DNA of 64,000 nt from Rhodopseudomonas julia (GTDB lineage Bacteria > Pseudomonadota > Alphaproteobacteria > Rhizobiales > Afifellaceae): the NCBI RefSeq assembly GCF_030813515.1, contig NZ_JAUSUK010000001.1, positions 496,001 through 560,000 on the forward strand, read 5' to 3'. Position 1 is the stretch's first letter; each line of letters opens with the position of its first letter. Both the position numbers and the translations under genes were made by a program. The notes under the pieces are model-generated. The model saw only the letters and a program-made list of their open reading frames with translations, was not told the DNA's origin and searched no databases. This document shows positions 1-64,000 of the stretch, piece by piece.

Positions 1-137
1 CCGGCAGATGCGGCGCAAAGGCAGACCACGCCAGGGCGCGACACCTGAAGTCATTGATGGCGGTGGCGGCCCCGATCGCGCGCAGAAGAAGCACTTCCGG
101 CAGATGCGGCGCGAGGGCCAGCAAAGCCAGGGCGCGA
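1..137 (-). repeat. Two in-frame copies of a 96-bp coding repeat
   Basis: Positions 1-41 and 97-137 match at 34 of 41 bases, with the first 16 bases identical (ccggcagatgcggcgc). The offset is 96 bp, exactly 32 codons, so the repeat keeps the reading frame of the minus-strand protein and encodes its APHLP helical repeat. The array continues past the window edge. Confidence 0.7.
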
Positions 138-361
138 GAGATCTCGCCCTTGATGACAGAAACGACATCCAGCACATATGCGCAAATGTCTACGTAGCTC
201 ATACTCTGAAAATCTGTGCGCCCGACTTTACGGCCAGCCGGACGCTCTCGCCCGAACAGTTTGTCGTCAGAACCCTCAATGTCCGCTAGCGCCATTTCAA
301 GCTCCAACAGGGCATCAAATGCCTCGTCCCGATACGCCGTTTTTATTGGAGTTCGTGCCAT
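1..361 (-). CDS. 5' end of a repeat-containing protein (runs off left edge)
   Basis: Reading the minus strand from the ATG at 361 gives 120 codons with no stop before the window edge, so the gene is partial. The start reads MARTPIKTAYRDEAFDALLE and is followed by a hydrophilic, helical stretch. From about residue 75 the protein enters helical repeats with a 32-residue period: one copy has RALALLALAPHLPE and the next RALAWSAFAPHLP. From memory, ALAPHLP-type tandem repeats occur as long C-terminal arrays in large STAND-type NTPases and other sensor proteins of bacteria, so the full gene may be a large sensor or defence-type protein. That is inference, because no NTPase motif lies in the visible part. 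Base composition just upstream is clearly lower in GC than the rest of the window. No strong ribosome binding site is visible before the ATG. Confidence 0.6.
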   Translation of the reverse strand, partial: MARTPIKTAYRDEAFDALLELEMALADIEGSDDKLFGRERPAGRKVGRTDFQSMSYVDICAYVLDVVSVIKGEISRALALLALAPHLPEVLLLRAIGAATAINDFRCRALAWSAFAPHLP

Positions 362-371
362 ACGATCATTT

Positions 372-629
372 CTAGCGAAAAGACTCGGATATGCGCATAC
401 CGGAAAACTCGTCCTGTAATACACCGACGTTTATATTATATTCTCTAATTATAGCATTCTTCCAGCACAACTCAACGGCTTGTCGCAGCGATCGCAATTC
501 AGCTCCAATGCCGGGAAGCGGCCCAAAAAGGTAAAACCCTACATTCGTACACACTTGTCTGGACCCAACGACATATGCTGACCCCTGCGTTCCGGGGAAG
601 GTACTTATCGTGCTGCTTTCGGCTTTCAC
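372..629 (-). CDS. Possible small hypothetical protein upstream of the repeat protein
   Basis: An 85-codon frame starts at a GTG (629) and ends 10 bp before the start of the repeat-protein gene on the same strand. That spacing is what two co-transcribed genes would show. It covers the AT-richest stretch of the window (roughly 420-460), where a long open frame is less expected by chance than in GC-rich DNA. I do not recognise the product; it has no signal peptide or obvious domain. A gagagg stretch sits close before the GTG. It could also be a chance frame in the promoter region of the downstream gene. Confidence 0.3.
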   Translation of the reverse strand: MKAESSTISTFPGTQGSAYVVGSRQVCTNVGFYLFGPLPGIGAELRSLRQAVELCWKNAIIREYNINVGVLQDEFSGMRISESFR

Positions 630-700
630 CGCCTCTCCCCCTTGCCTCCCCTCCTCCCCGCGGCCATAACCCCTCGCCGAAACGTCCCGGGAAAACCCTC

Positions 701-1081
701 ATGGAAGAGCTCGTTCAGCGCGTCAGGCGCGCCCTTGGTGTCGACGCGGAGACGGCGCAATCCGCCATCCGCGCCGTGGTCTCCTTCCTCAACCGCGAAG
801 GGCCGCAGGCGGAGATGGCAAAACTCGTCGCGGCGATCGACGGGGCGGAGGACTATGTCGGGCCGACGCCCGATCAGGATGCCGTCACGCTCGGCGGGCT
901 CGGCGGGCTGATGGGCGGCGGCATCATGGAAATTCTGGGCGAGCTTCAGTCGCTCGGCCTCGACATCGGCCAGATCCAGACGCTCGGCGAAGAAATCTTC
1001 GGTTTTGCCCGCGAAAAGGTCGGCACGGAAACGACCGACAAACTGGTGCGCGGCACGCCGGGGCTTTCGCAGTTTCTCTAA
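701..1081 (+). CDS. DUF2267-like small protein
   Basis: The 126-residue product opens with MEELVQRVRRALGVDAETAQ, an amphipathic helical domain, then has a Gly-rich segment (GGLGGLMGGG, about residues 67-76) and ends PGLSQFL. This arrangement fits the DUF2267/DUF2780-type proteins common in alphaproteobacteria, whose function is unknown. I chose the ATG at 701 because the protein family begins at this point; the longer frame upstream from 575 reads through low-complexity sequence. It is probably monocistronic, about 150 bp before the next gene. Confidence 0.7.
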   Translation: MEELVQRVRRALGVDAETAQSAIRAVVSFLNREGPQAEMAKLVAAIDGAEDYVGPTPDQDAVTLGGLGGLMGGGIMEILGELQSLGLDIGQIQTLGEEIFGFAREKVGTETTDKLVRGTPGLSQFL

Positions 1082-1231
1082 AACCGATCCGCAAAAGCCC
1101 GCATCGTAGCCGTCTGGCCCGCGTCATCCGGGGCGCGACCGCCGCCACTCACACCCACGTGATCTCGGCGCTGGCGTTGCGGGTGAAGATGCGGCTAAAT
1201 GATGGCGGAGGGGGGCTCTTGGAGGACAAGC

Positions 1232-1642
1232 GTGCCGTCCTATTCCATCTCGGCCATGGAATGCCTGTCGCCTGAGGAATGCGCCGCGTTGAAGCGCGTG
1301 CGCGTTCGCACGACCGCAAAACTCCTGGAGCGCGCGTCGACGCCGAAGGGGCGGCGGATGCTCGCCCAGGAAACCGGCATCTCGGAAAAATTCATCCTGC
1401 GCCTCGCCAATATGGCCGATCTCATGCGCATTCGCGGCGTGGCGGAAGAATATTCGGAGCTCCTCGAAGCCGCGGGCGTCGACACCGTCAAGGAATTGAA
1501 GCGGCGCAACGTCGCCAATCTCGTCAAGCGCATGCAGGAGGCGAACGCGGCGCGGCCGATGGTGCAGCTCCTGCCGAGCGAAAAGCGCGTCGCCGGCTGG
1601 GTCGAGGAAGCCAAAAGCCTCCCCGTGATGATGACCTATTGA
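1232..1642 (+). CDS. DUF4332-type helix-hairpin-helix protein
   Basis: The 136-residue product begins VPSYSISAMECLSPEECAAL and carries two helix-hairpin-helix-like halves (LKRVRVRTTAKLLERA near residue 20; a second around LLEAAGVDTVKELKRRN near residue 83). This matches DUF4332, a family predicted to bind nucleic acid through HhH motifs; its role is not established. The start is a GTG preceded by ggagg at 1221-1225 with good spacing, which decides it over the upstream ATGs that have no ribosome binding site. It lies upstream of the mutase operon, separated by about 270 bp that include the structured mutA leader. Confidence 0.72.
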   Translation: MPSYSISAMECLSPEECAALKRVRVRTTAKLLERASTPKGRRMLAQETGISEKFILRLANMADLMRIRGVAEEYSELLEAAGVDTVKELKRRNVANLVKRMQEANAARPMVQLLPSEKRVAGWVEEAKSLPVMMTY

Positions 1643-1785
1643 GGGTTTACCGGGCCCTCGCGCCCGGCACGCACACACTCCGGCACATCTCCGCGCCATC
1701 CGCGCCCTTCCCTCACCCCTCACCCCCGAGGCTCTTGAGCGGCAACGACTATTGGCGAATGGGCGCCAGGCCTTCGAGCCGGTAA

Positions 1786-1897
1786 GACGCCAGCCAAAAG
1801 CGGTGTGGCGAAAGCGGCGTCGATGTGCGGGCGAAATCCCCGCCTGTCTTGCCCCCTTGCTTCGCCCAAGAGTAAAACGGCCGAACCAAAAAGGCCG
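1786..1897 (+). promoter_or_regulatory. Structured 5' leader of mutA, candidate cis-regulatory RNA
   Basis: Three hairpins can be drawn in the leader. GACGCC (1786-1791) pairs perfectly with GGCGTC (1816-1821) and encloses an inner GCC/GGC pairing. GCGGG (1827-1831) pairs with CCCGC (1839-1843). CGGCC (1878-1882) pairs with GGCCG (1893-1897), and this last stem abuts the Shine-Dalgarno sequence ggagga at 1898-1903. A stem touching the ribosome binding site is the layout expected for translational control. Fragments resemble pieces of cobalamin riboswitches (agccggtaagacgcc near 1777; gcgaaatcc near 1832), but they occur in the wrong order, so I do not call a cobalamin riboswitch. Confidence 0.35.
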
Positions 1898-1909
1898 GGA
1901 GGATTTGTC

Positions 1910-3400
1910 ATGTCATCGAGCCAATCATCTGAGGCCTCTTCGCCCGGTCCTTCTTCGCTAGGAACCGGGGCATCAGGAACCGGGCAGCAGCGCCCGCCGC
2001 TCAACATCTTTCCGCAGCCCGCCGCCGAAGACTGGCGCACGCTCGCCGACAAGGCGCTGAAGGGCGCGGAGTTTGCCTCGCTGCGCTCAGAGACGCGCGA
2101 CGGCATCGCGATCGAGCCGCTTTATCCCCGCGCCGCCGATGCCGCGCCGATCGCCGCACGCAGCGGCCCGTGGCGGATCGTGCAGCGCATCGACCATCCC
2201 GAACCGGCCGCCGCCTCGCGCCAGGCGCTTGCCGATCTGTCGGGCGGCGCCGATGGGCTCGCGCTCATTTTCGCGGGTGCGCCGTCCGCCGCCGGCTTCG
2301 GTCTGCCGGAGAGTGAGGAGGCGATCGCGACCGCGCTCGAGGGCGTCGAGCTCCCGGCCATTCATCTTCGTCTCGAACCGGGGGCGGACGCGGTTCAAAC
2401 CGCCCGCCGCGTCGCCGCGCTCGTGGCCCAGAAAAACTTCTCCCCGGCCGATTGCTCCATCGCCTTCGGCATCGATCCGATCGGCCGCATCGCCCGTTTC
2501 GGCGGGGATATCTCGTCGGTCGATTTTTCCGCTCTCGCTGTTCTTTTGAGAGAACTCGAGACAGCCGGCTTTGCCGGTCCGGTCTTTGAGGCCGACGGAC
2601 GCATCTATCATTCCGCCGGCGCGAGCGAGGCGCAGGAGCTCGCCGCCGTCGTGGCGACGATCGCGGGCCTTGTTCGCGGTCTTGCGGCCGAGGGGCTTTC
2701 GCCCGGCGAAGTCCTGCCGAAAATCGGCGTCACGCTCGCCGCCGGGCACGACCAGTTCGCCACCATCGGCAAATTCCGCGCTGTGTCGCTTCTCACCCGC
2801 CGGCTCGGCGAAGTCTGCGGTGTGTCGGACTTTTCCCCGCGCCTTCACGGCGAGACGGCGGCCCGCATGATGATGGCGGCGGACGCGCACAACAACCTCA
2901 TCCGCACCACGATCGCGGCCTTTTCGGCGGCCGCCGGCGGGGCGCAAACCCTTGGTATACTTGGATTTTCCTCCGCCCACGGGCTGCCCGACCGCGCCGC
3001 GCGCCGTTATGCCCGCAACATCCAGCATTTGTTGATGGCGGAGTCCGGCATACATCATCTTGATGACCCCGCCGCCGGCTCCGGTGCCGTCGAAGCCCTC
3101 ACGGACGCCCTTTGTGAGAAAAGCTGGGCAGAATTTCAGGCGATCGAAGCCGAGGGCGGACTCCTGAAAAGCCTGTCCGATCAATCCTTTACCGGGCGGA
3201 TCGCGGAGGCGCGGAAGGTGCTCCTGCAAAAGATTGCGGACGGCGCCTCGCCCTTTGTCGGCGCGACGCTCTACCCCAATCCGAAGGAGCCGGAGATTGC
3301 CGTGGAAGCCTCTCAAATTCCACAACAATCCGGTCTTCTCACGCCGCTGTCTGCGGCCGAAATCACGGCCCTGACGGCCAACGAAAAGGTGTCGGCATGA
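1910..3400 (+). CDS. mutA: Methylmalonyl-CoA mutase small (beta) subunit
   Basis: Non-catalytic subunit of the AdoCbl-dependent mutase that interconverts (R)-methylmalonyl-CoA and succinyl-CoA in propionate, odd-chain fatty acid and branched amino-acid breakdown. The 496-residue product shows the TIM-barrel mutase domain (for example [22 protein letters not shown] around residue 313). The start is the ATG at 1910, seven bases after a strong ggagga; an in-frame upstream extension to 1805 would run through the structured leader. The stop overlaps the start of mutB by 4 bp (ATGA), so translation is coupled. The protein ends shortly after the barrel ([13 protein letters not shown]), so it lacks the C-terminal degenerate cobalamin-binding domain found in the roughly 620-640-residue classical small subunits. 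Confidence 0.9.
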
Positions 3401-5562
3401 GCCCGCTTCCCGATTTTCGCCAGATCGCCTGGCAAAAGCCCGAAACCGCGCCGAAAACTCACGAACAGGGCTCCTGGACCGCGCCGGAAGAGATCACGCT
3501 TTCCCCGCGGCCGGGCACGAGTGACGTCGAAAACGTCGATTTTCTAGAGACTTACCCGGGTATCGCGCCCTATCTGCGCGGCCCCTACCCCACCATGTAC
3601 GTGCAGAAACCGTGGACCATCCGTCAATATGCCGGCTTCTCCACGGCGAAGGAATCGAATGCCTTCTACCGCCGCAATCTGGCCGCCGGTCAGAAGGGTC
3701 TTTCGGTCGCCTTCGACCTCGCCACCCATCGTGGCTATGACTCTGATCATCCACGCGTTTCCGGCGATGTCGGCATGGCGGGCGTCGCCATCGACTCCAT
3801 CCTCGACATGCAGGAACTCTTCGACGGCATCCCGCTCGACAAGATGAGCGTGTCGATGACGATGAACGGCGCTGTCCTGCCGGTGATGGCATTATACATC
3901 GTTGCGGCAGAAGAACAGGGTGTTGCGCAGAAGGATCTTTCAGGAACCATCCAGAATGACATTCTGAAAGAGTTCATGGTCCGCAACACCTATATTTATC
4001 CGCCGACCCCGTCTCTGCGCATCATTTCTGACATATTTTCCTACACTGCGGAGAATATGCCGCGCTTCAACTCTATTTCGATTTCTGGATACCATATCCA
4101 GGAAGCCGGAGCGACGGCAGATCTTGAGCTCGCCTACACGCTCGCCGACGGCATCGAATATGTGCGCGCCGGCGTCAAAGCCGGGCTCGACGTCGACAAA
4201 TTCGCACCGCGCCTCTCCTTCTTCTTCGGCATTGGCATGAATTTTTACATGGAGGTGGCGAAGCTTAGGGCCGCCCGCCTCCTCTGGGCGAAACTCATCA
4301 AGGAGAATTTTTCTCCCTCCGATGCGCGCTCTTTGTCACTGCGCACCCACTGCCAGACCTCCGGCTGGTCGCTGACCGCGCAGGACGTCTTCAACAATGT
4401 CGCGCGCACGGCGATCGAGGCGATGGCGGCAACGCAAGGCGGCACGCAAAGTCTTCATACGAATTCACTCGACGAGGCCCTTGCGCTGCCAACGGATTTC
4501 TCCGCCCGCATCGCCCGCAACACGCAGCTCATCCTGGCGCTTGAATCCGGCACCACCGACACAATCGACCCATGGGGCGGCTCGTTTGCGATCGAGAAAT
4601 TGACCGACGATCTCGCGCGGCGCGCCCTTTCTCATATCGAAGAGGTAGAAGCCCGCGGCGGCATGACCAAGGCCATCGAAGCGGGGCTGCCGAAACTGCG
4701 GATCGAAGAGGCCGCCGCGAAAACGCAGGCGCGCATCGATTCCGGCAAGCAGGCCGTCATCGGCGTCAATCTTTACCCAAGCGACGAAGAGCCGGAGATC
4801 GATGTCCTCAAGGTCGACATCGAGGCCGTGCGTCGCGAGCAGATCGACAAACTCACCCGCCTCAAGGCAGAGCGCGATCCGGCAAAACTGCAGGAAGCCC
4901 TCGCCAATTTGACGAAAGCGGCCGAAAGCGGCGAAGGCAATCTCCTCGCCCTCAGCATCGAGGCCGCGAGGGCACGCGCCACGGTCGGTGAAATCTCCGA
5001 CGCAATGGAGAAGGTCTTCGGCCGCCACATGGCCGAGGTAAAGACCTTGTCGGGCGTCTACAAACGCGAGGTCGGCTCGATGAATCAAGCGGTCGAAAAG
5101 GTCTTAAAAATGACAGCCGAGTTCGAACGCGCCGATGGAAGACGGCCGCGCGTCCTCGTCGCCAAGATGGGCCAGGACGGGCACGACCGTGGCCAGAAGG
5201 TGATCGCATCGGCCTTCGCAGATCTCGGTTTCGATGTCGATGTCGGCCCTCTATTCTCCACGCCGGACGAGGTGGCGCGTCAGGCGGTCGAAAACGACGT
5301 GCATGTCGTCGGCGTCTCGTCTCTCGCTGCCGGCCATCTGTCGCTCGTACCGGCGCTCAGGCAGGCGCTCGATCGCGAGGGCGCCGAAGACATCATGATC
5401 GTCGTGGGCGGTGTGATCCCCCCGCAGGATTTCGAAGCGCTGAAAAAAGCTGGGGCATCGGCGATTTTCCCGCCGGGAACGGTGATCGCGGAATCGGCCG
5501 CCAGGCTCTTGGAAGAGCTCAATCACCGGCGGGGCTATCATAGCCAAGAGGCCGCCGAGTAA
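3397..5562 (+). CDS. mutB: Methylmalonyl-CoA mutase large (alpha) subunit
   Basis: Catalytic subunit of methylmalonyl-CoA mutase, 721 residues, the usual length. The N-terminal substrate-binding TIM barrel is very well conserved ([20 protein letters not shown] near residue 63). The C-terminal cobalamin domain has the DGHDRG motif near residue 595, whose His is the lower cobalt ligand in base-off/His-on binding. It works as a heterodimer with MutA, uses AdoCbl radical chemistry and needs the MeaB GTPase for cofactor loading and protection; a meaB gene lies 4.9 kb downstream on the same strand. Translationally coupled to mutA by a 4-bp overlap. Confidence 0.96.
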
Positions 5563-5686
5563 GACGCTGAATCTTAAGAAACATCGCAGGGGGCTTTGAA
5601 TCCGCTCCGCGACCGCTTGAAGACCGAGCCGGGCGCTTACGTCCGGCCGCACACTCTCGATATCGCTCGGCGTCGGCAGGGATGAT

Positions 5687-5713
5687 GCAACGGGCTCGGG
5701 ATTTCTCCGTTGC
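5687..5713. promoter_or_regulatory. Inverted repeat between mutB and the SDR gene
   Basis: GCAACGG (5687-5693) and CCGTTGC (5707-5713) form a perfect 7-bp inverted repeat with a 13-base spacer, 34 bp before the TTG start of the next gene. There is no T-run after it. It could be an operator for the SDR/AGE operon or a weak end signal for mutB; the sequence alone does not decide. Confidence 0.3.
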
Positions 5714-5747
5714 GTTACTGACCCCATAAACAACGGAGGTTGATCCC

Positions 5748-6608
5748 TTGACCGAGATCCCACCGCAAAGCCAGGACCGCATGCCGGGCCGCGAAAGCGA
5801 ACTCGCGCCACCGGCCGAACACATCCGAGATAGCTACAAGGCGGCGGGCCGTCTTGCCGGAAAGCGCGCGCTGATCACGGGCGGTGACAGCGGCATTGGT
5901 CGCGCCGTAGCTCTGCATTTCGCGCGCGAAGGCGCGGATGTCGCCATCGTCTATCTGCCGGAAGAGTCCGATGACGGGCAGGAGGCGATCCGCTTGATAA
6001 AGGCAGAGGGGGTGCGAGCCATCGCCATTGAGGGCGATCTGCGCGATCCGGAATTCTGTCGAGAGGCAGTGGAAAGAACTGTCGCCGCCTTCAGCGGCCT
6101 CGACATTCTGGTGCCAAACGCCGGCATTCAGAAAGTGGCCAAGGACCTGACCGAGATCTCCAATGCCGACTGGAACTGGCATTTCGACGTCAACATGCAC
6201 TCGATTTTCTATCTAAGCCGAGCAGCTATGCCGCACCTCGGCGCCGGCAGCTCTATCATCAGCTGCACGTCAGTGAATGGCTTCCTGGGAGACGAGGATC
6301 TGGTTGCCTATTCAAGCACCAAGGGCGCGATATCCGGGTTTACCCGGGCTCTCGCACAGCAGGTCGCCGGGCGCGGCATTCGGATCAACCAGGTTGCGCC
6401 CGGCCCCATTTGGACGCCCATCCAACCCGCCAGCTGGGGCCGCGTCGATCCCACGAGCATGCCCGAAATGGGCAAGGACACGCCGATGGGCCGGATCGGC
6501 CAGCCTTCGGAAGTCGGCCCCGCCTTCGTCTATCTGGCAAGCGAAGACGGTTCCTACATCACCGGTCAAACGATCCACGTGAACGGCGGCATGATCGTCA
6601 ATGGTTGA
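5748..6608 (+). CDS. SDR family oxidoreductase (YghA/glucose-dehydrogenase type)
   Basis: A 286-residue NAD(P)-dependent short-chain dehydrogenase. After a hydrophilic N-terminal extension of about 40 residues (PPQSQDRMPGRESE, typical of the YghA/GsiB-linked group) come the cofactor motif TGGDSGIG (about residue 45), NAG at about 125, and the catalytic Ser plus YSSTK (about residue 190). The start is TTG at 5748, preceded at ideal distance by ggaggt (5735-5740). It overlaps the following AGE-family gene by 8 bp, so the two are co-translated and the substrate is likely a sugar or sugar alcohol. Relatives are often general-stress genes, but I see no clear sigma-EcfG promoter. Confidence 0.85.
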   Translation: MTEIPPQSQDRMPGRESELAPPAEHIRDSYKAAGRLAGKRALITGGDSGIGRAVALHFAREGADVAIVYLPEESDDGQEAIRLIKAEGVRAIAIEGDLRDPEFCREAVERTVAAFSGLDILVPNAGIQKVAKDLTEISNADWNWHFDVNMHSIFYLSRAAMPHLGAGSSIISCTSVNGFLGDEDLVAYSSTKGAISGFTRALAQQVAGRGIRINQVAPGPIWTPIQPASWGRVDPTSMPEMGKDTPMGRIGQPSEVGPAFVYLASEDGSYITGQTIHVNGGMIVNG

Positions 6609-7878
6609 TCCTTTAGCACTTTTCGGAGCTGAGCCCGGCAATTGGCTCGTCCAACCCCAGCACCAGGCTTGGCTGCAAGCGGAAGGTCACCGGCTCCTCG
6701 ATTTTTCCAAGCCGTCGCTTGTCGCCCACGGTTTCGCTGCGCTCGATCTCGATGGTCGCCTACCCGACAAACCGGTCGCCGAGACCATCGTGACTGCGCG
6801 CATGGTGCATTCTTATGGGCTCGCCATGCTGAAGGGCCTCCCAGGATGCATTCCGCTTGTCGATCACGGTTTGGTCGCGCTCGCATCAGGGCCGTTACGT
6901 GACGGCGAAAACGGCGGATGGTGGCTGCGGAACCCGGATGCTGGCGCCCCCAGACGCAAACAAGCCTACGCGCATGCCTTTGTGGCACTCGCAGCTTCAA
7001 CTGCCTTCGTCGCAAAGCGACCAGCTGCGCAGCAGCTGCTCGATGAGGCGATCGACGTGATCGAGACGCATTTCTGGGATGACGCGGAAGGCGCGATGCG
7101 AGAGAGCTTTGCATCGGACTGGAGCGACGAAGAAGACTATCGCGGCGCCAACAGCAACATGCACTCCCTGGAAATGTGCCTCGCGCTCGCGGACGCCCTC
7201 GATGCACCGAAATGGCGCGAGCGCGGGCTTCACATCGCCGAACGCCTGATCCACGACCATGCACGCGCCAATGATTACTGCATTCCGGAGCATTTCGACC
7301 GAAACTGGCAGATATTGCGCGATTACAATCGCGACAAACCGGAGGACGATCTTCGGCCCTATGGCACCACCCCGGGGCATTCTCTGGAATGGTCGCACCT
7401 GCTTCTCAAGCTGGAAGCAGCGCTTCTAACTCATGGAGAGACACCGCCCGCTTGGCTCCTGGAGGATGCCATCGCTCTGTTTGAGACAGCGATGCATCTC
7501 GGATGGGCGGCCGATGAACGGCCGGGCATCGTCTACACGCTCGATTGGAGCGGTCGGCCCAGCGTTCCCGAACGCGCTCATTGGGTGCATGCAGAAGCGG
7601 TCACTGCCGCAGCCATGCTCTTCAAGCGGACGGGGCGGAAAGTCTACAGCGAGTGGTACCGGCGCCTCTGGGATTATATCGATCTTGCCATGATTGACCG
7701 CGAACGCGGCGGCTGGCTCAACGAAGTCGATGCTGAAGGCCGCGACAGCGAGCGCATCTACGAAGGCAAGCCGGACCTTTATCATGCCTATCAAGCGACG
7801 CTGACGCCGCTCCTGCCGGCAACGCCCAGCATCGCCGTGGAAATCGCACAGCACGCGGCCAAATCGGGAGCCGAATAG
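6601..7878 (+). CDS. AGE family aldose-ketose epimerase/isomerase
   Basis: A 425-residue (alpha/alpha)6-barrel enzyme of the N-acylglucosamine 2-epimerase family, which includes mannose isomerase, YihS and cellobiose epimerase. Supporting motifs are the NSNMHSLEM segment (about residue 182), the catalytic-type PGHSLEWSHLL (about residue 258) and HWVHAEAV (about residue 323), which carry the conserved His and Glu residues. The start overlaps the preceding SDR stop. Together the pair could interconvert and oxidise or reduce a free hexose. The exact sugar cannot be read from the sequence; mannose/fructose isomerisation is the most common activity in this subgroup. Confidence 0.82.
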   Translation: MVDPLALFGAEPGNWLVQPQHQAWLQAEGHRLLDFSKPSLVAHGFAALDLDGRLPDKPVAETIVTARMVHSYGLAMLKGLPGCIPLVDHGLVALASGPLRDGENGGWWLRNPDAGAPRRKQAYAHAFVALAASTAFVAKRPAAQQLLDEAIDVIETHFWDDAEGAMRESFASDWSDEEDYRGANSNMHSLEMCLALADALDAPKWRERGLHIAERLIHDHARANDYCIPEHFDRNWQILRDYNRDKPEDDLRPYGTTPGHSLEWSHLLLKLEAALLTHGETPPAWLLEDAIALFETAMHLGWAADERPGIVYTLDWSGRPSVPERAHWVHAEAVTAAAMLFKRTGRKVYSEWYRRLWDYIDLAMIDRERGGWLNEVDAEGRDSERIYEGKPDLYHAYQATLTPLLPATPSIAVEIAQHAAKSGAE

Positions 7879-7905
7879 AAGCGGAGGCGCGAGCGCCGCC
7901 GCTTC
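7878..7905. terminator. Bidirectional hairpin between convergent genes
   Basis: GAAGCGG-A-GGCGC (7878-7890) pairs with GCGCC-G-CCGCTTC (7893-7905), a 12-bp stem with one mismatch, starting on the last base of the AGE gene stop. It sits between the converging AGE gene and the Cys-rich peptide gene and is followed on the plus strand by ccggttt. Confidence 0.65.
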
Positions 7906-7945
7906 CGGTTTCAGGCTGCAAAGCAACCGCACTCAGCCGCCCACC

Positions 7946-8245
7946 TCACTGGCAGGCAACATTGTGGTTGGCCGAAACCCAAGTAAGCGCGTTGCGATGC
8001 GCACAGCACGCCGGGCAATTGAGGTTGTCCAACTGCTCCGGCGGATTGTCGAGCGTGCATCGGCCGAGCTCGCTTGTCGGGATATTGCCGCAAGCGCTCG
8101 CATCATCCGCCTGGGCAAGCTTCTGCAATGCCTGCGTCACTACCCCCGACGAACCCGACGCCAGCGGTTCGCCCGAAAACGCCGGCGCAGCCGTTGCTGC
8201 CAATATCGCAAGAGCGGCGAAACCCGAAAGAATATATTTTTTCAT
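7946..8245 (-). CDS. Small secreted Cys-rich protein
   Basis: A 99-residue product with a clear signal peptide: MKKYILSGFAALAILAATAAPAFS, then a mature chain starting around GEPLASGSSG. The mature part has six cysteines, all in its C-terminal half, in the pattern C..C..C..CC..C (SACGN, GRCTL, LNCPACC, VACQ), so three disulfides are possible in the periplasm or outside the cell. The ATG at 8245 is chosen because it follows aaggag at good spacing and begins the signal peptide; the frame continues upstream without a ribosome binding site. I do not recognise the family. It lies beside two paralogous unknown proteins on the same strand in AT-richer DNA. Confidence 0.65.
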   Translation of the reverse strand: MKKYILSGFAALAILAATAAPAFSGEPLASGSSGVVTQALQKLAQADDASACGNIPTSELGRCTLDNPPEQLDNLNCPACCAHRNALTWVSANHNVACQ

Positions 8246-8347
8246 CTCCGCATCTCCTTTATCCTGCAAGTTAACTTGCAATAACCATCATATTCCATCT
8301 GCGCGATATAACAATATCCATATTTGATAGATGCTTCGCGAGTGTAT

Positions 8348-9025
8348 CTAATTAGCAAATATCATCTGGCTCGGAATGATAAGCTTTTCTTGAATTTTCT
8401 CGCCGGCCGCGACTTTTTCAAAATTTATGGACGAATCCACATTCCACCCCGCGTCAATATTGAAAGTCAACTTTGTATCTCCAGCGGGTAGATCGACAAT
8501 GATTCCAGCGCCAAACGATTGTGAGATAATGGTTCCGACATCGAACTGCTGAGAGGCGAACATAAAAAACGCCTTGTCGGTCGGTGTGATAACAACGAGG
8601 CCGCCGACTGTGATGTGAAATGCGCAGTAATTGCCGCCGACACCAGGATCTCCGATGATCCCGCATGTGAACGCTGACTGACTGGCATTTTCGATCTGGA
8701 ACCGCCCCTCCAGGTCACCGTTCTGTGTGGAGAGAATTCCCGACGCCGAGATGATCGCCACCTGCGAAGGAGCAATCTTTGTCTTCGACTGAGGGCGGAC
8801 GACCTCGTAAGGGGTGAGCGGATCCGTAGAGATATACGCTTCGTAGGTCGCATCCCAGCTGACGTAATTCTCTGCCAGAAGCGCCGATTTGATGCACCAT
8901 ACAGTGGGCTGACCGGTTCTATCGGCTGAGGTCACCGCCCGGAGCGTATAAAGCCGGGCGCCCTGCTTGCTGAGCTGGGTGAGTGTCGCGCTATCAAGAT
9001 CGATTGTAACGTTGCGTGAGGCCAT
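8348..9025 (-). CDS. Unknown protein, paralogue of the product at 9159-9869
   Basis: A 225-residue protein with no signal peptide, rich in beta-type, small and polar residues. It aligns along its length with its neighbour: LYTLRAV/MYGFKAV, QPTVWCIK/MPTVWFSS, EAYIS/QAYIS, FTCGI/YSCGM, FMFAS/LMFAT and the IDAGW/INKGW near the end. The shared Cys in FTCG/YSCG and in NYCAF/TLCAF are the most conserved points. Family and function are not known to me; a soluble, secreted-without-leader or inclusion-type beta protein would fit. The gene is separated from its paralogue by an intrinsic terminator and has its own upstream region. Confidence 0.7.
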   Translation of the reverse strand: MASRNVTIDLDSATLTQLSKQGARLYTLRAVTSADRTGQPTVWCIKSALLAENYVSWDATYEAYISTDPLTPYEVVRPQSKTKIAPSQVAIISASGILSTQNGDLEGRFQIENASQSAFTCGIIGDPGVGGNYCAFHITVGGLVVITPTDKAFFMFASQQFDVGTIISQSFGAGIIVDLPAGDTKLTFNIDAGWNVDSSINFEKVAAGEKIQEKLIIPSQMIFAN

Positions 9026-9088
9026 GCCATTACCCGTCTAAAAAGCCCAGCGTCTGGCCACCGGGCGCGAGGTTCAGCTCAGCAGCAG

Positions 9089-9117
9089 AAAAAGGAAGGG
9101 GCGCAAACGCCCCTTCC
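9089..9117 (-). terminator. Intrinsic terminator of the 9159-9869 gene
   Basis: On the minus strand GGAAGGGGCG (9117-9108) and CGCCCCTTCC (9103-9094) form a perfect 10-bp stem with a four-base loop, followed directly by a run of five T (complement of 9089-9093). This is a textbook rho-independent terminator and makes the upstream paralogue monocistronic. Confidence 0.88.
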
Positions 9118-9158
9118 CGCTCAGGCCGCCAAGCCTTTCCGGCGAGTACCGCAGAAGC

Positions 9159-9869
9159 TCAAGCGGCAGCTGCAGCCAGCCGCCTGGCGGCCTTGCTCTC
9201 GCTGACCTGGGGGAGAATCAGGAGAGGCTGCAGGGGGCTGTTGGCTGCGATCTTCTTCATCCAGGTGGCGCTCGACGCATCCCAACCCTTGTTGATGTCG
9301 AAACTCAAGGAGCGCGAGCTCACACCGGTCAGGTCGATCAGCGCGCCCTGCGCAAAGGCCTGCGCAATCACGGTCGCAGTCTTCACCGGCTTGGTGGCGA
9401 ACATCAGAAGCACCGTCTCGATCGGCACGATCAGATCGAGGCCATTGCCGTAAAGCGGAAAAGCGCACAGGGTCGTGTAGTCGCCGCTCGGGTTCTGCTG
9501 GGACATGCCGCAGCTGTACTGCGTCGTAGAGTTGTTCATGATCGAGATGGCGCCGCCCGTACCCTCACCGGTCACGCTGACATTGCCGACATTGTCGACA
9601 TTCATGGTCTGGCCGAGATCAATGTCGGCTTTGGCGGACGCGTGAATGACGACATTGGATTCGATCTGATCGTTGGAAATATAGGCCTGATAATTCTCCT
9701 CCCAGGTCAGCGTGGTATCGGTGAGGAAATTCTGACTTGAGAACCAGACTGTCGGCATACCTGAAGATTGTCCACGCACAGCTTTGAAGCCGTACATGTA
9801 GTAACCGGAATCCTTCAGCGACTTGACGGTATTCTGGTCCATTTCAACAGTAATCGAATATTCAGCCAT
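9159..9869 (-). CDS. Unknown protein, paralogue of the product at 8348-9025
   Basis: A 236-residue protein with no signal peptide, starting MAEYSITVEMDQNTVKSLKD. It shares the fold signature of its neighbour (YMYGFKAV, MPTVWFS, QAYIS, a cysteine in YSCGM and in TLCAF, LLMFATKPV, FDINKGWDASS) but has diverged strongly. It ends in an unusual Ala-rich tail (AARRLAAAAA). A ggaggat-type Shine-Dalgarno precedes the ATG, and a strong terminator follows the gene, so it looks well expressed as a single gene. Function unknown. The pair arose by tandem duplication and is the clearest lineage-specific content in this part of the window. Confidence 0.72.
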   Translation of the reverse strand: MAEYSITVEMDQNTVKSLKDSGYYMYGFKAVRGQSSGMPTVWFSSQNFLTDTTLTWEENYQAYISNDQIESNVVIHASAKADIDLGQTMNVDNVGNVSVTGEGTGGAISIMNNSTTQYSCGMSQQNPSGDYTTLCAFPLYGNGLDLIVPIETVLLMFATKPVKTATVIAQAFAQGALIDLTGVSSRSLSFDINKGWDASSATWMKKIAANSPLQPLLILPQVSESKAARRLAAAAA

Positions 9870-10106
9870 TTTATCCTCCGTTTACAGGTCAGGACCTGTG
9901 GCCGCCGCATCTCCCGGGCGACCCAGTCAAGCTACTATTACAGTTTATGGTTGTATATATGCAGCTACTGCGAGCGTAAACGTTGTCTTTCGATGCCCTC
10001 TTGAATTAAGGAAAATCATCCAGTGCGCGGTCTCGATGCAGGCAACGCGCCTGCTCAATCGGCTGCTCTTGCGGCAGGTTGAGATCATCCTCTGAAGGAG
10101 CCCGAC

Positions 10107-10433
10107 ATGCTCGTTACCACCACGCCCACGATCGAAGGCCTTCGCATCCGCGAGTATTTTGGTGTCGTCACCGGCGAAGCCATCCTCGGAACCAACGTCT
10201 TTCGTGATTTCTTTGCCGGTATTCGCGACATCGTCGGGGGGCGTGCCGGCGCATACGAAAACGCTCTGCGCGAGGCGCGCGAAACCGCCCTTTCCGAAAT
10301 ACAGGCGGAAGCCCAAGCGCTCGGCGGTAATGCGATTATCGGCGTCGATATCGACTACGAAACGATCTCGATCGGCGATCGGGGTGGAATGATGATGGTG
10401 TCGGCCTCCGGCACCGCGGTTTTCGTGGAGTAA
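10107..10433 (+). CDS. YbjQ family (UPF0145) protein
   Basis: A 108-residue protein with the hallmarks of the YbjQ/UPF0145 family: [22 protein letters not shown] at the start, [15 protein letters not shown] (about residues 71-85) and a [13 protein letters not shown] ending. The family forms small pentameric beta/alpha assemblies; proposed links to heavy-metal or lipid binding are not settled. The ATG follows aaggag at good distance. It lies 22 bp before the meaB gene, so the two may be co-transcribed although no functional link is known. Confidence 0.85.
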
Positions 10434-10455
10434 GGCACATCACCGGCGGCAAGGC

Positions 10456-11472
10456 ATGGACCCTGACCTGCCGGACCGCTACCAGAAGCCCATGGGGGAA
10501 AACACCGACGCGATGACAGAGCTTGGTGATGCCGTCGCCGCTGGCAAAAGGCGGGCGCTCGGGCGCGCTATCACGCTTGTCGAATCGCGGCGAGACGATC
10601 ACCGAAGTCAGGCGGCTGAGCTCATCGAAATGTTGCGTGCCAAAACCGGACGCAGCATTCGCATCGGCATGACTGGCTCACCAGGCGCCGGAAAGTCGAC
10701 GCTCATCGACACTTTCGGCAGCAATCTGACAGCGGCAGGCCATAAGGTCGCCGTGCTTGCCGTTGATCCGACCTCGACGCGCACCGGCGGCTCGATTCTC
10801 GGTGACAAGACGCGCATGGGCCGACTGGCGCAGGACACGAACGCCTTTATCCGCCCCTCACCGACAGGCGGCACCCTCGGCGGCGTTGCGGCGCGTACAC
10901 GCGAAGCCATGCTTGTCTGCGAGGCGGCCGGATTCGACGTCATCATTGTGGAGACGGTAGGCGTCGGCCAATCCGAAACCACCGTCGCCGACATGGTCGA
11001 TGTCTTCGTGGCGCTCGCCCTGCCGGGCTCCGGCGACGAATTGCAGGGGCTAAAAAAGGGCGTCGTGGAGATCGCCGACATCCTCGCCGTCAACAAGGCG
11101 GAGGGGGAGAACGCCGCCCGCGCCCGCGAGGCGGCCGGCGATCTGCAATCGGCTTTGCGCATTCTGGGAGCGCGGCCGGATGGCTGGGTTGTGCCGGTGC
11201 TGGCAATTTCGGGCCTCGCCAATGAAGGGCTCGACGAATTGTGGCAGACGATCACCCGCTTCTGCAAAGAAGGTGAGAAAACCGGCAGCCTTGCCGCGCG
11301 GCGGCATCGGCAGGCAGTGATATGGTTTCACGCCATTCTCGACGAGCGCATCCGCGAACGTGTCCTGGCCGGCTTCGAGCATGAGATCGAAGCGCTCGAA
11401 GAGGCTGTCCGGGGCGGAGGGAAGAGCGCGGCAGCCGCAGCCGAAGAGGCAGTGGCGCGCCTCCTGCGATGA
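10456..11472 (+). CDS. meaB: Methylmalonyl-CoA mutase-associated GTPase MeaB
   Basis: A 338-residue G3E-type GTPase (formerly LAO/AO transport ATPase, ArgK). The P-loop TGSPGAGKST lies near residue 73, switch/Walker B-like VDPTS and VETVGVGQSE follow, and the NKAEGENA guanine-specificity motif is near residue 214. It gates AdoCbl delivery to, and prevents inactivation of, methylmalonyl-CoA mutase, here MutAB encoded upstream. The start is uncertain: ATG 10456 has a weak site, and ATGs at 10492 and 10513 are possible. The separation from mutAB by an unrelated cassette is unusual and suggests insertion or rearrangement. Confidence 0.92.
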   Translation: MDPDLPDRYQKPMGENTDAMTELGDAVAAGKRRALGRAITLVESRRDDHRSQAAELIEMLRAKTGRSIRIGMTGSPGAGKSTLIDTFGSNLTAAGHKVAVLAVDPTSTRTGGSILGDKTRMGRLAQDTNAFIRPSPTGGTLGGVAARTREAMLVCEAAGFDVIIVETVGVGQSETTVADMVDVFVALALPGSGDELQGLKKGVVEIADILAVNKAEGENAARAREAAGDLQSALRILGARPDGWVVPVLAISGLANEGLDELWQTITRFCKEGEKTGSLAARRHRQAVIWFHAILDERIRERVLAGFEHEIEALEEAVRGGGKSAAAAAEEAVARLLR

Positions 11473-11590
11473 GATTTTTCGAAGCTTCAGATGCGCGGAT
11501 GCGGATGAAGCCGCGAAATCGCGGTGGTGCATTAACCCTATCTTAACCAAAAGCAGGCGTCGCAGGGCGTCTTCGGCCATGGTCTCATCG

Positions 11591-11815
11591 ATGCAAAGGC
11601 TGTCTTTCTCTCACCGGCTGCTACTTGCAGCCATCGCCATCCTCCCTGCGGCTCTCATGCCCGGTCCGCAAGGTGAGGCACCAGCGAAACTTCGCGGGCC
11701 AATCGAGCCTGCAGCGGAGGGAACACGGTCGCGGGAGACTTGGCAAAATCGCACGATTTTCCGCGAAGCCTGCACAGCCGAAAGCCGAACAAGGCCGGCA
11801 ACTCGCCTCAGCTGA
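11591..11815 (+). CDS. Possible small exported protein
   Basis: A 74-codon frame after meaB begins MQRLSFSHRLLLAAIAILPA, a good signal-peptide-like N-terminus (cleavage may fall after PAALMPG). The remainder is short, polar and unlike any domain I know. An ATG 12 bp earlier is in frame. It ends 8 bp inside the 3' end of the convergent asparaginase gene. Only the leader-like start supports it, so it may be a chance frame. Confidence 0.25.
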   Translation: MQRLSFSHRLLLAAIAILPAALMPGPQGEAPAKLRGPIEPAAEGTRSRETWQNRTIFREACTAESRTRPATRLS

Positions 11816-12815
11816 GACCGACGAAAGCGTCCGCGATCACGTTCACGTGCCCGGTCGGGATCAAGCGGCGGTTGAGGAGCTCTCGCGGACGCCAGGGCTC
11901 GAACGAGGCCGCACATTCCGGCGCGAGGCGGGCTAGAATCTCCGCCATCACGGCTTCTGAAGCGCGCGTTGCTCCGTCATCGACCTTGAGAGCAACACCG
12001 AGGCCGAATTCCGGTAAGGCCGCACAGAAGACCCCTTCCGCGCCCGTCTTGACCAGAGCACGCCCGCCGAGCGCCTGCATGGCGAGTGTGCAGAAGCGGC
12101 CTGTGCCGGCGACATGCCACGGATATTCCGTGGCGGCAGCAAAGAGCGCCTGGGCTGCGGCCGCACGCTCGGGCGCCAGATCCACACCGCTGCCAAACCG
12201 GGCAAAACCACGCGCAAGGGCGCGCAGCGGCACCGAATAAGTCGGCAAAGAACAACCGTCGATACCCGACCTTTCCACAGCATGAGCAACGCCCGTCACG
12301 CTTTCCAGGGCGTCGCGGACAAGGCGCTGAACGGGATGATCGATCTCTACATAACCGGCGGTCTCGAAGCCGCAACCGACCGCAACTGCAAGCATGCCAG
12401 CATGTTTGCCGGAGCAATTGTTGTGCAAGGGACTCGGCACGCCGCCGCTTGCAGCAAGATGCAGCATCGATTCCTCGTGGCTCGGCCATTGCGGGCCGCA
12501 CAAAAGTGCCGCCTCGGTGAGACCGCACCGTTCCAGCATGGTACGCGCAAGCGCAACATGGGCCGGCTCGCCACCATGTGAAGCCTGGGCGAGCGCCAGT
12601 TCCGCCGGCCCGAAGCCGTAGGCCTCCGCAGCACCCGTCTCCACCAGGGGCAAGGCCTGCAATGCCTTCACAGCCGAACGCGGAAACACCCCTTGTTCGA
12701 CATCGCCAGCGCAGGCGCGCATATTGCCTTGCGCATCGCAGACCACGAAGGCGCCACGGTGACGGCTTTCGACGCGCTCTCCGCGCGTCACTTCAACGAG
12801 AATGGGATCTTCCAT
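11808..12815 (-). CDS. ansA: L-asparaginase II (Rhizobium etli ReAV/AnsA type)
   Basis: A 335-residue cytoplasmic enzyme hydrolysing L-asparagine to aspartate and ammonia. It belongs to the rhizobial class unrelated to the E. coli type. Supporting segments are VFPRSAVKALQALPLVE (about residue 44, with the Ser-x2-Lys pair), QASHGGEPAHV (about residue 77), and NNCSGKHAGML (about residue 132), the Cys/Lys zinc-and-active-site region of this class. It is 15 bp after the SDR gene at 12831-13574 on the same strand and therefore probably co-transcribed with it. Confidence 0.88.
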   Translation of the reverse strand: MEDPILVEVTRGERVESRHRGAFVVCDAQGNMRACAGDVEQGVFPRSAVKALQALPLVETGAAEAYGFGPAELALAQASHGGEPAHVALARTMLERCGLTEAALLCGPQWPSHEESMLHLAASGGVPSPLHNNCSGKHAGMLAVAVGCGFETAGYVEIDHPVQRLVRDALESVTGVAHAVERSGIDGCSLPTYSVPLRALARGFARFGSGVDLAPERAAAAQALFAAATEYPWHVAGTGRFCTLAMQALGGRALVKTGAEGVFCAALPEFGLGVALKVDDGATRASEAVMAEILARLAPECAASFEPWRPRELLNRRLIPTGHVNVIADAFVGLS

Positions 12816-12830
12816 AATTCAGCTCACGGC

Positions 12831-13574
12831 CTAATCGGGACGCAGAATACCAGCGGCCAGGAAGCCGCCGTCGACACAGAGGATATGGCCGTTGATGTAG
12901 CCGCCGGCCTCCGACAACAGAAAGAGGACGGCGGATGCGACCTCCGCAGGCTCTCCGTAGCGACGCTGGGGAATGTGGTCACGCCACAACCGGCGCATTT
13001 CTGCATCGTGCAAGTGGTGAACATGAGGCGTATCGATCGCACCGGCAGCAACTGCGTTAACACGAATGCCCTTTGGGCCAAGTTCGGCCGCCATCGCCTG
13101 CGTCATCGCAATCAGGCCGCCCTTGGCAGCCGCGTCTGCAATGCGACCGGGAAAGCCCCGCAGGCCGGAGACCGAGGAAACGTTGACAACTGCTCCCCCG
13201 TCCACCATGCGCAACACGACCGCCTTGGCGGTGATGAAAGAACCGGTGAGATTGATTTCGAGCGCCTCGCGGAAGCCTTCCGCATCCGTCGCTTCGAAGG
13301 AGAGATCGCGGGCAAAGCCCGCCGAATTGACGAGACCAACCGGCGGACCAAAAGTCTCCTCTGCTTCGTCGAGCGCTTCCTCAACGGCGTCCTCGTCGGT
13401 GATGTCGGCTTCAAGAAGAAGAGCATCACCGCCCCGCAGTTCAGCATCTGCTCCAGCGAGAGAATCGCGGCTGGCGTCAAGAACGCTGACTTGGAAACCG
13501 CTATCGGCAAGAAGCCGGGCGGTTGCGAGCCCGATACCCGAGGCGCCCCCGGCCACCACGACATGGCCGCTCAC
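12831..13574 (-). CDS. SDR-family protein lacking the catalytic tyrosine
   Basis: A 247-residue classical-length short-chain dehydrogenase. It has the cofactor motif GGASGIG (about residue 9), NSAG (about residue 88), and NVSSVSG with the catalytic Ser (about residue 132). The catalytic motif that should read YxxxK is DAAAKGG (about residue 146): the Lys is present but Tyr is replaced by Asp. With no Tyr it may be a binding or regulatory pseudo-enzyme, or use a shifted mechanism. The closest resemblance is to FabG/3-oxoacyl-ACP reductase-like proteins. It sits between the cyclase and asparaginase genes; the 155-bp gap to the cyclase gene leaves room for a separate promoter. Confidence 0.8.
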   Translation of the reverse strand: MSGHVVVAGGASGIGLATARLLADSGFQVSVLDASRDSLAGADAELRGGDALLLEADITDEDAVEEALDEAEETFGPPVGLVNSAGFARDLSFEATDAEGFREALEINLTGSFITAKAVVLRMVDGGAVVNVSSVSGLRGFPGRIADAAAKGGLIAMTQAMAAELGPKGIRVNAVAAGAIDTPHVHHLHDAEMRRLWRDHIPQRRYGEPAEVASAVLFLLSEAGGYINGHILCVDGGFLAAGILRPD

Positions 13575-13729
13575 AGCCCGTCTCCACGCGGGAGCGCATC
13601 ACGCCCGCTCGTTGTCAGCCATTCTTTCACGCTTGCCGCCCGCCACTCGCTCATGCATCGGAGGTTAAAGCCCCACTATTCGGCAGACAAGTGAGGTTCG
13701 CAGCCGAGTTGTGGCGAGCGAAAGGCCGC

Positions 13730-15100
13730 TCACCTGGGCGATAATGCCGTGATCGGCGCAGTCTCCGAACTCTCCGACGCATCCTTGAGAACGATCAGAT
13801 CGACGCGGTCGGATAGGCCTGCAACCTGCCGATTTCTGCGGGGTTCAAGGCGATGTGGCGGCACAAAGCCCTGGCGCTTGGCGAGCTTGAGCGTCGCCCT
13901 GGTCGTTAGGCCAGCCGTCCCCTCGACACGATTGGTATCTTCCAGCTTGGCCGCAAGATTGACCGGGACACCGATGACGGTGTGTTCAAGCCGGTCAGCG
14001 CCGCCGACAACCCCGACGAGAGCCGGGCCGGCAGCAACCGCACAACCGACCCGCAAGTGAAGAGCACGCCCCTCCCCCTGCATCTCCTCATTCAACATGT
14101 CGATCGCGTCATAGACGCCGAACGCGGCGTGAAGCGCATCCGCCGCGCAGGACGGAGAGGCTTCGACCGCGCCGAAGGTCGCCAGAATGCCGTCACCCAG
14201 GTACTTGTCGATATGGCCGTTGAAGCGAGCAATGACAGTTGCCATCGCATTCTGGTAGCCAGTCAGAAGCGCCATCACGTCGGAGGGCGGCAATGCTTCC
14301 GCCATGGCCGTGAAACCCCGAATATCGATGAAGAGCGCAGCGATGTCGCGTGTTGTCGCTACGCCCGAGACGAGTTCCGCTGGCTCCTGTTCACCGACAT
14401 TGCGGGCAATCTCAGGCGCAAAGAAGCGAGAAAGGTTGCCGGCAATCACGTGGTCGCGAACGGCCGAGACAAGAAGTGCACGCGAGCGCATCAAGACATA
14501 GGCGAGAAGGAAGGTGGTGGCGGAGATGACGATGATCTTGTCGAGCTCGGCCCCCACGAGAACCTTCGAGCCATTCGTGTATTCCACGTAATTGCGGGTG
14601 ATACCGGCAAAATCCGGGTCGAAGAAGATCGCATAGACAACGAGCGAAACCCAGCTCACCACCGCGAGCGCACCGGTCAGAATGAGAAAACTCGGATCAA
14701 AGCGCAGGGCGCGCAATGCGATAAAGAGAAAGAAATAGAGCGCTGTCGGCGACTTAAGAACGAAGGCCGCAGGCTCGTCGTATTGGACGTGATACGAAAA
14801 GATGATTGCCGTCAGGAGCGCCACGTCAAAGACGATAGAGGCGACGATCAGCGAAGTTCCGAGACGACGCCGGTAAGCCAAACCTAGCCGGAGGACCGTG
14901 AAGACAGCATAGCCCCCAAGAGCGTATGGCACAAAGTTGAAGCCTGCAGATCCTTCCGCGCGCGGCAGAAAAGCATAAGCGGAACCAAAGAAGATGATGA
15001 GGGCCAGCTGCGCCCAACCGATGCGGATCTCGGCACGCTCATCAAGCTCGTCGATCCGGCGTTTCAGGGCGGGCGGGAGCGCCTTCATTGTTCGGTTCAT
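13730..15100 (-). CDS. Membrane class III adenylate/guanylate cyclase
   Basis: A 456-residue protein with about six transmembrane segments in residues 30-220, then a class III catalytic domain. Metal-binding Asp residues lie in FIDIRGF (about residue 253) and YLGDGIL (about residue 300); the Lys just before YLGDG and the Thr of HTVIG are the substrate-selecting pair typical of bacterial ATP-using (IIIb) cyclases. The motif VNLAAKLE (about residue 380) has the conserved Asn, but the transition-state Arg four residues on is Lys. The product should be cAMP if active. The gene overlaps the upstream MBL-hydrolase gene by 4 bp and is the last gene of an eight-gene operon that also encodes a cNMP-binding protein. 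Confidence 0.9.
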   Translation of the reverse strand: MNRTMKALPPALKRRIDELDERAEIRIGWAQLALIIFFGSAYAFLPRAEGSAGFNFVPYALGGYAVFTVLRLGLAYRRRLGTSLIVASIVFDVALLTAIIFSYHVQYDEPAAFVLKSPTALYFFLFIALRALRFDPSFLILTGALAVVSWVSLVVYAIFFDPDFAGITRNYVEYTNGSKVLVGAELDKIIVISATTFLLAYVLMRSRALLVSAVRDHVIAGNLSRFFAPEIARNVGEQEPAELVSGVATTRDIAALFIDIRGFTAMAEALPPSDVMALLTGYQNAMATVIARFNGHIDKYLGDGILATFGAVEASPSCAADALHAAFGVYDAIDMLNEEMQGEGRALHLRVGCAVAAGPALVGVVGGADRLEHTVIGVPVNLAAKLEDTNRVEGTAGLTTRATLKLAKRQGFVPPHRLEPRRNRQVAGLSDRVDLIVLKDASESSETAPITALSPR

Positions 15101-15951
15101 GAAACCGGCGCCATCACCTCACCGGCATGGAGCACCATGCCCTCGCAGGCAAATTCGGCAACAGGACACACGTTCCGCATCCGGTTGCGAAGGAGGTCAA
15201 GGGAATCGTCCGAGCGCTCTGGATGATGATGGAACATGACAGGCCTGGAGACACCAGCCCGGCGTGCAAGCGCTACCCCCTCCTCCCAGGTGGAATGGCC
15301 CCAGCCGACGTGTTCTCGGTACTCCGCTGCCGTGTAAGTGGCATCGTAGACCATGATATCGGAGCCACGGACGAAACGCTCCACGGCCTTGTCGATGTTT
15401 TGGTCGCCGTGCTCGTGATCGGTAATGATGGAGATCGAAGAGCCGCGATAGTCAAAGCGGTAACCCAGCGCGCCGCCCGGATGATTGAGACATTCAGTGC
15501 TCACACGCAGGCCATCAGCGAAGACCAATTCCTCTCCAACGCTCAGATCATGAAAGGCGCAGTCGCGGAAGACCACCGGCTGAACAGGAAAGAGCACAGG
15601 ATCCATCAAGCGCTCGAAAATGTCGCGGAGTTTGATGTCCGCCAAGAGATGGCCGGCGGCGAAACGGACCTCGAAATTTTCACAGTATGCCGGCCTGAAG
15701 AACGGCAAGCCGCAAATGTGGTCGAGATGGGTGTGGGTGAAAAGAACTGTCGCCCGACGCCTTCCCTCTTTCAGAAAGGCTTCGCCGAGATCGTGCACAC
15801 CGCTCCCACAATCGACCACAAGGCTTTGTTCGCCCGCCTTGATCTCCATGCAGGACGTGTTGCCGCCATAGCGCACGGTCTTTGCGCCGGGCACGACGTA
15901 AGATCCCCGCACGCCCCAAAAACGGATCGAAAGTCCCGTATGGTTTTCCAT
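15097..15951 (-). CDS. Metallo-beta-lactamase-fold hydrolase, possible cyclic-nucleotide phosphodiesterase
   Basis: A 284-residue MBL-fold protein. It has the N-terminal FWGVRGSY...GGNTSC signature of the RNase Z/PhnP-like group, the metal motif THTHLDH (about residue 93), NHPGGALGYRF (about residue 157), ITDHEHGD (about residue 177) and a final HHHPERSDD (about residue 242). These supply the usual two-metal site. Related folds include phosphodiesterases acting on cyclic phosphates. Position between a nucleotide cyclase and a cyclic-nucleotide-binding protein suggests it may break down the cyclic nucleotide signal, but this is inference from context. Translationally coupled to the cyclase gene (ATGA overlap); it starts one base after the end of the cNMP-binding gene. 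Confidence 0.83.
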   Translation of the reverse strand: MENHTGLSIRFWGVRGSYVVPGAKTVRYGGNTSCMEIKAGEQSLVVDCGSGVHDLGEAFLKEGRRRATVLFTHTHLDHICGLPFFRPAYCENFEVRFAAGHLLADIKLRDIFERLMDPVLFPVQPVVFRDCAFHDLSVGEELVFADGLRVSTECLNHPGGALGYRFDYRGSSISIITDHEHGDQNIDKAVERFVRGSDIMVYDATYTAAEYREHVGWGHSTWEEGVALARRAGVSRPVMFHHHPERSDDSLDLLRNRMRNVCPVAEFACEGMVLHAGEVMAPVS

Positions 15952-15952
15952 C

Positions 15953-16417
15953 TCACACCGTTTCGCCTGCCAGCCGCCCCCTCAGCTCTGCGAGATCCTG
16001 CGTCGTGCGCTCCAGGCGATGGGCGAGAACGCGCATGATATCGAATGCCACGTCGGGAAATTCCCGCAGCAAAGAGAACATCTGATCGCGCGACAGCGCC
16101 AGCGCCTCGGTCGTGTGCGTTGCGACGACCGTCGCGGTGCGCGGCACTTCGAACAAGACGGCAATCTCGCCGACGATATCGGTGCTGCCGAGCTCGGCAA
16201 TTTTTTTCCGCCCCTGTCCGGTATCGACAAGCACATCACAATCGCCGGACAAGATGATGAAGGCGGTGTCGCCCTCCTCACCCTGCCGACACAAAACCTC
16301 TCCGGGATGGAAGACCACGCGCTCGCTGATGAAAGCGAGGAGCTTCAATTTGGCGACATCGACGTTGGCGAAAATCGGTACCCGCGAAAGAGCCCTGACC
16401 TCCTCGTCCATGCTCAT
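15953..16417 (-). CDS. Stand-alone cyclic-nucleotide-binding domain protein
   Basis: A 154-residue protein that is essentially one CAP_ED domain: EEVRALSRVPIFANV, HPGEVLCRQGEEGDTAFIIL (about residues 37-56), and the phosphate-binding cassette DIVGEIAVLFEVPRTATVVA (about residues 79-98), whose GE...RTA residues contact cyclic nucleotide. There is no DNA-binding helix-turn-helix; the C-terminal helix (MRVLAHRLERTTQDL) ends the protein. It therefore acts by protein contact rather than as a CRP-type regulator. I chose the ATG at 16417, which follows gaggaa and the end of the ABC gene; the longer frame overlaps that gene. Partner candidates are the ABC protein upstream and the cyclase downstream. 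Confidence 0.85.
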   Translation of the reverse strand: MSMDEEVRALSRVPIFANVDVAKLKLLAFISERVVFHPGEVLCRQGEEGDTAFIILSGDCDVLVDTGQGRKKIAELGSTDIVGEIAVLFEVPRTATVVATHTTEALALSRDQMFSLLREFPDVAFDIMRVLAHRLERTTQDLAELRGRLAGETV

Positions 16418-16433
16418 GACAGCGCGTTCCTCA

Positions 16434-19175
16434 TCATTCGGCAGCGACTGCGTCCGGATCGTCTTCGTTCCGGGTCGCACCTGAGCGAGACTGCGACGGC
16501 GGCCGCTCATCCGCAAGAATTGCGCCACCACGCAAGCTAAGGCAATGATCGAATTGATTTAAGAGAGAAGCTCCTGTCATTCCGACGACCACAGTGCGGC
16601 CTTCCATCATCTGCAGAAGCTTGCCCAGGCGAGCATCTTCGCCCTCCTCTCCGTTGCCCTTGAAAAGGTCGTCGACGATGAGAACCTCCGGGCGGCGCAT
16701 GAGGCCGCGCAGCAAGCCGATCTTGATACGCTGCAGGGAAGACAGACGCGATCCTCCAATACCGACCCGGAAATCAAGCCCTGCCCGCAAAATGAGGGGA
16801 CGGAGTTCAAAACGCTCGACAGCGTCGGCGATAACGGCTTCGGCCTGTTCGCGACTCTTCCTGCGATCGGCGCGCAGGTGACCGAAGAGGAGGTTCTGCT
16901 CCACCGTCAGAGCCTCGTCGAAGGATTCGCGCGAGAAGAAATGAAAGGCACCGGGCGCTTTGCGCCGAAGCGCTCTCATGAGTTCGGGGCGGGCAGTGAC
17001 AACGCGAGCCTCAATCTCCGGGGTAACGATACCTAGTCGATGCTTGGCAGGGACGAGTTGCAGTGCGTAACCCAATAGACGAGCCCGGTCGCGCGGCTTC
17101 AAGCGCCCGCTCCCATCTTTGGCACGCCGCAGAACCGAAGCGACCTCCGGCAATTCGTCCATCGGAATGAATGAGTAATTCGCCAGAGCATCGCTCTGTC
17201 CGCTGACATTGGAAAAGAGCTCGACCATGGCGGCAGCGAGATCACGGCCCGCACTTACCAAGACGTCCTCGAGTCCTGCTTCCCTTACAGCCTCGCGGAA
17301 GGCTGGCACGTCAGCCAGCTCGCGAGTCGTCACGTCAGAATCGCGCGGCACGCCGAAAATCAGATTTTCGGCCAAGGTGGCGCTACGGTTGAAGCTGTCT
17401 TCTGCCCAAAACTCGACGAAATCCGTCTTCGTCCCGCCCGCCCTGACTTTTTCCGCGATCATATTGCGGGCAGAAAGAATGCGCTGCCGCGCCTCCTCGC
17501 CAAGCACCGCCGGTAGACGAGCCTGGAGGCCGAGGCGATAGACCTCGTCGCTCATACCAAAGGCTTCGATGTTTTCGATGATGCGCTGGTCGAGTTCTTC
17601 CACCGAACCGACCCCCGCCTCAGCAAGGTCTTCCCAAGAGCTCAGATACTCATAGGACGCATTACCGGTGAGTTCTGCTTCGGCGAGGCGGGCTCTCAGC
17701 AAGGCCTCATCGACGCCATCGGACGGCGCGATCGGGCGATGCAGGAGCCCATAGACCAAATTGAAGCGGATCGTCTCGTTGAGGATGTAAGGATGGGCCG
17801 AGGCATAGGCGACGCGCCGGCCGAGCACGGATTGAGGAAGCGTCTCAAGGTTGTATCCGCCGATCTCGATGCGTCCCGAGGTGGGTGACAAGAGGCCCGC
17901 CATCATCATCAAAAGCTGGGTGCGACCGCTCGCTTCGGAGCCGAGCACGGCGAGCTTTTCACCAAGCGGAATTTCCGCCGACACGTCGTTCACCTCCTGC
18001 CCGGCCCCCTCGCCCGAATAAGAGACGTGGGTGAGAACGAGGCTCTGCACACCTGAAAAGTCGAGTTCCGGATCGGCGTGCAGGCGCTCTACCGGATATA
18101 GATCGGGCGGATCGAACTGCTCCACGACGGCGACATACTTCACCTGCGTATCGGCGAAGCTCTGATAATAGTCGAGAAGCTCCTTCCAGGGTGAGGCCAG
18201 GTCCTTGTAAGCGGCGAGAACGGCGACAAGCGCGCCAAAGGAAATCTGGCCCTTGATCACCAGATAACCGCCGACAGAATAGAAAAAGAACGGCGTGATC
18301 TGATTCATCAAATTGTTGATGAACTTGATCATGAACTTCCGCTTGAATATCTCGTAACGGATCTCGAAATTTCTCTGAAGCCGATTGGTGAATTCGGCAA
18401 GATGATAGGCGGCCGTATTGTTGGCGTGGATATCGCGAATGCCGGCAATCGAGGCGCCGACATCCTCCGAAAGTTCGCGCAGATTGCGCACACGCTCGCG
18501 TGCCAACATGTTCACACGCTTCTGCAGGCGCGGAATGAGCCAGCCCTGAAACGGGTAGAGCGAGACGGCAGCCGCGCCGAGGAGCGGATCCTGCATAAAG
18601 ATGAAGAAGAGATAGACGAGGAGCGTGCCGCCCTGAAAAATCGGCACGGCGATGGCATCCGCAATGAAGCCGCCGAGCGGCTGCACCTCCGACGCGATCA
18701 TGGCGATGATCTCACCCGACGAAGCGCGCGAAAAATGCGGCAGGCGGAAGCGCAGGACGCGCTCGAAAAGCTGATAGCGCAGGCGTCTCAAGGTGCGTTC
18801 GCCAGCAAGCCCCTTGTAGACGTTCATCACGTATTTGACGACGCCGTTGAGCCCCACAGCAAAGAGAAAGCCAAGGGAGAGAAGGATCAGATATTCGATC
18901 TGATCAAATTCGAAACCGAATAGCGTCCTTGGAAAATCTTTGCCGCCGATCGCCTGATTGACGATCATTTTGGGCAGTTCGAGCGTGACGTAGAGGATCG
19001 GAAACGAGACGAGCGTGATCGCTAAAATGACGAGCTGCTGACGTCTGGAGTAGCGCCAGATATAGCGAAAGAAATTGCGGTCGAGCCCACCATCCCGCGC
19101 GGGTCTCTCCGGCTTTGCCGCGTCCGGCCCAGGGCTATTTGTATGGGTCCGCCGCATCGCGCAAACCATCTCCAA
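16434..19175 (-). CDS. Large ABC-exporter-like protein with a degenerate, expanded nucleotide-binding domain
   Basis: A protein of about 913 residues. Residues 35-370 form a type I exporter transmembrane domain (about six helices; LYVTLELPKMIVNQAI, GERTLRRLRYQLFERVLRF). The ATPase domain is abnormal: Walker A reads GSEASGRT (about residue 410; Lys replaced by Arg), the signature is LSSLQ instead of LSGGQ, and Walker B is LIVDD with Asp where the catalytic Glu should be. Between the two halves of this domain lies an insertion of about 300 residues containing two more ENLxFG-like segments. ATP hydrolysis is therefore doubtful. The start is uncertain (TTG 19175, ATG 19169 or 19157), overlapping the upstream permease gene by 23-41 bp. 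Confidence 0.82.
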   Translation of the reverse strand: MEMVCAMRRTHTNSPGPDAAKPERPARDGGLDRNFFRYIWRYSRRQQLVILAITLVSFPILYVTLELPKMIVNQAIGGKDFPRTLFGFEFDQIEYLILLSLGFLFAVGLNGVVKYVMNVYKGLAGERTLRRLRYQLFERVLRFRLPHFSRASSGEIIAMIASEVQPLGGFIADAIAVPIFQGGTLLVYLFFIFMQDPLLGAAAVSLYPFQGWLIPRLQKRVNMLARERVRNLRELSEDVGASIAGIRDIHANNTAAYHLAEFTNRLQRNFEIRYEIFKRKFMIKFINNLMNQITPFFFYSVGGYLVIKGQISFGALVAVLAAYKDLASPWKELLDYYQSFADTQVKYVAVVEQFDPPDLYPVERLHADPELDFSGVQSLVLTHVSYSGEGAGQEVNDVSAEIPLGEKLAVLGSEASGRTQLLMMMAGLLSPTSGRIEIGGYNLETLPQSVLGRRVAYASAHPYILNETIRFNLVYGLLHRPIAPSDGVDEALLRARLAEAELTGNASYEYLSSWEDLAEAGVGSVEELDQRIIENIEAFGMSDEVYRLGLQARLPAVLGEEARQRILSARNMIAEKVRAGGTKTDFVEFWAEDSFNRSATLAENLIFGVPRDSDVTTRELADVPAFREAVREAGLEDVLVSAGRDLAAAMVELFSNVSGQSDALANYSFIPMDELPEVASVLRRAKDGSGRLKPRDRARLLGYALQLVPAKHRLGIVTPEIEARVVTARPELMRALRRKAPGAFHFFSRESFDEALTVEQNLLFGHLRADRRKSREQAEAVIADAVERFELRPLILRAGLDFRVGIGGSRLSSLQRIKIGLLRGLMRRPEVLIVDDLFKGNGEEGEDARLGKLLQMMEGRTVVVGMTGASLLNQFDHCLSLRGGAILADERPPSQSRSGATRNEDDPDAVAAE

Positions 19176-20310
19176 AGAAGGAGAATGCTAGCACGACGAT
19201 GATCACCGGCACTACAGGCGCTACGAGCCAGGGATAAACGGTGATGATTGTCACGGACTGCGCCTCGTTGAGCATCACACCCCAGGAGATGATCGGGCGT
19301 CTCAGACCGAGGTTGAGGAAGGAGAGCGCCGTCTCGCCCAAAATCATCGACGGGATCGACAAAGTGGCGCTGGCGATCAAATGGCTCATGAAGCCGGGCA
19401 CGAGATGGCGGCCGATGACGCGGGTGGGGGATGCCCCCATTAATACAGCCGCCTTCGCATATTCCTCTTCACGCAACGCCAGAAGCTTGGAGCGCACCGC
19501 ACGCGCCAAGCCGGGCCAATCAAGAAGCCCCAGAATGATGGTGATGCCGAAATAGATGAAGATCGGGCTCCAGGTGACGGGGAGCGCCGCGGAGAGTGCC
19601 ATCCACAACGGAAGCTCCGGCAGGGAGCGAAGAATCTCGATCACGCGCTGTGCCACTGCATCGACCCAGCCGCCGAAATAACCGGCCGCTCCGCCGATGA
19701 CGACGCCGAAGAGCATGGAGATGGCAACGCCGACGAGGCCGACGGTCAGTGAGATGCGAGCGCCATAGACAAGACCTGAGAAGACGTCGCGCCCGAGCCG
19801 GTCGGTGCCTGCAAGAAACAGCGTTCCACCCACAGGCGGGCAGACGAGATGAAAGCGCGCCTGAAACAGGCCCCAGAAACGATACGGCTCGCCCCGACAG
19901 AAGAAGCGCAAGCTCTGTCTCTCCTGTGTGCCGGACGTGTAGTCCCAGCGTAGTCGATCGAGGTCGACCTTGGCGACGTAAGGATGGACATACGGTCCGA
20001 TGAACCTTCCGTCGCCGAAGAGATGTACGCTCTGGGGCGGAGCATAGAGATAGTCGATGTGTCGCTCGTTGGGCGCATAAGGCGCGATTACCTCTGCAAA
20101 CGGCACCGTCAGATAGAAGAGAAAGAGAACAAAGCTCGCGAGGACGGCGAGCCGGTGACGGCGGAACTTCCACCACATGATACGGGCTGCGGAGGCGGCA
20201 TAAAAGCGCTCCTGTTCGGGCGTCAACACTTCATCTGTCGCCGGATCGAAAGGCGCCTGATCGACGTAGCGAGGAAAGACTTCCTCCCCGGAGGATGGCG
20301 GCTTTTTCAT
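19135..20310 (-). CDS. ABC importer permease, DppC/OppC type
   Basis: A 391-residue inner-membrane permease of the peptide/opine/nickel family. A cytoplasmic N-terminal region and first membrane segment are followed by an unusually long periplasmic part (about residues 60-170) and then the five-helix permease core with the EAA-type loop EEEYAKAAVLMGASPTRVIGR (about residue 287). It ends GDGLRDAADPYK, the standard C-terminus of DppC-like proteins. It pairs with the DppB-like product encoded just upstream (4-bp overlap), and the following ABC-exporter-like gene starts inside its 3' end. Confidence 0.88.
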   Translation of the reverse strand: MKKPPSSGEEVFPRYVDQAPFDPATDEVLTPEQERFYAASAARIMWWKFRRHRLAVLASFVLFLFYLTVPFAEVIAPYAPNERHIDYLYAPPQSVHLFGDGRFIGPYVHPYVAKVDLDRLRWDYTSGTQERQSLRFFCRGEPYRFWGLFQARFHLVCPPVGGTLFLAGTDRLGRDVFSGLVYGARISLTVGLVGVAISMLFGVVIGGAAGYFGGWVDAVAQRVIEILRSLPELPLWMALSAALPVTWSPIFIYFGITIILGLLDWPGLARAVRSKLLALREEEYAKAAVLMGASPTRVIGRHLVPGFMSHLIASATLSIPSMILGETALSFLNLGLRRPIISWGVMLNEAQSVTIITVYPWLVAPVVPVIIVVLAFSFFGDGLRDAADPYK

Positions 20311-21332
20311 TTGCGGGCAGCCCCACCAAGCCGGATCCTGGGATCCAGTACGGCCAGCAGAAGGTCGGAAACGAGCATGCCGATCAAGGTGAGAATGGCG
20401 ACGAAGAGGAGGATAAAGCCTGCCAGGAACTGGTCCTGAGACTGCAGCGCATCAAGAAGGATCGGCCCGACAGTGGGCAAATTGAGCACCACTGAGACGA
20501 TCACCGAGCCGGAAACGAGCGATGGAATGAGATTTCCAATATCGGCGACAAAGGGGTTGAGCGCCATCCTGAGCGGGTATTTCGCCACAAGACGCTCCTC
20601 CGAGAGGCCCTTGGCGCGAGCGGTCTGGACATATTGCTTGTCGAGCTCGTCGAGGAGGTTCGCCCTCAGGCGTCGGATCATGCCGGCGGTTCCGGCCGTA
20701 CCGATGACGATCGTCGGCGCGATGAGATGCGACAGCAGCGAACCGATCTTGGCGAGAGACCAGGGCGCGTCGACATAGACGGGGTCCATTAGACCGCCGA
20801 TCGACATGTCGAACCAAACGTTGAAATAGTAGAGAAGAACGAGGCCCAAAAGGAAGTTCGGCGTGGCGAGTCCGATATATCCAAGGAAGGTGAAAAAATA
20901 ATCTCCAAAGGAGTACTGCTTCATGGCCGAATAAACGCCAATTGGAAGCGACACCGCATAGACGAAGAGGATCGTCGCAAAATTCAGAATGACGGTTAGC
21001 GGCAGAGCCGGGCCGATCACCGTCTCAACCGGTGAATTATACTCAAACGACCAACCCCAATCACCCTGCAGAAGACCGGAGAAGCCGGAAGGGCCTGGCC
21101 AAAGGCCGATCCAAATGAAATAGCGCTCGAGAAATGGACGATCGAGCGCGAATTCGGTTCTGAGGAAGGCAATCTTGTCCGCACTAGCCCCCTCCCCGGC
21201 GGCGCGCAAGGCTGCGATCTGATTGGTGAGGTAGTCGCCCGGCGGCAGCTCAATGATCAAGAAGATTAAAAACGAAATGACGAACAGTGTCGGGATCATA
21301 CCGAGGAGGCGACGGAGCATATACCGCAGCAT
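20307..21332 (-). CDS. ABC importer permease, DppB/OppB type
   Basis: A 341-residue permease. The N-terminus MLRYMLRRLLGMIPTLFVIS is the classic first helix of DppB-like proteins; the C-terminal half carries the EAA loop (KQYVQTARAKGLSEERLV, about residue 234) and ends DLLLAVLDPRIRLG. It contains a long periplasmic stretch after helix 1, again in the style of larger-substrate importers. It lies 33 bp after the binding-protein gene and overlaps the DppC-like gene by 4 bp. Confidence 0.9.
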   Translation of the reverse strand: MLRYMLRRLLGMIPTLFVISFLIFLIIELPPGDYLTNQIAALRAAGEGASADKIAFLRTEFALDRPFLERYFIWIGLWPGPSGFSGLLQGDWGWSFEYNSPVETVIGPALPLTVILNFATILFVYAVSLPIGVYSAMKQYSFGDYFFTFLGYIGLATPNFLLGLVLLYYFNVWFDMSIGGLMDPVYVDAPWSLAKIGSLLSHLIAPTIVIGTAGTAGMIRRLRANLLDELDKQYVQTARAKGLSEERLVAKYPLRMALNPFVADIGNLIPSLVSGSVIVSVVLNLPTVGPILLDALQSQDQFLAGFILLFVAILTLIGMLVSDLLLAVLDPRIRLGGAARK

Positions 21333-21365
21333 CAGCCTCTCCTCTTGCAGATGATCAGGATAGCT

Positions 21366-23324
21366 TCAATCGCCTGACGCAAGGCTTTTCGTCCTGCCGA
21401 AGATGGGCGCATCCACAATCCTCGGCTTGTCGTCAAACCAGAACGCATCCATGCGGTGTAGACCGAACTGGGCGCCAGGGTCCCAGCCATAGATACCGGC
21501 AGGCGGTACATTCCGCAGATAATTGGACCGTACGACAGGCTGAAAAACATCGGAGACAATACCGATGGAAAATGTCTCCGCGGCATGGATCTCCAGGATC
21601 TGCCGCCAGATCGCCTGCCGTTCCTGCAGCGTCACCGTGTGCTGCCAGGCTTCATAGAGTTGCAGGAGGTCATTCGCAGGCGGATAGTCGACTGGCTCTC
21701 CCTTGCTGCCACGGTGCGCATAATACTCGCCCCAAGCCGGCCAGATGAAGCTCTCGTAGGAGACCGGCGCAAAATCGTCGGGCGGCATGTCGGCCGTCGG
21801 GATCCCGTTGTCGAAGCCGGCATCGGCAATCATCTGGACGAGCCCGGCATTGGCCCTACGACGGATATTGTCGCGCTCTGACGGCTTGATGACGAGATCG
21901 ACGCCGATCTCGCGCCATGTCTCGCGAATGAGTTCCAGAGCATCGACGATCTCCGGGTTCTCTCCCGCCGTTTCCACGATGATCTGAAGGGGCCGTCCGT
22001 CTGTCATCATGCGGATGCCATCGCCTCGCCGTTCCGTGAGCCCGATATCATCCAGGAGAGCTTCCGCCCGCTTGGCCTCGTACTCGGTCCAGGCACTGCG
22101 GTAGGGCGGCCGAAAGAGCGGGCTCAGCGGTGTCACCGAATTGTTGGAAGGCTCGGCGAGGCCGAAGAAAAGAACACGATTGATGAGCTCACGGTCGATT
22201 CCGAGCGAAAGCGCATGGCGGAAGCGGACATCGCGAAAGAGTTTTCGCCAGGCTTTGTCTTCGACATTGAGATTTGGATAGAGCGCGATCCGCGCGGCTC
22301 GGGCATCAGGCCAAAACAACGTTTGATAACGACGCTCCTGCTCTCCATCTTTCAACACGGTAATGTCTGAAAAACTCAGGCCGCGCGCCTGCAAATCCGT
22401 TTCGCCCGCATGCACCTTGGCAGCGACGAGGCGGGCATCGGCGACATCCATCACGATGCGGTCGATATAGGGAAGCTGGCGTCCGTTGCGATCAATGCGG
22501 TGATAGTAGGGATTGCGGACGAGAATGAAGCGGCGCCCCGAGCTGGGTTGGACGACCCAGGGCTGCAAGGTCGGCATCCCGGCATGTTCGTTGCCGTACA
22601 TGTCGTCCATGAGATTGTGTTCGGCCGCCCAACTTCTTTTGCGGTCGCGCGCCATCTCGCGCTTGATAAAAGCCTTATCTCCGTAGCGCTCATGCCACTT
22701 CTTCAAAAAGTGCGCCGGACGATAAATGAAGGGCGGCCGCGCCTTGGCGAGGTTCTGCAGAAAGCCGGGATTGGGGCCATCCCAGGAATAACGCACCGTA
22801 AGCGGGTCCAACACCTCAAAGCGCGGTCCCTTGCCATCGACCAGGAGAAAGCTCGGAAGCCCCGTCGGCATCAGCTCCGGATCGGATGCGATATCCTCGA
22901 AATAATAGCGGAAGTCTTCGGCCGTGAACGGATGCCCGTCGGACCATTTGTGCCCCTTCCTGAGATGGAAGGTGAAGACACGATCCCCTTCGATATCGAC
23001 GGACTTCAGGATGTCCGGCACCAGGTTCAGGTTTCGATCGAAGATGACGAGACGGGCATAACCCCAGACATTGGCCAACCGCACATCCTTGGAACGCGTG
23101 ATGATCGTCCTGAGATCGCCGCCATGACGACCAGGCCCGCCACCTTCCGGAAAATCATCGTAAACGAGCGGATCGTCGGGCACGCGATCTTGGATCGGCG
23201 GCAGCTTCGCCGGGTCATGCGTGTTTCCCAAGGTCTCCGTCTCGACCAAAGGAGGCTGTGCGCGAGCCGGCACCTCAGGAGCTAGGGCAAAAACAAAGGC
23301 CAGGAAAAGAACAAGGGCGCGCAT
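21366..23324 (-). CDS. ABC importer substrate-binding protein, family 5
   Basis: A 652-residue periplasmic binding protein of the peptide/nickel/oligosaccharide class (SBP_bac_5). A signal peptide (MRALVLFLAFVFALAPEVPARA) is followed by the family core: VFTFHLRKGHKWSDGHPFTAEDFRYY split around residues 117-142, and FRHALSLGIDRELIN (about residue 373). It is longer than ordinary DppA-type proteins (about 530), like those binding bulky oligosaccharides or peptides. It overlaps the ATPase gene by one base and precedes the permeases. The ligand cannot be read from sequence; the neighbouring glycan cluster makes an oligosaccharide plausible. Confidence 0.88.
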   Translation of the reverse strand: MRALVLFLAFVFALAPEVPARAQPPLVETETLGNTHDPAKLPPIQDRVPDDPLVYDDFPEGGGPGRHGGDLRTIITRSKDVRLANVWGYARLVIFDRNLNLVPDILKSVDIEGDRVFTFHLRKGHKWSDGHPFTAEDFRYYFEDIASDPELMPTGLPSFLLVDGKGPRFEVLDPLTVRYSWDGPNPGFLQNLAKARPPFIYRPAHFLKKWHERYGDKAFIKREMARDRKRSWAAEHNLMDDMYGNEHAGMPTLQPWVVQPSSGRRFILVRNPYYHRIDRNGRQLPYIDRIVMDVADARLVAAKVHAGETDLQARGLSFSDITVLKDGEQERRYQTLFWPDARAARIALYPNLNVEDKAWRKLFRDVRFRHALSLGIDRELINRVLFFGLAEPSNNSVTPLSPLFRPPYRSAWTEYEAKRAEALLDDIGLTERRGDGIRMMTDGRPLQIIVETAGENPEIVDALELIRETWREIGVDLVIKPSERDNIRRRANAGLVQMIADAGFDNGIPTADMPPDDFAPVSYESFIWPAWGEYYAHRGSKGEPVDYPPANDLLQLYEAWQHTVTLQERQAIWRQILEIHAAETFSIGIVSDVFQPVVRSNYLRNVPPAGIYGWDPGAQFGLHRMDAFWFDDKPRIVDAPIFGRTKSLASGD

Positions 23325-25279
23325 CAGGCGGCCTTATCGCGAAGTTCAGGGAGGCAGACGAGATGGCCTGGCGCGACCTCGCGCAGGCGTGGCTCCATGT
23401 CGGGGAGAAGCCTGTACGGTTCCGGCCAATACGACGGCTCGCTCGCCCCGCTCTCCACCAGCGCAGAGAAATCGAGCTTCTGGTCGAGGCTCGGCGTCGG
23501 AATCGCCTTCAAAAGCGCCTGCGTATAGGGATGACGAGCATCCTCGACGATCGCCTTCTTGTCGGCGACCTCCACGACGCGGCCGGCACACATGACCGCG
23601 ACCCGATCGGCGATATAATCGACAACAGCGAGATTATGACTGACAAACAGGAAAGTGAGGCCGAGCTCGGTCTTCAGATCTTTAAGAAGATTGAGGATCT
23701 GAGCCTGCACCGAGACGTCGAGCGCGGAGACAGGCTCATCACAAAGGAGAAATTCCGGGGATAGTGCCAGTGCTCGGGCAATGCCGATCCGTTGGCGCTG
23801 CCCCCCGGAAAAGGAATGCGGATAGCGCCGGAGATGGCTGACGCTCAGCCCGACCATGCGCACTAGCTCCTTCACCCGCTCATATCGCTCGGCCGTCGTA
23901 CCGATGCCATGGATGACAAGTGGCTCTGTCAGGATCTCGCGCACCGTCATGCGCGGGCTGAGTGAGGAAAAGGGATCCTGGAAGATGATCTGCACCTTGC
24001 GGCGGAAGGCAAAGCGTTCCTCTTTCGAGAGATGTGCCAGATCGCGCATCTCGCCACCGAGGCGGTAAAGCACGTGCCCTTCGTCAGGTGTTTCGGCACC
24101 CAGGACGAGCTTCGCCGTGGTTGTCTTGCCCGAGCCGGACTGGCCGACGAGACCGAGACATTCACCACATTTCACCGTCAGATCAAGCCGATCCACAGCC
24201 CGCACCGTGCGGGTCAGCACGTCTCCCATCTTGCGGAGCCGATAAACCTTGCTGAGCTTGCGCAATTCGAGCAGCGCCTCGGAGCCATCATGCACCTCGA
24301 TCTGCCGAGAGGGCCGCTGCAGAAACGCGGCCGGCTGGGCCTCGATCGGGCGGATGGGCTGGAGGCGTTCTTCCGGTCCCATGTCGAAGCGGGGAACTGC
24401 TCGCAGAAGCGAACGCAAATAAGGATGCGCTGGTGCACGGAAGATCGTCTCGCTCGTACCCGTTTCCATGATACGGCCGCGATAGATCACCGCCACATAG
24501 TCGGCGATATTGGCAACGACGCCAAAATCATGCGTGATCAGAAGGACCGCCATGTCGAGTTCGGCCTGCACCTTGCAGATGAGGTTCAAAACCTCGGCCT
24601 GAATGGTGACGTCGAGCGCGGTCGTGGGTTCATCGGCGATGAGAAGGGCCGGACGGCACATCAGCGCCATGGCGATAACAGCGCGTTGGCGGAGCCCTCC
24701 CGACAGCTCGAAAGGATACGCCGACAATGCCCGTTTCGGATCCGGAAAACGAACGAGTCCCAGCATTTCGGCCGACAGGGCTCGCGCTTCCGCCCGGCTG
24801 GCACCACGATGCAAACGCACCACTTCACCCAGCTGATCGCCGATCGTGTGAAGTGGCGAAAGCGCCGTCATCGGCTCCTGGAAAATGATGGAGATACGAT
24901 CGCCCCGGATCGCTCGCATCTTCGGACCGCGCGGGTCCTTGGCCGCAAGATCCAGACTGACGCCGTCGCGGGGGTCGGTGAAAACGATCCGCCCACCCGC
25001 GATACGGCCCTTTTGCGGCAGAATTCCCAGAATCGCCTGCGAGATCACGGTCTTTCCGGAGCCGGATTCCCCGACAAGAGCGACCGTGGAGCCGGCGGGC
25101 ACTTTGAGAGAGACCCCATTGACGGCGCACGTACGGCCTTCGTCCCCGGCGAACTCAACAATGAGATCGGCGATCTCGAGGACCGGACGGGGAGCGGCAT
25201 CGAGACGTAACGACGGAGAGTGAGGAGCCTTAACATCGTCCACGGTTCGCAGCTTGGCGGAGCCCTCAATGGCAGGCAA
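23324..25279 (-). CDS. Fused double ATPase of the peptide-type ABC importer
   Basis: A 651-residue protein with two complete nucleotide-binding domains (DppD-DppF fusion, as in GsiA). Domain 1: Walker A GESGSGKT (about residue 73), signature LSGGLRQR (about residue 193), Walker B LLIADEP. Domain 2: GQSGSGKTT (about residue 377), FSGGQRQR (about residue 491), FLLCDEP. All catalytic residues are present in both, in contrast to the degraded domain encoded at 16434-19175. It is the first gene of the eight-gene minus-strand operon and drives the importer formed with the downstream binding protein and permeases. The first 25 residues are not conserved, so a start inside the frame is possible. Confidence 0.9.
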   Translation of the reverse strand: MPAIEGSAKLRTVDDVKAPHSPSLRLDAAPRPVLEIADLIVEFAGDEGRTCAVNGVSLKVPAGSTVALVGESGSGKTVISQAILGILPQKGRIAGGRIVFTDPRDGVSLDLAAKDPRGPKMRAIRGDRISIIFQEPMTALSPLHTIGDQLGEVVRLHRGASRAEARALSAEMLGLVRFPDPKRALSAYPFELSGGLRQRAVIAMALMCRPALLIADEPTTALDVTIQAEVLNLICKVQAELDMAVLLITHDFGVVANIADYVAVIYRGRIMETGTSETIFRAPAHPYLRSLLRAVPRFDMGPEERLQPIRPIEAQPAAFLQRPSRQIEVHDGSEALLELRKLSKVYRLRKMGDVLTRTVRAVDRLDLTVKCGECLGLVGQSGSGKTTTAKLVLGAETPDEGHVLYRLGGEMRDLAHLSKEERFAFRRKVQIIFQDPFSSLSPRMTVREILTEPLVIHGIGTTAERYERVKELVRMVGLSVSHLRRYPHSFSGGQRQRIGIARALALSPEFLLCDEPVSALDVSVQAQILNLLKDLKTELGLTFLFVSHNLAVVDYIADRVAVMCAGRVVEVADKKAIVEDARHPYTQALLKAIPTPSLDQKLDFSALVESGASEPSYWPEPYRLLPDMEPRLREVAPGHLVCLPELRDKAA

Positions 25280-25665
25280 GCGGTTTCGCTGCCCTTCAAT
25301 ACGCTTGCGAAAGGACTCGTGAGAAGAAACGGAACACTGGCGGCAGCCGCGGGGAGGAAAACCGACATGAAACGGATCGAGCGGAAGGCGGCGTTCCCGG
25401 CCTGGAAGAGAAATTGCCGTGCATGAGGATTGCCGCAGAGAGCCGATAGGGCTAGGTCCCCCACCTCGTCTCGTCGGCGGCTATCTTAAACCGGTGCTGC
25501 TTTTCCCTTGCTATGGGTAGCCAATGAAGGCTTCAAAGCGCAGGGGCAATCGGCCCTTTCTCCCCTCTCTTGTTGGACAAGAACGGGCGCGTTACCTTCC
25601 GCTGGGGCAAGTTGGTGCTTGGGGAATGGTCATGCCCTTTCGTGTACGGCGGGCTCAGCAGTGGC
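25280..25665. other. Divergent intergenic region between the importer/cyclase operon and the glycan operon
   Basis: About 390 bp separating two divergent operons. It must hold promoters for both, but I see no well-matched promoter pair, inverted repeat or small gene. A frame from 25570 runs into the glycosyltransferase but lacks family similarity before 25666. Confidence 0.4.
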
Positions 25666-26862
25666 ATGACACAGAAATCACGCGTCCTTATCTATAGCCA
25701 CGATACGTTCGGGCTGGGTCACCTCAGGCGATGCCAGGGGCTCGCCGAAGCGATCGTGGAAAATTTCGACCACGCATCGGTGATGATCCTGTCCGGATCA
25801 CCAATCATCGGCAGCTTTGAGTACCGCTCACGCGTCGACTTCGTTCGCGTTCCGGGGGTCATCAAACTCAGGAACGGCGAGTACACCTCACTCAATCCCA
25901 AGATCGACATCGACGAGACGTTGTCGCTGCGCTCCTCGATCATCGAGCACACAGCCTCGATCTATAAGCCGGACATCTTCATCGTCGACAAGGAGCCCTA
26001 TGGTCTGAGAGGCGAAGTGCGCCCGACGCTGTCTCTCCTGAAAAAGCAGGGAACGCGCCTCGTTCTCGGCCTTCGCGACGTGCTCGACGATCAGGAGATT
26101 CTCGCCCAAGAATGGGCGCGCAAGGATTCCTACCGTGCGCTTAGCGACCTTTACGATGATATATGGGTCTATGGGCTGCCCTCCATCTACGATCCGCTCG
26201 CCGGACTGCCGATCAGTGATGCGGTCCGAGACAAAATCGTCTTCACGGGTTATCTGCGGCGACAGCTGCCGAGATTCGATCCGAACCATCCCCAGCCTTT
26301 CGACGGCGACCCCTTCATCCTCGTCACCCCAGGCGGCGGAGCGGACGGCATTGAGCTCGTCGATTGGGTGCTGCGCGCCTATGAGGCGCAAGAGCGGCCT
26401 CTCTTTCCGGCCCTGATCGTGCTCGGACCTTTCATGGCGCATAATGATCAGCTGGCGTTTTTCGAGCGGGCGCAATCGTTGCGCAATGTCAAGACGATGC
26501 GGTTTACGCCCCAGCTCGAACCCCTCATCAACGACGCCGTCGCTCTCGTCGGCATGGGCGGCTACAACACGTTTTGCGAGGCCCTTTCCTTCGACAAGCC
26601 AACGCTACTCATTCCGCGGGTCGTGCCCCGACGGGAACAGGCTATCCGCGCCGAACAGGCGGAGAAGCTCGGCCTGTGCACGCATCTGCCGATCGACGAT
26701 TACCCGGATGTCAGCGCCATCACCGAGGCGCTTGCGGAGCTGCCGGACCAGCCCTTGCCGTCGCAGCATTTCGTCCCGGGCCTTCTCGACGGATGGGAGA
26801 CGATCCGAGAATTGCTGGCACCCTTTCTGGAAACCCCTGCCCTCAAGCGTAGCTTGCCGTGA
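25666..26862 (+). CDS. Glycosyltransferase, COG4671/MurG-like GT-B fold
   Basis: A 398-residue predicted glycosyltransferase. The N-terminus RVLIYSHDTFGLGHLRRCQ is the hallmark of the COG4671 group; the C-terminal half has the donor-binding GGGADGIELVDW (about residue 222) and VGMGGYNTFCEALSF (about residue 295), as in family 28/MurG-like enzymes. No signal peptide or membrane helix is seen, so it acts at the cytoplasmic face. The ATG at 25666 fits the family start although its ribosome site is weak. It is the first gene of a six-gene operon and is followed after 23 bp by another glycosyltransferase. Confidence 0.82.
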   Translation: MTQKSRVLIYSHDTFGLGHLRRCQGLAEAIVENFDHASVMILSGSPIIGSFEYRSRVDFVRVPGVIKLRNGEYTSLNPKIDIDETLSLRSSIIEHTASIYKPDIFIVDKEPYGLRGEVRPTLSLLKKQGTRLVLGLRDVLDDQEILAQEWARKDSYRALSDLYDDIWVYGLPSIYDPLAGLPISDAVRDKIVFTGYLRRQLPRFDPNHPQPFDGDPFILVTPGGGADGIELVDWVLRAYEAQERPLFPALIVLGPFMAHNDQLAFFERAQSLRNVKTMRFTPQLEPLINDAVALVGMGGYNTFCEALSFDKPTLLIPRVVPRREQAIRAEQAEKLGLCTHLPIDDYPDVSAITEALAELPDQPLPSQHFVPGLLDGWETIRELLAPFLETPALKRSLP

Positions 26863-26885
26863 GCGTGGGTTCTCGCGGCTTCTAA

Positions 26886-28139
26886 ATGCGCGTTGCAACG
26901 ATCCTCAAGGGCTATCCACGCCTGTCTGAAACCTTCATCGCCCAGGAGATCCGGGGACTGGAGCAGCGCGGCATCGCGCAGCGCATCGTCTCGCTGCGCC
27001 ATCCGACCGATCCCTACGAGCACGACGTCCACCGCGAGATCGATGCGGAACGCTATTATCTGCCCGAATATCTGAAGGACGATCCGCCGCGTGTCTCGCG
27101 AGCCCGGCGGAACGTGGAGAGGCTTCCGGGTTTTGAGGTGGCGAAAGCAGCCTTCACGAGGGATTTTGCCCGCGACCCCACGGCCAACCGGCAGCGCCGC
27201 TTCGGCCAGGCGGCTGTCCTTGCCGCAGAAATGCCGGAAGATATCGGCTGGATGCACTGCCACTTCCTGCACACGCCGGCATCCGTCGTGCACTATGCGA
27301 GCCTTATGACAGGCATCGGTTGGTCGTTTTCAGCCCATGCCAAGGATATCTGGACAACACCGCCGCAAGAGCTCACCGACAAACTTGCAAGCGCCGCTTG
27401 GGGCGTCACCTGCACCAGGACGAACCTCGATTACCTTCAAAGTCTGACGGGCGATCCGGATAAGATAGAACTCGTCTATCACGGTCTTGATTTCTCCCGC
27501 TTTCCCAAGGAGCCGCGGCCTGAGCGCTCCGAAGACAGCCCTTTCACGCTCATCACGGTCGGTCGAGCCGTCGAAAAGAAAGGCTTCGACGATCTTCTCA
27601 CAGCGCTGGCACGTCTTCCCGACGAGGCGCGCTGGCGACTCGTTCATATCGGCGGCGGAGCGCTGATTTCGTCCCTCAAGGCACAAGCCGAAAGGCTGAG
27701 GCTTTCAGAGCGTATCGAGTTTCGTGGGCCGCAGCCAAGAACCGCCGTGCTTGCTACCTTAGAAGAAGCCGATCTTTTCGTCCTGCCGTCGCGCGTGACA
27801 GCCGATGGCGACCGCGACGGCCTGCCGAACGTTCTTCTGGAGGCGGCAGCCTTCGCCTTGCCGATGATCGCAACGCGCGTCTCGGCGATTCCCGAATTCA
27901 TCGAGGATGGCGTCAGCGGCCGGCTCGTGGAGCAACGGGACACGGAAGCACTTGCTGCTGCGATCGCGACTTTGATGGGCGACAGAAATCTCCGACGCCA
28001 CCTCGGCCTTGCCGCCTTTCGCCGTGCGCATGCGGATTTCAAGGCTGCACCCGGCATCGACAGGGTGGCGGCGATGCTGCGCTGTTCCTTGGCAGGAGAT
28101 CAGCCGATCCGCGAAAGATGCGCCGCGAGCGTCGGATGA
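26886..28139 (+). CDS. Glycosyltransferase family 4 (WaaG/ExoL-like)
   Basis: A 417-residue GT-B enzyme. The acceptor domain begins MRVATILKGYPRLSETFIAQE, the signature of exopolysaccharide GT4 enzymes. The donor domain has VGRAVEKKGFDDLLTAL (about residue 226) and the E-x7-E type motif with DGLPNVLLEAAAFALPMIAT (about residue 315). It should transfer a sugar from a nucleotide donor to a lipid-linked glycan. The stop overlaps the next gene's ATG (ATGA), so translation is coupled. Confidence 0.86.
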   Translation: MRVATILKGYPRLSETFIAQEIRGLEQRGIAQRIVSLRHPTDPYEHDVHREIDAERYYLPEYLKDDPPRVSRARRNVERLPGFEVAKAAFTRDFARDPTANRQRRFGQAAVLAAEMPEDIGWMHCHFLHTPASVVHYASLMTGIGWSFSAHAKDIWTTPPQELTDKLASAAWGVTCTRTNLDYLQSLTGDPDKIELVYHGLDFSRFPKEPRPERSEDSPFTLITVGRAVEKKGFDDLLTALARLPDEARWRLVHIGGGALISSLKAQAERLRLSERIEFRGPQPRTAVLATLEEADLFVLPSRVTADGDRDGLPNVLLEAAAFALPMIATRVSAIPEFIEDGVSGRLVEQRDTEALAAAIATLMGDRNLRRHLGLAAFRRAHADFKAAPGIDRVAAMLRCSLAGDQPIRERCAASVG

Positions 28140-29224
28140 AGATCGCCTTTTACGCGCCGATGAAGCCTCCGGACCATCCCGTTATGTCCGGCGACCGAAC
28201 CTTCGCCCGCGCCATTCTTGCCGCTCTCGAGGCTCTCGGCCATGAGGTCGAGGTGGTTTCGCGCTTCCGCAGCTGGTGCCGAGCTCCCGCAGAACAGGTC
28301 GCGCTTGCGCAAGCTGCAGAGGCGGAACGGGAGGCGGTGCGTGCGCGGCTCGAAGCCGCGCCCCCGGATCTCTGGCTCACCTATCATCTTTATCACAAGG
28401 CACCGGATTGGCTCGGGCCTGCGATCAGCGCCGAGCTCGGCATCCCCTATGTTGTGATCGAGGCGAGTTTTGCCGAAAAGCAGCGTTCCGGCCGTTGGCG
28501 TGAGGGAGCCGCAGCCGCAGAAGCAGCCCTTGCGAAAGCCAGCATGGTGGCGGCGATCCAATCAGAAGACCTATGCGGACTTCGCAAAACCGTGCCGCAG
28601 GCGCGGCTCACACATCTAACGCCCTTCATGGAGCTTGGCTCCTTTCTGCGCACCGAAAGCAATCGGGATTCCGGGCCCCTCCGGCTCCTTTCTGTCGGCA
28701 TGATGCGCGCAGGCAGCAAAGCCTCCACCTACCAGGCTCTGGCAAAAGCACTGGCGGCATGGGGGGAGACGCAGTGGACGTTGACCGTTGCGGGAGACGG
28801 GCCGGAGCGGTCTGCACTCGAACCGCTCTTTGCCGCAGACAAGACGCGCTTCATCGGAGCGGTCCCGCCGGACGCGATGCCCGCTCTTTACGCGGCGGCC
28901 GATATTTTCGTGTGGCCCGCGCTCAAGGAACCACTCGGCTTCGTGTTCCTGGAAGCCATGGCGAGCGGCCTTCCGATAATCGGGGGACGCGGCGGCGGCG
29001 TACCGGATCTCGTGCAAGACGGGGTAAACGGCTTGCTCGTTGAGCCGCAAGAGCCACAGAGCGTAAGCGCAGCCCTTTCCCGGCTCGGCGATCCGCAGTT
29101 ACGGGTGCGGATGGGGGCGGCGGGCCGGCAGATCGCAGCCGAAAAGCACAGCCTCGAAGCGGGCATGAAGGGATTGGCCGCGCTCATCGAACGCGCCTTC
29201 ACGACACCCCGAGGAGAGGACTGA
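28136..29224 (+). CDS. Glycosyltransferase family 4 protein
   Basis: A 362-residue GT-B glycosyltransferase. It begins MKIAFYAPMKPPDHPVMSGD and has a donor-domain core VGMMRAGSKASTYQAL (about residue 187), DGPERSALEPL (about residue 221), and LKEPLGFVFLEAMASGLPIIG (about residue 262) with the two conserved Glu of GT4. The start is the ATG at 28136, overlapping the previous stop; a six-codon longer version exists. It is followed by a one-base TGATG overlap with the next gene. Sugar and linkage are not predictable. Confidence 0.84.
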   Translation: MKIAFYAPMKPPDHPVMSGDRTFARAILAALEALGHEVEVVSRFRSWCRAPAEQVALAQAAEAEREAVRARLEAAPPDLWLTYHLYHKAPDWLGPAISAELGIPYVVIEASFAEKQRSGRWREGAAAAEAALAKASMVAAIQSEDLCGLRKTVPQARLTHLTPFMELGSFLRTESNRDSGPLRLLSVGMMRAGSKASTYQALAKALAAWGETQWTLTVAGDGPERSALEPLFAADKTRFIGAVPPDAMPALYAAADIFVWPALKEPLGFVFLEAMASGLPIIGGRGGGVPDLVQDGVNGLLVEPQEPQSVSAALSRLGDPQLRVRMGAAGRQIAAEKHSLEAGMKGLAALIERAFTTPRGED

Positions 29225-30366
29225 TGCGGGCGCTGATCTGGGTTCAGCATCTTCTGGGCGTCGGCCATGCCGTACGCGCCGGTGCGATTGCGCGCGCGCT
29301 TTGTGAAGAAAGTGCCGCCGTCACCCTCGCGACGGGGGCATCTTTGCCGGGCTCGGTCGATACACAGGGCTTCGATGTCATCAGATTGCCGGCCGCGCGG
29401 GCCTCTGACCCGGCCTTCAGCGCCATTATCGATGAAGATGGCGGGGAGGTGGACGATGCCTTCTGGCAACGGCGGCGCGACATCCTTCTCGCGCTCATCG
29501 ACGTGGTTGATCCCGATATCGTGGTGACGGAGGCGTTCCCGCTGGCAAGGCGAGCTTTTCGGGCAGAGCTCGTCCCGTTTCTTCAGAAGTTGCGGGCAAA
29601 GCCCCGGCAACCCTTCATCGCTGCGTCGGTGCGCGACATCCTGGTGCGTAAGCCGCCCGACAAAGAAAGGGCGATGGCCGATCTCGCCCTCGCCTATTAC
29701 GACAAGATCCTGATCCATTCAGATCCGCAGCTCGTCCGGCTGGAGCATAGTTTCGGGGAAGCGGAAAGGCTCGCTCCGCTCGTCACTTACACGGGGTTTG
29801 TCAATTCGAGCTCCAACGTGCCCGCACCGTCAGGCGCTGGCGAAGGCGAGGTGATCGTCTCATGCGGAGGTGGGGCGGTTGGACGTGCCATCCTGCAGGC
29901 CGCGCTTTCGGCGCGCCTGCATAGCTCCAATGCAGGGACGTGCCTTTGGCGGGTGCTCGCCGGCCCCCATTTAAGTCCTGAAGATTTTGCCGCCCTTACG
30001 AAGGCTGCCCCGCCGGGCGTTATCGTGGAGCGAGCACGGCGTGACTTTCCAGACCTTCTGACACGTGCGCGGCTGTCGGTGAGCCAGGCCGGCTACAACA
30101 CTGCCGTCGACATCTTGCAGGCCAGAGTGCCGGCGCTCCTCGTACCCTTCGCGGCAGGATCCGAGACTGAGCAAACACAACGCGCTGACTTATTTGCCGG
30201 GCATGGGCTTGCCGTAGCCTTGCCAGAGAAAACCCTATCGGCGGAGACCCTTGCCAGGGCCGCGGACGAGGCGATGCAGCTTAAGCCAAAAGCTGTCGAG
30301 TTTTCGTTGGATGGCGCAAAAAAAACCGCCAAGCTTTTGATCGCGGCGGCGAAAAGAGGATCGTGA
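29224..30366 (+). CDS. Glycosyltransferase, family 28 C-terminal type
   Basis: A 380-residue predicted glycosyltransferase related to the first gene of this operon: MRALIWVQHLLGVGHAVRAG matches the GLGHLRR-type N-terminus, and SQAGYNTAVDILQARVPALLVPF (split near residues 281-303) matches the GGYNT donor-binding loop of MurG-like enzymes. SCGGGAVGR (about residue 217) is the Gly-rich hinge. The operon thus has two COG4671-like and two GT4-like enzymes, enough for a repeat unit of several sugars. It is linked by one-base TGATG overlaps on both sides. Confidence 0.8.
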   Translation: MRALIWVQHLLGVGHAVRAGAIARALCEESAAVTLATGASLPGSVDTQGFDVIRLPAARASDPAFSAIIDEDGGEVDDAFWQRRRDILLALIDVVDPDIVVTEAFPLARRAFRAELVPFLQKLRAKPRQPFIAASVRDILVRKPPDKERAMADLALAYYDKILIHSDPQLVRLEHSFGEAERLAPLVTYTGFVNSSSNVPAPSGAGEGEVIVSCGGGAVGRAILQAALSARLHSSNAGTCLWRVLAGPHLSPEDFAALTKAAPPGVIVERARRDFPDLLTRARLSVSQAGYNTAVDILQARVPALLVPFAAGSETEQTQRADLFAGHGLAVALPEKTLSAETLARAADEAMQLKPKAVEFSLDGAKKTAKLLIAAAKRGS

Positions 30367-31145
30367 TGGAAGATGCGGAGCGGTTTTGCGCGCGTTTGGA
30401 CGCGGCAGCAGAGACCGGAAGGGCGCTTTCCTTCTGGTGGCGCGACGACGATGCGACCGAACCGACGCCCGAACTCGACAGGCTGGCGGGGCTTTTCGGC
30501 GAGATCGAAGAGACGAAGCGTCCGCCGCTCGGCCTCGCCGTGATCCCGGACGGTGCGCGCCCGGCGCTCGTCGACCGCCTCGCACGCGAGCCCCATATCG
30601 CCATCCTGCAACACGGACTTGCACACAGAAACCATGCGCAGGACGGGGAAAAGAAGTCGGAGTTTCCGCTATCCCGTCCCCTGACGAATTGTCTTGCCGA
30701 CGTGAAGACCGGTCGCACCCGGTTGCTGCAGCTCTTCGACGGCAAGCTCCTCCCCGTCTTCGTGCCGCCATGGAACAATGTCTCACCCCCCGTAGTAGAG
30801 GGCTTGTCGACCCTCGGAATCCGCGGCCTGTCGCGTCTCGGTCCGACAAGGGGAGTCCCTGGAGAGTGCAACACCCATCTCGATATCATCGAGTGGCGAG
30901 AGACGCGCGGTTTCATCGGCCGCAAGGCGGCCTTCGCCCTTCTCACGGAGGAGGCTGAGAGGCGGCTCGCCGGCGCCAGCGAACCGATCGGCATTCTCAC
31001 CCACCATCTCGCCCATGACGAAGCCTGCTGGGACTTCTCCTGCGAATTGCTGACGCTCCTCGCGAGTCACCCCGGAGCAACCTTTCCGCCGCTTCAGGAG
31101 CTTTTTGCGCTGCAGGAGCCGGGATACCCGTCGATCCATGGGTGA
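30366..31145 (+). CDS. Polysaccharide deacetylase-like protein
   Basis: A 259-residue protein with the NodB-homology pattern in shortened form: the metal-site Asp pair in FWWRDDDATEP (about residue 23), the His-x3-His motif in QHGLAHRNHA (about residue 82), the VPPWNNVSP turn (about residue 136) and a distal His in ILTHHLAHD (about residue 216). This suggests a zinc-dependent deacetylase acting on an N- or O-acetylated sugar. It has no signal peptide, so it would act in the cytoplasm on precursors. It overlaps both neighbours and is followed by the sulfotransferase gene, placing it in glycan decoration. Confidence 0.72.
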   Translation: MEDAERFCARLDAAAETGRALSFWWRDDDATEPTPELDRLAGLFGEIEETKRPPLGLAVIPDGARPALVDRLAREPHIAILQHGLAHRNHAQDGEKKSEFPLSRPLTNCLADVKTGRTRLLQLFDGKLLPVFVPPWNNVSPPVVEGLSTLGIRGLSRLGPTRGVPGECNTHLDIIEWRETRGFIGRKAAFALLTEEAERRLAGASEPIGILTHHLAHDEACWDFSCELLTLLASHPGATFPPLQELFALQEPGYPSIHG

Positions 31146-32229
31146 ACCGCCAAGCCCGCGGGAGTTGTTTCGCGCCGTTAAGAAACTCAATCTCTTGCAG
31201 CGTTTCCAGGACGCAAGAGATGTCCGCATCGCCGCGGATCCCGCCTGTGCCGAATTCTTGAGGAGTTACCGGAACGGAGCCTATGCCGCCCTTCTTCTCG
31301 AAAAGAAATCGGCGGCATCCGGGGGTGTCGATACGGGCCACCTCATCGCCGTATCCACCGAAGACGAAACGCGCCTGAAACACGAGCTGGTTGATCGCTT
31401 TCCTCACGCGGCCGTCGCCGGCTTCATCGGCGACGCAGCTCTCAGAGCGGCGGCACACGCCGATCCCCTTGCTGACGATGCTGGCATCCTTACCGAGCCC
31501 GAGCCCCGCAACCTCTATACGGTCATCTGCGGGCCCCGCACCGGCTCGACCTGGTTCGTCAATCTCCTGCGCGAAACGGGATGGCTCGGTCGGCCCACGG
31601 AGCATCTGCGTCCGCTGATCGTGTTCATGGCCCGCCACCGCAACCGTCTTGGGGTAGATCTCAGCCGTTGGCTCGCCCTTCTTATACGTCAGGAGCAGGA
31701 AGACGGGGTCTTCGGGACCAAAATCATCGACGACTTCGCCATTTCCCTTGCGCCCTTTGTCGACAGCAACGAACGGGCAATGGTTGAGCGCCTCGCCGCG
31801 AAAGCACACATCATCCGCCTTCGTCGACGCGATCGTGTGGCACAGGCAGTGTCGGAATATATCGCGGAAGCGACTACGGTCTGGCATGTGCGCAAAAACG
31901 AAGCGATGGCCGCCTACAGCGAGGCGAAAGAAACCGTCGCCTACGACTATGAGCGTATCCTCGCCTCCTATGAGCGACACAGGGCCGCTGAAGCTGCAAT
32001 CGATAACTGGCTTCGCGCCACGGGACGGCCAGCACTCGATGTCTTCTACGAAGACGTTCTCGCCGCGCCGGAAGAGCGCCTTGCCGAGATCTTCAGCTTT
32101 CTGAGAGGCGAGCCCGCCCCCACCTTGCAGGTGTCATCAACGCGCTACCAGCGGCTCGGTGACGGGGTGAACGAAGAGATGGCACGCCGCTTTCGTGCAG
32201 AATTCGGCCTCCAGACATCCTCGTCGTAG
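31138..32229 (+). CDS. Stf0-type sulfotransferase
   Basis: A 363-residue sulfotransferase expected to move sulfate from PAPS to a carbohydrate hydroxyl. The 5'-phosphosulfate loop is GPRTGSTWF (about residue 131) and the 3'-phosphate region lies around LRRRDRVAQAVS (about residue 227). The long Trp-rich central part and the FYEDVLAAPEERL ending (about residue 302) fit the Stf0 family, known from mycobacterial trehalose sulfation and rhizobial surface glycans. About 110 N-terminal residues before the PAPS loop are not part of the core family and may be an extra domain. The start overlaps the deacetylase gene by 8 bp. Confidence 0.83.
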   Translation: MGEPPSPRELFRAVKKLNLLQRFQDARDVRIAADPACAEFLRSYRNGAYAALLLEKKSAASGGVDTGHLIAVSTEDETRLKHELVDRFPHAAVAGFIGDAALRAAAHADPLADDAGILTEPEPRNLYTVICGPRTGSTWFVNLLRETGWLGRPTEHLRPLIVFMARHRNRLGVDLSRWLALLIRQEQEDGVFGTKIIDDFAISLAPFVDSNERAMVERLAAKAHIIRLRRRDRVAQAVSEYIAEATTVWHVRKNEAMAAYSEAKETVAYDYERILASYERHRAAEAAIDNWLRATGRPALDVFYEDVLAAPEERLAEIFSFLRGEPAPTLQVSSTRYQRLGDGVNEEMARRFRAEFGLQTSSS

Positions 32230-32240
32230 CCCCCTTATCG

Positions 32241-33197
32241 TCACAGACCAAGGTCGCGACAAATTTCTTCTGCCAACATGTCGGTGCAATTCTCGCTGCG
32301 CGCGAAATCATCGAAAAGGAGCGACCAGGTGCCGTCGCCCGCATCGCGGTAGGGACCAAATTTGAAATACTGATTCGGGCCGAGATGGTGATGACCGATG
32401 CGGCCTGTCACCTGGGCAACGCGCGCGCCGTTGACGAAAAGTTCGATGCGGCCGTCACCGTCGGGTCCGGCGCGCGTGAAAGCGATGATATTGAACCAGC
32501 CATCGTCGGCCTCCGGCAGGACCGGCAGGAAGCGTGTCACGCGGAGCTCGTCCGTGCACGCATCGTATTCCGCATGGCGCGCGGGGCGATCACCCCCTTC
32601 GGCAATCACCCAGCCACGGCTTTGACTGTCATAGGGGCGGTTCCAGACCTCCGTCTCGCCCGGCCGACAGGGGTAGATCTTGGCCCCGTCAGCGGAGAGG
32701 AGCGGCGTCAGAAGTTCGGTTTCGACAGTGAAGAAGAGCTTTCCGTCTCGAAGCCTCAGAGCGAGGAAGGGGCTTGAATTCCCCGGAACGCCCTTCGGAA
32801 TCGTACGCTTCCATTGCGCCAAGACGTGTCGGTGATCGCCATTCGGACGGGGACCGACGAAGCGCACCGAAAAGCGGTACCAGACGGGCGTTCCGTAAGG
32901 CAGATGGGCGCTTTTCGATTCCCACAATTCGGCACGCTCGCTGCAATCTTCGGCCTTTGGCGGACAATGCTCCTTGAGCGTAAGCTCAATCGCCGTCGAG
33001 CCGTTCCGCCCTGCGCCCTGCACAAAGCGATAGCTGCCGGCACGCTGTTCGAAATTGTCTTTGTAATAGAGCACGGCAGGATCGAGCGCGCCGCTTTCAA
33101 AATTCTCGCGCAGCATTTTCGCCTGCCCGGACGAAGAAGAGAGCGACAGCCAAAGGCCGGCAAACAGCAGCGGCAGACAATAGCGCATCGGTCTCAT
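32241..33197 (-). CDS. Secreted polysaccharide lyase (heparin lyase I-like, PF14099 type)
   Basis: A 318-residue protein with a signal peptide (MRPMRYCLPLLFAGLWLSLS, cleaved near SGQA) and a beta-jelly-roll polysaccharide lyase domain: LRENFESG at the start, ERAELWES (about residue 85), WYRFSVRFVG (about residue 105), HVLAQWKR (about residue 122), and PNQYFKFGPYRD near the end. Members cleave uronic-acid-containing glycans by beta-elimination. It lies convergent to the sulfotransferase (11 bp apart), so it probably trims or degrades the glycan made by that operon. ATG 33197 is preferred over the GTG just before it. Confidence 0.8.
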   Translation of the reverse strand: MRPMRYCLPLLFAGLWLSLSSSSGQAKMLRENFESGALDPAVLYYKDNFEQRAGSYRFVQGAGRNGSTAIELTLKEHCPPKAEDCSERAELWESKSAHLPYGTPVWYRFSVRFVGPRPNGDHRHVLAQWKRTIPKGVPGNSSPFLALRLRDGKLFFTVETELLTPLLSADGAKIYPCRPGETEVWNRPYDSQSRGWVIAEGGDRPARHAEYDACTDELRVTRFLPVLPEADDGWFNIIAFTRAGPDGDGRIELFVNGARVAQVTGRIGHHHLGPNQYFKFGPYRDAGDGTWSLLFDDFARSENCTDMLAEEICRDLGL

Positions 33198-33340
33198 CAC
33201 CAGAGGCAGTCATCGCGGCAAGGCTTACCGGCCGCTGTTTGCGCACGCAATCTACGCTCCCCGGGGGCAATTGCCACCGAACGACAGGCAGCGACAATTC
33301 CGGCGAACACGACCAGCAGGAAAAAGAAACATGAGGGAGT

Positions 33341-33415
33341 TGGCTGGGGCGGCAGGATTCGAACCTGCGAATGGCGGCACCAAAAGCCGCTGCCTTACCA
33401 CTTGGCTACGCCCCA
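33341..33415 (-). tRNA. tRNA-Gln (TTG)
   Basis: Full cloverleaf on the minus strand: acceptor TGGGGCG/CGCCCCA, D-arm with AAGTGGTAA, anticodon stem GCGGC/GCCGC around loop TTTTGGT (anticodon TTG), T-arm GGTTCGAATCC, discriminator G and encoded CCA (33343-33341). Length 75 nt including CCA. Confidence 0.96.
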
Positions 33416-33607
33416 ATTCACGCTCGCACGAGCAGTGAATGCGCCTATAAGGGCTTTGGCGAAGTTGGGCAACATGTCGAACCGATCATAAGCCCACGAA
33501 GGAGGCTGCGACATAGGTGCAGGCCTTTTATGCGAAATCCATTGCATCACATTGAGAAGATGGCTTGAAGCCGGAGCGGTGCAAGGCTATAAGCCACCCC
33601 GCTTTGG

Positions 33608-33684
33608 CGGAGTGTAGCGCAGCCTGGTAGCGCACCTCGTTCGGGACGAGGGGGTCGCAGGTTCGAATCCTGCCACTCCGACCA
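33608..33684 (+). tRNA. tRNA-Pro (CGG)
   Basis: Full cloverleaf: acceptor CGGAGTG/CACTCCG, D-arm AGCCTGGTAGC, anticodon stem CCTCG/CGAGG around loop TTCGGGA (anticodon CGG), T-arm GGTTCGAATCC, discriminator A and encoded CCA. Length 77 nt. It points toward, but is convergent with, the aldehyde dehydrogenase gene. Confidence 0.97.
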
Positions 33685-34053
33685 TTTTATCCCGAGGCTT
33701 TGGGACCGGATCGCGTTCCTGGAGCTTTTGCCGGCACATGCTGTCGGCGCCGTCTGGGCCAAAGAACCAGACCGTGACGTCTTTTCTCTCCAAGCCATGA
33801 TCGAGCCTTCGGACAGCGGCCGAATCGCAGCTTCTGATTCGGACGGTGTCGGTCTGCGAAGCTTCCGAATCGGAGCCCGCCGTCTCAAGACGATCGAGAA
33901 TCAGGCGTGACGCAGCTGACGACGTCGGATCGTTCAGGCGGCTTCTTTCAAATCCCGAGCCCAGAGGCGCAGATCTTCGAGCGCATCGGATCGCGCAAGA
34001 GCGGTCTCTGAACGCCAGCAGAGCGTCTCGAGGACACCGCCGATTAGAGAAAT
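33685..34053. other. Non-coding stretch after tRNA-Pro
   Basis: About 370 bp with no convincing gene. It has a short imperfect direct repeat, agcttctgattcgga at 33829-33843 and agcttccgaatcgga at 33860-33874 (13 of 15 bases). I see no integrase, no partial copy of the tRNA 3' end and no promoter worth naming. Confidence 0.4.
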
Positions 34054-34083
34054 GGGCAGCGGCGGAGAAAACCGCCGCTGCCC
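34054..34083 (-). terminator. Terminator hairpin of the aldehyde dehydrogenase gene
   Basis: GGGCAGCGGCGG (34054-34065) and CCGCCGCTGCCC (34072-34083) form a perfect 12-bp stem with a six-base loop, nine bases after the stop of the minus-strand ALDH gene. The T-run after it on the minus strand is weak (ATTTCTCT). Confidence 0.75.
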
Positions 34084-34092
34084 CAAAGCTGA

Positions 34093-35595
34093 TCAATCGA
34101 TATCGAACGAGACGCCCTGAGCGAGCGGCAAGGCGTTGGAATAGTTGATCGTATTGGTGGCGCGCCGCATGTAACCCTTCCAGGCGTCTGAACCGGACTC
34201 GCGGCCGCCGCCGGTGTCCTTTTCGCCGCCGAAGGCGCCGCCGATTTCCGCACCCGACGGGCCGATATTGACATTGGCAATGCCGCAATCGGAGCCCGAA
34301 GCCGAAAGGAAACGCTCCGCCTCACGCAGATCGGTCGTAAAGATGCACGAGGAGAGGCCCTGGGAGACGTCGTTCTGGATGGCGATCGCCTCGTCGAGCT
34401 CGCGGTACTTCATGCAATAGAGGATCGGCGCGAAGGTTTCTTCTCGGACAATATCAGTCTGCGCCGGCATCTCGACGATCGCCGGATGCACATAAGCGGC
34501 GTCTGGATAGGTGTCGACGAGCGCCCGGCCGCCGCCATGCACGGTGCCACCATCGGCGGCTGCCGCCTTGAGCGCCTTGTCCATCGTCTCCGCCGCAGCA
34601 CCGTCGATCAACGGCCCGACGAGCGTTCCGTCCGCCAAGGGATCGCCGATCGGCAGCTTGGCATAGACCTCGGCAAGACGGGGCACGAGTTTGTCATAGA
34701 CGTCTTCATGCACGATCAGCCGCCGGAGCGAGGTGCAGCGCTGGCCGGCCGTGCCGACGGCGGCAAAGACGATGGCGCGCAGGGCGAGTTCAAGATCGGC
34801 AGACGGACCGACGATCATGGCGTTGTTGCCACCGAGCTCGAGGATGAGCTTGCCGAAGCGGGCGGCCACCTTCGGCCCGACGGCGCGGCCCATGCGCACG
34901 GAACCTGTGGCCGAGACCACGGCCACGTCGGGGCTTTCAACCAGCACATTGCCGGTGGCCGCGTCGCCGACGACGACCTGCAAGAGTCCCTCCGGTGCAT
35001 CCCCGAAACGGTCGAGAGCACGCTCAAAGATCTGCTGCGTAGCAAGCGCCGTCAAAGGCGTCTTCTCCGACGGCTTCCAGATGATCGGATCGCCGCAGAC
35101 AAGAGCGAGCGCGGCATTCCATGCCCAGGGCGCGACCGGGAAGTTGAAGGCGGTGATGACGGCGCAAGGGCCGGCCGGGTGCCAGGTTTCGCGCATCGAA
35201 TGACCGGGGCGCTCAGATGCGATCGTCAGGCCGTAGAGCTGCCGGGACAAGCCGACGGCAAAGTCGCAGATGTCGATCATCTCCTGCACTTCGCCGAGAC
35301 CTTCCTGATAGATCTTGCCGCATTCGAGCGCGACCAGACGTCCGAGGTCCTCCTTGGCCGCACGCAGTTCCTCGCCAAGGAGACGGACAAGCTCGCCGCG
35401 GCGGGGCGCAGGCACGTCCCGCCAGGCCTTGAACGCCGTCTTCGCCGTCGCGACCATCGCCTCGACATCGCCGGGTGCATGGGTTTGAAGGCGCGCGATC
35501 TCCGATCCGTCGACCGGCGTAGTGACAGCAAGCGAGCCCGAGGATGTCTGCCCGGCCGACAGTCCGCAAGCTTCGAGAAGAGTCTGATACGTCAT
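34093..35595 (-). CDS. amaB: ALDH7-type aldehyde dehydrogenase (alpha-aminoadipic semialdehyde / piperideine-6-carboxylate dehydrogenase)
   Basis: A 500-residue NAD(P)-dependent aldehyde dehydrogenase. It has FNFPVAPWAWN (about residue 149), the NAD motif ATGSVRMG (about residue 228), LELGGNNA with the general-base Glu (about residue 250) and the catalytic Cys in AGQRCTSLRR (about residue 286). The NN in LGGNN and the TSLRR after the Cys are typical of ALDH7/antiquitin-like enzymes, which oxidise aminoadipate semialdehyde in lysine breakdown. ATG 35595 follows a ggag and starts the homologous region; the longer frame does not look conserved. The next gene upstream is the ketimine-reductase-like gene on the same strand. 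Confidence 0.82.
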   Translation of the reverse strand: MTYQTLLEACGLSAGQTSSGSLAVTTPVDGSEIARLQTHAPGDVEAMVATAKTAFKAWRDVPAPRRGELVRLLGEELRAAKEDLGRLVALECGKIYQEGLGEVQEMIDICDFAVGLSRQLYGLTIASERPGHSMRETWHPAGPCAVITAFNFPVAPWAWNAALALVCGDPIIWKPSEKTPLTALATQQIFERALDRFGDAPEGLLQVVVGDAATGNVLVESPDVAVVSATGSVRMGRAVGPKVAARFGKLILELGGNNAMIVGPSADLELALRAIVFAAVGTAGQRCTSLRRLIVHEDVYDKLVPRLAEVYAKLPIGDPLADGTLVGPLIDGAAAETMDKALKAAAADGGTVHGGGRALVDTYPDAAYVHPAIVEMPAQTDIVREETFAPILYCMKYRELDEAIAIQNDVSQGLSSCIFTTDLREAERFLSASGSDCGIANVNIGPSGAEIGGAFGGEKDTGGGRESGSDAWKGYMRRATNTINYSNALPLAQGVSFDID

Positions 35596-35757
35596 GGAAT
35601 GAATTCTCCGCGTGTTCTTGATGTGATCGGGCAAAGCAGTGGCCATGCCTCCTTACGACATGCCCGGTTGCCAAGGGCAAGAGCCGTCATGGAGTGAGAG
35701 CTTTGGCCAAGCGGAAACGATCGGCGGTCCGATCCTCCTGGACAGTGCCCCAGTTCC

Positions 35758-36762
35758 TCATGTTCCTTTGGAAGCCTCTGCAATCCTTGCGTGACGGGCG
35801 ATGATGCCGGGCCAAGCCCGTTCCACCGCCAGCGCGCTCAGTGCGAGGTCGGCCAGGGATGATCCCTTGAAGCAGAAAAGCCGGCGGCCCCGCGTCTCAG
35901 AACTTGTCGCCTCCTGGGATGCGGTCTCGCGACACATCGCCAAAAGGTCGGTGGCGAACTCCGCCGTGTCGACCTCGCAGCCGTTCGCGTCCCAGGGATG
36001 CGTGCCCTGTGCCAGATCATCGGTCGCCATGACATCGAAAGCGCCAAAGCTCTCGGGCAGCCAGGCCCGGCCGAGATCGACCGCAGCGACGAAGCAGTCG
36101 CGTTTCAACAAGCGCGCATCGAGGAACGGTGTCAGCTCCGGCGAGGCCGGCACCATCGAGACGACGATATCGGCGCGCTCGAGCAGATCCTGCGGCGAAG
36201 ACACGACCTCGCCGGCAAGACCACGCGCCTCCGCAGCCTCGGCGAGACGCACGGCTGACGCCTCACTCCGGCTGAAAGCGAGAAGGCGATTGAGACCGGG
36301 TCGGATCTCGCAAAAGGCTTCGAGATGCTGATGGGCCTGCAGGCCGCAACCAATCATGCCAAGCGTATACGCGTCGGTGGGGGCGAGATAGGAGCCTGCG
36401 ACTGCGGAGAGCGCCGCCGTGCGGATAAGCGTGATCTCGTTGCCGTCGAGGACGGCCACCGGTTTGCCAGTTTCATAGTCGTTGACGATGATGAGGCTGT
36501 TGATGCCGGGCCCCTCCCCGCCAGGTGGCACCGTCGCGATGCCGATCCATTTGACGACGGCGATGCCGGCAGAGGCGGAGGCCGCAGCCATTGCCTGAAA
36601 ACCGTGACCGGGGGAAAGTGTGAGTGCCGTCTTGGGTGCCCTCACGGCGCGGCCTTCGCCTGCTGCCCAGAAGGTGTCGACCACCGCGCGTCGGGCTTCG
36701 TCCGGTGCGATGGCGAGCGCCTTGATATCGGCCTCACTCAGAAAAGGGGGCGCGTCGTTCAC
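35758..36762 (-). CDS. Ornithine cyclodeaminase / mu-crystallin family (possible ketimine reductase)
   Basis: A 334-residue NAD(P)-binding protein of the OCD/mu-crystallin family: VVKWIGIATVPP with the active-site Lys (about residue 70), GNEITLIRTAALSAVA (about residue 106), and the cofactor motif GMIGCGLQAHQHLEAF (about residue 132). Family members are ornithine or lysine cyclodeaminases, or reductases of cyclic ketimines such as delta1-piperideine-2-carboxylate. Between a D-amino-acid dehydrogenase and an ALDH7 enzyme, reduction of piperideine-2-carboxylate to pipecolate is the best-fitting role (inference). The start is a GTG at 36762 overlapping the preceding stop by 4 bp (GTGA). Confidence 0.8.
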   Translation of the reverse strand: MNDAPPFLSEADIKALAIAPDEARRAVVDTFWAAGEGRAVRAPKTALTLSPGHGFQAMAAASASAGIAVVKWIGIATVPPGGEGPGINSLIIVNDYETGKPVAVLDGNEITLIRTAALSAVAGSYLAPTDAYTLGMIGCGLQAHQHLEAFCEIRPGLNRLLAFSRSEASAVRLAEAAEARGLAGEVVSSPQDLLERADIVVSMVPASPELTPFLDARLLKRDCFVAAVDLGRAWLPESFGAFDVMATDDLAQGTHPWDANGCEVDTAEFATDLLAMCRETASQEATSSETRGRRLFCFKGSSLADLALSALAVERAWPGIIARHARIAEASKGT

Positions 36763-38069
36763 GCGGCAAATCTCTGCGGCGAGAAGGCCTTGTCCTCCGG
36801 CGAGACCGCGCCAGTCGTCAGGAGACGCGCAACGATCTGTGCCGTCGCGGGCGCCTGGATCATACCGGAATGCCCATGGCCGAAAGCGTGCACGATATCG
36901 GCGCAAGCCGAGGCCGTGCCGATCGAAGGAAGGCCGTCCGGTGTCGAAGGCCGGTGGCCCATCCAGCGCTCCACCCGATCAGGAGACTGCACGCCTTGAA
37001 GGCCGGGAAGCATCTTCTTGCCGAAGGCAAGGAGGATGTCGGCACGGCGCCAGTCCGGCGGGGCGTCGAGCGAGGCGAGTTCGACCTGCCCTGCGATGCG
37101 CAGGCCGCGATTCGTCGGCGTGACCGCCATTTTGCCTTCGGCAAGGATGACCGACATCTGCGGATGGCCGGTGACATCGGGCAAGACCACATGATAGCCG
37201 CGCTCGGAGACGAGCGGAACGTTATCTCCCGCCTGGCGCGAGAGCTCGGCCGACCATGCACCGGCGGCGATGACCGCGCGGTCGCAGGCGATATTCTCAT
37301 CGTCTGTCACAACATGTGTGAGACGGCCATGTGCAATCTCGAAGCCGCGGGCGGTGCTGCGGACGACGCGTCCACCCTCGGAACAGAAATGCGCCACAAG
37401 GCCTTCGCAATAGCTGCGCGTGTCGCGGATGAAGGCCCCGTCATCGACCCGGATACCGAAGCCGTACTTCTCCGCCAGAGCCGGCTCCCTCGCGATGAGC
37501 ACTTCGCGATCATGTTCGCTGAAGCGGACACCGAATTCCTTGCGCATCTTCCATTCCCGCGCCTCGCGTTCGATGTCGGAGCGGTCGCGATAGAGGAACC
37601 AGACACCTTCGCGGGCGATGAGATGGTCGATGCCGGCCGGCCGCGCCCATTTCAGATGCCAGTCCACTGTGCTGCGACACAGCCGGTAGCGATGCGCGGC
37701 ACAGATCTCTACCTTGCGCCAATTGCTGCCGGCGCGCAGGAAGCGGACGAGCCAGGGTAGAAGTGACGGCAGGTGGCGCCAGCGTATGACGAAGGGGCCG
37801 GAGGGGTCGGCGAGATAGCCCGGCACCTCTCTCCACAGGCCCGGAACCGACATCGGCATGATCGAGGCCGGGCTGAGCCATGCCCCGTTGCCATAGGAGG
37901 CGGCCTGATCACCCCCCGGTGGACCGCGATCCACGAGGACGACATCGTGACCGGCCCGCTGGAGTTCCAAGGCGGAAAAGATCCCAACAATGCCGGCACC
38001 GATCACGACGGTGCGGAGAGGCTTCCCTGTCGGACCGAGGGGCGCCCCGTTTGTCTCGGACGATGTCAC
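36759..38069 (-). CDS. FAD-dependent D-amino-acid dehydrogenase (DadA-like)
   Basis: A 436-residue flavoprotein of the DAO/DadA family. The dinucleotide motif is VVIGAGIVGIFSALEL (about residue 22 of this start); PPGGDQAASYGNGAWLSP (split) matches the DadA FAD-binding segment; the C-terminal WMGHRPSTPDGLPSIG (about residue 370) and FGHGHSGM complete the FAD site. It oxidises D-amino acids to 2-oxo acids and passes electrons to the respiratory chain. Coupled to the OCD-family gene, so D-lysine (giving a product that cyclises to piperideine-2-carboxylate) is a likely substrate. The start is uncertain: GTG 38069 is used; a TTG frame reaches 38120. Confidence 0.84.
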   Translation of the reverse strand: MTSSETNGAPLGPTGKPLRTVVIGAGIVGIFSALELQRAGHDVVLVDRGPPGGDQAASYGNGAWLSPASIMPMSVPGLWREVPGYLADPSGPFVIRWRHLPSLLPWLVRFLRAGSNWRKVEICAAHRYRLCRSTVDWHLKWARPAGIDHLIAREGVWFLYRDRSDIEREAREWKMRKEFGVRFSEHDREVLIAREPALAEKYGFGIRVDDGAFIRDTRSYCEGLVAHFCSEGGRVVRSTARGFEIAHGRLTHVVTDDENIACDRAVIAAGAWSAELSRQAGDNVPLVSERGYHVVLPDVTGHPQMSVILAEGKMAVTPTNRGLRIAGQVELASLDAPPDWRRADILLAFGKKMLPGLQGVQSPDRVERWMGHRPSTPDGLPSIGTASACADIVHAFGHGHSGMIQAPATAQIVARLLTTGAVSPEDKAFSPQRFAA

Positions 38070-38181
38070 TGCCGTTCGCCCCAAATAGCGTGACGGCGAT
38101 CGCGTAGGACGGCCAGGCAACAGGCCGCCGAACCGCTATATTGCATCCAAATCGCGTCCATCACCGTCCCACTGCCTCCCC

Positions 38182-40002
38182 CTATTGTTTGGTGACGCCA
38201 CGCCTGCGCAGGATCTCCGAGCCGAGGATCACCGCCGTCATAAAGGCGAGGATGAGCGTGGCGACGGCTGCGAGTGCAGGGCTGACACGCAGGAGCGCAT
38301 CGTCCCACATCTGCTTCGGCAAGGTGGTAACCTGCCCGCCTGTCACGAATAGCGAGATCGTCAGCTCGTCGAAGGAGATGATGAAGGCGAACATGAAGGC
38401 GGCGATGAGCCCCGAACGGATCAACGGGAAGGTCACGTTGAGGAAAGTGCGCACCCCGTTCGCCCCGAGTGTCGAGGCGGCCTGATCGAGCCGGATGTCA
38501 TAGTTCTTGAGAACCGCAACGACGGTGACGACCACATAGGGAATTGCGAGGACCGTATGGCCGATGATGAGGCCGATGGTTGTCCCGACGAGGCCGATCT
38601 GCGCGAAGAGGTAGAAGAGCGCCACCGCAATAATGATGTGCGGCATGATCAAGGGCGAGATCAGGAACGCCATGATGGCCGTCGTGCGTCGAGCGCGCCG
38701 AACCAAATAGAAGGCAGCCGGAACGCCGAGGATGAGGGCGACCACCGCAACGCTGAAGGCGACGACGAAGGAGCGCCAGGCTGCGCCAATCCACAGAGGA
38801 TTGTCGAAGACCTCACGGTACCATTGCAGCGAAAAGCCTTCCGGCGGCCAGCCGAGGAACTGGGATTCGCTGAAGGAGACCGGAATGACGAAGAAGGCGG
38901 GAACGGCAAGGAAGGCGATGCCAGCGAGCGCAACGATCCGCAGAACCTTGCCGCCGATGCGACGCGGCTTGCGATCCGGCCGAGACGGCATCAGCGCACC
39001 CAGGGCGCGTCCGACAGCGTCGGAGATCTCGGAAATCGCCGTCAGGAGGAGATTGCCGACCTTGGCGCCCAGCCATGAGAGCGGATTCTGCCGTCCCGAG
39101 CTGCTGCGCACGTCACCGCCCGAGAGCGTCGAAAGGCCGACGAGCCGATCGTAGACGTAGAAGATGACGAGCGCGACGACGAGGAGCATGATCGCGATTG
39201 CACCGGCAAAGCCCCAGTTGAGCATCTCCTTGATCTGGAAGATGACGAGCTGGACGATGACGGTTTCGCGCTCGCTGCCGAGAAGGGCCGGCGTGATGAA
39301 GAAGCCGAGCGAGGTGATGAAGACGAGAAGCCCGCCCGCCGCGGCACCCGGCAGGGAGAGCGGAAAATAGATCCGCCAGAATGCGGCCGCCGGCCGCGCG
39401 CCGAGCGTTCCCGCCGCATCGGTGAGGCGCTTGTCGATATTCTCCATGACGGAAAGCATGGTGAGCACGCAAAGCGGCATCAGCGCATGCACCATGCCGA
39501 TCATGACGCCGGAGAATTGGTACAGAAACGAAGGTGGATCGCTGACGCCGAGCGCATGAAGCAGCTGGTTGAGCGCACCGTTGCGCCCGAGCAGCACGAT
39601 CCAGGCGAAGGTTCTGACGAGGAAACTCGTCCAGAACGGCATCAGCACGAAGATGGCGAGGAGATTGCGGCGGCTGGCCGGCAAGGTCGCGAGTAGATAG
39701 GCGATCGGGTAGCCGGCGATGATGGCGAACAGCGTCGTCCAGCCGGCGATCTTGAAGGTGATGAGCATCACCCGGACGACGACGGTCGATTCGCCGAGGC
39801 GGAAATAGTTTTCGGCGCTGATCCCGCCGTCGGAGCCGACGAAGCTGCGCCCGAGCAACAGCGCGACCGGATAGACGAAGGCGACGGCAAGGAAGAGAGC
39901 CGCCGGGATGAGAGGCCAGCTTCCGCGCAAGAACGCCAGCGCTCGGCCGAGCGGACGCGCGGGACCGGCGGGCGGCGCGGCCGAGCCGGACATGTCAGTC
40001 AT
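38182..40002 (-). CDS. Fused PotB-PotC-type ABC permease
   Basis: A 606-residue protein with two complete permease domains in one chain, about residues 25-310 (PotB/first-type) and 355-605 (PotC/second-type), each with about six membrane helices and its own EAA loop (DAAGTLGARPAAAFWRIYFP, about residue 197; QAASTLGANGVRTFLNVTFP, about residue 520). Most polyamine/PotD-type systems encode these as two genes. The linker (about residues 300-355) is charged and cytoplasmic. The start ATG 40002 overlaps the ATPase gene stop by 8 bp. It forms the channel with the PotA-like ATPase and PotD-like binding protein encoded upstream. Confidence 0.88.
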   Translation of the reverse strand: MTDMSGSAAPPAGPARPLGRALAFLRGSWPLIPAALFLAVAFVYPVALLLGRSFVGSDGGISAENYFRLGESTVVVRVMLITFKIAGWTTLFAIIAGYPIAYLLATLPASRRNLLAIFVLMPFWTSFLVRTFAWIVLLGRNGALNQLLHALGVSDPPSFLYQFSGVMIGMVHALMPLCVLTMLSVMENIDKRLTDAAGTLGARPAAAFWRIYFPLSLPGAAAGGLLVFITSLGFFITPALLGSERETVIVQLVIFQIKEMLNWGFAGAIAIMLLVVALVIFYVYDRLVGLSTLSGGDVRSSSGRQNPLSWLGAKVGNLLLTAISEISDAVGRALGALMPSRPDRKPRRIGGKVLRIVALAGIAFLAVPAFFVIPVSFSESQFLGWPPEGFSLQWYREVFDNPLWIGAAWRSFVVAFSVAVVALILGVPAAFYLVRRARRTTAIMAFLISPLIMPHIIIAVALFYLFAQIGLVGTTIGLIIGHTVLAIPYVVVTVVAVLKNYDIRLDQAASTLGANGVRTFLNVTFPLIRSGLIAAFMFAFIISFDELTISLFVTGGQVTTLPKQMWDDALLRVSPALAAVATLILAFMTAVILGSEILRRRGVTKQ

Positions 40003-41101
40003 GAGCCAGCACCACGCAGGATTCGGGTTCCCACGAGAGAACCGCTTCCTTGTTGGGGGCAAGGCCGTCGCGCGGCTGGCCGGTGAGGATCTGTGCCTTG
40101 AGCTGCTGACCCTGATGGCCCTCGAAGAAGCACTTCGTCGTCCCCCCGGTCATGACGGCCTCGATGAAGGTGGCGGTGACGGAATTGGCCCCCGGCTCTG
40201 CCGCATTGATGCGGATCGCTTCCGGGCGGATCATCACGATCGCCTTATCGCCAACACTCAGCTCTGTGGTGGTGGGACCGCTCACCTTACTGCCGTCGGC
40301 AAGCACGACCGCGCAGTCACTTTCCCCGCGGCCGGTCACCTCGCCCTGGAGAAGGTTCGATTCGCCGAGAAAGTCCGCAGCGAAGCGGGTTTTCGGGCGA
40401 AAATAGAGTTCTTCGGGGGTGCCGATCTGTTCGATCCTGCCTTGCCGCATCAGACAGATGCGGTCGGACATCACCAGAGCTTCCTCCTGATCGTGCGTCA
40501 CGTAGAGCATGGCCAGGCCGAGGCGTTCGTGCAGGCGCTTGATCTCGTATTGGAGCTGTTCGCGCAGCTTCTTGTCGAGCGCGCCGAGCGGTTCGTCCAT
40601 GAGGACGATCGACGGTTCATAGACGAGGGCACGGGCGAGCGCGATGCGCTGCTGCTGGCCACCCGAAAGCTGGCGCGGATAACGGTTCTCGGTGCCCGGA
40701 AGCTGCACGACTTCCAGAATCCGGCTCACCGCTTCGTCGATCTTGGAGGCCGACCAGCGCCGCATGCGCAGCGGGAAACCGATGTTTTCGGCGATCGTCA
40801 TATGCGGAAACAGAGCATAGTTCTGGAAGACCATGCCGATGTCGCGCTGATAGGGCGGGAGATAGGTGGCGAGATCACCATGGATCCGGATCTCGCCGCT
40901 ATCCGGCTCGTTGAGGCCGGCGATCGCGAGCAGGAGTGTCGTCTTGCCCGAGCCGGAAGGACCGAGAAGAGTGAGGAATTCGCCGGCGCGGACCTCGACG
41001 GAGGCACCCTCGAGCGCCACGAACTCACCGAAGGTCTTACGGAGGTTGCGGACTTCGAGCTTCAGCGAATCGGAGTTTGACGAACCGTCAGCCATCTTCA
41101 T
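39995..41101 (-). CDS. ABC transporter ATPase, PotA type
   Basis: A 368-residue ATPase of the spermidine/putrescine-type importers. It has Walker A GPSGSGKTT (about residue 46), Q-loop FQNYALFPHM, signature LSGGQQQR (about residue 144), Walker B LMDEPLGALD, and a C-terminal TOBE regulatory domain (about residues 290-365). All catalytic residues are intact. ATG 41101 is chosen (aagg eight bases before it), with ATG 41095 also possible; the longer frame overlaps the binding-protein gene. A stable hairpin lies between the two genes. Confidence 0.92.
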   Translation of the reverse strand: MKMADGSSNSDSLKLEVRNLRKTFGEFVALEGASVEVRAGEFLTLLGPSGSGKTTLLLAIAGLNEPDSGEIRIHGDLATYLPPYQRDIGMVFQNYALFPHMTIAENIGFPLRMRRWSASKIDEAVSRILEVVQLPGTENRYPRQLSGGQQQRIALARALVYEPSIVLMDEPLGALDKKLREQLQYEIKRLHERLGLAMLYVTHDQEEALVMSDRICLMRQGRIEQIGTPEELYFRPKTRFAADFLGESNLLQGEVTGRGESDCAVVLADGSKVSGPTTTELSVGDKAIVMIRPEAIRINAAEPGANSVTATFIEAVMTGGTTKCFFEGHQGQQLKAQILTGQPRDGLAPNKEAVLSWEPESCVVLAHD

Positions 41102-41123
41102 GAAGGAAACCTTGGATAGGGGA

Positions 41124-41153
41124 GCGTCCTCCCGCACAGCGGCGGGAGGACGC
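41124..41153 (-). other. Intercistronic 12-bp stem-loop between binding-protein and ATPase genes
   Basis: GCGTCCTCCCGC (41124-41135) and GCGGGAGGACGC (41142-41153) form a perfect 12-bp stem with a six-base loop, seven bases after the binding-protein stop and 22 before the ATPase start. No T-run follows on the minus strand, so it looks like an mRNA 3'-end stabiliser or partial terminator that raises binding-protein output over the rest of the transporter. Confidence 0.75.
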
Positions 41154-41160
41154 GATCTTG

Positions 41161-42225
41161 TCAGGACAGGAGCCACTCGTTGAAGCGCTGTTCGGCCTCT
41201 TCCTTGTGCTCGCCCCACCATTCCTGGCTGGCGAGAATGAGCTTGTCGAAATGCGCAGGCGCAGTCGGCAGGAACTTTGCCCGCTCCGGCGGGATGTAGT
41301 CGTAGGCCTTCGGATTCGTCGGCCCGTAGGCCAACGTCTTCGTGTATTCGGCTTGGCGCTTCGGATCGGCGCAATAGGCGATGAATTTCTTGGCCTCGTC
41401 GCTGGCCGGGCTGCCCTTCGGAATTGCCCAGCCTTCGATCGAATAGAGCCCCTGGTTCCAGACGATCTCGACGGTGCCATCCGCGTCGATGACGGTCTGA
41501 GCACGACCGTTCCAGGTCGCAAGCATGTCGACCTCGCCGGATTGCAGCATCTGGCTCGTCTGGGCACCGCCCGTCCACCACACGTCGATATGCGGACGGA
41601 TCTCGGTGAGCTTCTTGAAGGCCCGATCGAGATCGAGAGGATAGAGCTCCTCAGGCGTCACGCCGTCGGCGAGAAGCGCGATCTCAAGCGTATCGATCGG
41701 GCTCTTGCGCAGCGCGCGCCGGCCAGGGAAGTTTTCGACGTCCCAGAAATCCGCCCAGGAGGACGGCTTCTTGTCGGTAAAATGGTCGGACCGGATGGCA
41801 AGGACCGTGGCGTAGACGTCGACACCCATCCAGTCGGGCGCCCTCGCCTCCTTCATGATGTCGGCCATATGCCCCAACTCCCAATCGAGAGGCTCGAGCA
41901 GCTCGCGGCTGTGCAGGAGAACCTGGTCGCCCTGAGTGATGGTGACGACGTCCCAGCTGTAATTGCCAGTGTCGACGATCGCCTGAACCTGACTCGTCGG
42001 CTGATGCTCACGGGCGACGTTGACGATCTGGTTGCCCGTCTCCTCCTGATAGGGCTTGTAGAAGGCAGCCCCATAGGCGTCCTTGAAGGGACCTCCAGGA
42101 TCGGCGACGGTCAGAGAATCCGCCGCCCGAGCCGGACGGATGGAAAGGCCTACTGCGCTGACGGCGAAGCTCGCCGCACTCCCAAGGAGTATGCTGCGGC
42201 GGGAGATCTTCCTGTTGAACGGCAT
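41161..42225 (-). CDS. PotD-type substrate-binding protein with Tat-like signal
   Basis: A 354-residue periplasmic binding protein. The N-terminus MPFNRKISRRSILLGSAASF carries a twin-arginine motif (SRRSILL), with cleavage near ARAADS. Core features VADPGGPFKDAYGAAFYKPY (about residue 40), WWTGGAQTSQML and WNQGLYSIEGWAIPKG (about residue 262) place it with PotD/F and related polyamine, opine or betaine-derivative binders. ATG 42225 follows aaagga at good distance; the longer frame has no ribosome site. A 640-bp upstream region contains one copy of the inverted-repeat operator shared with the nearby catabolic genes. Confidence 0.88.
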   Translation of the reverse strand: MPFNRKISRRSILLGSAASFAVSAVGLSIRPARAADSLTVADPGGPFKDAYGAAFYKPYQEETGNQIVNVAREHQPTSQVQAIVDTGNYSWDVVTITQGDQVLLHSRELLEPLDWELGHMADIMKEARAPDWMGVDVYATVLAIRSDHFTDKKPSSWADFWDVENFPGRRALRKSPIDTLEIALLADGVTPEELYPLDLDRAFKKLTEIRPHIDVWWTGGAQTSQMLQSGEVDMLATWNGRAQTVIDADGTVEIVWNQGLYSIEGWAIPKGSPASDEAKKFIAYCADPKRQAEYTKTLAYGPTNPKAYDYIPPERAKFLPTAPAHFDKLILASQEWWGEHKEEAEQRFNEWLLS

Positions 42226-42862
42226 GGTTCTGTTCCTTTCCTCTTGTGAGACGTGCTCATAGGCTGGACAGGCTGCACGTGTTTTGTTTGCGGGATCTGA
42301 GAGCCTGCCCAAATGCAGTCCCGTCTTGCAGAAAAGCGTCGTGCGTCTGCCAGGGCGTGCGGGTCATCCGCCATTCATCCGTTGCCGGTGAGCGCGGCAA
42401 TGCCCGCACAAGACGTACGATATGCGTCAGGCGTGATGTCGTTGGGCGCGCGCGGGGCCGTTGATAACCGCTCCGGCAATGCCGCAGGTGACCCCATGGG
42501 CGATCCTCACGGAGATCCCAAAGTCCCGAAGCCCGGCCGTCCGCATCTCGCCAACGCAGACGCTGGTCGCGCGGCGGCGCCGGGTTCGAACGCCCGATGC
42601 CGTCTGCCATTTCGATCACCAGGCTGTCGCCCAAACGGTTCCTCTCTAATCGGCACTATTGGATTTCAATAGTATTTATTGAAATGAAGCCCAGCAGGGG
42701 CAGGCCTGTCAAGCTCGAGCTCACGTGGGAGAGACGACCCGAGCGATTTTTCGAGAGACGCGAGGAAAACCGAGAGCCCCCTAGGTCTCTCCACAGTCTG
42801 GCTGCCGGTAGGTCCACGCGGAAGCTCACTTCGCGGTTGGCCTCGCGGCGCGTCTGTGCTGC
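42226..42862. other. Long non-coding leader region upstream of the transporter operon
   Basis: About 640 bp between the binding-protein start and the end of the next upstream gene. It contains a near-palindromic operator at 42663-42685. Minus-strand frames of 40-125 codons exist between (for example 42634-42257 and one ending near 42433), but none has a convincing start, ribosome site or family resemblance. Either the transporter mRNA has a 440-nt leader, or a small or decayed gene sits here. Confidence 0.4.
42663..42685. promoter_or_regulatory. Operator copy 1 (perfect 9-bp inverted repeat)
   Basis: ATTTCAATA (42663-42671), five spacer bases, TATTGAAAT (42677-42685). The arms are perfect complements. 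The same arm size, 5-bp spacer and base pattern recur at 45782-45804 and 46794-46816, around the IclR gene. It lies 438 bp upstream of the PotD-like gene on the side that would drive the transporter operon. Confidence 0.7.
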
Positions 42863-44062
42863 TTATCCCGTCGCAACGCTTTCGCCGAGCTCTGTCGCAT
42901 CCTGTCGGTCGAACTCCTGGAGGATCTTCTCGCTCTCTTCGAGATGACCATTGAACCGGGCAATGCGGTACGGATGGAGCGATGTGGGTAGCGGCACGCC
43001 AAGGATGCTCGCGGCGAGGCACTCGCCCACGGCCGGCGCGATCTGAAAGCCACCGCCACTTCCACCGAAGGCATGGAAGAGGCCCTCTGCCGTCGTGCTC
43101 GGTCCTACGACCGGCAGCATGTCGGGCAGATAGCCTTCAACGCCCGACCAACTCCGGATAACTTCGGCGTGCCGGAAGGCCGGCAGAGCGGAGACGAGCG
43201 CCGCCATGCCCGTACGGGTCTTCTGCGGCGGCACGAAGGTGTGCTTTCCATCGACGGTCGACCGCGTGCGCGGATAGCCTGCGAAAATGACGTTTCCACG
43301 CGGGATCTGGCGAACGATGACATCGCCTTCGACCGCCTGAATGGTGGGGCGCAGGATATAAGGCAGCGGCTCCGTTACGAATTGCGGTGGTCCGGCGGCG
43401 AAGATCGGCACGGTCTCGCCGAAAATCGCGGCCAGCTCACCCGCCCAGCCACCGGCGGCATTCACCAGGCTCGGAGCCGAATGCACCCGCCCATCCGCCG
43501 AGATAGCCGTGAAAAGTTCGTGCTCACGCCGGATCTCGGCGACCGAGAATCCCTCGTGGAGCACGCCCCCCGCCCGCAGGAAGGCACGGCAGACGGCTGG
43601 GGTCGCCAGCCGCGGATTGGCGGTGGCGCAGCGTTGCGAATAGCTTGCGATCGCAATCTCGGGCGCGAGCAGGGGCAGTCGGGCGCGGAGTGCGGCGCCT
43701 TCCAGGATCTCGACGGTGAGGCCAGAGGCTTCGGAGATTGCGGCATATTGCAGGAGTTTCACCCTGCCTTCGGGCGTTCGGGCAAAATAGACATGGCCGG
43801 CCTGATCGTACTCACAGTCCTCCCCGATCAGCTCGCCGAAGCCCTCCCAATGGGTCTGGGCGCGCAGCGACAGGGGATATTGCGCGGGATCACGGCCCTG
43901 CAGCCTGAGGCCGCCGAAATTCGCACCGCTCGACTGCGCGCCGACAAAGCCGCGTTCGAGGAGCACCACTCTCAGGCCGGCTCGCGCCAGGAAGAAAGCG
44001 GTGAAGGCACCGAAGAGACCGGCCCCGATCACCATCGCATCGAAGGCGGCCGGCCGGGTCAT
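42863..44062 (-). CDS. FAD-dependent oxidoreductase (HcnC / sarcosine-oxidase-beta / opine-oxidase B-like)
   Basis: A 399-residue DAO-fold flavoprotein: FAD motif MVIGAGLFGAFTAFFLARAG (about residue 10), LERGFVGAQSSGANFGGLR (about residue 35), and the C-terminal SWSGVEGYLPDMLPVVGP (about residue 315) with FHAFGGSGGGFQIAP. It is the probable amine-oxidising subunit of a three-part membrane-linked dehydrogenase with the two products encoded just upstream, as in opine oxidases, D-hydroxyproline dehydrogenases and hydrogen cyanide synthase. Overlaps the HcnB-like gene by 4 bp. The substrate is unknown; the co-located PotD-type importer probably supplies it. Confidence 0.82.
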   Translation of the reverse strand: MTRPAAFDAMVIGAGLFGAFTAFFLARAGLRVVLLERGFVGAQSSGANFGGLRLQGRDPAQYPLSLRAQTHWEGFGELIGEDCEYDQAGHVYFARTPEGRVKLLQYAAISEASGLTVEILEGAALRARLPLLAPEIAIASYSQRCATANPRLATPAVCRAFLRAGGVLHEGFSVAEIRREHELFTAISADGRVHSAPSLVNAAGGWAGELAAIFGETVPIFAAGPPQFVTEPLPYILRPTIQAVEGDVIVRQIPRGNVIFAGYPRTRSTVDGKHTFVPPQKTRTGMAALVSALPAFRHAEVIRSWSGVEGYLPDMLPVVGPSTTAEGLFHAFGGSGGGFQIAPAVGECLAASILGVPLPTSLHPYRIARFNGHLEESEKILQEFDRQDATELGESVATG

Positions 44063-45459
44063 TCGGCGGCCTCCCGCATCGCCGCCGACATCGGGATCGG
44101 TCGGATCGGTGCCTGGGCCCGCAGGCGCCCGACCTCGGCAAGATCACGGCCCGTCGCCTCCGCCACCGCTTCGCCGAGCGCAACGCCGCAGTAACGGCCT
44201 TGGCAGCGCCCCATACCGCAGCGGGTGATCGCCTTGACGCGGTTGACTTCCACGGGTCCTGATGCGCGCGGCACGGCCGAGCGGACGTCGCCCAACGTGA
44301 CGCGCTCACAGCGACAAAGGATGGTGTCTTCGGGCAGACGCGACAGCATCTCGCGGGGAATGCGGAAGGCCTCCGCAGCCGCAAGCTGGAAGCCCCTCGC
44401 GTCGTCAAGCCGGCGTCGCAGGCGCTTCATCTCATCGGGCTTCACGGCGTCACCGCGGCCTATTGCCTGAAGCATCGAGAGCGCTGCAAGGCGGCCCGCC
44501 ACACTGGCGCCTTCCGCCCCTATCGTGCGGGCGCCATCTCCGGCAATCCATACCGCCGGCCCGGCCTGCCCGTCGGGCGACACACGGGGAAACCAGTGCC
44601 GCAGCACCGGGTCGAATTCGAAGGTGGCCCCGGCGAGTTCGGCGAGCTGCGTCTCGGGCCGCAGGCCGAAGCCGATCGCCACTGCGTCGCAGTCAAGACA
44701 TTCTTCACGGCCGGCGGCATCACGGAAACGAAACGCCTCGACGCGGGCCTTTCCTTCGACCGCAAGCAGATCGACCCCGGCAAGAATACGCACGCCGGCG
44801 CGCCGCAGCTCCGCAATCAGCGTAAGGCCGTGGCTCAACGTTCCCGCAGCATGTCGGGCCATGCCGAGAGCGGCGTGCAGCTTGCCGCGAAAGGGCGTCG
44901 TATCGAGTATGGTGATCTCGCGCAGGCCGAGGCGACAATACTGAGCCGCCGCGAGATAGAGGAGCGGCGAGGAGCCGGCTAAGACAATCCTGCGGCCGAT
45001 GAAGCTGCCGTGCCGTTTCAGCGCCACCTGCGCGCCGCCGAGCGAGAAAACGCCCAGCAACGTCCAGCCGGGCAGCGGAAGAATGGCGTCGGTCGCCCCG
45101 GTCGCTAGAAGGAGATGCGTATAACGCAGATCCCGGCACGCGCCGTCGCTCACAAGCTCAAGACCACCGTCGAAAGCACCCCAGACGAGCGTATTCGCCC
45201 GGTAATCGCAAGCCGATAAGATGAGGTCTTCCCGCGCCTCGCGCTCGTGCCGGCGCCTCGAAGCGCGCACACCGAACAGGCGCTCGGCCTTGCCGCGAAG
45301 AAGAGGCGTCAGACGCCGCGTGCCCTGCCCGCCGGGCCGATCGGACTCGTCAAGTAAGATCGGACGGATCCCGGCTTCGACGAAGGTCCCGGCGGCGGCA
45401 AGACCCGCGGGACCGGCTCCGACGATCACAGGAAGAGCTTCTCGGGGACCGCCGCTCAT
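44059..45459 (-). CDS. FAD/NAD(P)-binding oxidoreductase with BFD-like [2Fe-2S] domain (HcnB / OoxA-like)
   Basis: A 466-residue protein. The N-terminal two-dinucleotide-binding-domain flavoprotein part begins IVGAGPAGLAAAGTFVEAG (about residue 12), with GSSPLLYLAAAQYC (about residue 157) as the second site. The C-terminal part (about 370-440) is a bacterioferritin-associated-ferredoxin-like cluster domain with Cys residues in LCRCERV and RCGMGRCQGRYC. It is the electron-transfer subunit of the three-part dehydrogenase. Five bases separate it from the HcnA-like gene; it overlaps the HcnC-like gene. Confidence 0.85.
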   Translation of the reverse strand: MSGGPREALPVIVGAGPAGLAAAGTFVEAGIRPILLDESDRPGGQGTRRLTPLLRGKAERLFGVRASRRRHEREAREDLILSACDYRANTLVWGAFDGGLELVSDGACRDLRYTHLLLATGATDAILPLPGWTLLGVFSLGGAQVALKRHGSFIGRRIVLAGSSPLLYLAAAQYCRLGLREITILDTTPFRGKLHAALGMARHAAGTLSHGLTLIAELRRAGVRILAGVDLLAVEGKARVEAFRFRDAAGREECLDCDAVAIGFGLRPETQLAELAGATFEFDPVLRHWFPRVSPDGQAGPAVWIAGDGARTIGAEGASVAGRLAALSMLQAIGRGDAVKPDEMKRLRRRLDDARGFQLAAAEAFRIPREMLSRLPEDTILCRCERVTLGDVRSAVPRASGPVEVNRVKAITRCGMGRCQGRYCGVALGEAVAEATGRDLAEVGRLRAQAPIRPIPMSAAMREAAE

Positions 45460-45463
45460 CGCA

Positions 45464-45778
45464 TCACGTCTCGGAAAGCGGGGGCGCTGTCACCAGCGCC
45501 ATGCCGTCCTCCGCCATGGTCATGCAGGCACGGACGCGACCGCCGCCCTCGCCCCAAAGGCTGCAATCCTGGCAGGCGCCCATGAGACAAAAACCCGCTC
45601 GGGAACGACCGTCAAATTCCGAGCGGCCGAGGGCTGCCCCATTGCGGAGGAGCACCGCCATCACGGTCTCGCCGCGTCGGGCCGGCAGGCGAACCCCGTC
45701 GAGGCTGATGAAGAGCTCAGCGGTGATCTCGTAGATCGGAACGAAAAGCCTGGAAGGAGACGCGGCGGATGTTGTCAT
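45464..45778 (-). CDS. Small [2Fe-2S] ferredoxin-like subunit (HcnA / SoxA N-terminal-like)
   Basis: A 104-residue protein with the plant-type ferredoxin fold cut down to its core: FISLDGVRLPARRGETVMAVLL, then the cluster motif CLMGACQDC (about residue 65) and a last Cys in RACMTMAE. It completes the HcnABC-like dehydrogenase with the next two genes. It is the first gene of its operon. The ATG at 45778 starts only three bases after an inverted-repeat operator and has no Shine-Dalgarno sequence, so the mRNA may be leaderless. Confidence 0.85.
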   Translation of the reverse strand: MTTSAASPSRLFVPIYEITAELFISLDGVRLPARRGETVMAVLLRNGAALGRSEFDGRSRAGFCLMGACQDCSLWGEGGGRVRACMTMAEDGMALVTAPPLSET

Positions 45779-45781
45779 TTC

Positions 45782-45804
45782 ATTGCGATAACACCTATCG
45801 CATT
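45782..45804. promoter_or_regulatory. Operator copy 2 upstream of the HcnA-like gene
   Basis: ATTGCGATA (45782-45790), five bases, TATCGCATT (45796-45804); the inner 7 bp (TGCGATA/TATCGCA) are perfectly complementary. The edge lies exactly three bases before the ATG at 45778. A TTGACA hexamer is present on the minus strand at 45834-45829. Binding here would block transcription start or early elongation. Confidence 0.72.
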
Positions 45805-45901
45805 AAGGCTGGACGCAGCCTACGCCCCTGTCAAGCAAGACCTCCCCTCAAGCAGGATCTCCGGCGAGCCTCAGCGGTGGAGCTTCAGAATTATTGAGCC
45901 C

Positions 45902-46684
45902 TCAAGGGATCGAGATCGACCGTCCGGCGGCAATGATCAGATTGGCGTACTTCTCCGTCACTTCCTCGGGAGAGAAGCGCGCCAAAGAGGTGGCGATGCT
46001 GACGGCGCCGGTCACCTTGTCGCCCGGGCCGATGATCGGCGCAGCAATCGAGGCATCTCCGCGGTAAAGCTCTTCAATGCAGACCGCGTAGCCCTGCTCG
46101 CGCACCTCGGCGATCAACTGCATCAGCCGTTCGGGATCGGTCACCGTCGCCGGCGTGTGCATCTGGAGATCCGATTTCTCAAGCACGGCGCGCGCGTCCT
46201 CCTCGCTCATTTGCGAGAGGATCGCCCGGCCCGGCGACATGCAATAGGCCGGCAGACGCGTGCCGGTGGTGACGTCGGCATTCAGCACATGCCGGCTCTG
46301 GATGCGGGCGATGTAGACGATCTCGGTGCCGTCGAGGATCGTCAGATTGACGGTTTCCTCGGTCTGCTTGCTAAGATGCTGCAGGACCGGCATCGCCCGG
46401 CCGACGAGTTCAGAGGACTGGCGGTAATTGTAGCCAAGGTCGAGCGTCTTGAGGGCCAGGGAGAATTGCCGCGTGACCGGATTCTTCGTCAGATAGCCGA
46501 GATGCTGGAGCGTGTAAGCGAAACGCTGCGCAGCGCTCAGATCCATATCCGTCTGCTCGGCGATTTCCGACAAGCTCATCGAAGGGTGCTTCGAGTCGAA
46601 GGCCTGAAGAACGCGAAACGCCTTCGCAACCGACTGCACCATCAGCGGGTTGGTTTTCCGTCCTTTTTGCGCCTGCGTGCTCAT
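45902..46684 (-). CDS. IclR family transcriptional regulator
   Basis: A 260-residue regulator with an N-terminal winged helix (PLMVQSVAKAFRVLQAF; SLSEIAEQTDMDLSAAQRF, about residues 38-56) and a C-terminal ligand-binding IclR domain (TVNLTILDGTEIVYIARIQS, about residue 112; GYAVCIEELYRGDASIAAPI, about residue 199, with the Cys/Glu ligand pocket segment). It lies between two inverted-repeat operators and divergent from the enoyl-CoA hydratase gene, so it is the natural candidate to bind all three sites and to respond to an aromatic or CoA-pathway intermediate of the regulon. Confidence 0.9.
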   Translation of the reverse strand: MSTQAQKGRKTNPLMVQSVAKAFRVLQAFDSKHPSMSLSEIAEQTDMDLSAAQRFAYTLQHLGYLTKNPVTRQFSLALKTLDLGYNYRQSSELVGRAMPVLQHLSKQTEETVNLTILDGTEIVYIARIQSRHVLNADVTTGTRLPAYCMSPGRAILSQMSEEDARAVLEKSDLQMHTPATVTDPERLMQLIAEVREQGYAVCIEELYRGDASIAAPIIGPGDKVTGAVSIATSLARFSPEEVTEKYANLIIAAGRSISIP

Positions 46685-46793
46685 CTTTGCCCCTGATCCG
46701 CGGCTAGCGTTTTACATCCTGAAGGCGTGCCGTCCAGTGCGACCACCCGCCATGCGACCGTCCTTTGGTTGACAGAGCGCCGCCAACTGCATT

Positions 46794-46816
46794 ATTTCGA
46801 TAACTGTTATTGCAAT
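46794..46816. promoter_or_regulatory. Operator copy 3 upstream of the enoyl-CoA hydratase gene
   Basis: ATTTCGATA (46794-46802), five bases, TATTGCAAT (46808-46816); seven of nine arm positions pair. It ends exactly three bases before the ATG at 46820. A consensus -35 hexamer TTGACA lies at 46769-46774, which puts the -10/start region inside the operator, as for a repressor site. Confidence 0.7.
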
Positions 46817-46819
46817 ATA

Positions 46820-47593
46820 ATGGATACAATGGCAGATTCCATCCTCTCCGAGACAATCGGCCAAGTCCGCCGCATCACTCTGAACCGGCCGGACAAGCTC
46901 AATGCGTGGAACACGCAGATGCGTGACATGCTCAACGCCGCCCTCGACGACGCCGAGGCCGATCCGGACATTCGCGCCATCATCCTGACAGGCGCCGGCG
47001 ACCGCGCCTTCGGCGCCGGGCAGGATCTGAGCGAAAGCAAGACCTTCGACGCGGACCGTGCCGAAACCTGGATGGGCGAATGGAAGGCGCTGTACAATCG
47101 CTTCCGCCTCGGCTCGAAGCCGATCGTTGCAGCACTCAATGGCCTGGCGGCCGGATCGGCCTTCCAGGTGGCACTTTTGTGCGATCTGCGCGTCGCGCAT
47201 CCGGGCGTGAAAATGGGCCAGCCGGAGATCAATTCCGGCATCCCGACTGTCACCGGCAACTGGATCATGCGCGAGCATCTCGGTCTGGCCCGCACCATCG
47301 ATCTCACCCTCACGGGCCGGATGATCGAGGCGGAAGAGGCCTTCGCGTTCGGCCTGATCAGCCGGCTCGTGCCGGCGGACGAGGTTCAGGCGACGGCGCT
47401 CGAACTTGCCGAACTCCTCGCTTCAAAGCCCCCCGTCGCCATGCGCCTCGACCGCCAGAGGATCGCAGAGGTGACGCAGGCCGGCTTCGACGACGCCATG
47501 AATTCGGGCATCCGCGTCCAAGTCGAGGCCTATGGGACCGGTGAGCCGCAGGCCATGATGGAAGCTTTCTTCGAAGCGCGCCGCAAGCGCTGA
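46820..47593 (+). CDS. Enoyl-CoA hydratase/isomerase family protein (CaiD-like)
   Basis: A 257-residue crotonase-fold enzyme: RITLNRPDKLNAWNTQM, the oxyanion-hole segments GAGQDLSE (about residue 60) and ALNGLAAGSAFQVALLCDL (about residue 99), and GQPEINSGIPTV (about residue 134) with the first catalytic Glu. The second catalytic position, just before LTLTGR, is Asp (RTID) rather than Glu. It probably hydrates, dehydrates or isomerises a CoA ester made by the ligase encoded next (13-bp gap). ATG 46820 or 46829 are both possible; neither has a ribosome site, and operator copy 3 ends three bases before the first. Confidence 0.85.
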   Translation: MDTMADSILSETIGQVRRITLNRPDKLNAWNTQMRDMLNAALDDAEADPDIRAIILTGAGDRAFGAGQDLSESKTFDADRAETWMGEWKALYNRFRLGSKPIVAALNGLAAGSAFQVALLCDLRVAHPGVKMGQPEINSGIPTVTGNWIMREHLGLARTIDLTLTGRMIEAEEAFAFGLISRLVPADEVQATALELAELLASKPPVAMRLDRQRIAEVTQAGFDDAMNSGIRVQVEAYGTGEPQAMMEAFFEARRKR

Positions 47594-47606
47594 GCCGGAC
47601 AATGCG

Positions 47607-49211
47607 ATGACACACGGCGCCATTCCGCCCGAGGACATGCAGGGGTCGGCCGAGCCGCAGAACGACGGGGTTTCCACGCCGGTCTCCGATGTGCGCATTC
47701 ACGGCTTGGCAAAAAACTTCAACGAGCTGTCCAACCGCGTACCCGAACGCGTGTTCGCCCACACGCCGGAGGGGCCGCTCACCTTCGGGGAACTCTCCGC
47801 CCGCGCCGAAGCGATGATCGCGCATCTGTCGGCCCATGGCGTGCGGCCGGGCGACCGTGTGGTCGTGATGATGCGCAACAGCCCTGCGTCGCTGGCGCTG
47901 ATCTTCGGGTTGATGCGGGCCGGCATGATCTGGGTTCCGACGAACCCGGCGCTTGTGGGCGACGGGCTCGCCCATGCGATCAGGCTCGTCGAAGCCGCGA
48001 TCGTGGTGTGCGATCCCGATCTCGTGGAAACCATCGAAAGCTGCGGCGCGGCAGCCGAAAACGGCATCCTGCCCTTGGCCGGGCTGCCGCCGGCCACACA
48101 GAGCGCGCGCTTTGAGAAGCCCCTTCTGGCCCCCGAAGACCTCGTCGCGCTCATGTTCACCTCAGGCACGACGGGTCCGTCCAAGGCTGTCATGGTCACG
48201 CATGCCATGCTGGAATTGTCGGCCCAGGCGGCGGCATTCTGCGCCGGGCTGCGACCGGGCGACAACCTCTATGTCTGGGAGCCATTTTACCATATCGGCG
48301 GCGCGCAGGTGATCGCATTGCCGCTCCTGCATGACGTCGTTCTGACGCTGCGAGACCGGTTCAGCGCCAGCCGCTTCTGGGCGGATGTGCGCGAAGCCGG
48401 CTGCACGCATATCCATCATCTCGGCGGCATCATCCAGATCCTTTTAAAGCAGCCCCCCTTGCCACTTGACCGCGACCACAATGTGCGGATTGCCTGGGGC
48501 GGCGGCTGTCCGGCAGATGTCTGGAAAGCCTTCGAGGACCGCTTCGGCGTGGCGATCCGCGAATGCTACGGCATGACGGAATCCTCGAGCCTGACGACCT
48601 GCAACACCGAAGGCGCCGTCGGCTCCGTCGGCCGCCCTCTCCCCTGGTTCACCGTGACGGTGAAGGACGACGCCGGCAAGGTGCTCGGCGCTGGCGAAGG
48701 GCGCGGCGAGATCATCGTGAATACGTCGCTTCCGGCAGCGATTTTTCCGGGCTATTACCGCAACCCAGAAGCGACGGCGAAGGCGCTGCGCGACGATGGT
48801 TTCCACACCGGCGATCTCGGCTCGTGGAACGAGGACGGGCTCCTCTTCTTCCACGGGCGCATGGGCGACAGTATCCGCTGCCGTGGCGAGAACGTCTCGT
48901 CCCATGAGGTTGAATCGATCGCGTTGCGGCATCCCGATGTCGAAGAATGCGCCATGGTCGGTGTGCCTGCCGAGGTCGGGGAATACGACATTCAGCTCTT
49001 CGTCGTCCGGCGCAAAGGTTCCGAACTGCAGCCGGACGCGCTCCATGCCTGGCTCGCAGCCCGCCTCGCACCGTATCAGCGGCCGCGCTACATCGCTTTC
49101 GTCGAGGAATTCCCGAAGACGCCGAGTCAGCGCATCCAGAAACACCGCCTCCCGCAAGAGCCCGAGGGGCGGTGGGACGGCGCAGCACATACGGAGCGGA
49201 GAAATCCATGA
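47607..49211 (+). CDS. AMP-dependent acyl-CoA ligase (CaiC-like)
   Basis: A 534-residue ANL-superfamily enzyme that activates a carboxylic acid via acyl-AMP. It has the P-loop-like LMFTSGTTGPSKAVMVTH (about residue 181), the acyl-adenylate motif CYGMTESS (about residue 319), and HTGDLGSW...GRMGDSIRCRGENVS (about residues 397-432). The catalytic C-terminal Lys should be near the end (SQRIQKHRL). The region FSASRFWADVREAG...QPPLPLDRDHNVR resembles carnitine/crotonobetaine CoA ligases more than fatty-acid ones, though substrate is not assured. It overlaps the next gene by 4 bp and follows the hydratase gene. Confidence 0.86.
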   Translation: MTHGAIPPEDMQGSAEPQNDGVSTPVSDVRIHGLAKNFNELSNRVPERVFAHTPEGPLTFGELSARAEAMIAHLSAHGVRPGDRVVVMMRNSPASLALIFGLMRAGMIWVPTNPALVGDGLAHAIRLVEAAIVVCDPDLVETIESCGAAAENGILPLAGLPPATQSARFEKPLLAPEDLVALMFTSGTTGPSKAVMVTHAMLELSAQAAAFCAGLRPGDNLYVWEPFYHIGGAQVIALPLLHDVVLTLRDRFSASRFWADVREAGCTHIHHLGGIIQILLKQPPLPLDRDHNVRIAWGGGCPADVWKAFEDRFGVAIRECYGMTESSSLTTCNTEGAVGSVGRPLPWFTVTVKDDAGKVLGAGEGRGEIIVNTSLPAAIFPGYYRNPEATAKALRDDGFHTGDLGSWNEDGLLFFHGRMGDSIRCRGENVSSHEVESIALRHPDVEECAMVGVPAEVGEYDIQLFVVRRKGSELQPDALHAWLAARLAPYQRPRYIAFVEEFPKTPSQRIQKHRLPQEPEGRWDGAAHTERRNP

Positions 49212-50299
49212 GCGTCGACGTCCTCGTCACCGGAACGGGCATGTTCGCAGGTCGGATCGTTCTCGATATCTCCGCAACCGCGAAGACGCCGGTCACCGTC
49301 ATGGTCGCCGGCCGCAACGCCGAGCGGCTCGATTGGCTGCGCACCGCCGGGAATGCTCGCGCCCGCATGTTCGGCACACCTGCCCGCATCGTCACGCACC
49401 AGCTGGATCTGCTTGAGGATGCGGCGAGCGAGCGGATCCTGGAGATCGCCGCACCGCGCATCGTCGTGCAGGCCGCCTCGATCCAGACCTCGGCCGTGAT
49501 CGCGCAGACGGGCAACAAATGGAGCCAGCTTGTCGCCGACGGCGGGCTTTCGGCGACGGCAATTTTCCAAGCTCTGATTTCCAGCCGCATGGCCGCCGCG
49601 ATCAGCCGCAACGCGCCGGATACGCATTTCATCAATTGCTCGTTTCCTGACGTCGTGAACGGCCTGATCGCCGCCATGGGCCACCGCGTCCTGTGCGGGA
49701 CCGGCAATGTGGCGATCCTGTCGAATGTGTTCGACGGAGCCGAGGCGCGCGCTGCGCTCGGCGCCGGTGCACTTCGCATTCTGGCGCATTACCAGTGCCT
49801 CGCCCCGTGGCGGCGCAAGGCGGAAGAGCGCAAGGGTGCCCCCGCCCCCCGCGTCTTCCTCGGCGACACCGAGATCGATGACGTGTTCGCCACCTTCGCG
49901 GATGTGCGCCTGACGCCAGAGCCCGCGATCGAGGTTTCCGGTGCGAGCGGCGTGACCCTCATTCTGGCGCTTGCCGCCGGCCTTCCCTGGTCGGGCCATG
50001 TGCCGGGGCCGAACGGTCTGCCCGGCGGCTATCCCGTCGCGCTCGAGGACGGCGCTCTGTCGCTCGATCTGCCCGCCGGCGTCTCAGAGGACGAGGCAAT
50101 TGCCTGGAACGACGCCTTCGAAACGAAAAACGGCCTGACGATCGAGGGGACGCAAGCCGTTTTTCACGGACGTCTCGCGGAGCTTCTGGAACGCGAGGGT
50201 TTTGCCCATGCGCAGGGCTTCGACGTCCAGGCGCTCGAGGCCGTGTGCAAGGACATGCTCGGCCTGCGCGACAGGCTTCTGGCGCAGCCGCAGCACTGA
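49208..50299 (+). CDS. Rossmann-fold dehydrogenase-like protein (saccharopine-dehydrogenase-like N-terminus)
   Basis: A 363-residue protein of uncertain family. The N-terminus DVLVTGTGMFAGRIVLDIS has the GxGxxxGR dinucleotide motif followed by VAGRNAERLDWL, as in saccharopine/homospermidine-type dehydrogenases, and INCSFPDVVNGLIAAM (about residue 154) resembles the catalytic-domain entry. A C-terminal substrate domain has no clear match. It is translationally coupled to the acyl-CoA ligase (ATGA) and ends the operon. A reductase or dehydrogenase acting on an amino or imino acid would fit the surroundings, but I do not name a reaction. Confidence 0.6.
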   Translation: MSVDVLVTGTGMFAGRIVLDISATAKTPVTVMVAGRNAERLDWLRTAGNARARMFGTPARIVTHQLDLLEDAASERILEIAAPRIVVQAASIQTSAVIAQTGNKWSQLVADGGLSATAIFQALISSRMAAAISRNAPDTHFINCSFPDVVNGLIAAMGHRVLCGTGNVAILSNVFDGAEARAALGAGALRILAHYQCLAPWRRKAEERKGAPAPRVFLGDTEIDDVFATFADVRLTPEPAIEVSGASGVTLILALAAGLPWSGHVPGPNGLPGGYPVALEDGALSLDLPAGVSEDEAIAWNDAFETKNGLTIEGTQAVFHGRLAELLEREGFAHAQGFDVQALEAVCKDMLGLRDRLLAQPQH

Positions 50300-50326
50300 G
50301 ACGGCTTTTTACCTGACAGTCTAAAG

Positions 50327-50350
50327 CGCTCGCCGGAGACGCGGCGAGCG
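50327..50350. terminator. Bidirectional terminator between convergent operons
   Basis: CGCTCGCCG (50327-50335) and CGGCGAGCG (50342-50350) form a perfect 9-bp stem with a six-base loop, between the stops at 50299 and 50362. The minus-strand side is followed by ctttagac. Confidence 0.65.
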
Positions 50351-50361
50351 ACCTTGCGCCC

Positions 50362-52743
50362 TCAGCTCGTCAGCACGCCGCGGATCGCGCGACCCGGTGT
50401 CAGCGCCGCCACGCTCTCCACGATGCTTGCCGTGTCGATGCCGTAATGGCGGTAGAGGTCGGCGATCGTGCCTGTCTGGCCGAAATGCTCCACGCCGAGC
50501 GGCACCGTGCGGTGCCCGGCAACGGCGCCGAGCCAGCCAAGTGTCGCGGGATGACCGTCCGTCACCGTCACGATGGTGCAGTGGCGCGGCAGAGGCTTCA
50601 GCAGCGTTTCCACATGACCGGCGGCCTTGCGATGACCCCGCCGACGGGCGCGCTGCGCCGCCGTCCAGCCGGCATTGAGGCGGTCGGCAGAGGTGACGGC
50701 GAGAACGCCGATATCGCGCCGGCCCTCGCCCAATTGCCCAGCCGCCTGGATCACTTCCGGGGCGACGGTGCCCTGATAGGCGAGCACGACGTCGGCATTC
50801 GGCCCCGGCTCGCGCAGCCAATAGGCGCCGTCGATGACGCCGCGGGTAAAGTCTTCGTCGGTGCGCCGGATCGGCTGCTCCAGCGGGCGCGTCGTCAGCC
50901 GCAGATAGACCGAGCCGCCGGTCTCGTCGCGCAGCCAGGTCCGCTCGTCCGGATCGCCTTCGCCATCGCGCTGCAGATAGTCGAAGGCCCAATCCATGAT
51001 CACCGAGAGTTCGTCCAGGAAGGCCGGCTCGAAGCTTGCCAGCCCGTCCTGGCTGAGGCCGATGAGAGGCGAGCCGATCGACTGATGCGCGCCGCCCTCG
51101 GGTGCTAGCGAGATGCCGGAGGGCGTGCCGACGATGAGGAAGCGCGCATCCTGGTAGCAGGCATAGTTGAGGGCATCGAGACCGCGCGCGATGAAGGGAT
51201 CGTAGACAGCACCGATTGGAATCAACCGCTCGCCGAACAGCGTATGCGACAGACCCGCAGCGCCGAGAAGCAGGAAGAGATTCATCTCGGCGATGCCGAG
51301 CTCGATATGCTGACCTTCCGGCGAGAAAATCCATTTCTGCGCCGAGGGCACGCGCTCGTCGCGAAACGTGTCGGAGAGCGCCTGGCGGGCGAAGAGGCCG
51401 CGGCGGTTCACCCAGGGTCCGAGATTGGTCGAGACCGTGACGTCCGGCGCAGTGGTGACGATGTGATCGGCGATTTCAGAGCCGGCACGCGCCAGGCCAT
51501 CGAGGATCTTGCCGAAGCCGGCCTGGGTGGAGAGCACCTTGTCGTCGAGCAGGACCGGCCCGGGCGTTGCGACCTTCTTCGCCTTGTAGCGCCGCGTTCC
51601 CTTCTCGAAGAAAGGTACGGCAGCGAGAAAGCGGCGAAGCTCCGGATCGTCGCCGCAGGTGGCGAAGGGCCCCCATTCGGCACCGTCGGCAACGCCAAGG
51701 GCCGATTTCAGCTCGCCCATCTGGGCGCCGGTCATCAGGCCGGCATGGTTGTCCTTGTGGCCGGCGAGCGGTGTGCCCCAGCCCTTGATCGTATAGGCGA
51801 GGAAGACCGTCGGCGTATCGTCGTCCACGGCATCGAAGGCGTCGGCGAGCGAGCGCACACAATGACCGCCGAGATTGTTCATGAGTTCGCCGAGCTCGGC
51901 ATCGGAGCGCCGTTCCAGAAGCTCGCTCACCGCCCCCTGATCGCCGATATCGTCCATCAGCCGCTTTCGCCATGCGGCCCCACCCTGGAAGGCGAGCGCC
52001 GAATAGAGCTGGTTCGGACAGGTGTCGATCCAAGCCCGCAGGCGGTCCCCGCCGGGCTCCTCGAAGGCGGCGCGTTGCAGGGCGCCGTATTTCAGCACCA
52101 CGACATTCCAGCCAAAAGCGTGGAACACCGCCTCGATGCGCTGCCACAGCCCCTCGCGCACCACGCCGTCGAGGCTCTGGCGGTTGTAGTCGATGATCCA
52201 CCAGGTGTTGCGCAGCTCGTGCTTCCAGCCTTCCTGCAGGCATTCGTAGACATTGCCTTCATCGAGCTCGGCATCGCCGACAAGGGCGATCATGCGCCCG
52301 AGCGGCACGTCACGACCCCAGCTGTGGGCGGTGATGTAGTCCTGCACGAGCGAGGCGAAGGCGGTGATGCCGACGCCGAGGCCGACCGAGCCGGTGGAGA
52401 AATCGACGTCGTCGACGTCCTTGGTGCGGCTCGGATAAGATTGGGCGCCGCCATAGCCGCGAAAGGCTTCGAGCTTGTCGCGGGTCTGGTTGCCCATCAG
52501 ATACTGCATGGCGTGGAAGAGCGGCGAGGCATGCGGCTTCACCGCCACCCGGTCCTCGGGCCGAAGGGCGTGGAAATAAAGCGCCGTCATGATCGACACC
52601 ATGGAGGCGCAGGAGGCCTGGTGACCGCCGACCTTCACCGCATCCTTCTCGCGCACATTGTTGGCGTTGTGGATCATCCAGGACGAGAGCCACAAAAGCT
52701 CCTTCTCCACCGCCTTCAGGTGCCGGATTGTGTCCGTGTCCAT
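50362..52743 (-). CDS. AceE-like thiamine-diphosphate-dependent dehydrogenase/transketolase
   Basis: A 793-residue protein related to homodimeric pyruvate dehydrogenase E1 (AceE) and transketolase. The N-terminal domain has GGHQASCASMVSIMTALYF (about residue 38), the cofactor motif GDAELDEG...NRQSLDG (about residues 155-190; the usual GDGE is GDAE) and YTIKGWGTPLAGHKDNH (about residue 312). The pyrimidine domain has GQHIELGIAEMNLF (about residue 474) with the activating Glu. It is shorter than AceE (about 890) and no E2 or E3 gene is nearby, so it may release or transfer the aldehyde in another way. Likely substrate: the 2-oxo acid made by the dehydrogenase encoded upstream in the same operon. 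Confidence 0.83.
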   Translation of the reverse strand: MDTDTIRHLKAVEKELLWLSSWMIHNANNVREKDAVKVGGHQASCASMVSIMTALYFHALRPEDRVAVKPHASPLFHAMQYLMGNQTRDKLEAFRGYGGAQSYPSRTKDVDDVDFSTGSVGLGVGITAFASLVQDYITAHSWGRDVPLGRMIALVGDAELDEGNVYECLQEGWKHELRNTWWIIDYNRQSLDGVVREGLWQRIEAVFHAFGWNVVVLKYGALQRAAFEEPGGDRLRAWIDTCPNQLYSALAFQGGAAWRKRLMDDIGDQGAVSELLERRSDAELGELMNNLGGHCVRSLADAFDAVDDDTPTVFLAYTIKGWGTPLAGHKDNHAGLMTGAQMGELKSALGVADGAEWGPFATCGDDPELRRFLAAVPFFEKGTRRYKAKKVATPGPVLLDDKVLSTQAGFGKILDGLARAGSEIADHIVTTAPDVTVSTNLGPWVNRRGLFARQALSDTFRDERVPSAQKWIFSPEGQHIELGIAEMNLFLLLGAAGLSHTLFGERLIPIGAVYDPFIARGLDALNYACYQDARFLIVGTPSGISLAPEGGAHQSIGSPLIGLSQDGLASFEPAFLDELSVIMDWAFDYLQRDGEGDPDERTWLRDETGGSVYLRLTTRPLEQPIRRTDEDFTRGVIDGAYWLREPGPNADVVLAYQGTVAPEVIQAAGQLGEGRRDIGVLAVTSADRLNAGWTAAQRARRRGHRKAAGHVETLLKPLPRHCTIVTVTDGHPATLGWLGAVAGHRTVPLGVEHFGQTGTIADLYRHYGIDTASIVESVAALTPGRAIRGVLTS

Positions 52744-52860
52744 GGTGTTTCTCCCCTCCCTGTCCGCACCATCGCCGGCGCGTTTTTTGACTGACCCTCG
52801 TCGCTCCAGACCCCTGCGCGCTTCTTCTTATGCGTTCACGTCCCTCGTCCTCGCAGAGGT

Positions 52861-53256
52861 CTATTTCTCGTAGGCGGGGTCGATGGGCACACGGTAGCCG
52901 TTGACGAGCCGGTTGGTCTCGTTGGCCATGCCGACAACCGCCATCAACTCGCCGAACTGCGCCGCCGTCATCCCCGCCTTCTCCGCGGATGCGGTGTGAC
53001 TTGCGATGCAGTAGCCGCAATTGTTGGTGACGCTGACGGCCACATAGATGAGCTCCTTGACGAGCGGATCGAGCGCTCCGGGCGCCATCACCTCCTTGAC
53101 GCTCTCCCAGGTGCGCTTCAGCGTCGTCGGATCGTTGGCGAGATACTTCCAGAAATTGTTGACGTCGGGGATACCCCGCGAGGTCTTGATGTCGTCGAAG
53201 ACCGCCTTTACCTCCGGCGATGCGTCCGCATATTCGATCGACTGCGGCTTACCCAT
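52861..53256 (-). CDS. Carboxymuconolactone decarboxylase family (AhpD-like) protein
   Basis: A 131-residue helical protein with the AhpD-type redox motif in VTNNCGYCIASHTASAEKAG (Cys-x2-Cys-x3-His, about residues 80-87). Members act as peroxidase partners, disulfide relays or decarboxylases. It lies between the HcnB-like and AceE-like genes, overlapping the former by 8 bp, so it may protect or recycle electrons for the flavin/iron-sulfur dehydrogenase that produces peroxide on side reactions. ATG 53256 follows a good gggagaa site. Confidence 0.85.
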   Translation of the reverse strand: MGKPQSIEYADASPEVKAVFDDIKTSRGIPDVNNFWKYLANDPTTLKRTWESVKEVMAPGALDPLVKELIYVAVSVTNNCGYCIASHTASAEKAGMTAAQFGELMAVVGMANETNRLVNGYRVPIDPAYEK

Positions 53257-54661
53257 GGCTTTTCTCCCTCAAGTTGTTTTCAAACGATAGACCGGCGATC
53301 TCGCCGACCGTGACCGGTTTCAACGGCATCCGGCTGCGATAGTATCCAACCGCTTCCGGCGTGGCTCCGGACAGTGCGGCGATCGTCTCCACCACCGTAT
53401 GGCCGCACAGGCGCCCCTGGCATGGGCCCATGCCGGCGCGGGTAAAACTCTTCAGCTGATTGGGGCCGGGACAGCCTTCCGCAACGGCGCGCCCCACCTC
53501 GCCCCGCCTCACCTCCTCGCATCGGCAGACGACGACGTCATCGTCGTCTGGCACGCGCATGCTCTGCGCCGGGCGGTAAAGCGCATCGAGGAAAGGGCGC
53601 AACGCAAGTTCGCGCCGACGCGCCTTGATGAGCGGCCGCGTGGCCGCCTCGAAGGATGCGCCGTCGAGGCGCTCAAGGTCGTGCGCCACCGCATGGCCGG
53701 CAATTTCACCCGACAACGCCGCGGCTTTCGCCCCGGCGATGCCGGCACCATCGCCGGCGGACAGAAGCCAGGCGAGGCTGGTGCGGCCGAACGCGTCCGT
53801 CTCGGGCCGGAAGGCGAGCTGGCGTTCGTCCCAGACATGCCGGCATCCGGCCGCTACGGTCGGGTTGAGGTTCGGGATGATGCCCTGGTGCAGAAAGACG
53901 CGTCCCGTCTCGATCTCATGGAAGCCTTGCGGGTCGCGCCAGCGCACGGCGGCGAGATGCCTATCGCCCACGAGTTCGACGCTTTCCACACGCCGGTAAA
54001 CGGCGACCGGCGAGGCGGCGATGCGGGCGAGCATGCCGATCCCCTTGGCGAGCATACCCGGCGCGGCAAGTGCGGCCGGCAGATGCTGCAGCGCGGTCAT
54101 TCGGTTTTGCGGCGGCGTGGTATCGAGGATCGCCCGGATGCGGACACCGGCTTTCAGATATTGGCACGCCACGAGCGCCAGGAGCGGTCCGCAGCCGATG
54201 AAAACGGCATTGTCGGCAATCATTCCCTCGCTCTTCAGGAGGATCTGAGCCGCTCCCGCCGTCATCACACCGGGAAGCGTCCAGCCTTTGATGGGGAACG
54301 GACGCTCCATTGCCCCACCGGCCACGAGAATGCGTACGGCCGCGATCTCACCCCCGCCAGCAGGCGCTCTCCAGGAGAGACCGTCCGGCGCGATCCGCCA
54401 GACCATGGCGCGCGGATAGTAGCTCGCTCCGCTTTCCCGAAACGCCTCGGCAAGCGGCCGGCCGGCGAGATAGTCCGCGCCAAGAATTGCGCTACGCCCC
54501 GCCTCCGCTGTCTCCACATCACGGTAGATCTGGCCGCCCGGCGCCGGCTGCTCGTCGAAGACGGCGACCTTGAGCCCATGCCGGCGCGTCGCAATGGCTG
54601 CAGCCATGCCGGCCGGACCTGCGCCGACGATCGCGAGATCGACACGGTTTGCGTCACTCAA
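53249..54661 (-). CDS. FAD/NAD(P)-binding oxidoreductase with BFD-like domain (HcnB / OoxA-like), second copy
   Basis: A 470-residue paralogue-type match to the product at 44059-45459. The flavin motif is IVGAGPAGMAAAIATRRHG (about residue 11); the second dinucleotide site is around FIGCGPLLALVACQYL (about residue 154); the cluster domain has VCRCEEV (about residue 384) and RAGMGPCQGRLCG. It differs in that the third-position cluster region reads TRAGMG instead of RCGMG, so one Cys is absent relative to copy 1. The start is a TTG overlapping the previous stop. Electron-transfer subunit of the second three-part dehydrogenase. Confidence 0.84.
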   Translation of the reverse strand: MSDANRVDLAIVGAGPAGMAAAIATRRHGLKVAVFDEQPAPGGQIYRDVETAEAGRSAILGADYLAGRPLAEAFRESGASYYPRAMVWRIAPDGLSWRAPAGGGEIAAVRILVAGGAMERPFPIKGWTLPGVMTAGAAQILLKSEGMIADNAVFIGCGPLLALVACQYLKAGVRIRAILDTTPPQNRMTALQHLPAALAAPGMLAKGIGMLARIAASPVAVYRRVESVELVGDRHLAAVRWRDPQGFHEIETGRVFLHQGIIPNLNPTVAAGCRHVWDERQLAFRPETDAFGRTSLAWLLSAGDGAGIAGAKAAALSGEIAGHAVAHDLERLDGASFEAATRPLIKARRRELALRPFLDALYRPAQSMRVPDDDDVVVCRCEEVRRGEVGRAVAEGCPGPNQLKSFTRAGMGPCQGRLCGHTVVETIAALSGATPEAVGYYRSRMPLKPVTVGEIAGLSFENNLREKSHG

Positions 54662-54969
54662 AGCTCGCCCTCCGCCTCGGTGATGGCCGCAGCTCCTTCC
54701 TGGATCTCAACCGTCATGCCGGCGCGGACCCTCTCCAAACAGGTCTGCCGGTTCGGAACGGCATCGATGATCGCAAGGCAGTCAAAGCACACGCCCATCA
54801 TGCAATAGGGTTCGCGCGGCGCACCGCCCGCAGGCGTCGTGCGAAACGGCGAGAAGCCTGCCTCAAGAAGGGCTGCGGCAAGGTTCGCCCCCTCCTTCAT
54901 CTCCACCGGGCGCCCGTCGACATTGACCGTGACGCGCCCGCCGGCGCCTGCATCAAGCCGCCTGAACAT
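54658..54969 (-). CDS. Small [2Fe-2S] ferredoxin-like subunit (HcnA-like), second copy
   Basis: A 103-residue protein with TVNVDGRPVEMKEGANLAAALLEAG and the cluster motif YCMMGVCFDC (about residue 55) plus a later Cys in RQTCLERV, matching copy 1 in layout. ATG 54969 lies within the last codons of the preceding DAO-type gene (17-bp overlap) and the stop overlaps the HcnB-like gene by 4 bp, so the three subunits are made together. Upstream reading is possible to 55050 but runs through the other gene. Confidence 0.83.
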   Translation of the reverse strand: MFRRLDAGAGGRVTVNVDGRPVEMKEGANLAAALLEAGFSPFRTTPAGGAPREPYCMMGVCFDCLAIIDAVPNRQTCLERVRAGMTVEIQEGAAAITEAEGEL

Positions 54970-56071
54970 GAAAACGCTCCGGCGAGAAGGGCCGATAGGC
55001 TGGGCCCGAAAAGCCTTCGGCCATGAGGGTCTCCACCAGCGGACCGGCATGAAAGGAGGAGAGCGTCACGCCGCTGTGGACGCTGACAAGGAAGGCACGA
55101 CGATCCTCCGTCTGCTGATAGATCGGCGCACCGTCCGGGCTCATGATCCTGAGCGCACCCCAGGCGCGCACCACCTGAACGTGGCGCAGGAGCGGAAAGG
55201 CCGCGACGGCGCGTATAGCGGTCTCGCGCAACACCGGAAGCGTCGTCCCCTCGTCGAAGCCGACCTCCTCAGAGGATTCACCAAAGACGCAGCCGCCCTC
55301 CACGGTCTGGCGGACGAAATTGGTACCGCAGTCGAGGAAGGGACGGACCTTTTCCGTCACAAGAATTTGGCCGCGGACCGGACGCACCGGTGCGTCGAGA
55401 CCGAGAAGCGGCGCAAGCCGGGCATTGCCGAGCCCGGCAGCGAGCACCACCCGCTCCGCCCGCACGGGCCCCTTCTCCGTCGCGATCTCGACACCACCTC
55501 CGGAAACGGTGATACTTTCCGCCCTCTGGCAAGGAAGGTATTTGCCACCGAGAAGGACCGTTCCCTGGATCAGGGCGCGCAGGAGCCGCAAGGGGTTCGC
55601 CGTGCCATCGTCGGGCGAGAAGATGGCACCAGCAAGCGCTTGACCTGCGGCCGGCAGCCGGCGCCTCAGCTCGTCAGCCTCCAGCACCTCAAAGCGGCTC
55701 TTCACCGTCGCGGCGTCGTTGAGGCGCGCCATCATGGCGCCGCGCTTTTCAAGTTCCTCCGGCGAAAAGCAGAGAAAGAAGGCGCCGGGCCGGCGGAAAT
55801 GCACGTCGACGCCCGTCACCTCCCGAAGCTCGTCGGCGAAGCCCGCCCAGTCATTGGCAGCGCGCCGGCTGAGATCGGCATAGGGAGGAAGGGCCGCCCC
55901 CTTCCCTTGCACCCAGACATTGCCGAGATTGCCGCGGGCCGCCCGGTGCGCGACATCGCCCTCGTCGAGGAGGAGCGGCTTTGCGCCGGCGCGGGCGAGC
56001 CCATAGGCGATGGCGGCGCCAACGATGCCGCCGCCAATCACCGCCCATTGCGTAGAACGCGCTTCGCTCAC
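54953..56071 (-). CDS. FAD-dependent oxidoreductase (DAO family, HcnC/OoxB-like), second copy
   Basis: A 372-residue DAO-fold flavoprotein: VIGGGIVGAAIAYGLARAG (about residue 11), NVWVQGKGAALPPYADLSRR (about residue 51), and RAWGALRIMSPDGAPIYQQ (about residue 300). It is the amine-oxidising subunit of the second three-part dehydrogenase. Gene order here is HcnC-like, HcnA-like, HcnB-like, unlike HcnA-HcnB-HcnC order in the 42.9-45.8 kb operon, so the two sets are not a recent block duplication. It lies three bases after the racemase gene. Confidence 0.84.
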   Translation of the reverse strand: MSEARSTQWAVIGGGIVGAAIAYGLARAGAKPLLLDEGDVAHRAARGNLGNVWVQGKGAALPPYADLSRRAANDWAGFADELREVTGVDVHFRRPGAFFLCFSPEELEKRGAMMARLNDAATVKSRFEVLEADELRRRLPAAGQALAGAIFSPDDGTANPLRLLRALIQGTVLLGGKYLPCQRAESITVSGGGVEIATEKGPVRAERVVLAAGLGNARLAPLLGLDAPVRPVRGQILVTEKVRPFLDCGTNFVRQTVEGGCVFGESSEEVGFDEGTTLPVLRETAIRAVAAFPLLRHVQVVRAWGALRIMSPDGAPIYQQTEDRRAFLVSVHSGVTLSSFHAGPLVETLMAEGFSGPAYRPFSPERFHVQAA

Positions 56072-56074
56072 GGC

Positions 56075-56788
56075 TCAGTCTTGCACGTAGCGTCGCGGCC
56101 GTAGCCCGGCATGGAAAAGGTTCACCATCGACACCGTGTCGTAGACCGGAATGCCGAGACGCTCGGCAATGTCGGCGGTGAACGGTGCGAGGTTGGTGCA
56201 TTCGAGCACCAGGGCACCGACATCGGGATGGTCGGCGAGGAACTTCTCCGCCGTTGCGACCACCTCGCCCCTCAAAGTCTCGAAGGTAACGGAGTTGTCG
56301 CCCTCGCGAATCCAGCGCACGAAGTTTGAGTTCTGCGGCATGCCACCGACGGGCGTCGCTGGGTCGACGTCGACGGCCTCGAGGTACGGACCGTTCAGCA
56401 CTTCGCCATTGTAGGTGAGGATGCCGACCTTCTTGCCGGTCGGCAGCATGCGCTCGACCATCGGCACCTGCAGGAGACTGCTCGTCGCCACCGGCACGCT
56501 GCAATAATCGGCGAGCTCGCGCTGGTAGATCGACAGGAAGCCGCAGGTCGTGGTGATGCCGTCGACGCCGGCCTCGATGAGCTCATCCGCCGCCTTCTTG
56601 AAGGGTTCGAGCAGGCTCGAATTGTGCAGGTCCGTCATCATCGACGGCACGGCCCCGGTCACCACCTTGTACTGCACCGGGAAATTCCAGGTGCCGGCGT
56701 GGCCGATATCGCCCATGTAGCGGCGGAAATAGGAATGCACCATCAAGATGCCGACGGAGACGCCGTAATAGGTTTTCTTTCTGTCCAT
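56075..56788 (-). CDS. Asp/Glu/hydantoin racemase superfamily protein
   Basis: A 237-residue protein of the aspartate/glutamate racemase-like superfamily (racemases, maleate isomerases, arylmalonate decarboxylases). Both catalytic-type cysteines are seen: TTTCGFLS (about residue 81) and LECTNLAPF (about residue 196). It could turn an imported L-amino acid derivative into the D-form for the flavin dehydrogenase encoded next. I prefer ATG 56788, which has taggtga just before it, over the GTG at 56797. It follows the TRAP permease gene after nine bases. Confidence 0.78.
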   Translation of the reverse strand: MDRKKTYYGVSVGILMVHSYFRRYMGDIGHAGTWNFPVQYKVVTGAVPSMMTDLHNSSLLEPFKKAADELIEAGVDGITTTCGFLSIYQRELADYCSVPVATSSLLQVPMVERMLPTGKKVGILTYNGEVLNGPYLEAVDVDPATPVGGMPQNSNFVRWIREGDNSVTFETLRGEVVATAEKFLADHPDVGALVLECTNLAPFTADIAERLGIPVYDTVSMVNLFHAGLRPRRYVQD

Positions 56789-56797
56789 TGAATTCAC

Positions 56798-58711
56798 CTA
56801 AGCTTCGTTCGTGAGTTCGGAGGCAGGCTCGCGCTCGGCCATGGCGGCGAAATAGCGCCGCCCTCCAAAAATGACGGTGGCGACGAGGGCAAAGCCGAAG
56901 AGGCTGCGATAGAGCTCCGGCACCTCATGCAAGAGCGCGCAGCCGATGCCGGCCACGATAAGGAGCCCGCGCAGCCAGAACGGCAGGCGGCCGTCGGTGT
57001 AGCCGACATAGCCGAGGCTAATCAGCACGATACCGCTGGCGATCGCCGCCGTAGCGGTGACGATTTCGTAGAGAGATCCATCAAGCGTGATCGCCGGCTC
57101 GTAAATAAAGGCGATGCCGACGATGAAACCGCCGACGGCCATGCGGAAGGCATGGAACCCGGTCATGATCGGATTGGCTCGCGCGATCGCCGCAGCCGCA
57201 TAGGAGGCGGCCGCGACCGGTGGTGTCGCATCGGCAAGAACCGCGAAATACAGCACGAAGAGATGGATCGACAGGAGCGGCGCCACGCCATGCTCGGCAA
57301 TGATCGGCGCTCCAATGGCGGCGGTGATGATGTAGGCGGGTGTGGTCGGTACACCCATTCCGAGGAACAGGCAGCTTATCGCCACCAGCACGACGAGGAG
57401 GAACAGGGAATCCCCCGCCAAGTCCTTGATGATGCCGGTGAAGGCGAGCAGGAGCCCGGTATTGGTGAGGGCTGCGGTGATGATGCCGGCAGCCGTAACG
57501 GCGACAGCGATGACGCAGATCGTGCGCCCGGCATTGACGAGCGCCGTCCAGATCTTCATCGGCCCCATACGCGTATGCGTGCGCAGCCAGGCGCTGAGGA
57601 CGACGGCGACCGTTGCCCAGAAGGCGGAGAAATACGGCGAGAAGTGCATCGTCATCAGCGTCAGAAGCACGACGATCGGGATGATGAAGTGCACGTCGAA
57701 AAGGACGTCCCGGAAGGTGGCGATCTCGTGCTTCGGCAGCGAGGCGATACCGAGCCGCTTCGACTGGAAGTGCACGGCGACGAAGATGCCGAGATAATAA
57801 AGAACCGCGCCGATGAAGGCGGCGGAGATGATGTCGACATACGGCACCGAAATCATCTCGGCCATGACGAAGGCGGCGGCGCCCATGATCGGCGGCATGA
57901 TGAGACCGCCGACGCTTGCCGCCGCTTCGATGCCGCCGGCCATCGCCGGCGGGAAGCCCATGCGCTTCATCTCCGGGATGGTGACGGAGCCGGTGACGAC
58001 GACATTGGCGACGGAGGAACCGCTCGTCATGCCGAAGAGGCCGGATTCCACCACCACGACTTTCGCCGGCCCGCCCTTGTAGCGCCCGGCGAGGAAGGTC
58101 CCGAGATGCATGAAGAGCCGGCCCATGCCGCTTGTCTGCAGGAAGGCACCGAAGACGAGGAAGGCTGCGACGATGGTCGCAGAAATGCCGGTAAGCTGAC
58201 CGTAAAGGCCACTGCCGTTCATCAAATAGAGGATGTCGATGATCTGGTTGTACGGCAGGTCGCGGTAGTACCAAACACCGGGCAGCAGATCGCAGATGAA
58301 CATATAGAGGATGACGAGGCCGGTCAGGATCGACAGCGCGATGGAAAGAGCGCGCCGCACCGCCTCCAGGATCAGGACGACGAGAATTGTGCCAAGCACC
58401 GTCTCCAGAAGCGTCGGGGGATCGATGAACGCGCTGCGGTCGTAGACCCGGCCCGGGTCGAGATAGATATAAAGGCTCGGCAGAAAGGCAGCGACGGCGA
58501 AAATGCCGTCAAACAGGCTCGGGCGATGGCGCGGTGAGCTCTTGAAGGCCGGGTAGAGCAGGAAGATGGGCGGCACCGCAAACATGAGGTGCAGGCTCGC
58601 GAGCTTCAGCGGCTCGGGAAAGCCGAAGCCGGTGAAATAGAAGTGCAGGGCCGCCATCGCGGCCAGCCAGACGGCGACAGCGATGCCGATCGGTCCGTTG
58701 AGGTCACGCAT
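56798..58711 (-). CDS. TRAP transporter fused permease (TAXI type, DctQM fusion)
   Basis: A 637-residue inner-membrane protein with about 17 helices. The first 150 residues are the small DctQ-like part; the rest is DctM-like, with SGLFGMTSGSSVANVVVTGSVTIP (split, about residue 224) and GGIEAAASVGGLIMPPIMGAAAFVMAE (split, about residue 258), the signature of TAXI-TRAP fused permeases. Uptake is ion-gradient driven and uses the TAXI binding protein encoded just upstream. Substrates of this type include glutamate and other dicarboxylates or amino acids. Confidence 0.92.
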   Translation of the reverse strand: MRDLNGPIGIAVAVWLAAMAALHFYFTGFGFPEPLKLASLHLMFAVPPIFLLYPAFKSSPRHRPSLFDGIFAVAAFLPSLYIYLDPGRVYDRSAFIDPPTLLETVLGTILVVLILEAVRRALSIALSILTGLVILYMFICDLLPGVWYYRDLPYNQIIDILYLMNGSGLYGQLTGISATIVAAFLVFGAFLQTSGMGRLFMHLGTFLAGRYKGGPAKVVVVESGLFGMTSGSSVANVVVTGSVTIPEMKRMGFPPAMAGGIEAAASVGGLIMPPIMGAAAFVMAEMISVPYVDIISAAFIGAVLYYLGIFVAVHFQSKRLGIASLPKHEIATFRDVLFDVHFIIPIVVLLTLMTMHFSPYFSAFWATVAVVLSAWLRTHTRMGPMKIWTALVNAGRTICVIAVAVTAAGIITAALTNTGLLLAFTGIIKDLAGDSLFLLVVLVAISCLFLGMGVPTTPAYIITAAIGAPIIAEHGVAPLLSIHLFVLYFAVLADATPPVAAASYAAAAIARANPIMTGFHAFRMAVGGFIVGIAFIYEPAITLDGSLYEIVTATAAIASGIVLISLGYVGYTDGRLPFWLRGLLIVAGIGCALLHEVPELYRSLFGFALVATVIFGGRRYFAAMAEREPASELTNEA

Positions 58712-58735
58712 GCTTCACCACTCCCCTGCGCAGCA

Positions 58736-58761
58736 GGAGCGCCCGAGGGCGCGGGCGCTCC
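58736..58761 (-). other. Intercistronic stem-loop after the TAXI binding-protein gene
   Basis: GGAGCGCCCG (58736-58745) and CGGGCGCTCC (58752-58761) form a perfect 10-bp stem with a six-base loop, seven bases after the binding-protein stop and 24 before the permease start. No T-run follows. Position and form mirror the hairpin at 41124-41153 in the other transporter operon. Confidence 0.75.
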
Positions 58762-58768
58762 CGGGTGG

Positions 58769-59770
58769 TCATTTCATGAAGCCGAGTTCCTTGTACGCCT
58801 TCTCGGCGCCCGGATGCAGCGGCACCGGCTGGTTCTTCCAGGCCACGCTCGGATCGTAACGGCCAAGCACCTTGTAGATGTTGCCGAAGCGGTCACGGTT
58901 CTCGATCAAGGTCTTGGTGATCGTGTAGGCGGTGTCCTCCGAGACTTCCGAAGACATCAGGATGAGCGCTTCCATGGTGGTGACGGGGACGTCGCCTTCG
59001 CCCGCCTGAAGCTTCTCGTAAGACCCGGCCCGAATGACGCCCTTGCCGTAACCATAGGTGTCGGAGAGATAGGCCATCAGATCGTCGCCGAAGGGCACGA
59101 GCCGCGCCTCGCGGCGGCCGGTCTCGGTCTCCAGCGCAATGCCGGTCGGCGCGCTGCCTGCACCCCACAACACGTCGATCTGTCCGTCCTGGAAGGCGGA
59201 GATGAGCTGCGTGTAGGTGCCGTTGATGAGCGTTCCACCCGCCTCGGAGATCTTTTCAGAGGAATTGTCGTAGAAAGCGAGCGCCCGTTGAAGCGTCAGC
59301 TCCTCGGACGTCGCGCGCGGCGAGGTGCCGATGCGAATCTTCGGATCGGCGAGGATCTCGGCCAGCGGGCGCTGATCGTCGGAGGCGACGATCACGTGGA
59401 ACTCCGCCGGCGCCCAGGTGCCGCCGAGCGAGCGCAGCGTCTCATGCTTGCGGTCATACGGATCCTCGCCCTTCATCGCCGCTGCGGCCAGAAAGTCGAT
59501 GCCCATGCCCATCTGGCTGATGCCGCTTTCGATACGTGTGGGGTTGTCGCGGCCGCCGCCCGGCACGACGCGGATTTTGATGTCCGAGTTCTCCTCCATG
59601 ACGATGTTGGCAAGGCCGGTCACGATCGTGAACCAGCTGCCGCCCGGCGAGCCGGCGGCCCATTCAAGGTTCTCCGCGGCCCGGCTCGGCGCCGCCGAGA
59701 GGAGCACTCCCGCACCGAGAACTACGGCGGCTGCGAGCCGCGCTCCGAACGCTGCAATTCCTGTCTTCAT
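58769..59770 (-). CDS. TRAP transporter substrate-binding protein, TAXI family
   Basis: A 333-residue periplasmic binding protein. Signal peptide MKTGIAAFGARLAAAVVLGAG with cleavage near SRAAEN; then the TAXI-family opening EWAAGSPGGSWFTIVTGLANIV (about residue 36), GTSPRATSEELTLQRALAFY (about residue 145) and LHPGAEKAYKELG at the end. It delivers its ligand to the fused TRAP permease. ATG 59770 has agggga at good distance. The ligand is unknown; amino or dicarboxylic acids are usual. Confidence 0.92.
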   Translation of the reverse strand: MKTGIAAFGARLAAAVVLGAGVLLSAAPSRAAENLEWAAGSPGGSWFTIVTGLANIVMEENSDIKIRVVPGGGRDNPTRIESGISQMGMGIDFLAAAAMKGEDPYDRKHETLRSLGGTWAPAEFHVIVASDDQRPLAEILADPKIRIGTSPRATSEELTLQRALAFYDNSSEKISEAGGTLINGTYTQLISAFQDGQIDVLWGAGSAPTGIALETETGRREARLVPFGDDLMAYLSDTYGYGKGVIRAGSYEKLQAGEGDVPVTTMEALILMSSEVSEDTAYTITKTLIENRDRFGNIYKVLGRYDPSVAWKNQPVPLHPGAEKAYKELGFMK

Positions 59771-59826
59771 CACGTTCCCCTTTGCTTATGGCAGGCAGAC
59801 GGCTCGGAGCGGAAAGCTCCGGGCAG

Positions 59827-61032
59827 CTACCCGCGGGTGAAGGCATCGAGCCGGTCGAGGCCGGATTTGAGATCCGCCTTCAGATCGTCCGCGTCCTCGA
59901 GGCCTGCGTAGAGACGCACGAGACTGCCCTCGGCCTCCCAGCGCGTCGCCGTGCGGGCATGTCCCGGATCGGTGAGGAGGACGAGGCTCTCAAAGCCGCC
60001 CCAGGAGAAGCCCTGGGAAAAGAGCTGCAGCGCTTCCACGAAGGCGATGGCGCCGGCCTTCGTGGTGGCGAGCTCGACGGCGAAGAGGCCCGAGGCCCCG
60101 GAAAAGTCCCGGAGCCACAGAGCATGATCGGGATGAGAGGCAAGGGCCGGATGCAGGACGCGCCGCACCTGCGGCTGGCATTCCAGCCATTCGGCAAGAG
60201 CGAGCCCCGTGCGGTAATGCCGTTCCAGCCGCACGGCGAGCGTGCGCAGACCGCGCGCGGCGAGATAGACGTCGTCGGGCGAGATGCGGTAGCCGAGCCA
60301 GTTCGCCGCCTGTCGCAGCAGCCGGTGATGGTCCTCACGCGCCGCAGTCACCGTGCCGATCATGGCGTCGGAATGGCCCACGACGTATTTTGTCGCCGCC
60401 TCCACCACCAGATCGACGCCGAGCGCGAGCGGCTTCAGGAAGAGCGACGAGGCCCAGGTATTGTCGCACATGGTGAGCGCGCCGTGGGCCCGCGCCACGG
60501 ACGTGATCGCCGGCAGATCCTGGATTTCGAACGTTAGAGATCCTGGCGATTCCAGATAGACGAGGCGGGTGTTCGGCCGCATCGCCTCTGCGATCGCCGC
60601 CCCGGCCCGCGGATCGAAATAGCTCACCTCGACGCCACTGCGGGCGATGAAGGCCGAAAGAGAGGTGCGTGCCGGCTCGTAGACGCTGTCGGTCACCAGC
60701 ACATGGTCGCCGGGCTTTAGAAAGGCGACGAGCGGCAGCACGCAGGCGGCGAGACCGGACGGGACGGCGACGGTGCCGTAACCACCCGACAGGACTGCGA
60801 TCGCCTCTTCGAAGGCAAAGACATCGGGCGTGCCGAAACGGCCGTAGAATAAGGTGCCTTTGTCGAAGCGGGCGCTCTTGGCGGCTTCGAGATCTTCCAC
60901 TGTGTCAAAGACGATGGTCGAGGCGCGGTGCAGCGGCATGTTGACCGGCCCAGGATGGGCGACCGGCCGACCGATCCGGCTCAGGAGCGTCTCCGGGCGG
61001 GGCTGAGAGCCTGACGAACCGCTATCGGGCAT
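59827..61032 (-). CDS. metC: Cystathionine beta-lyase-like PLP enzyme (C-S lyase)
   Basis: A 401-residue PLP enzyme of the Cys/Met metabolism (gamma) family. It has YGRFGTPDVFAFEEAIA (about residue 63, the phosphate-cup Tyr/Arg), VPSGLAACV, DNTWASSLFLKPLALG (about residue 190), and the PLP Lys in EAATKYVVGHSD (about residue 214). Best match is cystathionine beta-lyase (MetC), which splits cysteine S-conjugates to pyruvate, ammonia and a thiol. As first gene of a catabolic operon with its own regulator, it may act on a sulfur-containing nutrient rather than in methionine synthesis. Confidence 0.86.
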   Translation of the reverse strand: MPDSGSSGSQPRPETLLSRIGRPVAHPGPVNMPLHRASTIVFDTVEDLEAAKSARFDKGTLFYGRFGTPDVFAFEEAIAVLSGGYGTVAVPSGLAACVLPLVAFLKPGDHVLVTDSVYEPARTSLSAFIARSGVEVSYFDPRAGAAIAEAMRPNTRLVYLESPGSLTFEIQDLPAITSVARAHGALTMCDNTWASSLFLKPLALGVDLVVEAATKYVVGHSDAMIGTVTAAREDHHRLLRQAANWLGYRISPDDVYLAARGLRTLAVRLERHYRTGLALAEWLECQPQVRRVLHPALASHPDHALWLRDFSGASGLFAVELATTKAGAIAFVEALQLFSQGFSWGGFESLVLLTDPGHARTATRWEAEGSLVRLYAGLEDADDLKADLKSGLDRLDAFTRG

Positions 61033-61077
61033 CTTGTCCTTTCCGCTTCAAGTAGAACAGACGAGGGCAGCGTGGCG

Positions 61078-61109
61078 TATTGCATGCCATCCGTCAATAT
61101 TGTATGCCA
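61078..61109. promoter_or_regulatory. Tandem operator in the divergent metC-like / gntR promoter region
   Basis: TATTGCATGCCA (61078-61089) and TATTGTATGCCA (61098-61109) are direct repeats with 11 of 12 bases equal, offset by 20 bp (two helical turns). Each core (TTGCATGCCA) is itself a near-palindrome of the GntR-family kind. They lie 46 bp upstream of the metC-like start and 157 bp before the GntR gene, and are the likely sites for that regulator. Confidence 0.6.
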
Positions 61110-61265
61110 ACATTCTTCTATCAGAGCATTCCGCTCCCCCGGTTTGAAGCAACAAGAATCCGCTATGCGGCGCGCTGGAAGAAAGCCGTTCGGCCTTTGG
61201 CCCGCCGAGAGAAACCGCCTTCCGGGCGCCGGGGACGAGAGAAGGACGAGGAGCGCCAGGCCAAG

Positions 61266-62018
61266 ATGGATGAGACCAATACCGACCTCCGATTCCTTTC
61301 GGGCAGAAGTGGCGAGACTGGCGCCCATGGCGTGGCGCCGAGACCCCTGCCCCAGCAGGTCGCAGCGTATGTTCGTGATCTAATAATCCACGATCACCTG
61401 AAGCCCGGCGAGCGCATCCGCGAGCGCCGCATCGCCGAGGAGCTCAACGTCTCCCGCACGCCGCTGCGCGATGCGCTCAAGATCCTGGCGATGGAGCGGC
61501 TCGTTGACCTGACACCCAACAAAGGGGCGGTCGTCGTCCAGTCCACGGATGCCGAAATCGCGGAAATGCTGACGGTCTATTCCGAGCTCGAAGCGCTCGG
61601 CGGACGCATCGCCTGTGGTGCCGCAACGGAGGCCGACATCCTGCGCGTCGCCCATTACGACAAGGTGATGGCACGTGCCTTCGCCGAGGAGGACAGGGCC
61701 GCGTATTTCGCCGCCAATCAGGGCTTCCACCTTGCCATCGTCGCCGCCTCCCACAATTCCACGCTGATGGAGATGCACAGCCATCTCAACATCCGTCTCT
61801 ACCGCATCCGCTATCTGGCCGTGATGAGTACGCAGGAATGGACGGCCGCCGCCGGGGAGCACAGCGAGCTTCTCAACGCCTTGAAGGCCCGCGACGCCGA
61901 CCGCCTCACCTATCTGCAGCGCGAACATCTGGGCTTCGCGTGGCGCCTTCTCGGTGCATGGAACCCGCCCATGACCCTCCGCGGCCTGACGGACCTGCCG
62001 CGGCCGGGCAAAGCCTGA
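61266..62018 (+). CDS. GntR family regulator (FCD/FadR subfamily)
   Basis: A 250-residue regulator with an N-terminal winged helix (VAAYVRDLIIHDHLKPGERI; RRIAEELNVSRTPLRDALK, about residue 56; VDLTPNKGAVV wing) and a C-terminal all-helical FCD domain (EMLTVYSELEALGGRIA; residues with metal-type His in FHLAIVAASHN and GEHSELLNAL). It is divergent from the nine-gene minus-strand operon and leads the qor/molybdoenzyme genes. ATG 61266 is chosen at the start of the conserved part; the frame reaches 61080, through the operator repeats. Confidence 0.87.
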   Translation: MDETNTDLRFLSGRSGETGAHGVAPRPLPQQVAAYVRDLIIHDHLKPGERIRERRIAEELNVSRTPLRDALKILAMERLVDLTPNKGAVVVQSTDAEIAEMLTVYSELEALGGRIACGAATEADILRVAHYDKVMARAFAEEDRAAYFAANQGFHLAIVAASHNSTLMEMHSHLNIRLYRIRYLAVMSTQEWTAAAGEHSELLNALKARDADRLTYLQREHLGFAWRLLGAWNPPMTLRGLTDLPRPGKA

Positions 62019-62054
62019 GCCCATCCCGAAGATCACAGCAAAAAGAGGATTTTC

Positions 62055-63029
62055 ATGTCGAAAGCGATCATCCAGACCGACAAGGGCGGACCAGAGGTGC
62101 TGGAATGGCGCGAGCGCGAGGATCCGACGCCAGCCGAAAACGAGGTGTCGCTTCGCCATACCGCCATCGGAGTCAATTTCATCGACATCTATGTGCGCGA
62201 GGGCGCTTATCCGATGATGACGCTGCCGGGCACGCCCGGCATGGAGGCGGCCGGCGTCGTTGAAAGCCTTGGGCCCGGCGTCGAAGGGCTGAAGGTCGGT
62301 GACCGCGTCGCCTATGTTACGACCGCCCCCGGCTCCTACAGCGAACGTCGGGTCATGCCGGCCGACCGCCTCGTCCCGCTTCCCGACGACATCAGCGACG
62401 ATACGGCCGCCGCCCTTATGCTGAAGGGCATGACGGTGGAGCGCCTCCTCCACAAGACGGCAGTGGCGACGGCGAACGATACGATCCTCATCCATGCGGC
62501 AGCCGGCGGCGTCGGCCTCCTTCTCACCGCCTGGGCGAAAGCCATCGGCGCCACCGTCATCGGCACGGTCGGCTCCGAGGCCAAGGCGCAGCTCGCGGCC
62601 GACGCAGGCGCCGATCATGTCGTCGTCAGCACCAAAGAGGACGTCGCGGAGCGCGTTGCCGAGATCACTGGCGGCAAGGGCTGCCGCCTTATCTATGACG
62701 GCGTCGGCAAGGACACGTTTGAGACGTCGCTGAAAGCCGTGGCGAAGTTCGGCCATTTGATCAGCTTCGGCAACGCGTCAGGCGCCGTGCCGCCGGTCAA
62801 CATCGCCGTTCTTGCGCCGAAATGCATCGCGCTGTCGCGCCCGCAGGTGTTTCCTTACATCGCCGACCGCGCCGACCTTCTGGAGACGGCGGAAAACCTC
62901 TTCGCCGCCATCCGCAAGGGCATCGTGCGCAGCGACATCAACCAGACGTTCCCGCTCGCCGAGGCTGCCGAGGCGCATAGAGCCCTTGCCGCCCGCCGCA
63001 CCACGGGCCAGATCGTCCTTCATCCTTGA
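62055..63029 (+). CDS. qorA: NAD(P)H:quinone oxidoreductase (QorA-like)
   Basis: A 324-residue zinc-free medium-chain reductase: IGVNFIDIYVREGAYP (about residue 38), PGTPGMEAAGVV, MLKGMTVERLLHKTA (about residue 126) and the NADPH motif HAAAGGVGLLLTAWAKAIGA (about residue 152). It reduces quinones or enones by NADPH, with no metal-binding Cys. It starts 36 bp after the GntR gene with an aaaagagga ribosome site. Its place in the regulon is not clear; detoxifying a reactive enone or quinone product is possible. Confidence 0.9.
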   Translation: MSKAIIQTDKGGPEVLEWREREDPTPAENEVSLRHTAIGVNFIDIYVREGAYPMMTLPGTPGMEAAGVVESLGPGVEGLKVGDRVAYVTTAPGSYSERRVMPADRLVPLPDDISDDTAAALMLKGMTVERLLHKTAVATANDTILIHAAAGGVGLLLTAWAKAIGATVIGTVGSEAKAQLAADAGADHVVVSTKEDVAERVAEITGGKGCRLIYDGVGKDTFETSLKAVAKFGHLISFGNASGAVPPVNIAVLAPKCIALSRPQVFPYIADRADLLETAENLFAAIRKGIVRSDINQTFPLAEAAEAHRALAARRTTGQIVLHP

Positions 63030-63038
63030 GGCTAATCC

Positions 63039-63069
63039 GGGCCGGTCGCGAAGGGTTGCGGCCGGCCCG
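63039..63069 (+). terminator. Possible hairpin after qorA
   Basis: CGGGCCGG (63039-63046) and CCGGCCCG (63062-63069) can form an 8-bp stem with a 15-base loop, nine bases after the qorA stop. There is no T-run, and the molybdoenzyme gene follows on the same strand, so it may be only a partial stop. Confidence 0.35.
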
Positions 63070-63108
63070 ACCCTCCCAGCCAAGCACCGTCGATGAGGAT
63101 TCCGCCGC

Positions 63109-64000
63109 ATGCTGCCTGAGCCCGAGAAGCCGACCGTCGCCACCCATTGGGGCACCTACCGCGCTCGCTGGGAGGGGGGTGAGCTCACGGCGCTCGATCC
63201 GGTGGCAGAGGATCCAGATCCCTCCCCCATCGCCGGCTCGATGATCGATGCGCTCAACAATCCGAGCCGTATTCTGCGCCCCGCGGTGCGCCGATCCTTC
63301 CTCGAGACAGGCCATAGAGCCGGCGGCGAAGGACGCGGCGCAGAACCTTTCGTCGAAGTCACCTGGGAAGAAGCTCTCGACCTCGCGGCGGCCGAACTCG
63401 ACCGCGTGCGCAAATCTCACGGCAACGGCGCCATCTACGGCGGCTCCTACGGCTGGGCGAGCGCCGGGCGCTTCCACCATGCGCAGAGCCAGATCCATCG
63501 CTTCCTCAACACGATCGGCGGCTACACCCGCTCCGTCCAGAACTACTCCTACGCCGCCGCCGACGCGATCGTGCCGCATGTGCTTGGCGACAAGCGTGGT
63601 CTCGTCTCGCGCCACACGAGCTGGGACGTGATCGCCAAAGCGAGCGGTCTCATCGTGATGTTCGGCGGTGCGCCGCGCAAGAACGCCCAAGTCTCCTCCG
63701 GCGGCATCGCCCGCCATATCGTCGGCGAGGCGATCGCGACGGCGCAAAAAAACGGTGCGGAGATCGTCTCCGTCAGCCCGATCCGCGACGACACGGTCGG
63801 CGATCCCGATCCGGAATGGCTGCCGGTCCGACCGACAAGCGATGTCGCCTTGATGCTCGGGCTCGCCCATACACTCGCCATCGAGGGGCTTGCGGACCGC
63901 GCCTTTCTGGAGCGCTACACCACCGGCTACGACCGGTTCGAAGCCTATCTCTTCGGACGACATGACGGCACGCCCAAGGACGCCGATTGGGCGGCGTCGC
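63109..64000 (+). CDS. Molybdopterin oxidoreductase, BisC/TorA (DMSO reductase) family, 5' part
   Basis: The first 297 codons of a gene that runs off the right edge. The start MLPEPEKPTVATHWGTYRAR lacks an iron-sulfur Cys motif and a Tat signal, so this is a cytoplasmic member of the DMSO-reductase family. SRILRPAVRRSFLE (about residue 53), YGGSYGWASAGRFHHAQSQ (about residue 104, with the Ser that ligates molybdenum nearby), and MFGGAPRKNAQ (about residue 184) fit biotin sulfoxide, methionine sulfoxide and TMAO reductases. A gagg lies before the ATG. It may reduce a sulfoxide or N-oxide taken up by the neighbouring transporter. Confidence 0.87.
   Translation, partial: MLPEPEKPTVATHWGTYRARWEGGELTALDPVAEDPDPSPIAGSMIDALNNPSRILRPAVRRSFLETGHRAGGEGRGAEPFVEVTWEEALDLAAAELDRVRKSHGNGAIYGGSYGWASAGRFHHAQSQIHRFLNTIGGYTRSVQNYSYAAADAIVPHVLGDKRGLVSRHTSWDVIAKASGLIVMFGGAPRKNAQVSSGGIARHIVGEAIATAQKNGAEIVSVSPIRDDTVGDPDPEWLPVRPTSDVALMLGLAHTLAIEGLADRAFLERYTTGYDRFEAYLFGRHDGTPKDADWAAS

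Follow-up and report, generated by a model that had tools for sequence, protein, structure and literature searches.

The window analysed here is a 64,000-nucleotide stretch of the Rhodopseudomonas julia genome (contig NZ_JAUSUK010000001.1, positions 496,001 to 560,000). On its minus strand, a gene at 16434-19175 encodes an exporter-fold ABC protein with a degenerate and expanded NBD. The reading frame has 913 codons when counted from TTG 19175, with ATG 19169 or ATG 19157 the more likely start. It is followed on the same strand by a gene for a stand-alone cyclic-nucleotide-binding (cNMP) domain protein (15953-16417; PF00027, E=4e-20), the reading frame of which is open from 16531 with a likely start at ATG 16417, and within which the phosphate-binding cassette reads GEIAVLFEVPRTATVVA. 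Two more minus-strand genes come next, for a metallo-beta-lactamase-fold hydrolase of the RNase Z / cyclic-nucleotide phosphodiesterase-like kind (15097-15951) and a class III adenylate/guanylate cyclase (13730-15100; PF00211). On the other side of the ABC gene lie the genes of an Opp-type importer, also on the minus strand: permease C (19135-20310), permease B (20307-21332), a family 5 solute-binding protein (21366-23324) and a fused OppD-OppF type ATPase with two ABC_tran stretches (23324-25279). Divergent from this operon, a set of plus-strand genes encodes a GT28-like glycosyltransferase that is a conserved neighbour (GT28a, 25570-26862), two GT4 glycosyltransferases (GT4a, 26886-28139, and GT4b, 28118-29224), a second GT28-like enzyme (GT28b, 29224-30366) and a protein (30363-31145) without a Pfam match, whose Azospirillum B510 homologue is annotated as a polysaccharide deacetylase. 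The window also holds a polysaccharide lyase gene (PF14099, 32241-33200), and a homologue of the lyase adjoins the Opp genes of the same locus on the S. meliloti plasmid pSymB (L124, 1970-3049).

The ABC protein has a six-helix membrane domain and an NBD on one chain, both recognized above the Pfam gathering cut-offs. The membrane domain is of the type IV exporter kind (residues 30-360, window positions 18096-19088; PF00664, E=4e-21) and is the best-conserved part of the family. Pfam recognition of the NBD is limited to the first 80 positions of the PF00005 profile, which correspond to the N-terminal NBD core (residues 378-476, 17748-18044). Profile matches of the whole protein include MsbA, HepA and P-glycoprotein. 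An AlphaFold model built with 58 sequences has a mean pLDDT of 87.3 and a pTM of 0.84, and its structure matches span residues 25-906 (VIA-align). Among the library models searched (Pfam, NCBIfam), none covers the full architecture: Pfam accounts for the membrane domain and half of the NBD, and no NCBIfam equivalog matched at its cut-off.

The preliminary description of this gene, made from the sequence alone, proposed that the ATPase site had decayed, and the motifs it quoted are exact: GSEASGRT in place of Walker A (residues 412-419, 17919-17942), LSSLQ as the signature (811-815) and LIVDD as Walker B (832-836). It had overlooked further losses, placed by alignment, of the Q-loop Gln (Ala460) and the H-loop His (Thr867, in the C-terminal NBD part at 16506-16667). 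None of the five elements of a functional exporter, i.e. Walker A, Q-loop, LSGGQ, the Walker B Glu and the H-loop, is therefore canonical in the window protein (0/5). Some of the changes are conservative, namely Walker A Lys to Arg418 and the catalytic Glu to Asp836, and G412, G417, T419 and D835 are retained.

Across the family, the decay is nearly general and uneven. The Walker A motif GK[ST] was absent from all 58 sequences of a set below 85% identity, and we initially took no member to have an intact P-loop; this was dropped when five were found among 120 non-redundant members. In this larger set, LSGG[QE] occurs in none, GxxxxGK[ST] in five, DE in Walker B in five, and His at the H-loop position in 24. 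P-loop and DE occur together in three members (L157, L158 and L178), of which L178 keeps the P-loop, an LSGAQ signature, DE and the H-loop His. In L157 (2351-5749) and L158 (2403-5693), a cNMP domain is also fused to the chain, and the first of the repeated units described below contains acidic low-complexity extensions. The Walker A columns vary even between relatives in the family alignment. Since the five P-loop members are dispersed over the tree, such that at least four changes are required, the P-loop was probably lost repeatedly, although regain is possible. Thus "decayed" describes nearly the whole family; it fails for the few relatives that keep P-loop and DE and have the same triplication. 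The triplication accordingly also occurs in forms that might bind ATP, and some members may bind it, judging from the motifs of L178, L157 and L158 and from the four residues retained in the window protein.

The second claim of the preliminary description, an insertion of about 300 residues between Walker A and the signature, agrees with a comparison to six ordinary exporters encoded in this genome: the two motifs are 399 residues apart in the window protein versus 104-109 in the exporters, which leaves ~290-295 extra residues. The three similar motifs quoted from this region are likewise exact (LNETIRFNLVYG at 465-476, LAENLIFGVPRD at 601-612 and VEQNLLFGHLRAD at 758-770), and each belongs to a longer unit. 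Unit 1 (residues 448-583, 17427-17834) comprises the Q-loop strand, LNETIRFNLVYG and an extra helical segment up to a long helix with the invariant R570. Unit 2 (584-742, 16950-17426) is an extra copy, running from FNRSATLAENLIFG through a long helix with the invariant R729, and unit 3 (743-836, 16668-16949) runs from LTVEQNLLFG to the degenerate signature and Walker B. Profiles of residues 448-586, 583-745 and 741-850 were taken from the family alignment and set against one another: the match of unit 2 to unit 3 had E=2e-13 (61 columns) and that of unit 1 to unit 3 had E=4.5e-6 (62 columns), whereas 30 column shufflings of unit 2 gave no E below 0.047 against unit 3. On these profiles, the similarity of the repeats is greater than expected by chance. 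Against the NBDs of ordinary exporters, unit 3 matched from the Q-loop to Walker B (E=1e-22) and is the canonical copy, and unit 1, which begins with the canonical Q-loop, matched the Q-loop region (E=8e-9). Unit 2 reached only E=0.001 directly, and its link to the NBDs goes via unit 3.

In the predicted structure, the same order of elements appears three times across the NBD, each unit consisting of a short ENLLFG helix, a short strand, several helices, one long helix and a strand. The long helices lie at 550-573, 713-733 and 807-820 in model numbering, i.e. the window protein numbering minus 6. The whole predicted NBD superimposes on the ComA NBD with Z 24.7 (233 of 239 residues, rmsd 2.8). 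The insert, folded separately as residues 476-750, gave a pLDDT of 88.7; Foldseek with this isolated insert returned nothing under E=0.44, and with a second aligner the nine top chains were all ABC NBDs from MRP1 and CFTR, aligned over the helical subdomain at weak Z (4.3-4.9) and an rmsd mostly of ~3. For the extra unit by itself, this predicted-structure evidence is modest; it agrees with the sequence result. Taken together, profile comparison, predicted structure and the match of the insert to NBDs indicate that the extra part most likely represents two further Q-loop/helical-subdomain units, in line with the earlier suggestion of an ABC domain partly triplicated in its middle. R570, R729, N604 and N761 are invariant in all 120 members, and R823 and N472 are kept in 118 and 115 of them, so that the anchors of the extra units are better conserved than the ATPase motifs.

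Scans for the family gave 79 loci in named genomes, and 9 of 11 genomes of the same taxonomic family carry a member. At a threshold of E<=1e-110, matches were found in 129 of the 385 alphaproteobacterial genomes sampled, nearly all of them full length, and a phylum-wide sample gave 27 matching genomes out of 398, all listed as the same order or class. In PLSDB, 331 plasmid records match, mostly from Rhizobium and Sinorhizobium, and are annotated as ordinary ABC transporters. A 999-residue frame with a partial ABC_tran match on C2, considered as a second paralogue in the same genome, is UvrA. Against Afifella marina, dN/dS was 0.04 for the whole protein, 0.03 for the membrane domain and 0.04 for the insert. 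The preliminary description held that a local pseudogene would be indicated by homologues lacking the insertion and having intact Walker motifs; among the homologues examined, none was seen that lacks the insertion yet retains the NBD, and a local pseudogene is ruled out by the dN/dS values and by the widespread family. The pattern of conservation is inverted. Pairwise identity within the family falls from 0.53 in the membrane domain to 0.34 in the canonical parts of the NBD and 0.31 in the insert, and the membrane domain is more identical than the NBD in all 1540 pairs; a control set of 29 sequences, centred on one of the ordinary exporters of this genome, gave 0.54 for the membrane domain and 0.65 for the NBD. 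This is as expected if ATP hydrolysis has ceased to constrain the NBD while membrane function still constrains the membrane domain.

Among 80 loci, 33 carry the cNMP domain as a C-terminal extension of the ABC protein; Azospirillum and Sulfitobacter have such fused forms. In another 40, a gene for the domain follows immediately downstream; 38 of these were assigned by rule, and in the other two, L064 and L079, the domain is encoded in an overlapping ORF. Hence 73 of the 80 have the domain on the chain or genetically linked, as would a cyclic-nucleotide-regulated transporter. The seven loci where no cNMP domain was found nearby are all from Gammaproteobacteria. Repeated fusions need not be invoked: in a tree built without L157 and L158, the fused forms group on one side together with Oceanospirillaceae that have no domain, and the loss in the latter falls inside the clade. 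In the downstream protein of the window, Pfam found no DNA-binding domain. The stand-alone proteins have the canonical phosphate-binding cassette GEIAxLxxxPRTAT, and the fused domains keep its Gly-Glu/Asp and its Arg, most of them differing at the residue after the Arg. Because of this difference, and since the cNMP-fold domain of HetC has ppGpp rather than cAMP as its ligand (PMC10986499), it is not certain that the ligand is a cyclic nucleotide. The metallo-hydrolase, which bears a weak resemblance to cyclic-nucleotide phosphodiesterases, is adjacent in Afifella, Pannonibacter, Rhodobium and relatives, and the locus also includes a cyclase gene in the window, several relatives and R. etli.

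The wider neighbourhood also recurs. At the 69 loci with at least 3 kb of upstream flank, ORF-level BLAST, as distinct from curated gene calls, detected homologues of GT28a in 39, of GT4a in 32, of the OppD-OppF ATPase in 29 and of the solute-binding protein in 22. R. etli p42e, Azospirillum B510 (in the fused form) and pSymB of S. meliloti 1021 all carry the Opp importer and the glycosyltransferases together with the ABC and cNMP proteins; the ABC protein of R. etli CFN42 p42e, a typical member, is WP_011427893.1. Glycosyltransferases are absent from the Rhodobacteraceae loci, so that a glycan substrate could not be universal. The solute-binding protein is large and is linked to the locus in distant genera, and its ligand might be a glycan rather than a peptide. 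In S. meliloti 1021, the ABC gene (L124, 13926-16692) is broken by a frameshift, and strain Rm41 has one uninterrupted match; strain 1021 may thus lack the function of the ABC protein. SMb20804 and SMb20805, reported as capsule (KPS) genes, and SMb20813, reported as an msbA homologue, may belong near this S. meliloti locus.

Homologues also exist in which the NBD is missing altogether. Afifella IM 167 and A. pfennigii each have a second homologue of ~480 codons that terminates after the membrane domain (L100, 7597-9036, and L101, 7395-8861); no copper gene was found near either, and the L101 copy adjoins an open frame resembling xylulokinase. Other NBD-less homologues, ~40-45% identical, are found in copper-resistance loci on Phaeobacter plasmids and in other genomes, next to genes for a multicopper oxidase, a cupredoxin, CopB or a cytochrome c (L160, 5001-6200; L161, 5543-6817; L125, 9800-11104), one of them on a conjugative Phaeobacter plasmid. 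In these copper-linked proteins, which are possibly a new membrane protein family, the cytoplasmic loop between TM4 and TM5, which carries a coupling helix in exporters, is shortened. The membrane domain thus persists in homologues that have no NBD at all.

In comparison with known systems, the family shares with type IV ABC exporters such as MsbA, HepA, TM287/288 and PglK a PF00664 membrane domain followed by an NBD, and differs from them in the lost ATPase motifs, the ~295 extra residues that make two more helical-subdomain units, and the cNMP partner. We therefore place it in the type IV exporter fold and not in that functional class, as the defining ATPase motifs are degenerate. SbmA/BacA-like proteins (SLiPTs) have an exporter-fold membrane domain that operates without ATP, as we propose here, and NBD-less forms occur in the window family as well. 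However, SLiPTs are NBD-less and proton-driven (PMC13316013), whereas the full-length members of the window family keep an NBD remnant and have a membrane domain that matches PF00664 rather than the SbmA/BacA model; the window protein is thus not a member of that group, which is defined by the absence of an NBD and of coupling helices and by a conserved glutamate ladder. HetC-type exporters resemble the fused members in having an exporter-fold ABC protein and a cNMP-fold domain on the same chain, but the HetC domain is N-terminal, beside a C39 peptidase, and an ATPase residue is needed (PMC10986499), while in the window family the domain is C-terminal or separate and the ATPase degenerate. CFTR (ABCC7) and SUR are cases of an ABC exporter fold with a degenerate site that has become a channel or a regulator, and the helical subdomain of CFTR NBD1 resembles unit 2 at weak Z. 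CFTR has one working ATP site and is ATP-gated; in the window family, by contrast, neither site would be intact if the protein is a homodimer, as presumed. The open literature, searched with incomplete coverage, yielded nothing that describes this ABC family, COG4671 together with ABC transporters, or an Azospirillum system of cNMP protein and glycosyltransferases. We consider the family to be probably undescribed and unnamed, and its current annotation, "ABC transporter ATP-binding protein", to be probably wrong for most members.

The reading that we prefer, with a probability of about 0.45, is that the family has become uncoupled from ATP hydrolysis, that the NBD remnant serves a cyclic-nucleotide sensor as a platform for docking and regulation, and that the substrate is probably a glycan. 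The repeated Q-loop/helical-subdomain unit is the part that meets the coupling helices in ordinary exporters. In such a mechanism, the NBD remnant would act as a clamp and docking platform, with the extra units providing the docking, and a cyclic or related nucleotide, bound by the partner domain, would replace ATP sandwiching and change the packing of the NBD remnants. The altered packing would set the state of the membrane domain, which would then move or release its substrate without ATP, either passively or by an ion gradient, as in SbmA, a proton-driven protein that has lost the NBD and coupling helices and offers a precedent for an ATP-independent exporter fold (PMC13316013). In the main clade, the substrate would most likely be a glycan, lipid-linked or free, that the neighbouring glycosyltransferases produce. 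The regulated switch rather than a pump suggested earlier is likewise no more than inferred. A more far-reaching version, in which cyclic-nucleotide control has replaced the ATP motor and the cNMP domain gates an ATP-independent exporter-fold protein through the threefold helical subdomain, as a bacterial route from an ABC pump to a ligand-gated carrier or channel, is rather doubtful.

An explanation that would keep ATP hydrolysis in the system, and that we regard as improbable, is that the protein is the degenerate half of a heterodimeric exporter: it would contribute the site without catalysis, and hydrolysis would fall to an ordinary half-transporter whose gene lies elsewhere. Exporters are commonly heterodimers of this kind, with one of the two sites degenerate (PMC7756269), and the best structural Z matches include subunits of TM287/288, MsRv1273c/72c and TmrAB, although all exporters score alike. 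A partner half-exporter with a canonical Walker B would usually be found in the same operon, but in 79 of the 80 loci the flanking 10 kb contain no ordinary half-exporter, the sole exception being a 21% match at L064; a partner may be encoded farther away. Moreover, a degenerate partner normally retains its Walker A and the signature that serves the other site; in the window family, the changes reach Walker A, Q-loop, signature and H-loop alike, and a triplicated helical part is not known from degenerate partners. It could also be argued that the protein still hydrolyses ATP with divergent motifs and is controlled through the cNMP domain, much as HetC is through its N-terminal one. HetC is an ABC exporter in which the cNMP-fold domain binds ppGpp and an ATPase residue is required (PMC10986499). 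The few members that retain P-loop and DE, together with the conservative changes to Arg418 and Asp836 in the window protein, are consistent with this idea. However, the signature glycines, the Q-loop Gln and the catalytic Glu are gone in almost all members, the Walker A columns are variable, and the constraint on the NBD is relaxed relative to the membrane domain, all of which makes continued hydrolysis hard to credit.

The loss of the ATPase motifs and the expansion of the cytoplasmic part would also fit a protein that transports nothing at all and acts as a scaffold or signal transducer, which either connects cyclic-nucleotide signalling with a membrane-bound state or brings the glycosyltransferases together at the membrane. 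The linkage of the glycosyltransferases and of the cNMP domain would be accommodated as well, and SUR is a precedent for an ABC protein turned regulator. Transport is nevertheless a better fit to two observations: the membrane domain shows the strongest conservation, at a dN/dS of 0.03-0.07, and it alone survives in the copper loci, without glycosyltransferases, cNMP domain or NBD. A purely scaffolding role is thus unlikely in our estimation, and uncoupling from ATP hydrolysis with the NBD kept as a regulatory platform remains the reading we favour.

ABC transporters are defined by their ATP motor, and a family in which this motor has decayed is present in about one third of the sampled alphaproteobacterial genomes, including those of the model rhizobia R. 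etli and S. meliloti. With the membrane domain kept, the motor decayed and the piece that couples motor to membrane multiplied, the family would be a natural experiment on the role of the NBD without ATP. Its near-intact, decayed and NBD-less forms offer intermediates for studying how a primary pump becomes a secondary transporter, a channel or a regulator.
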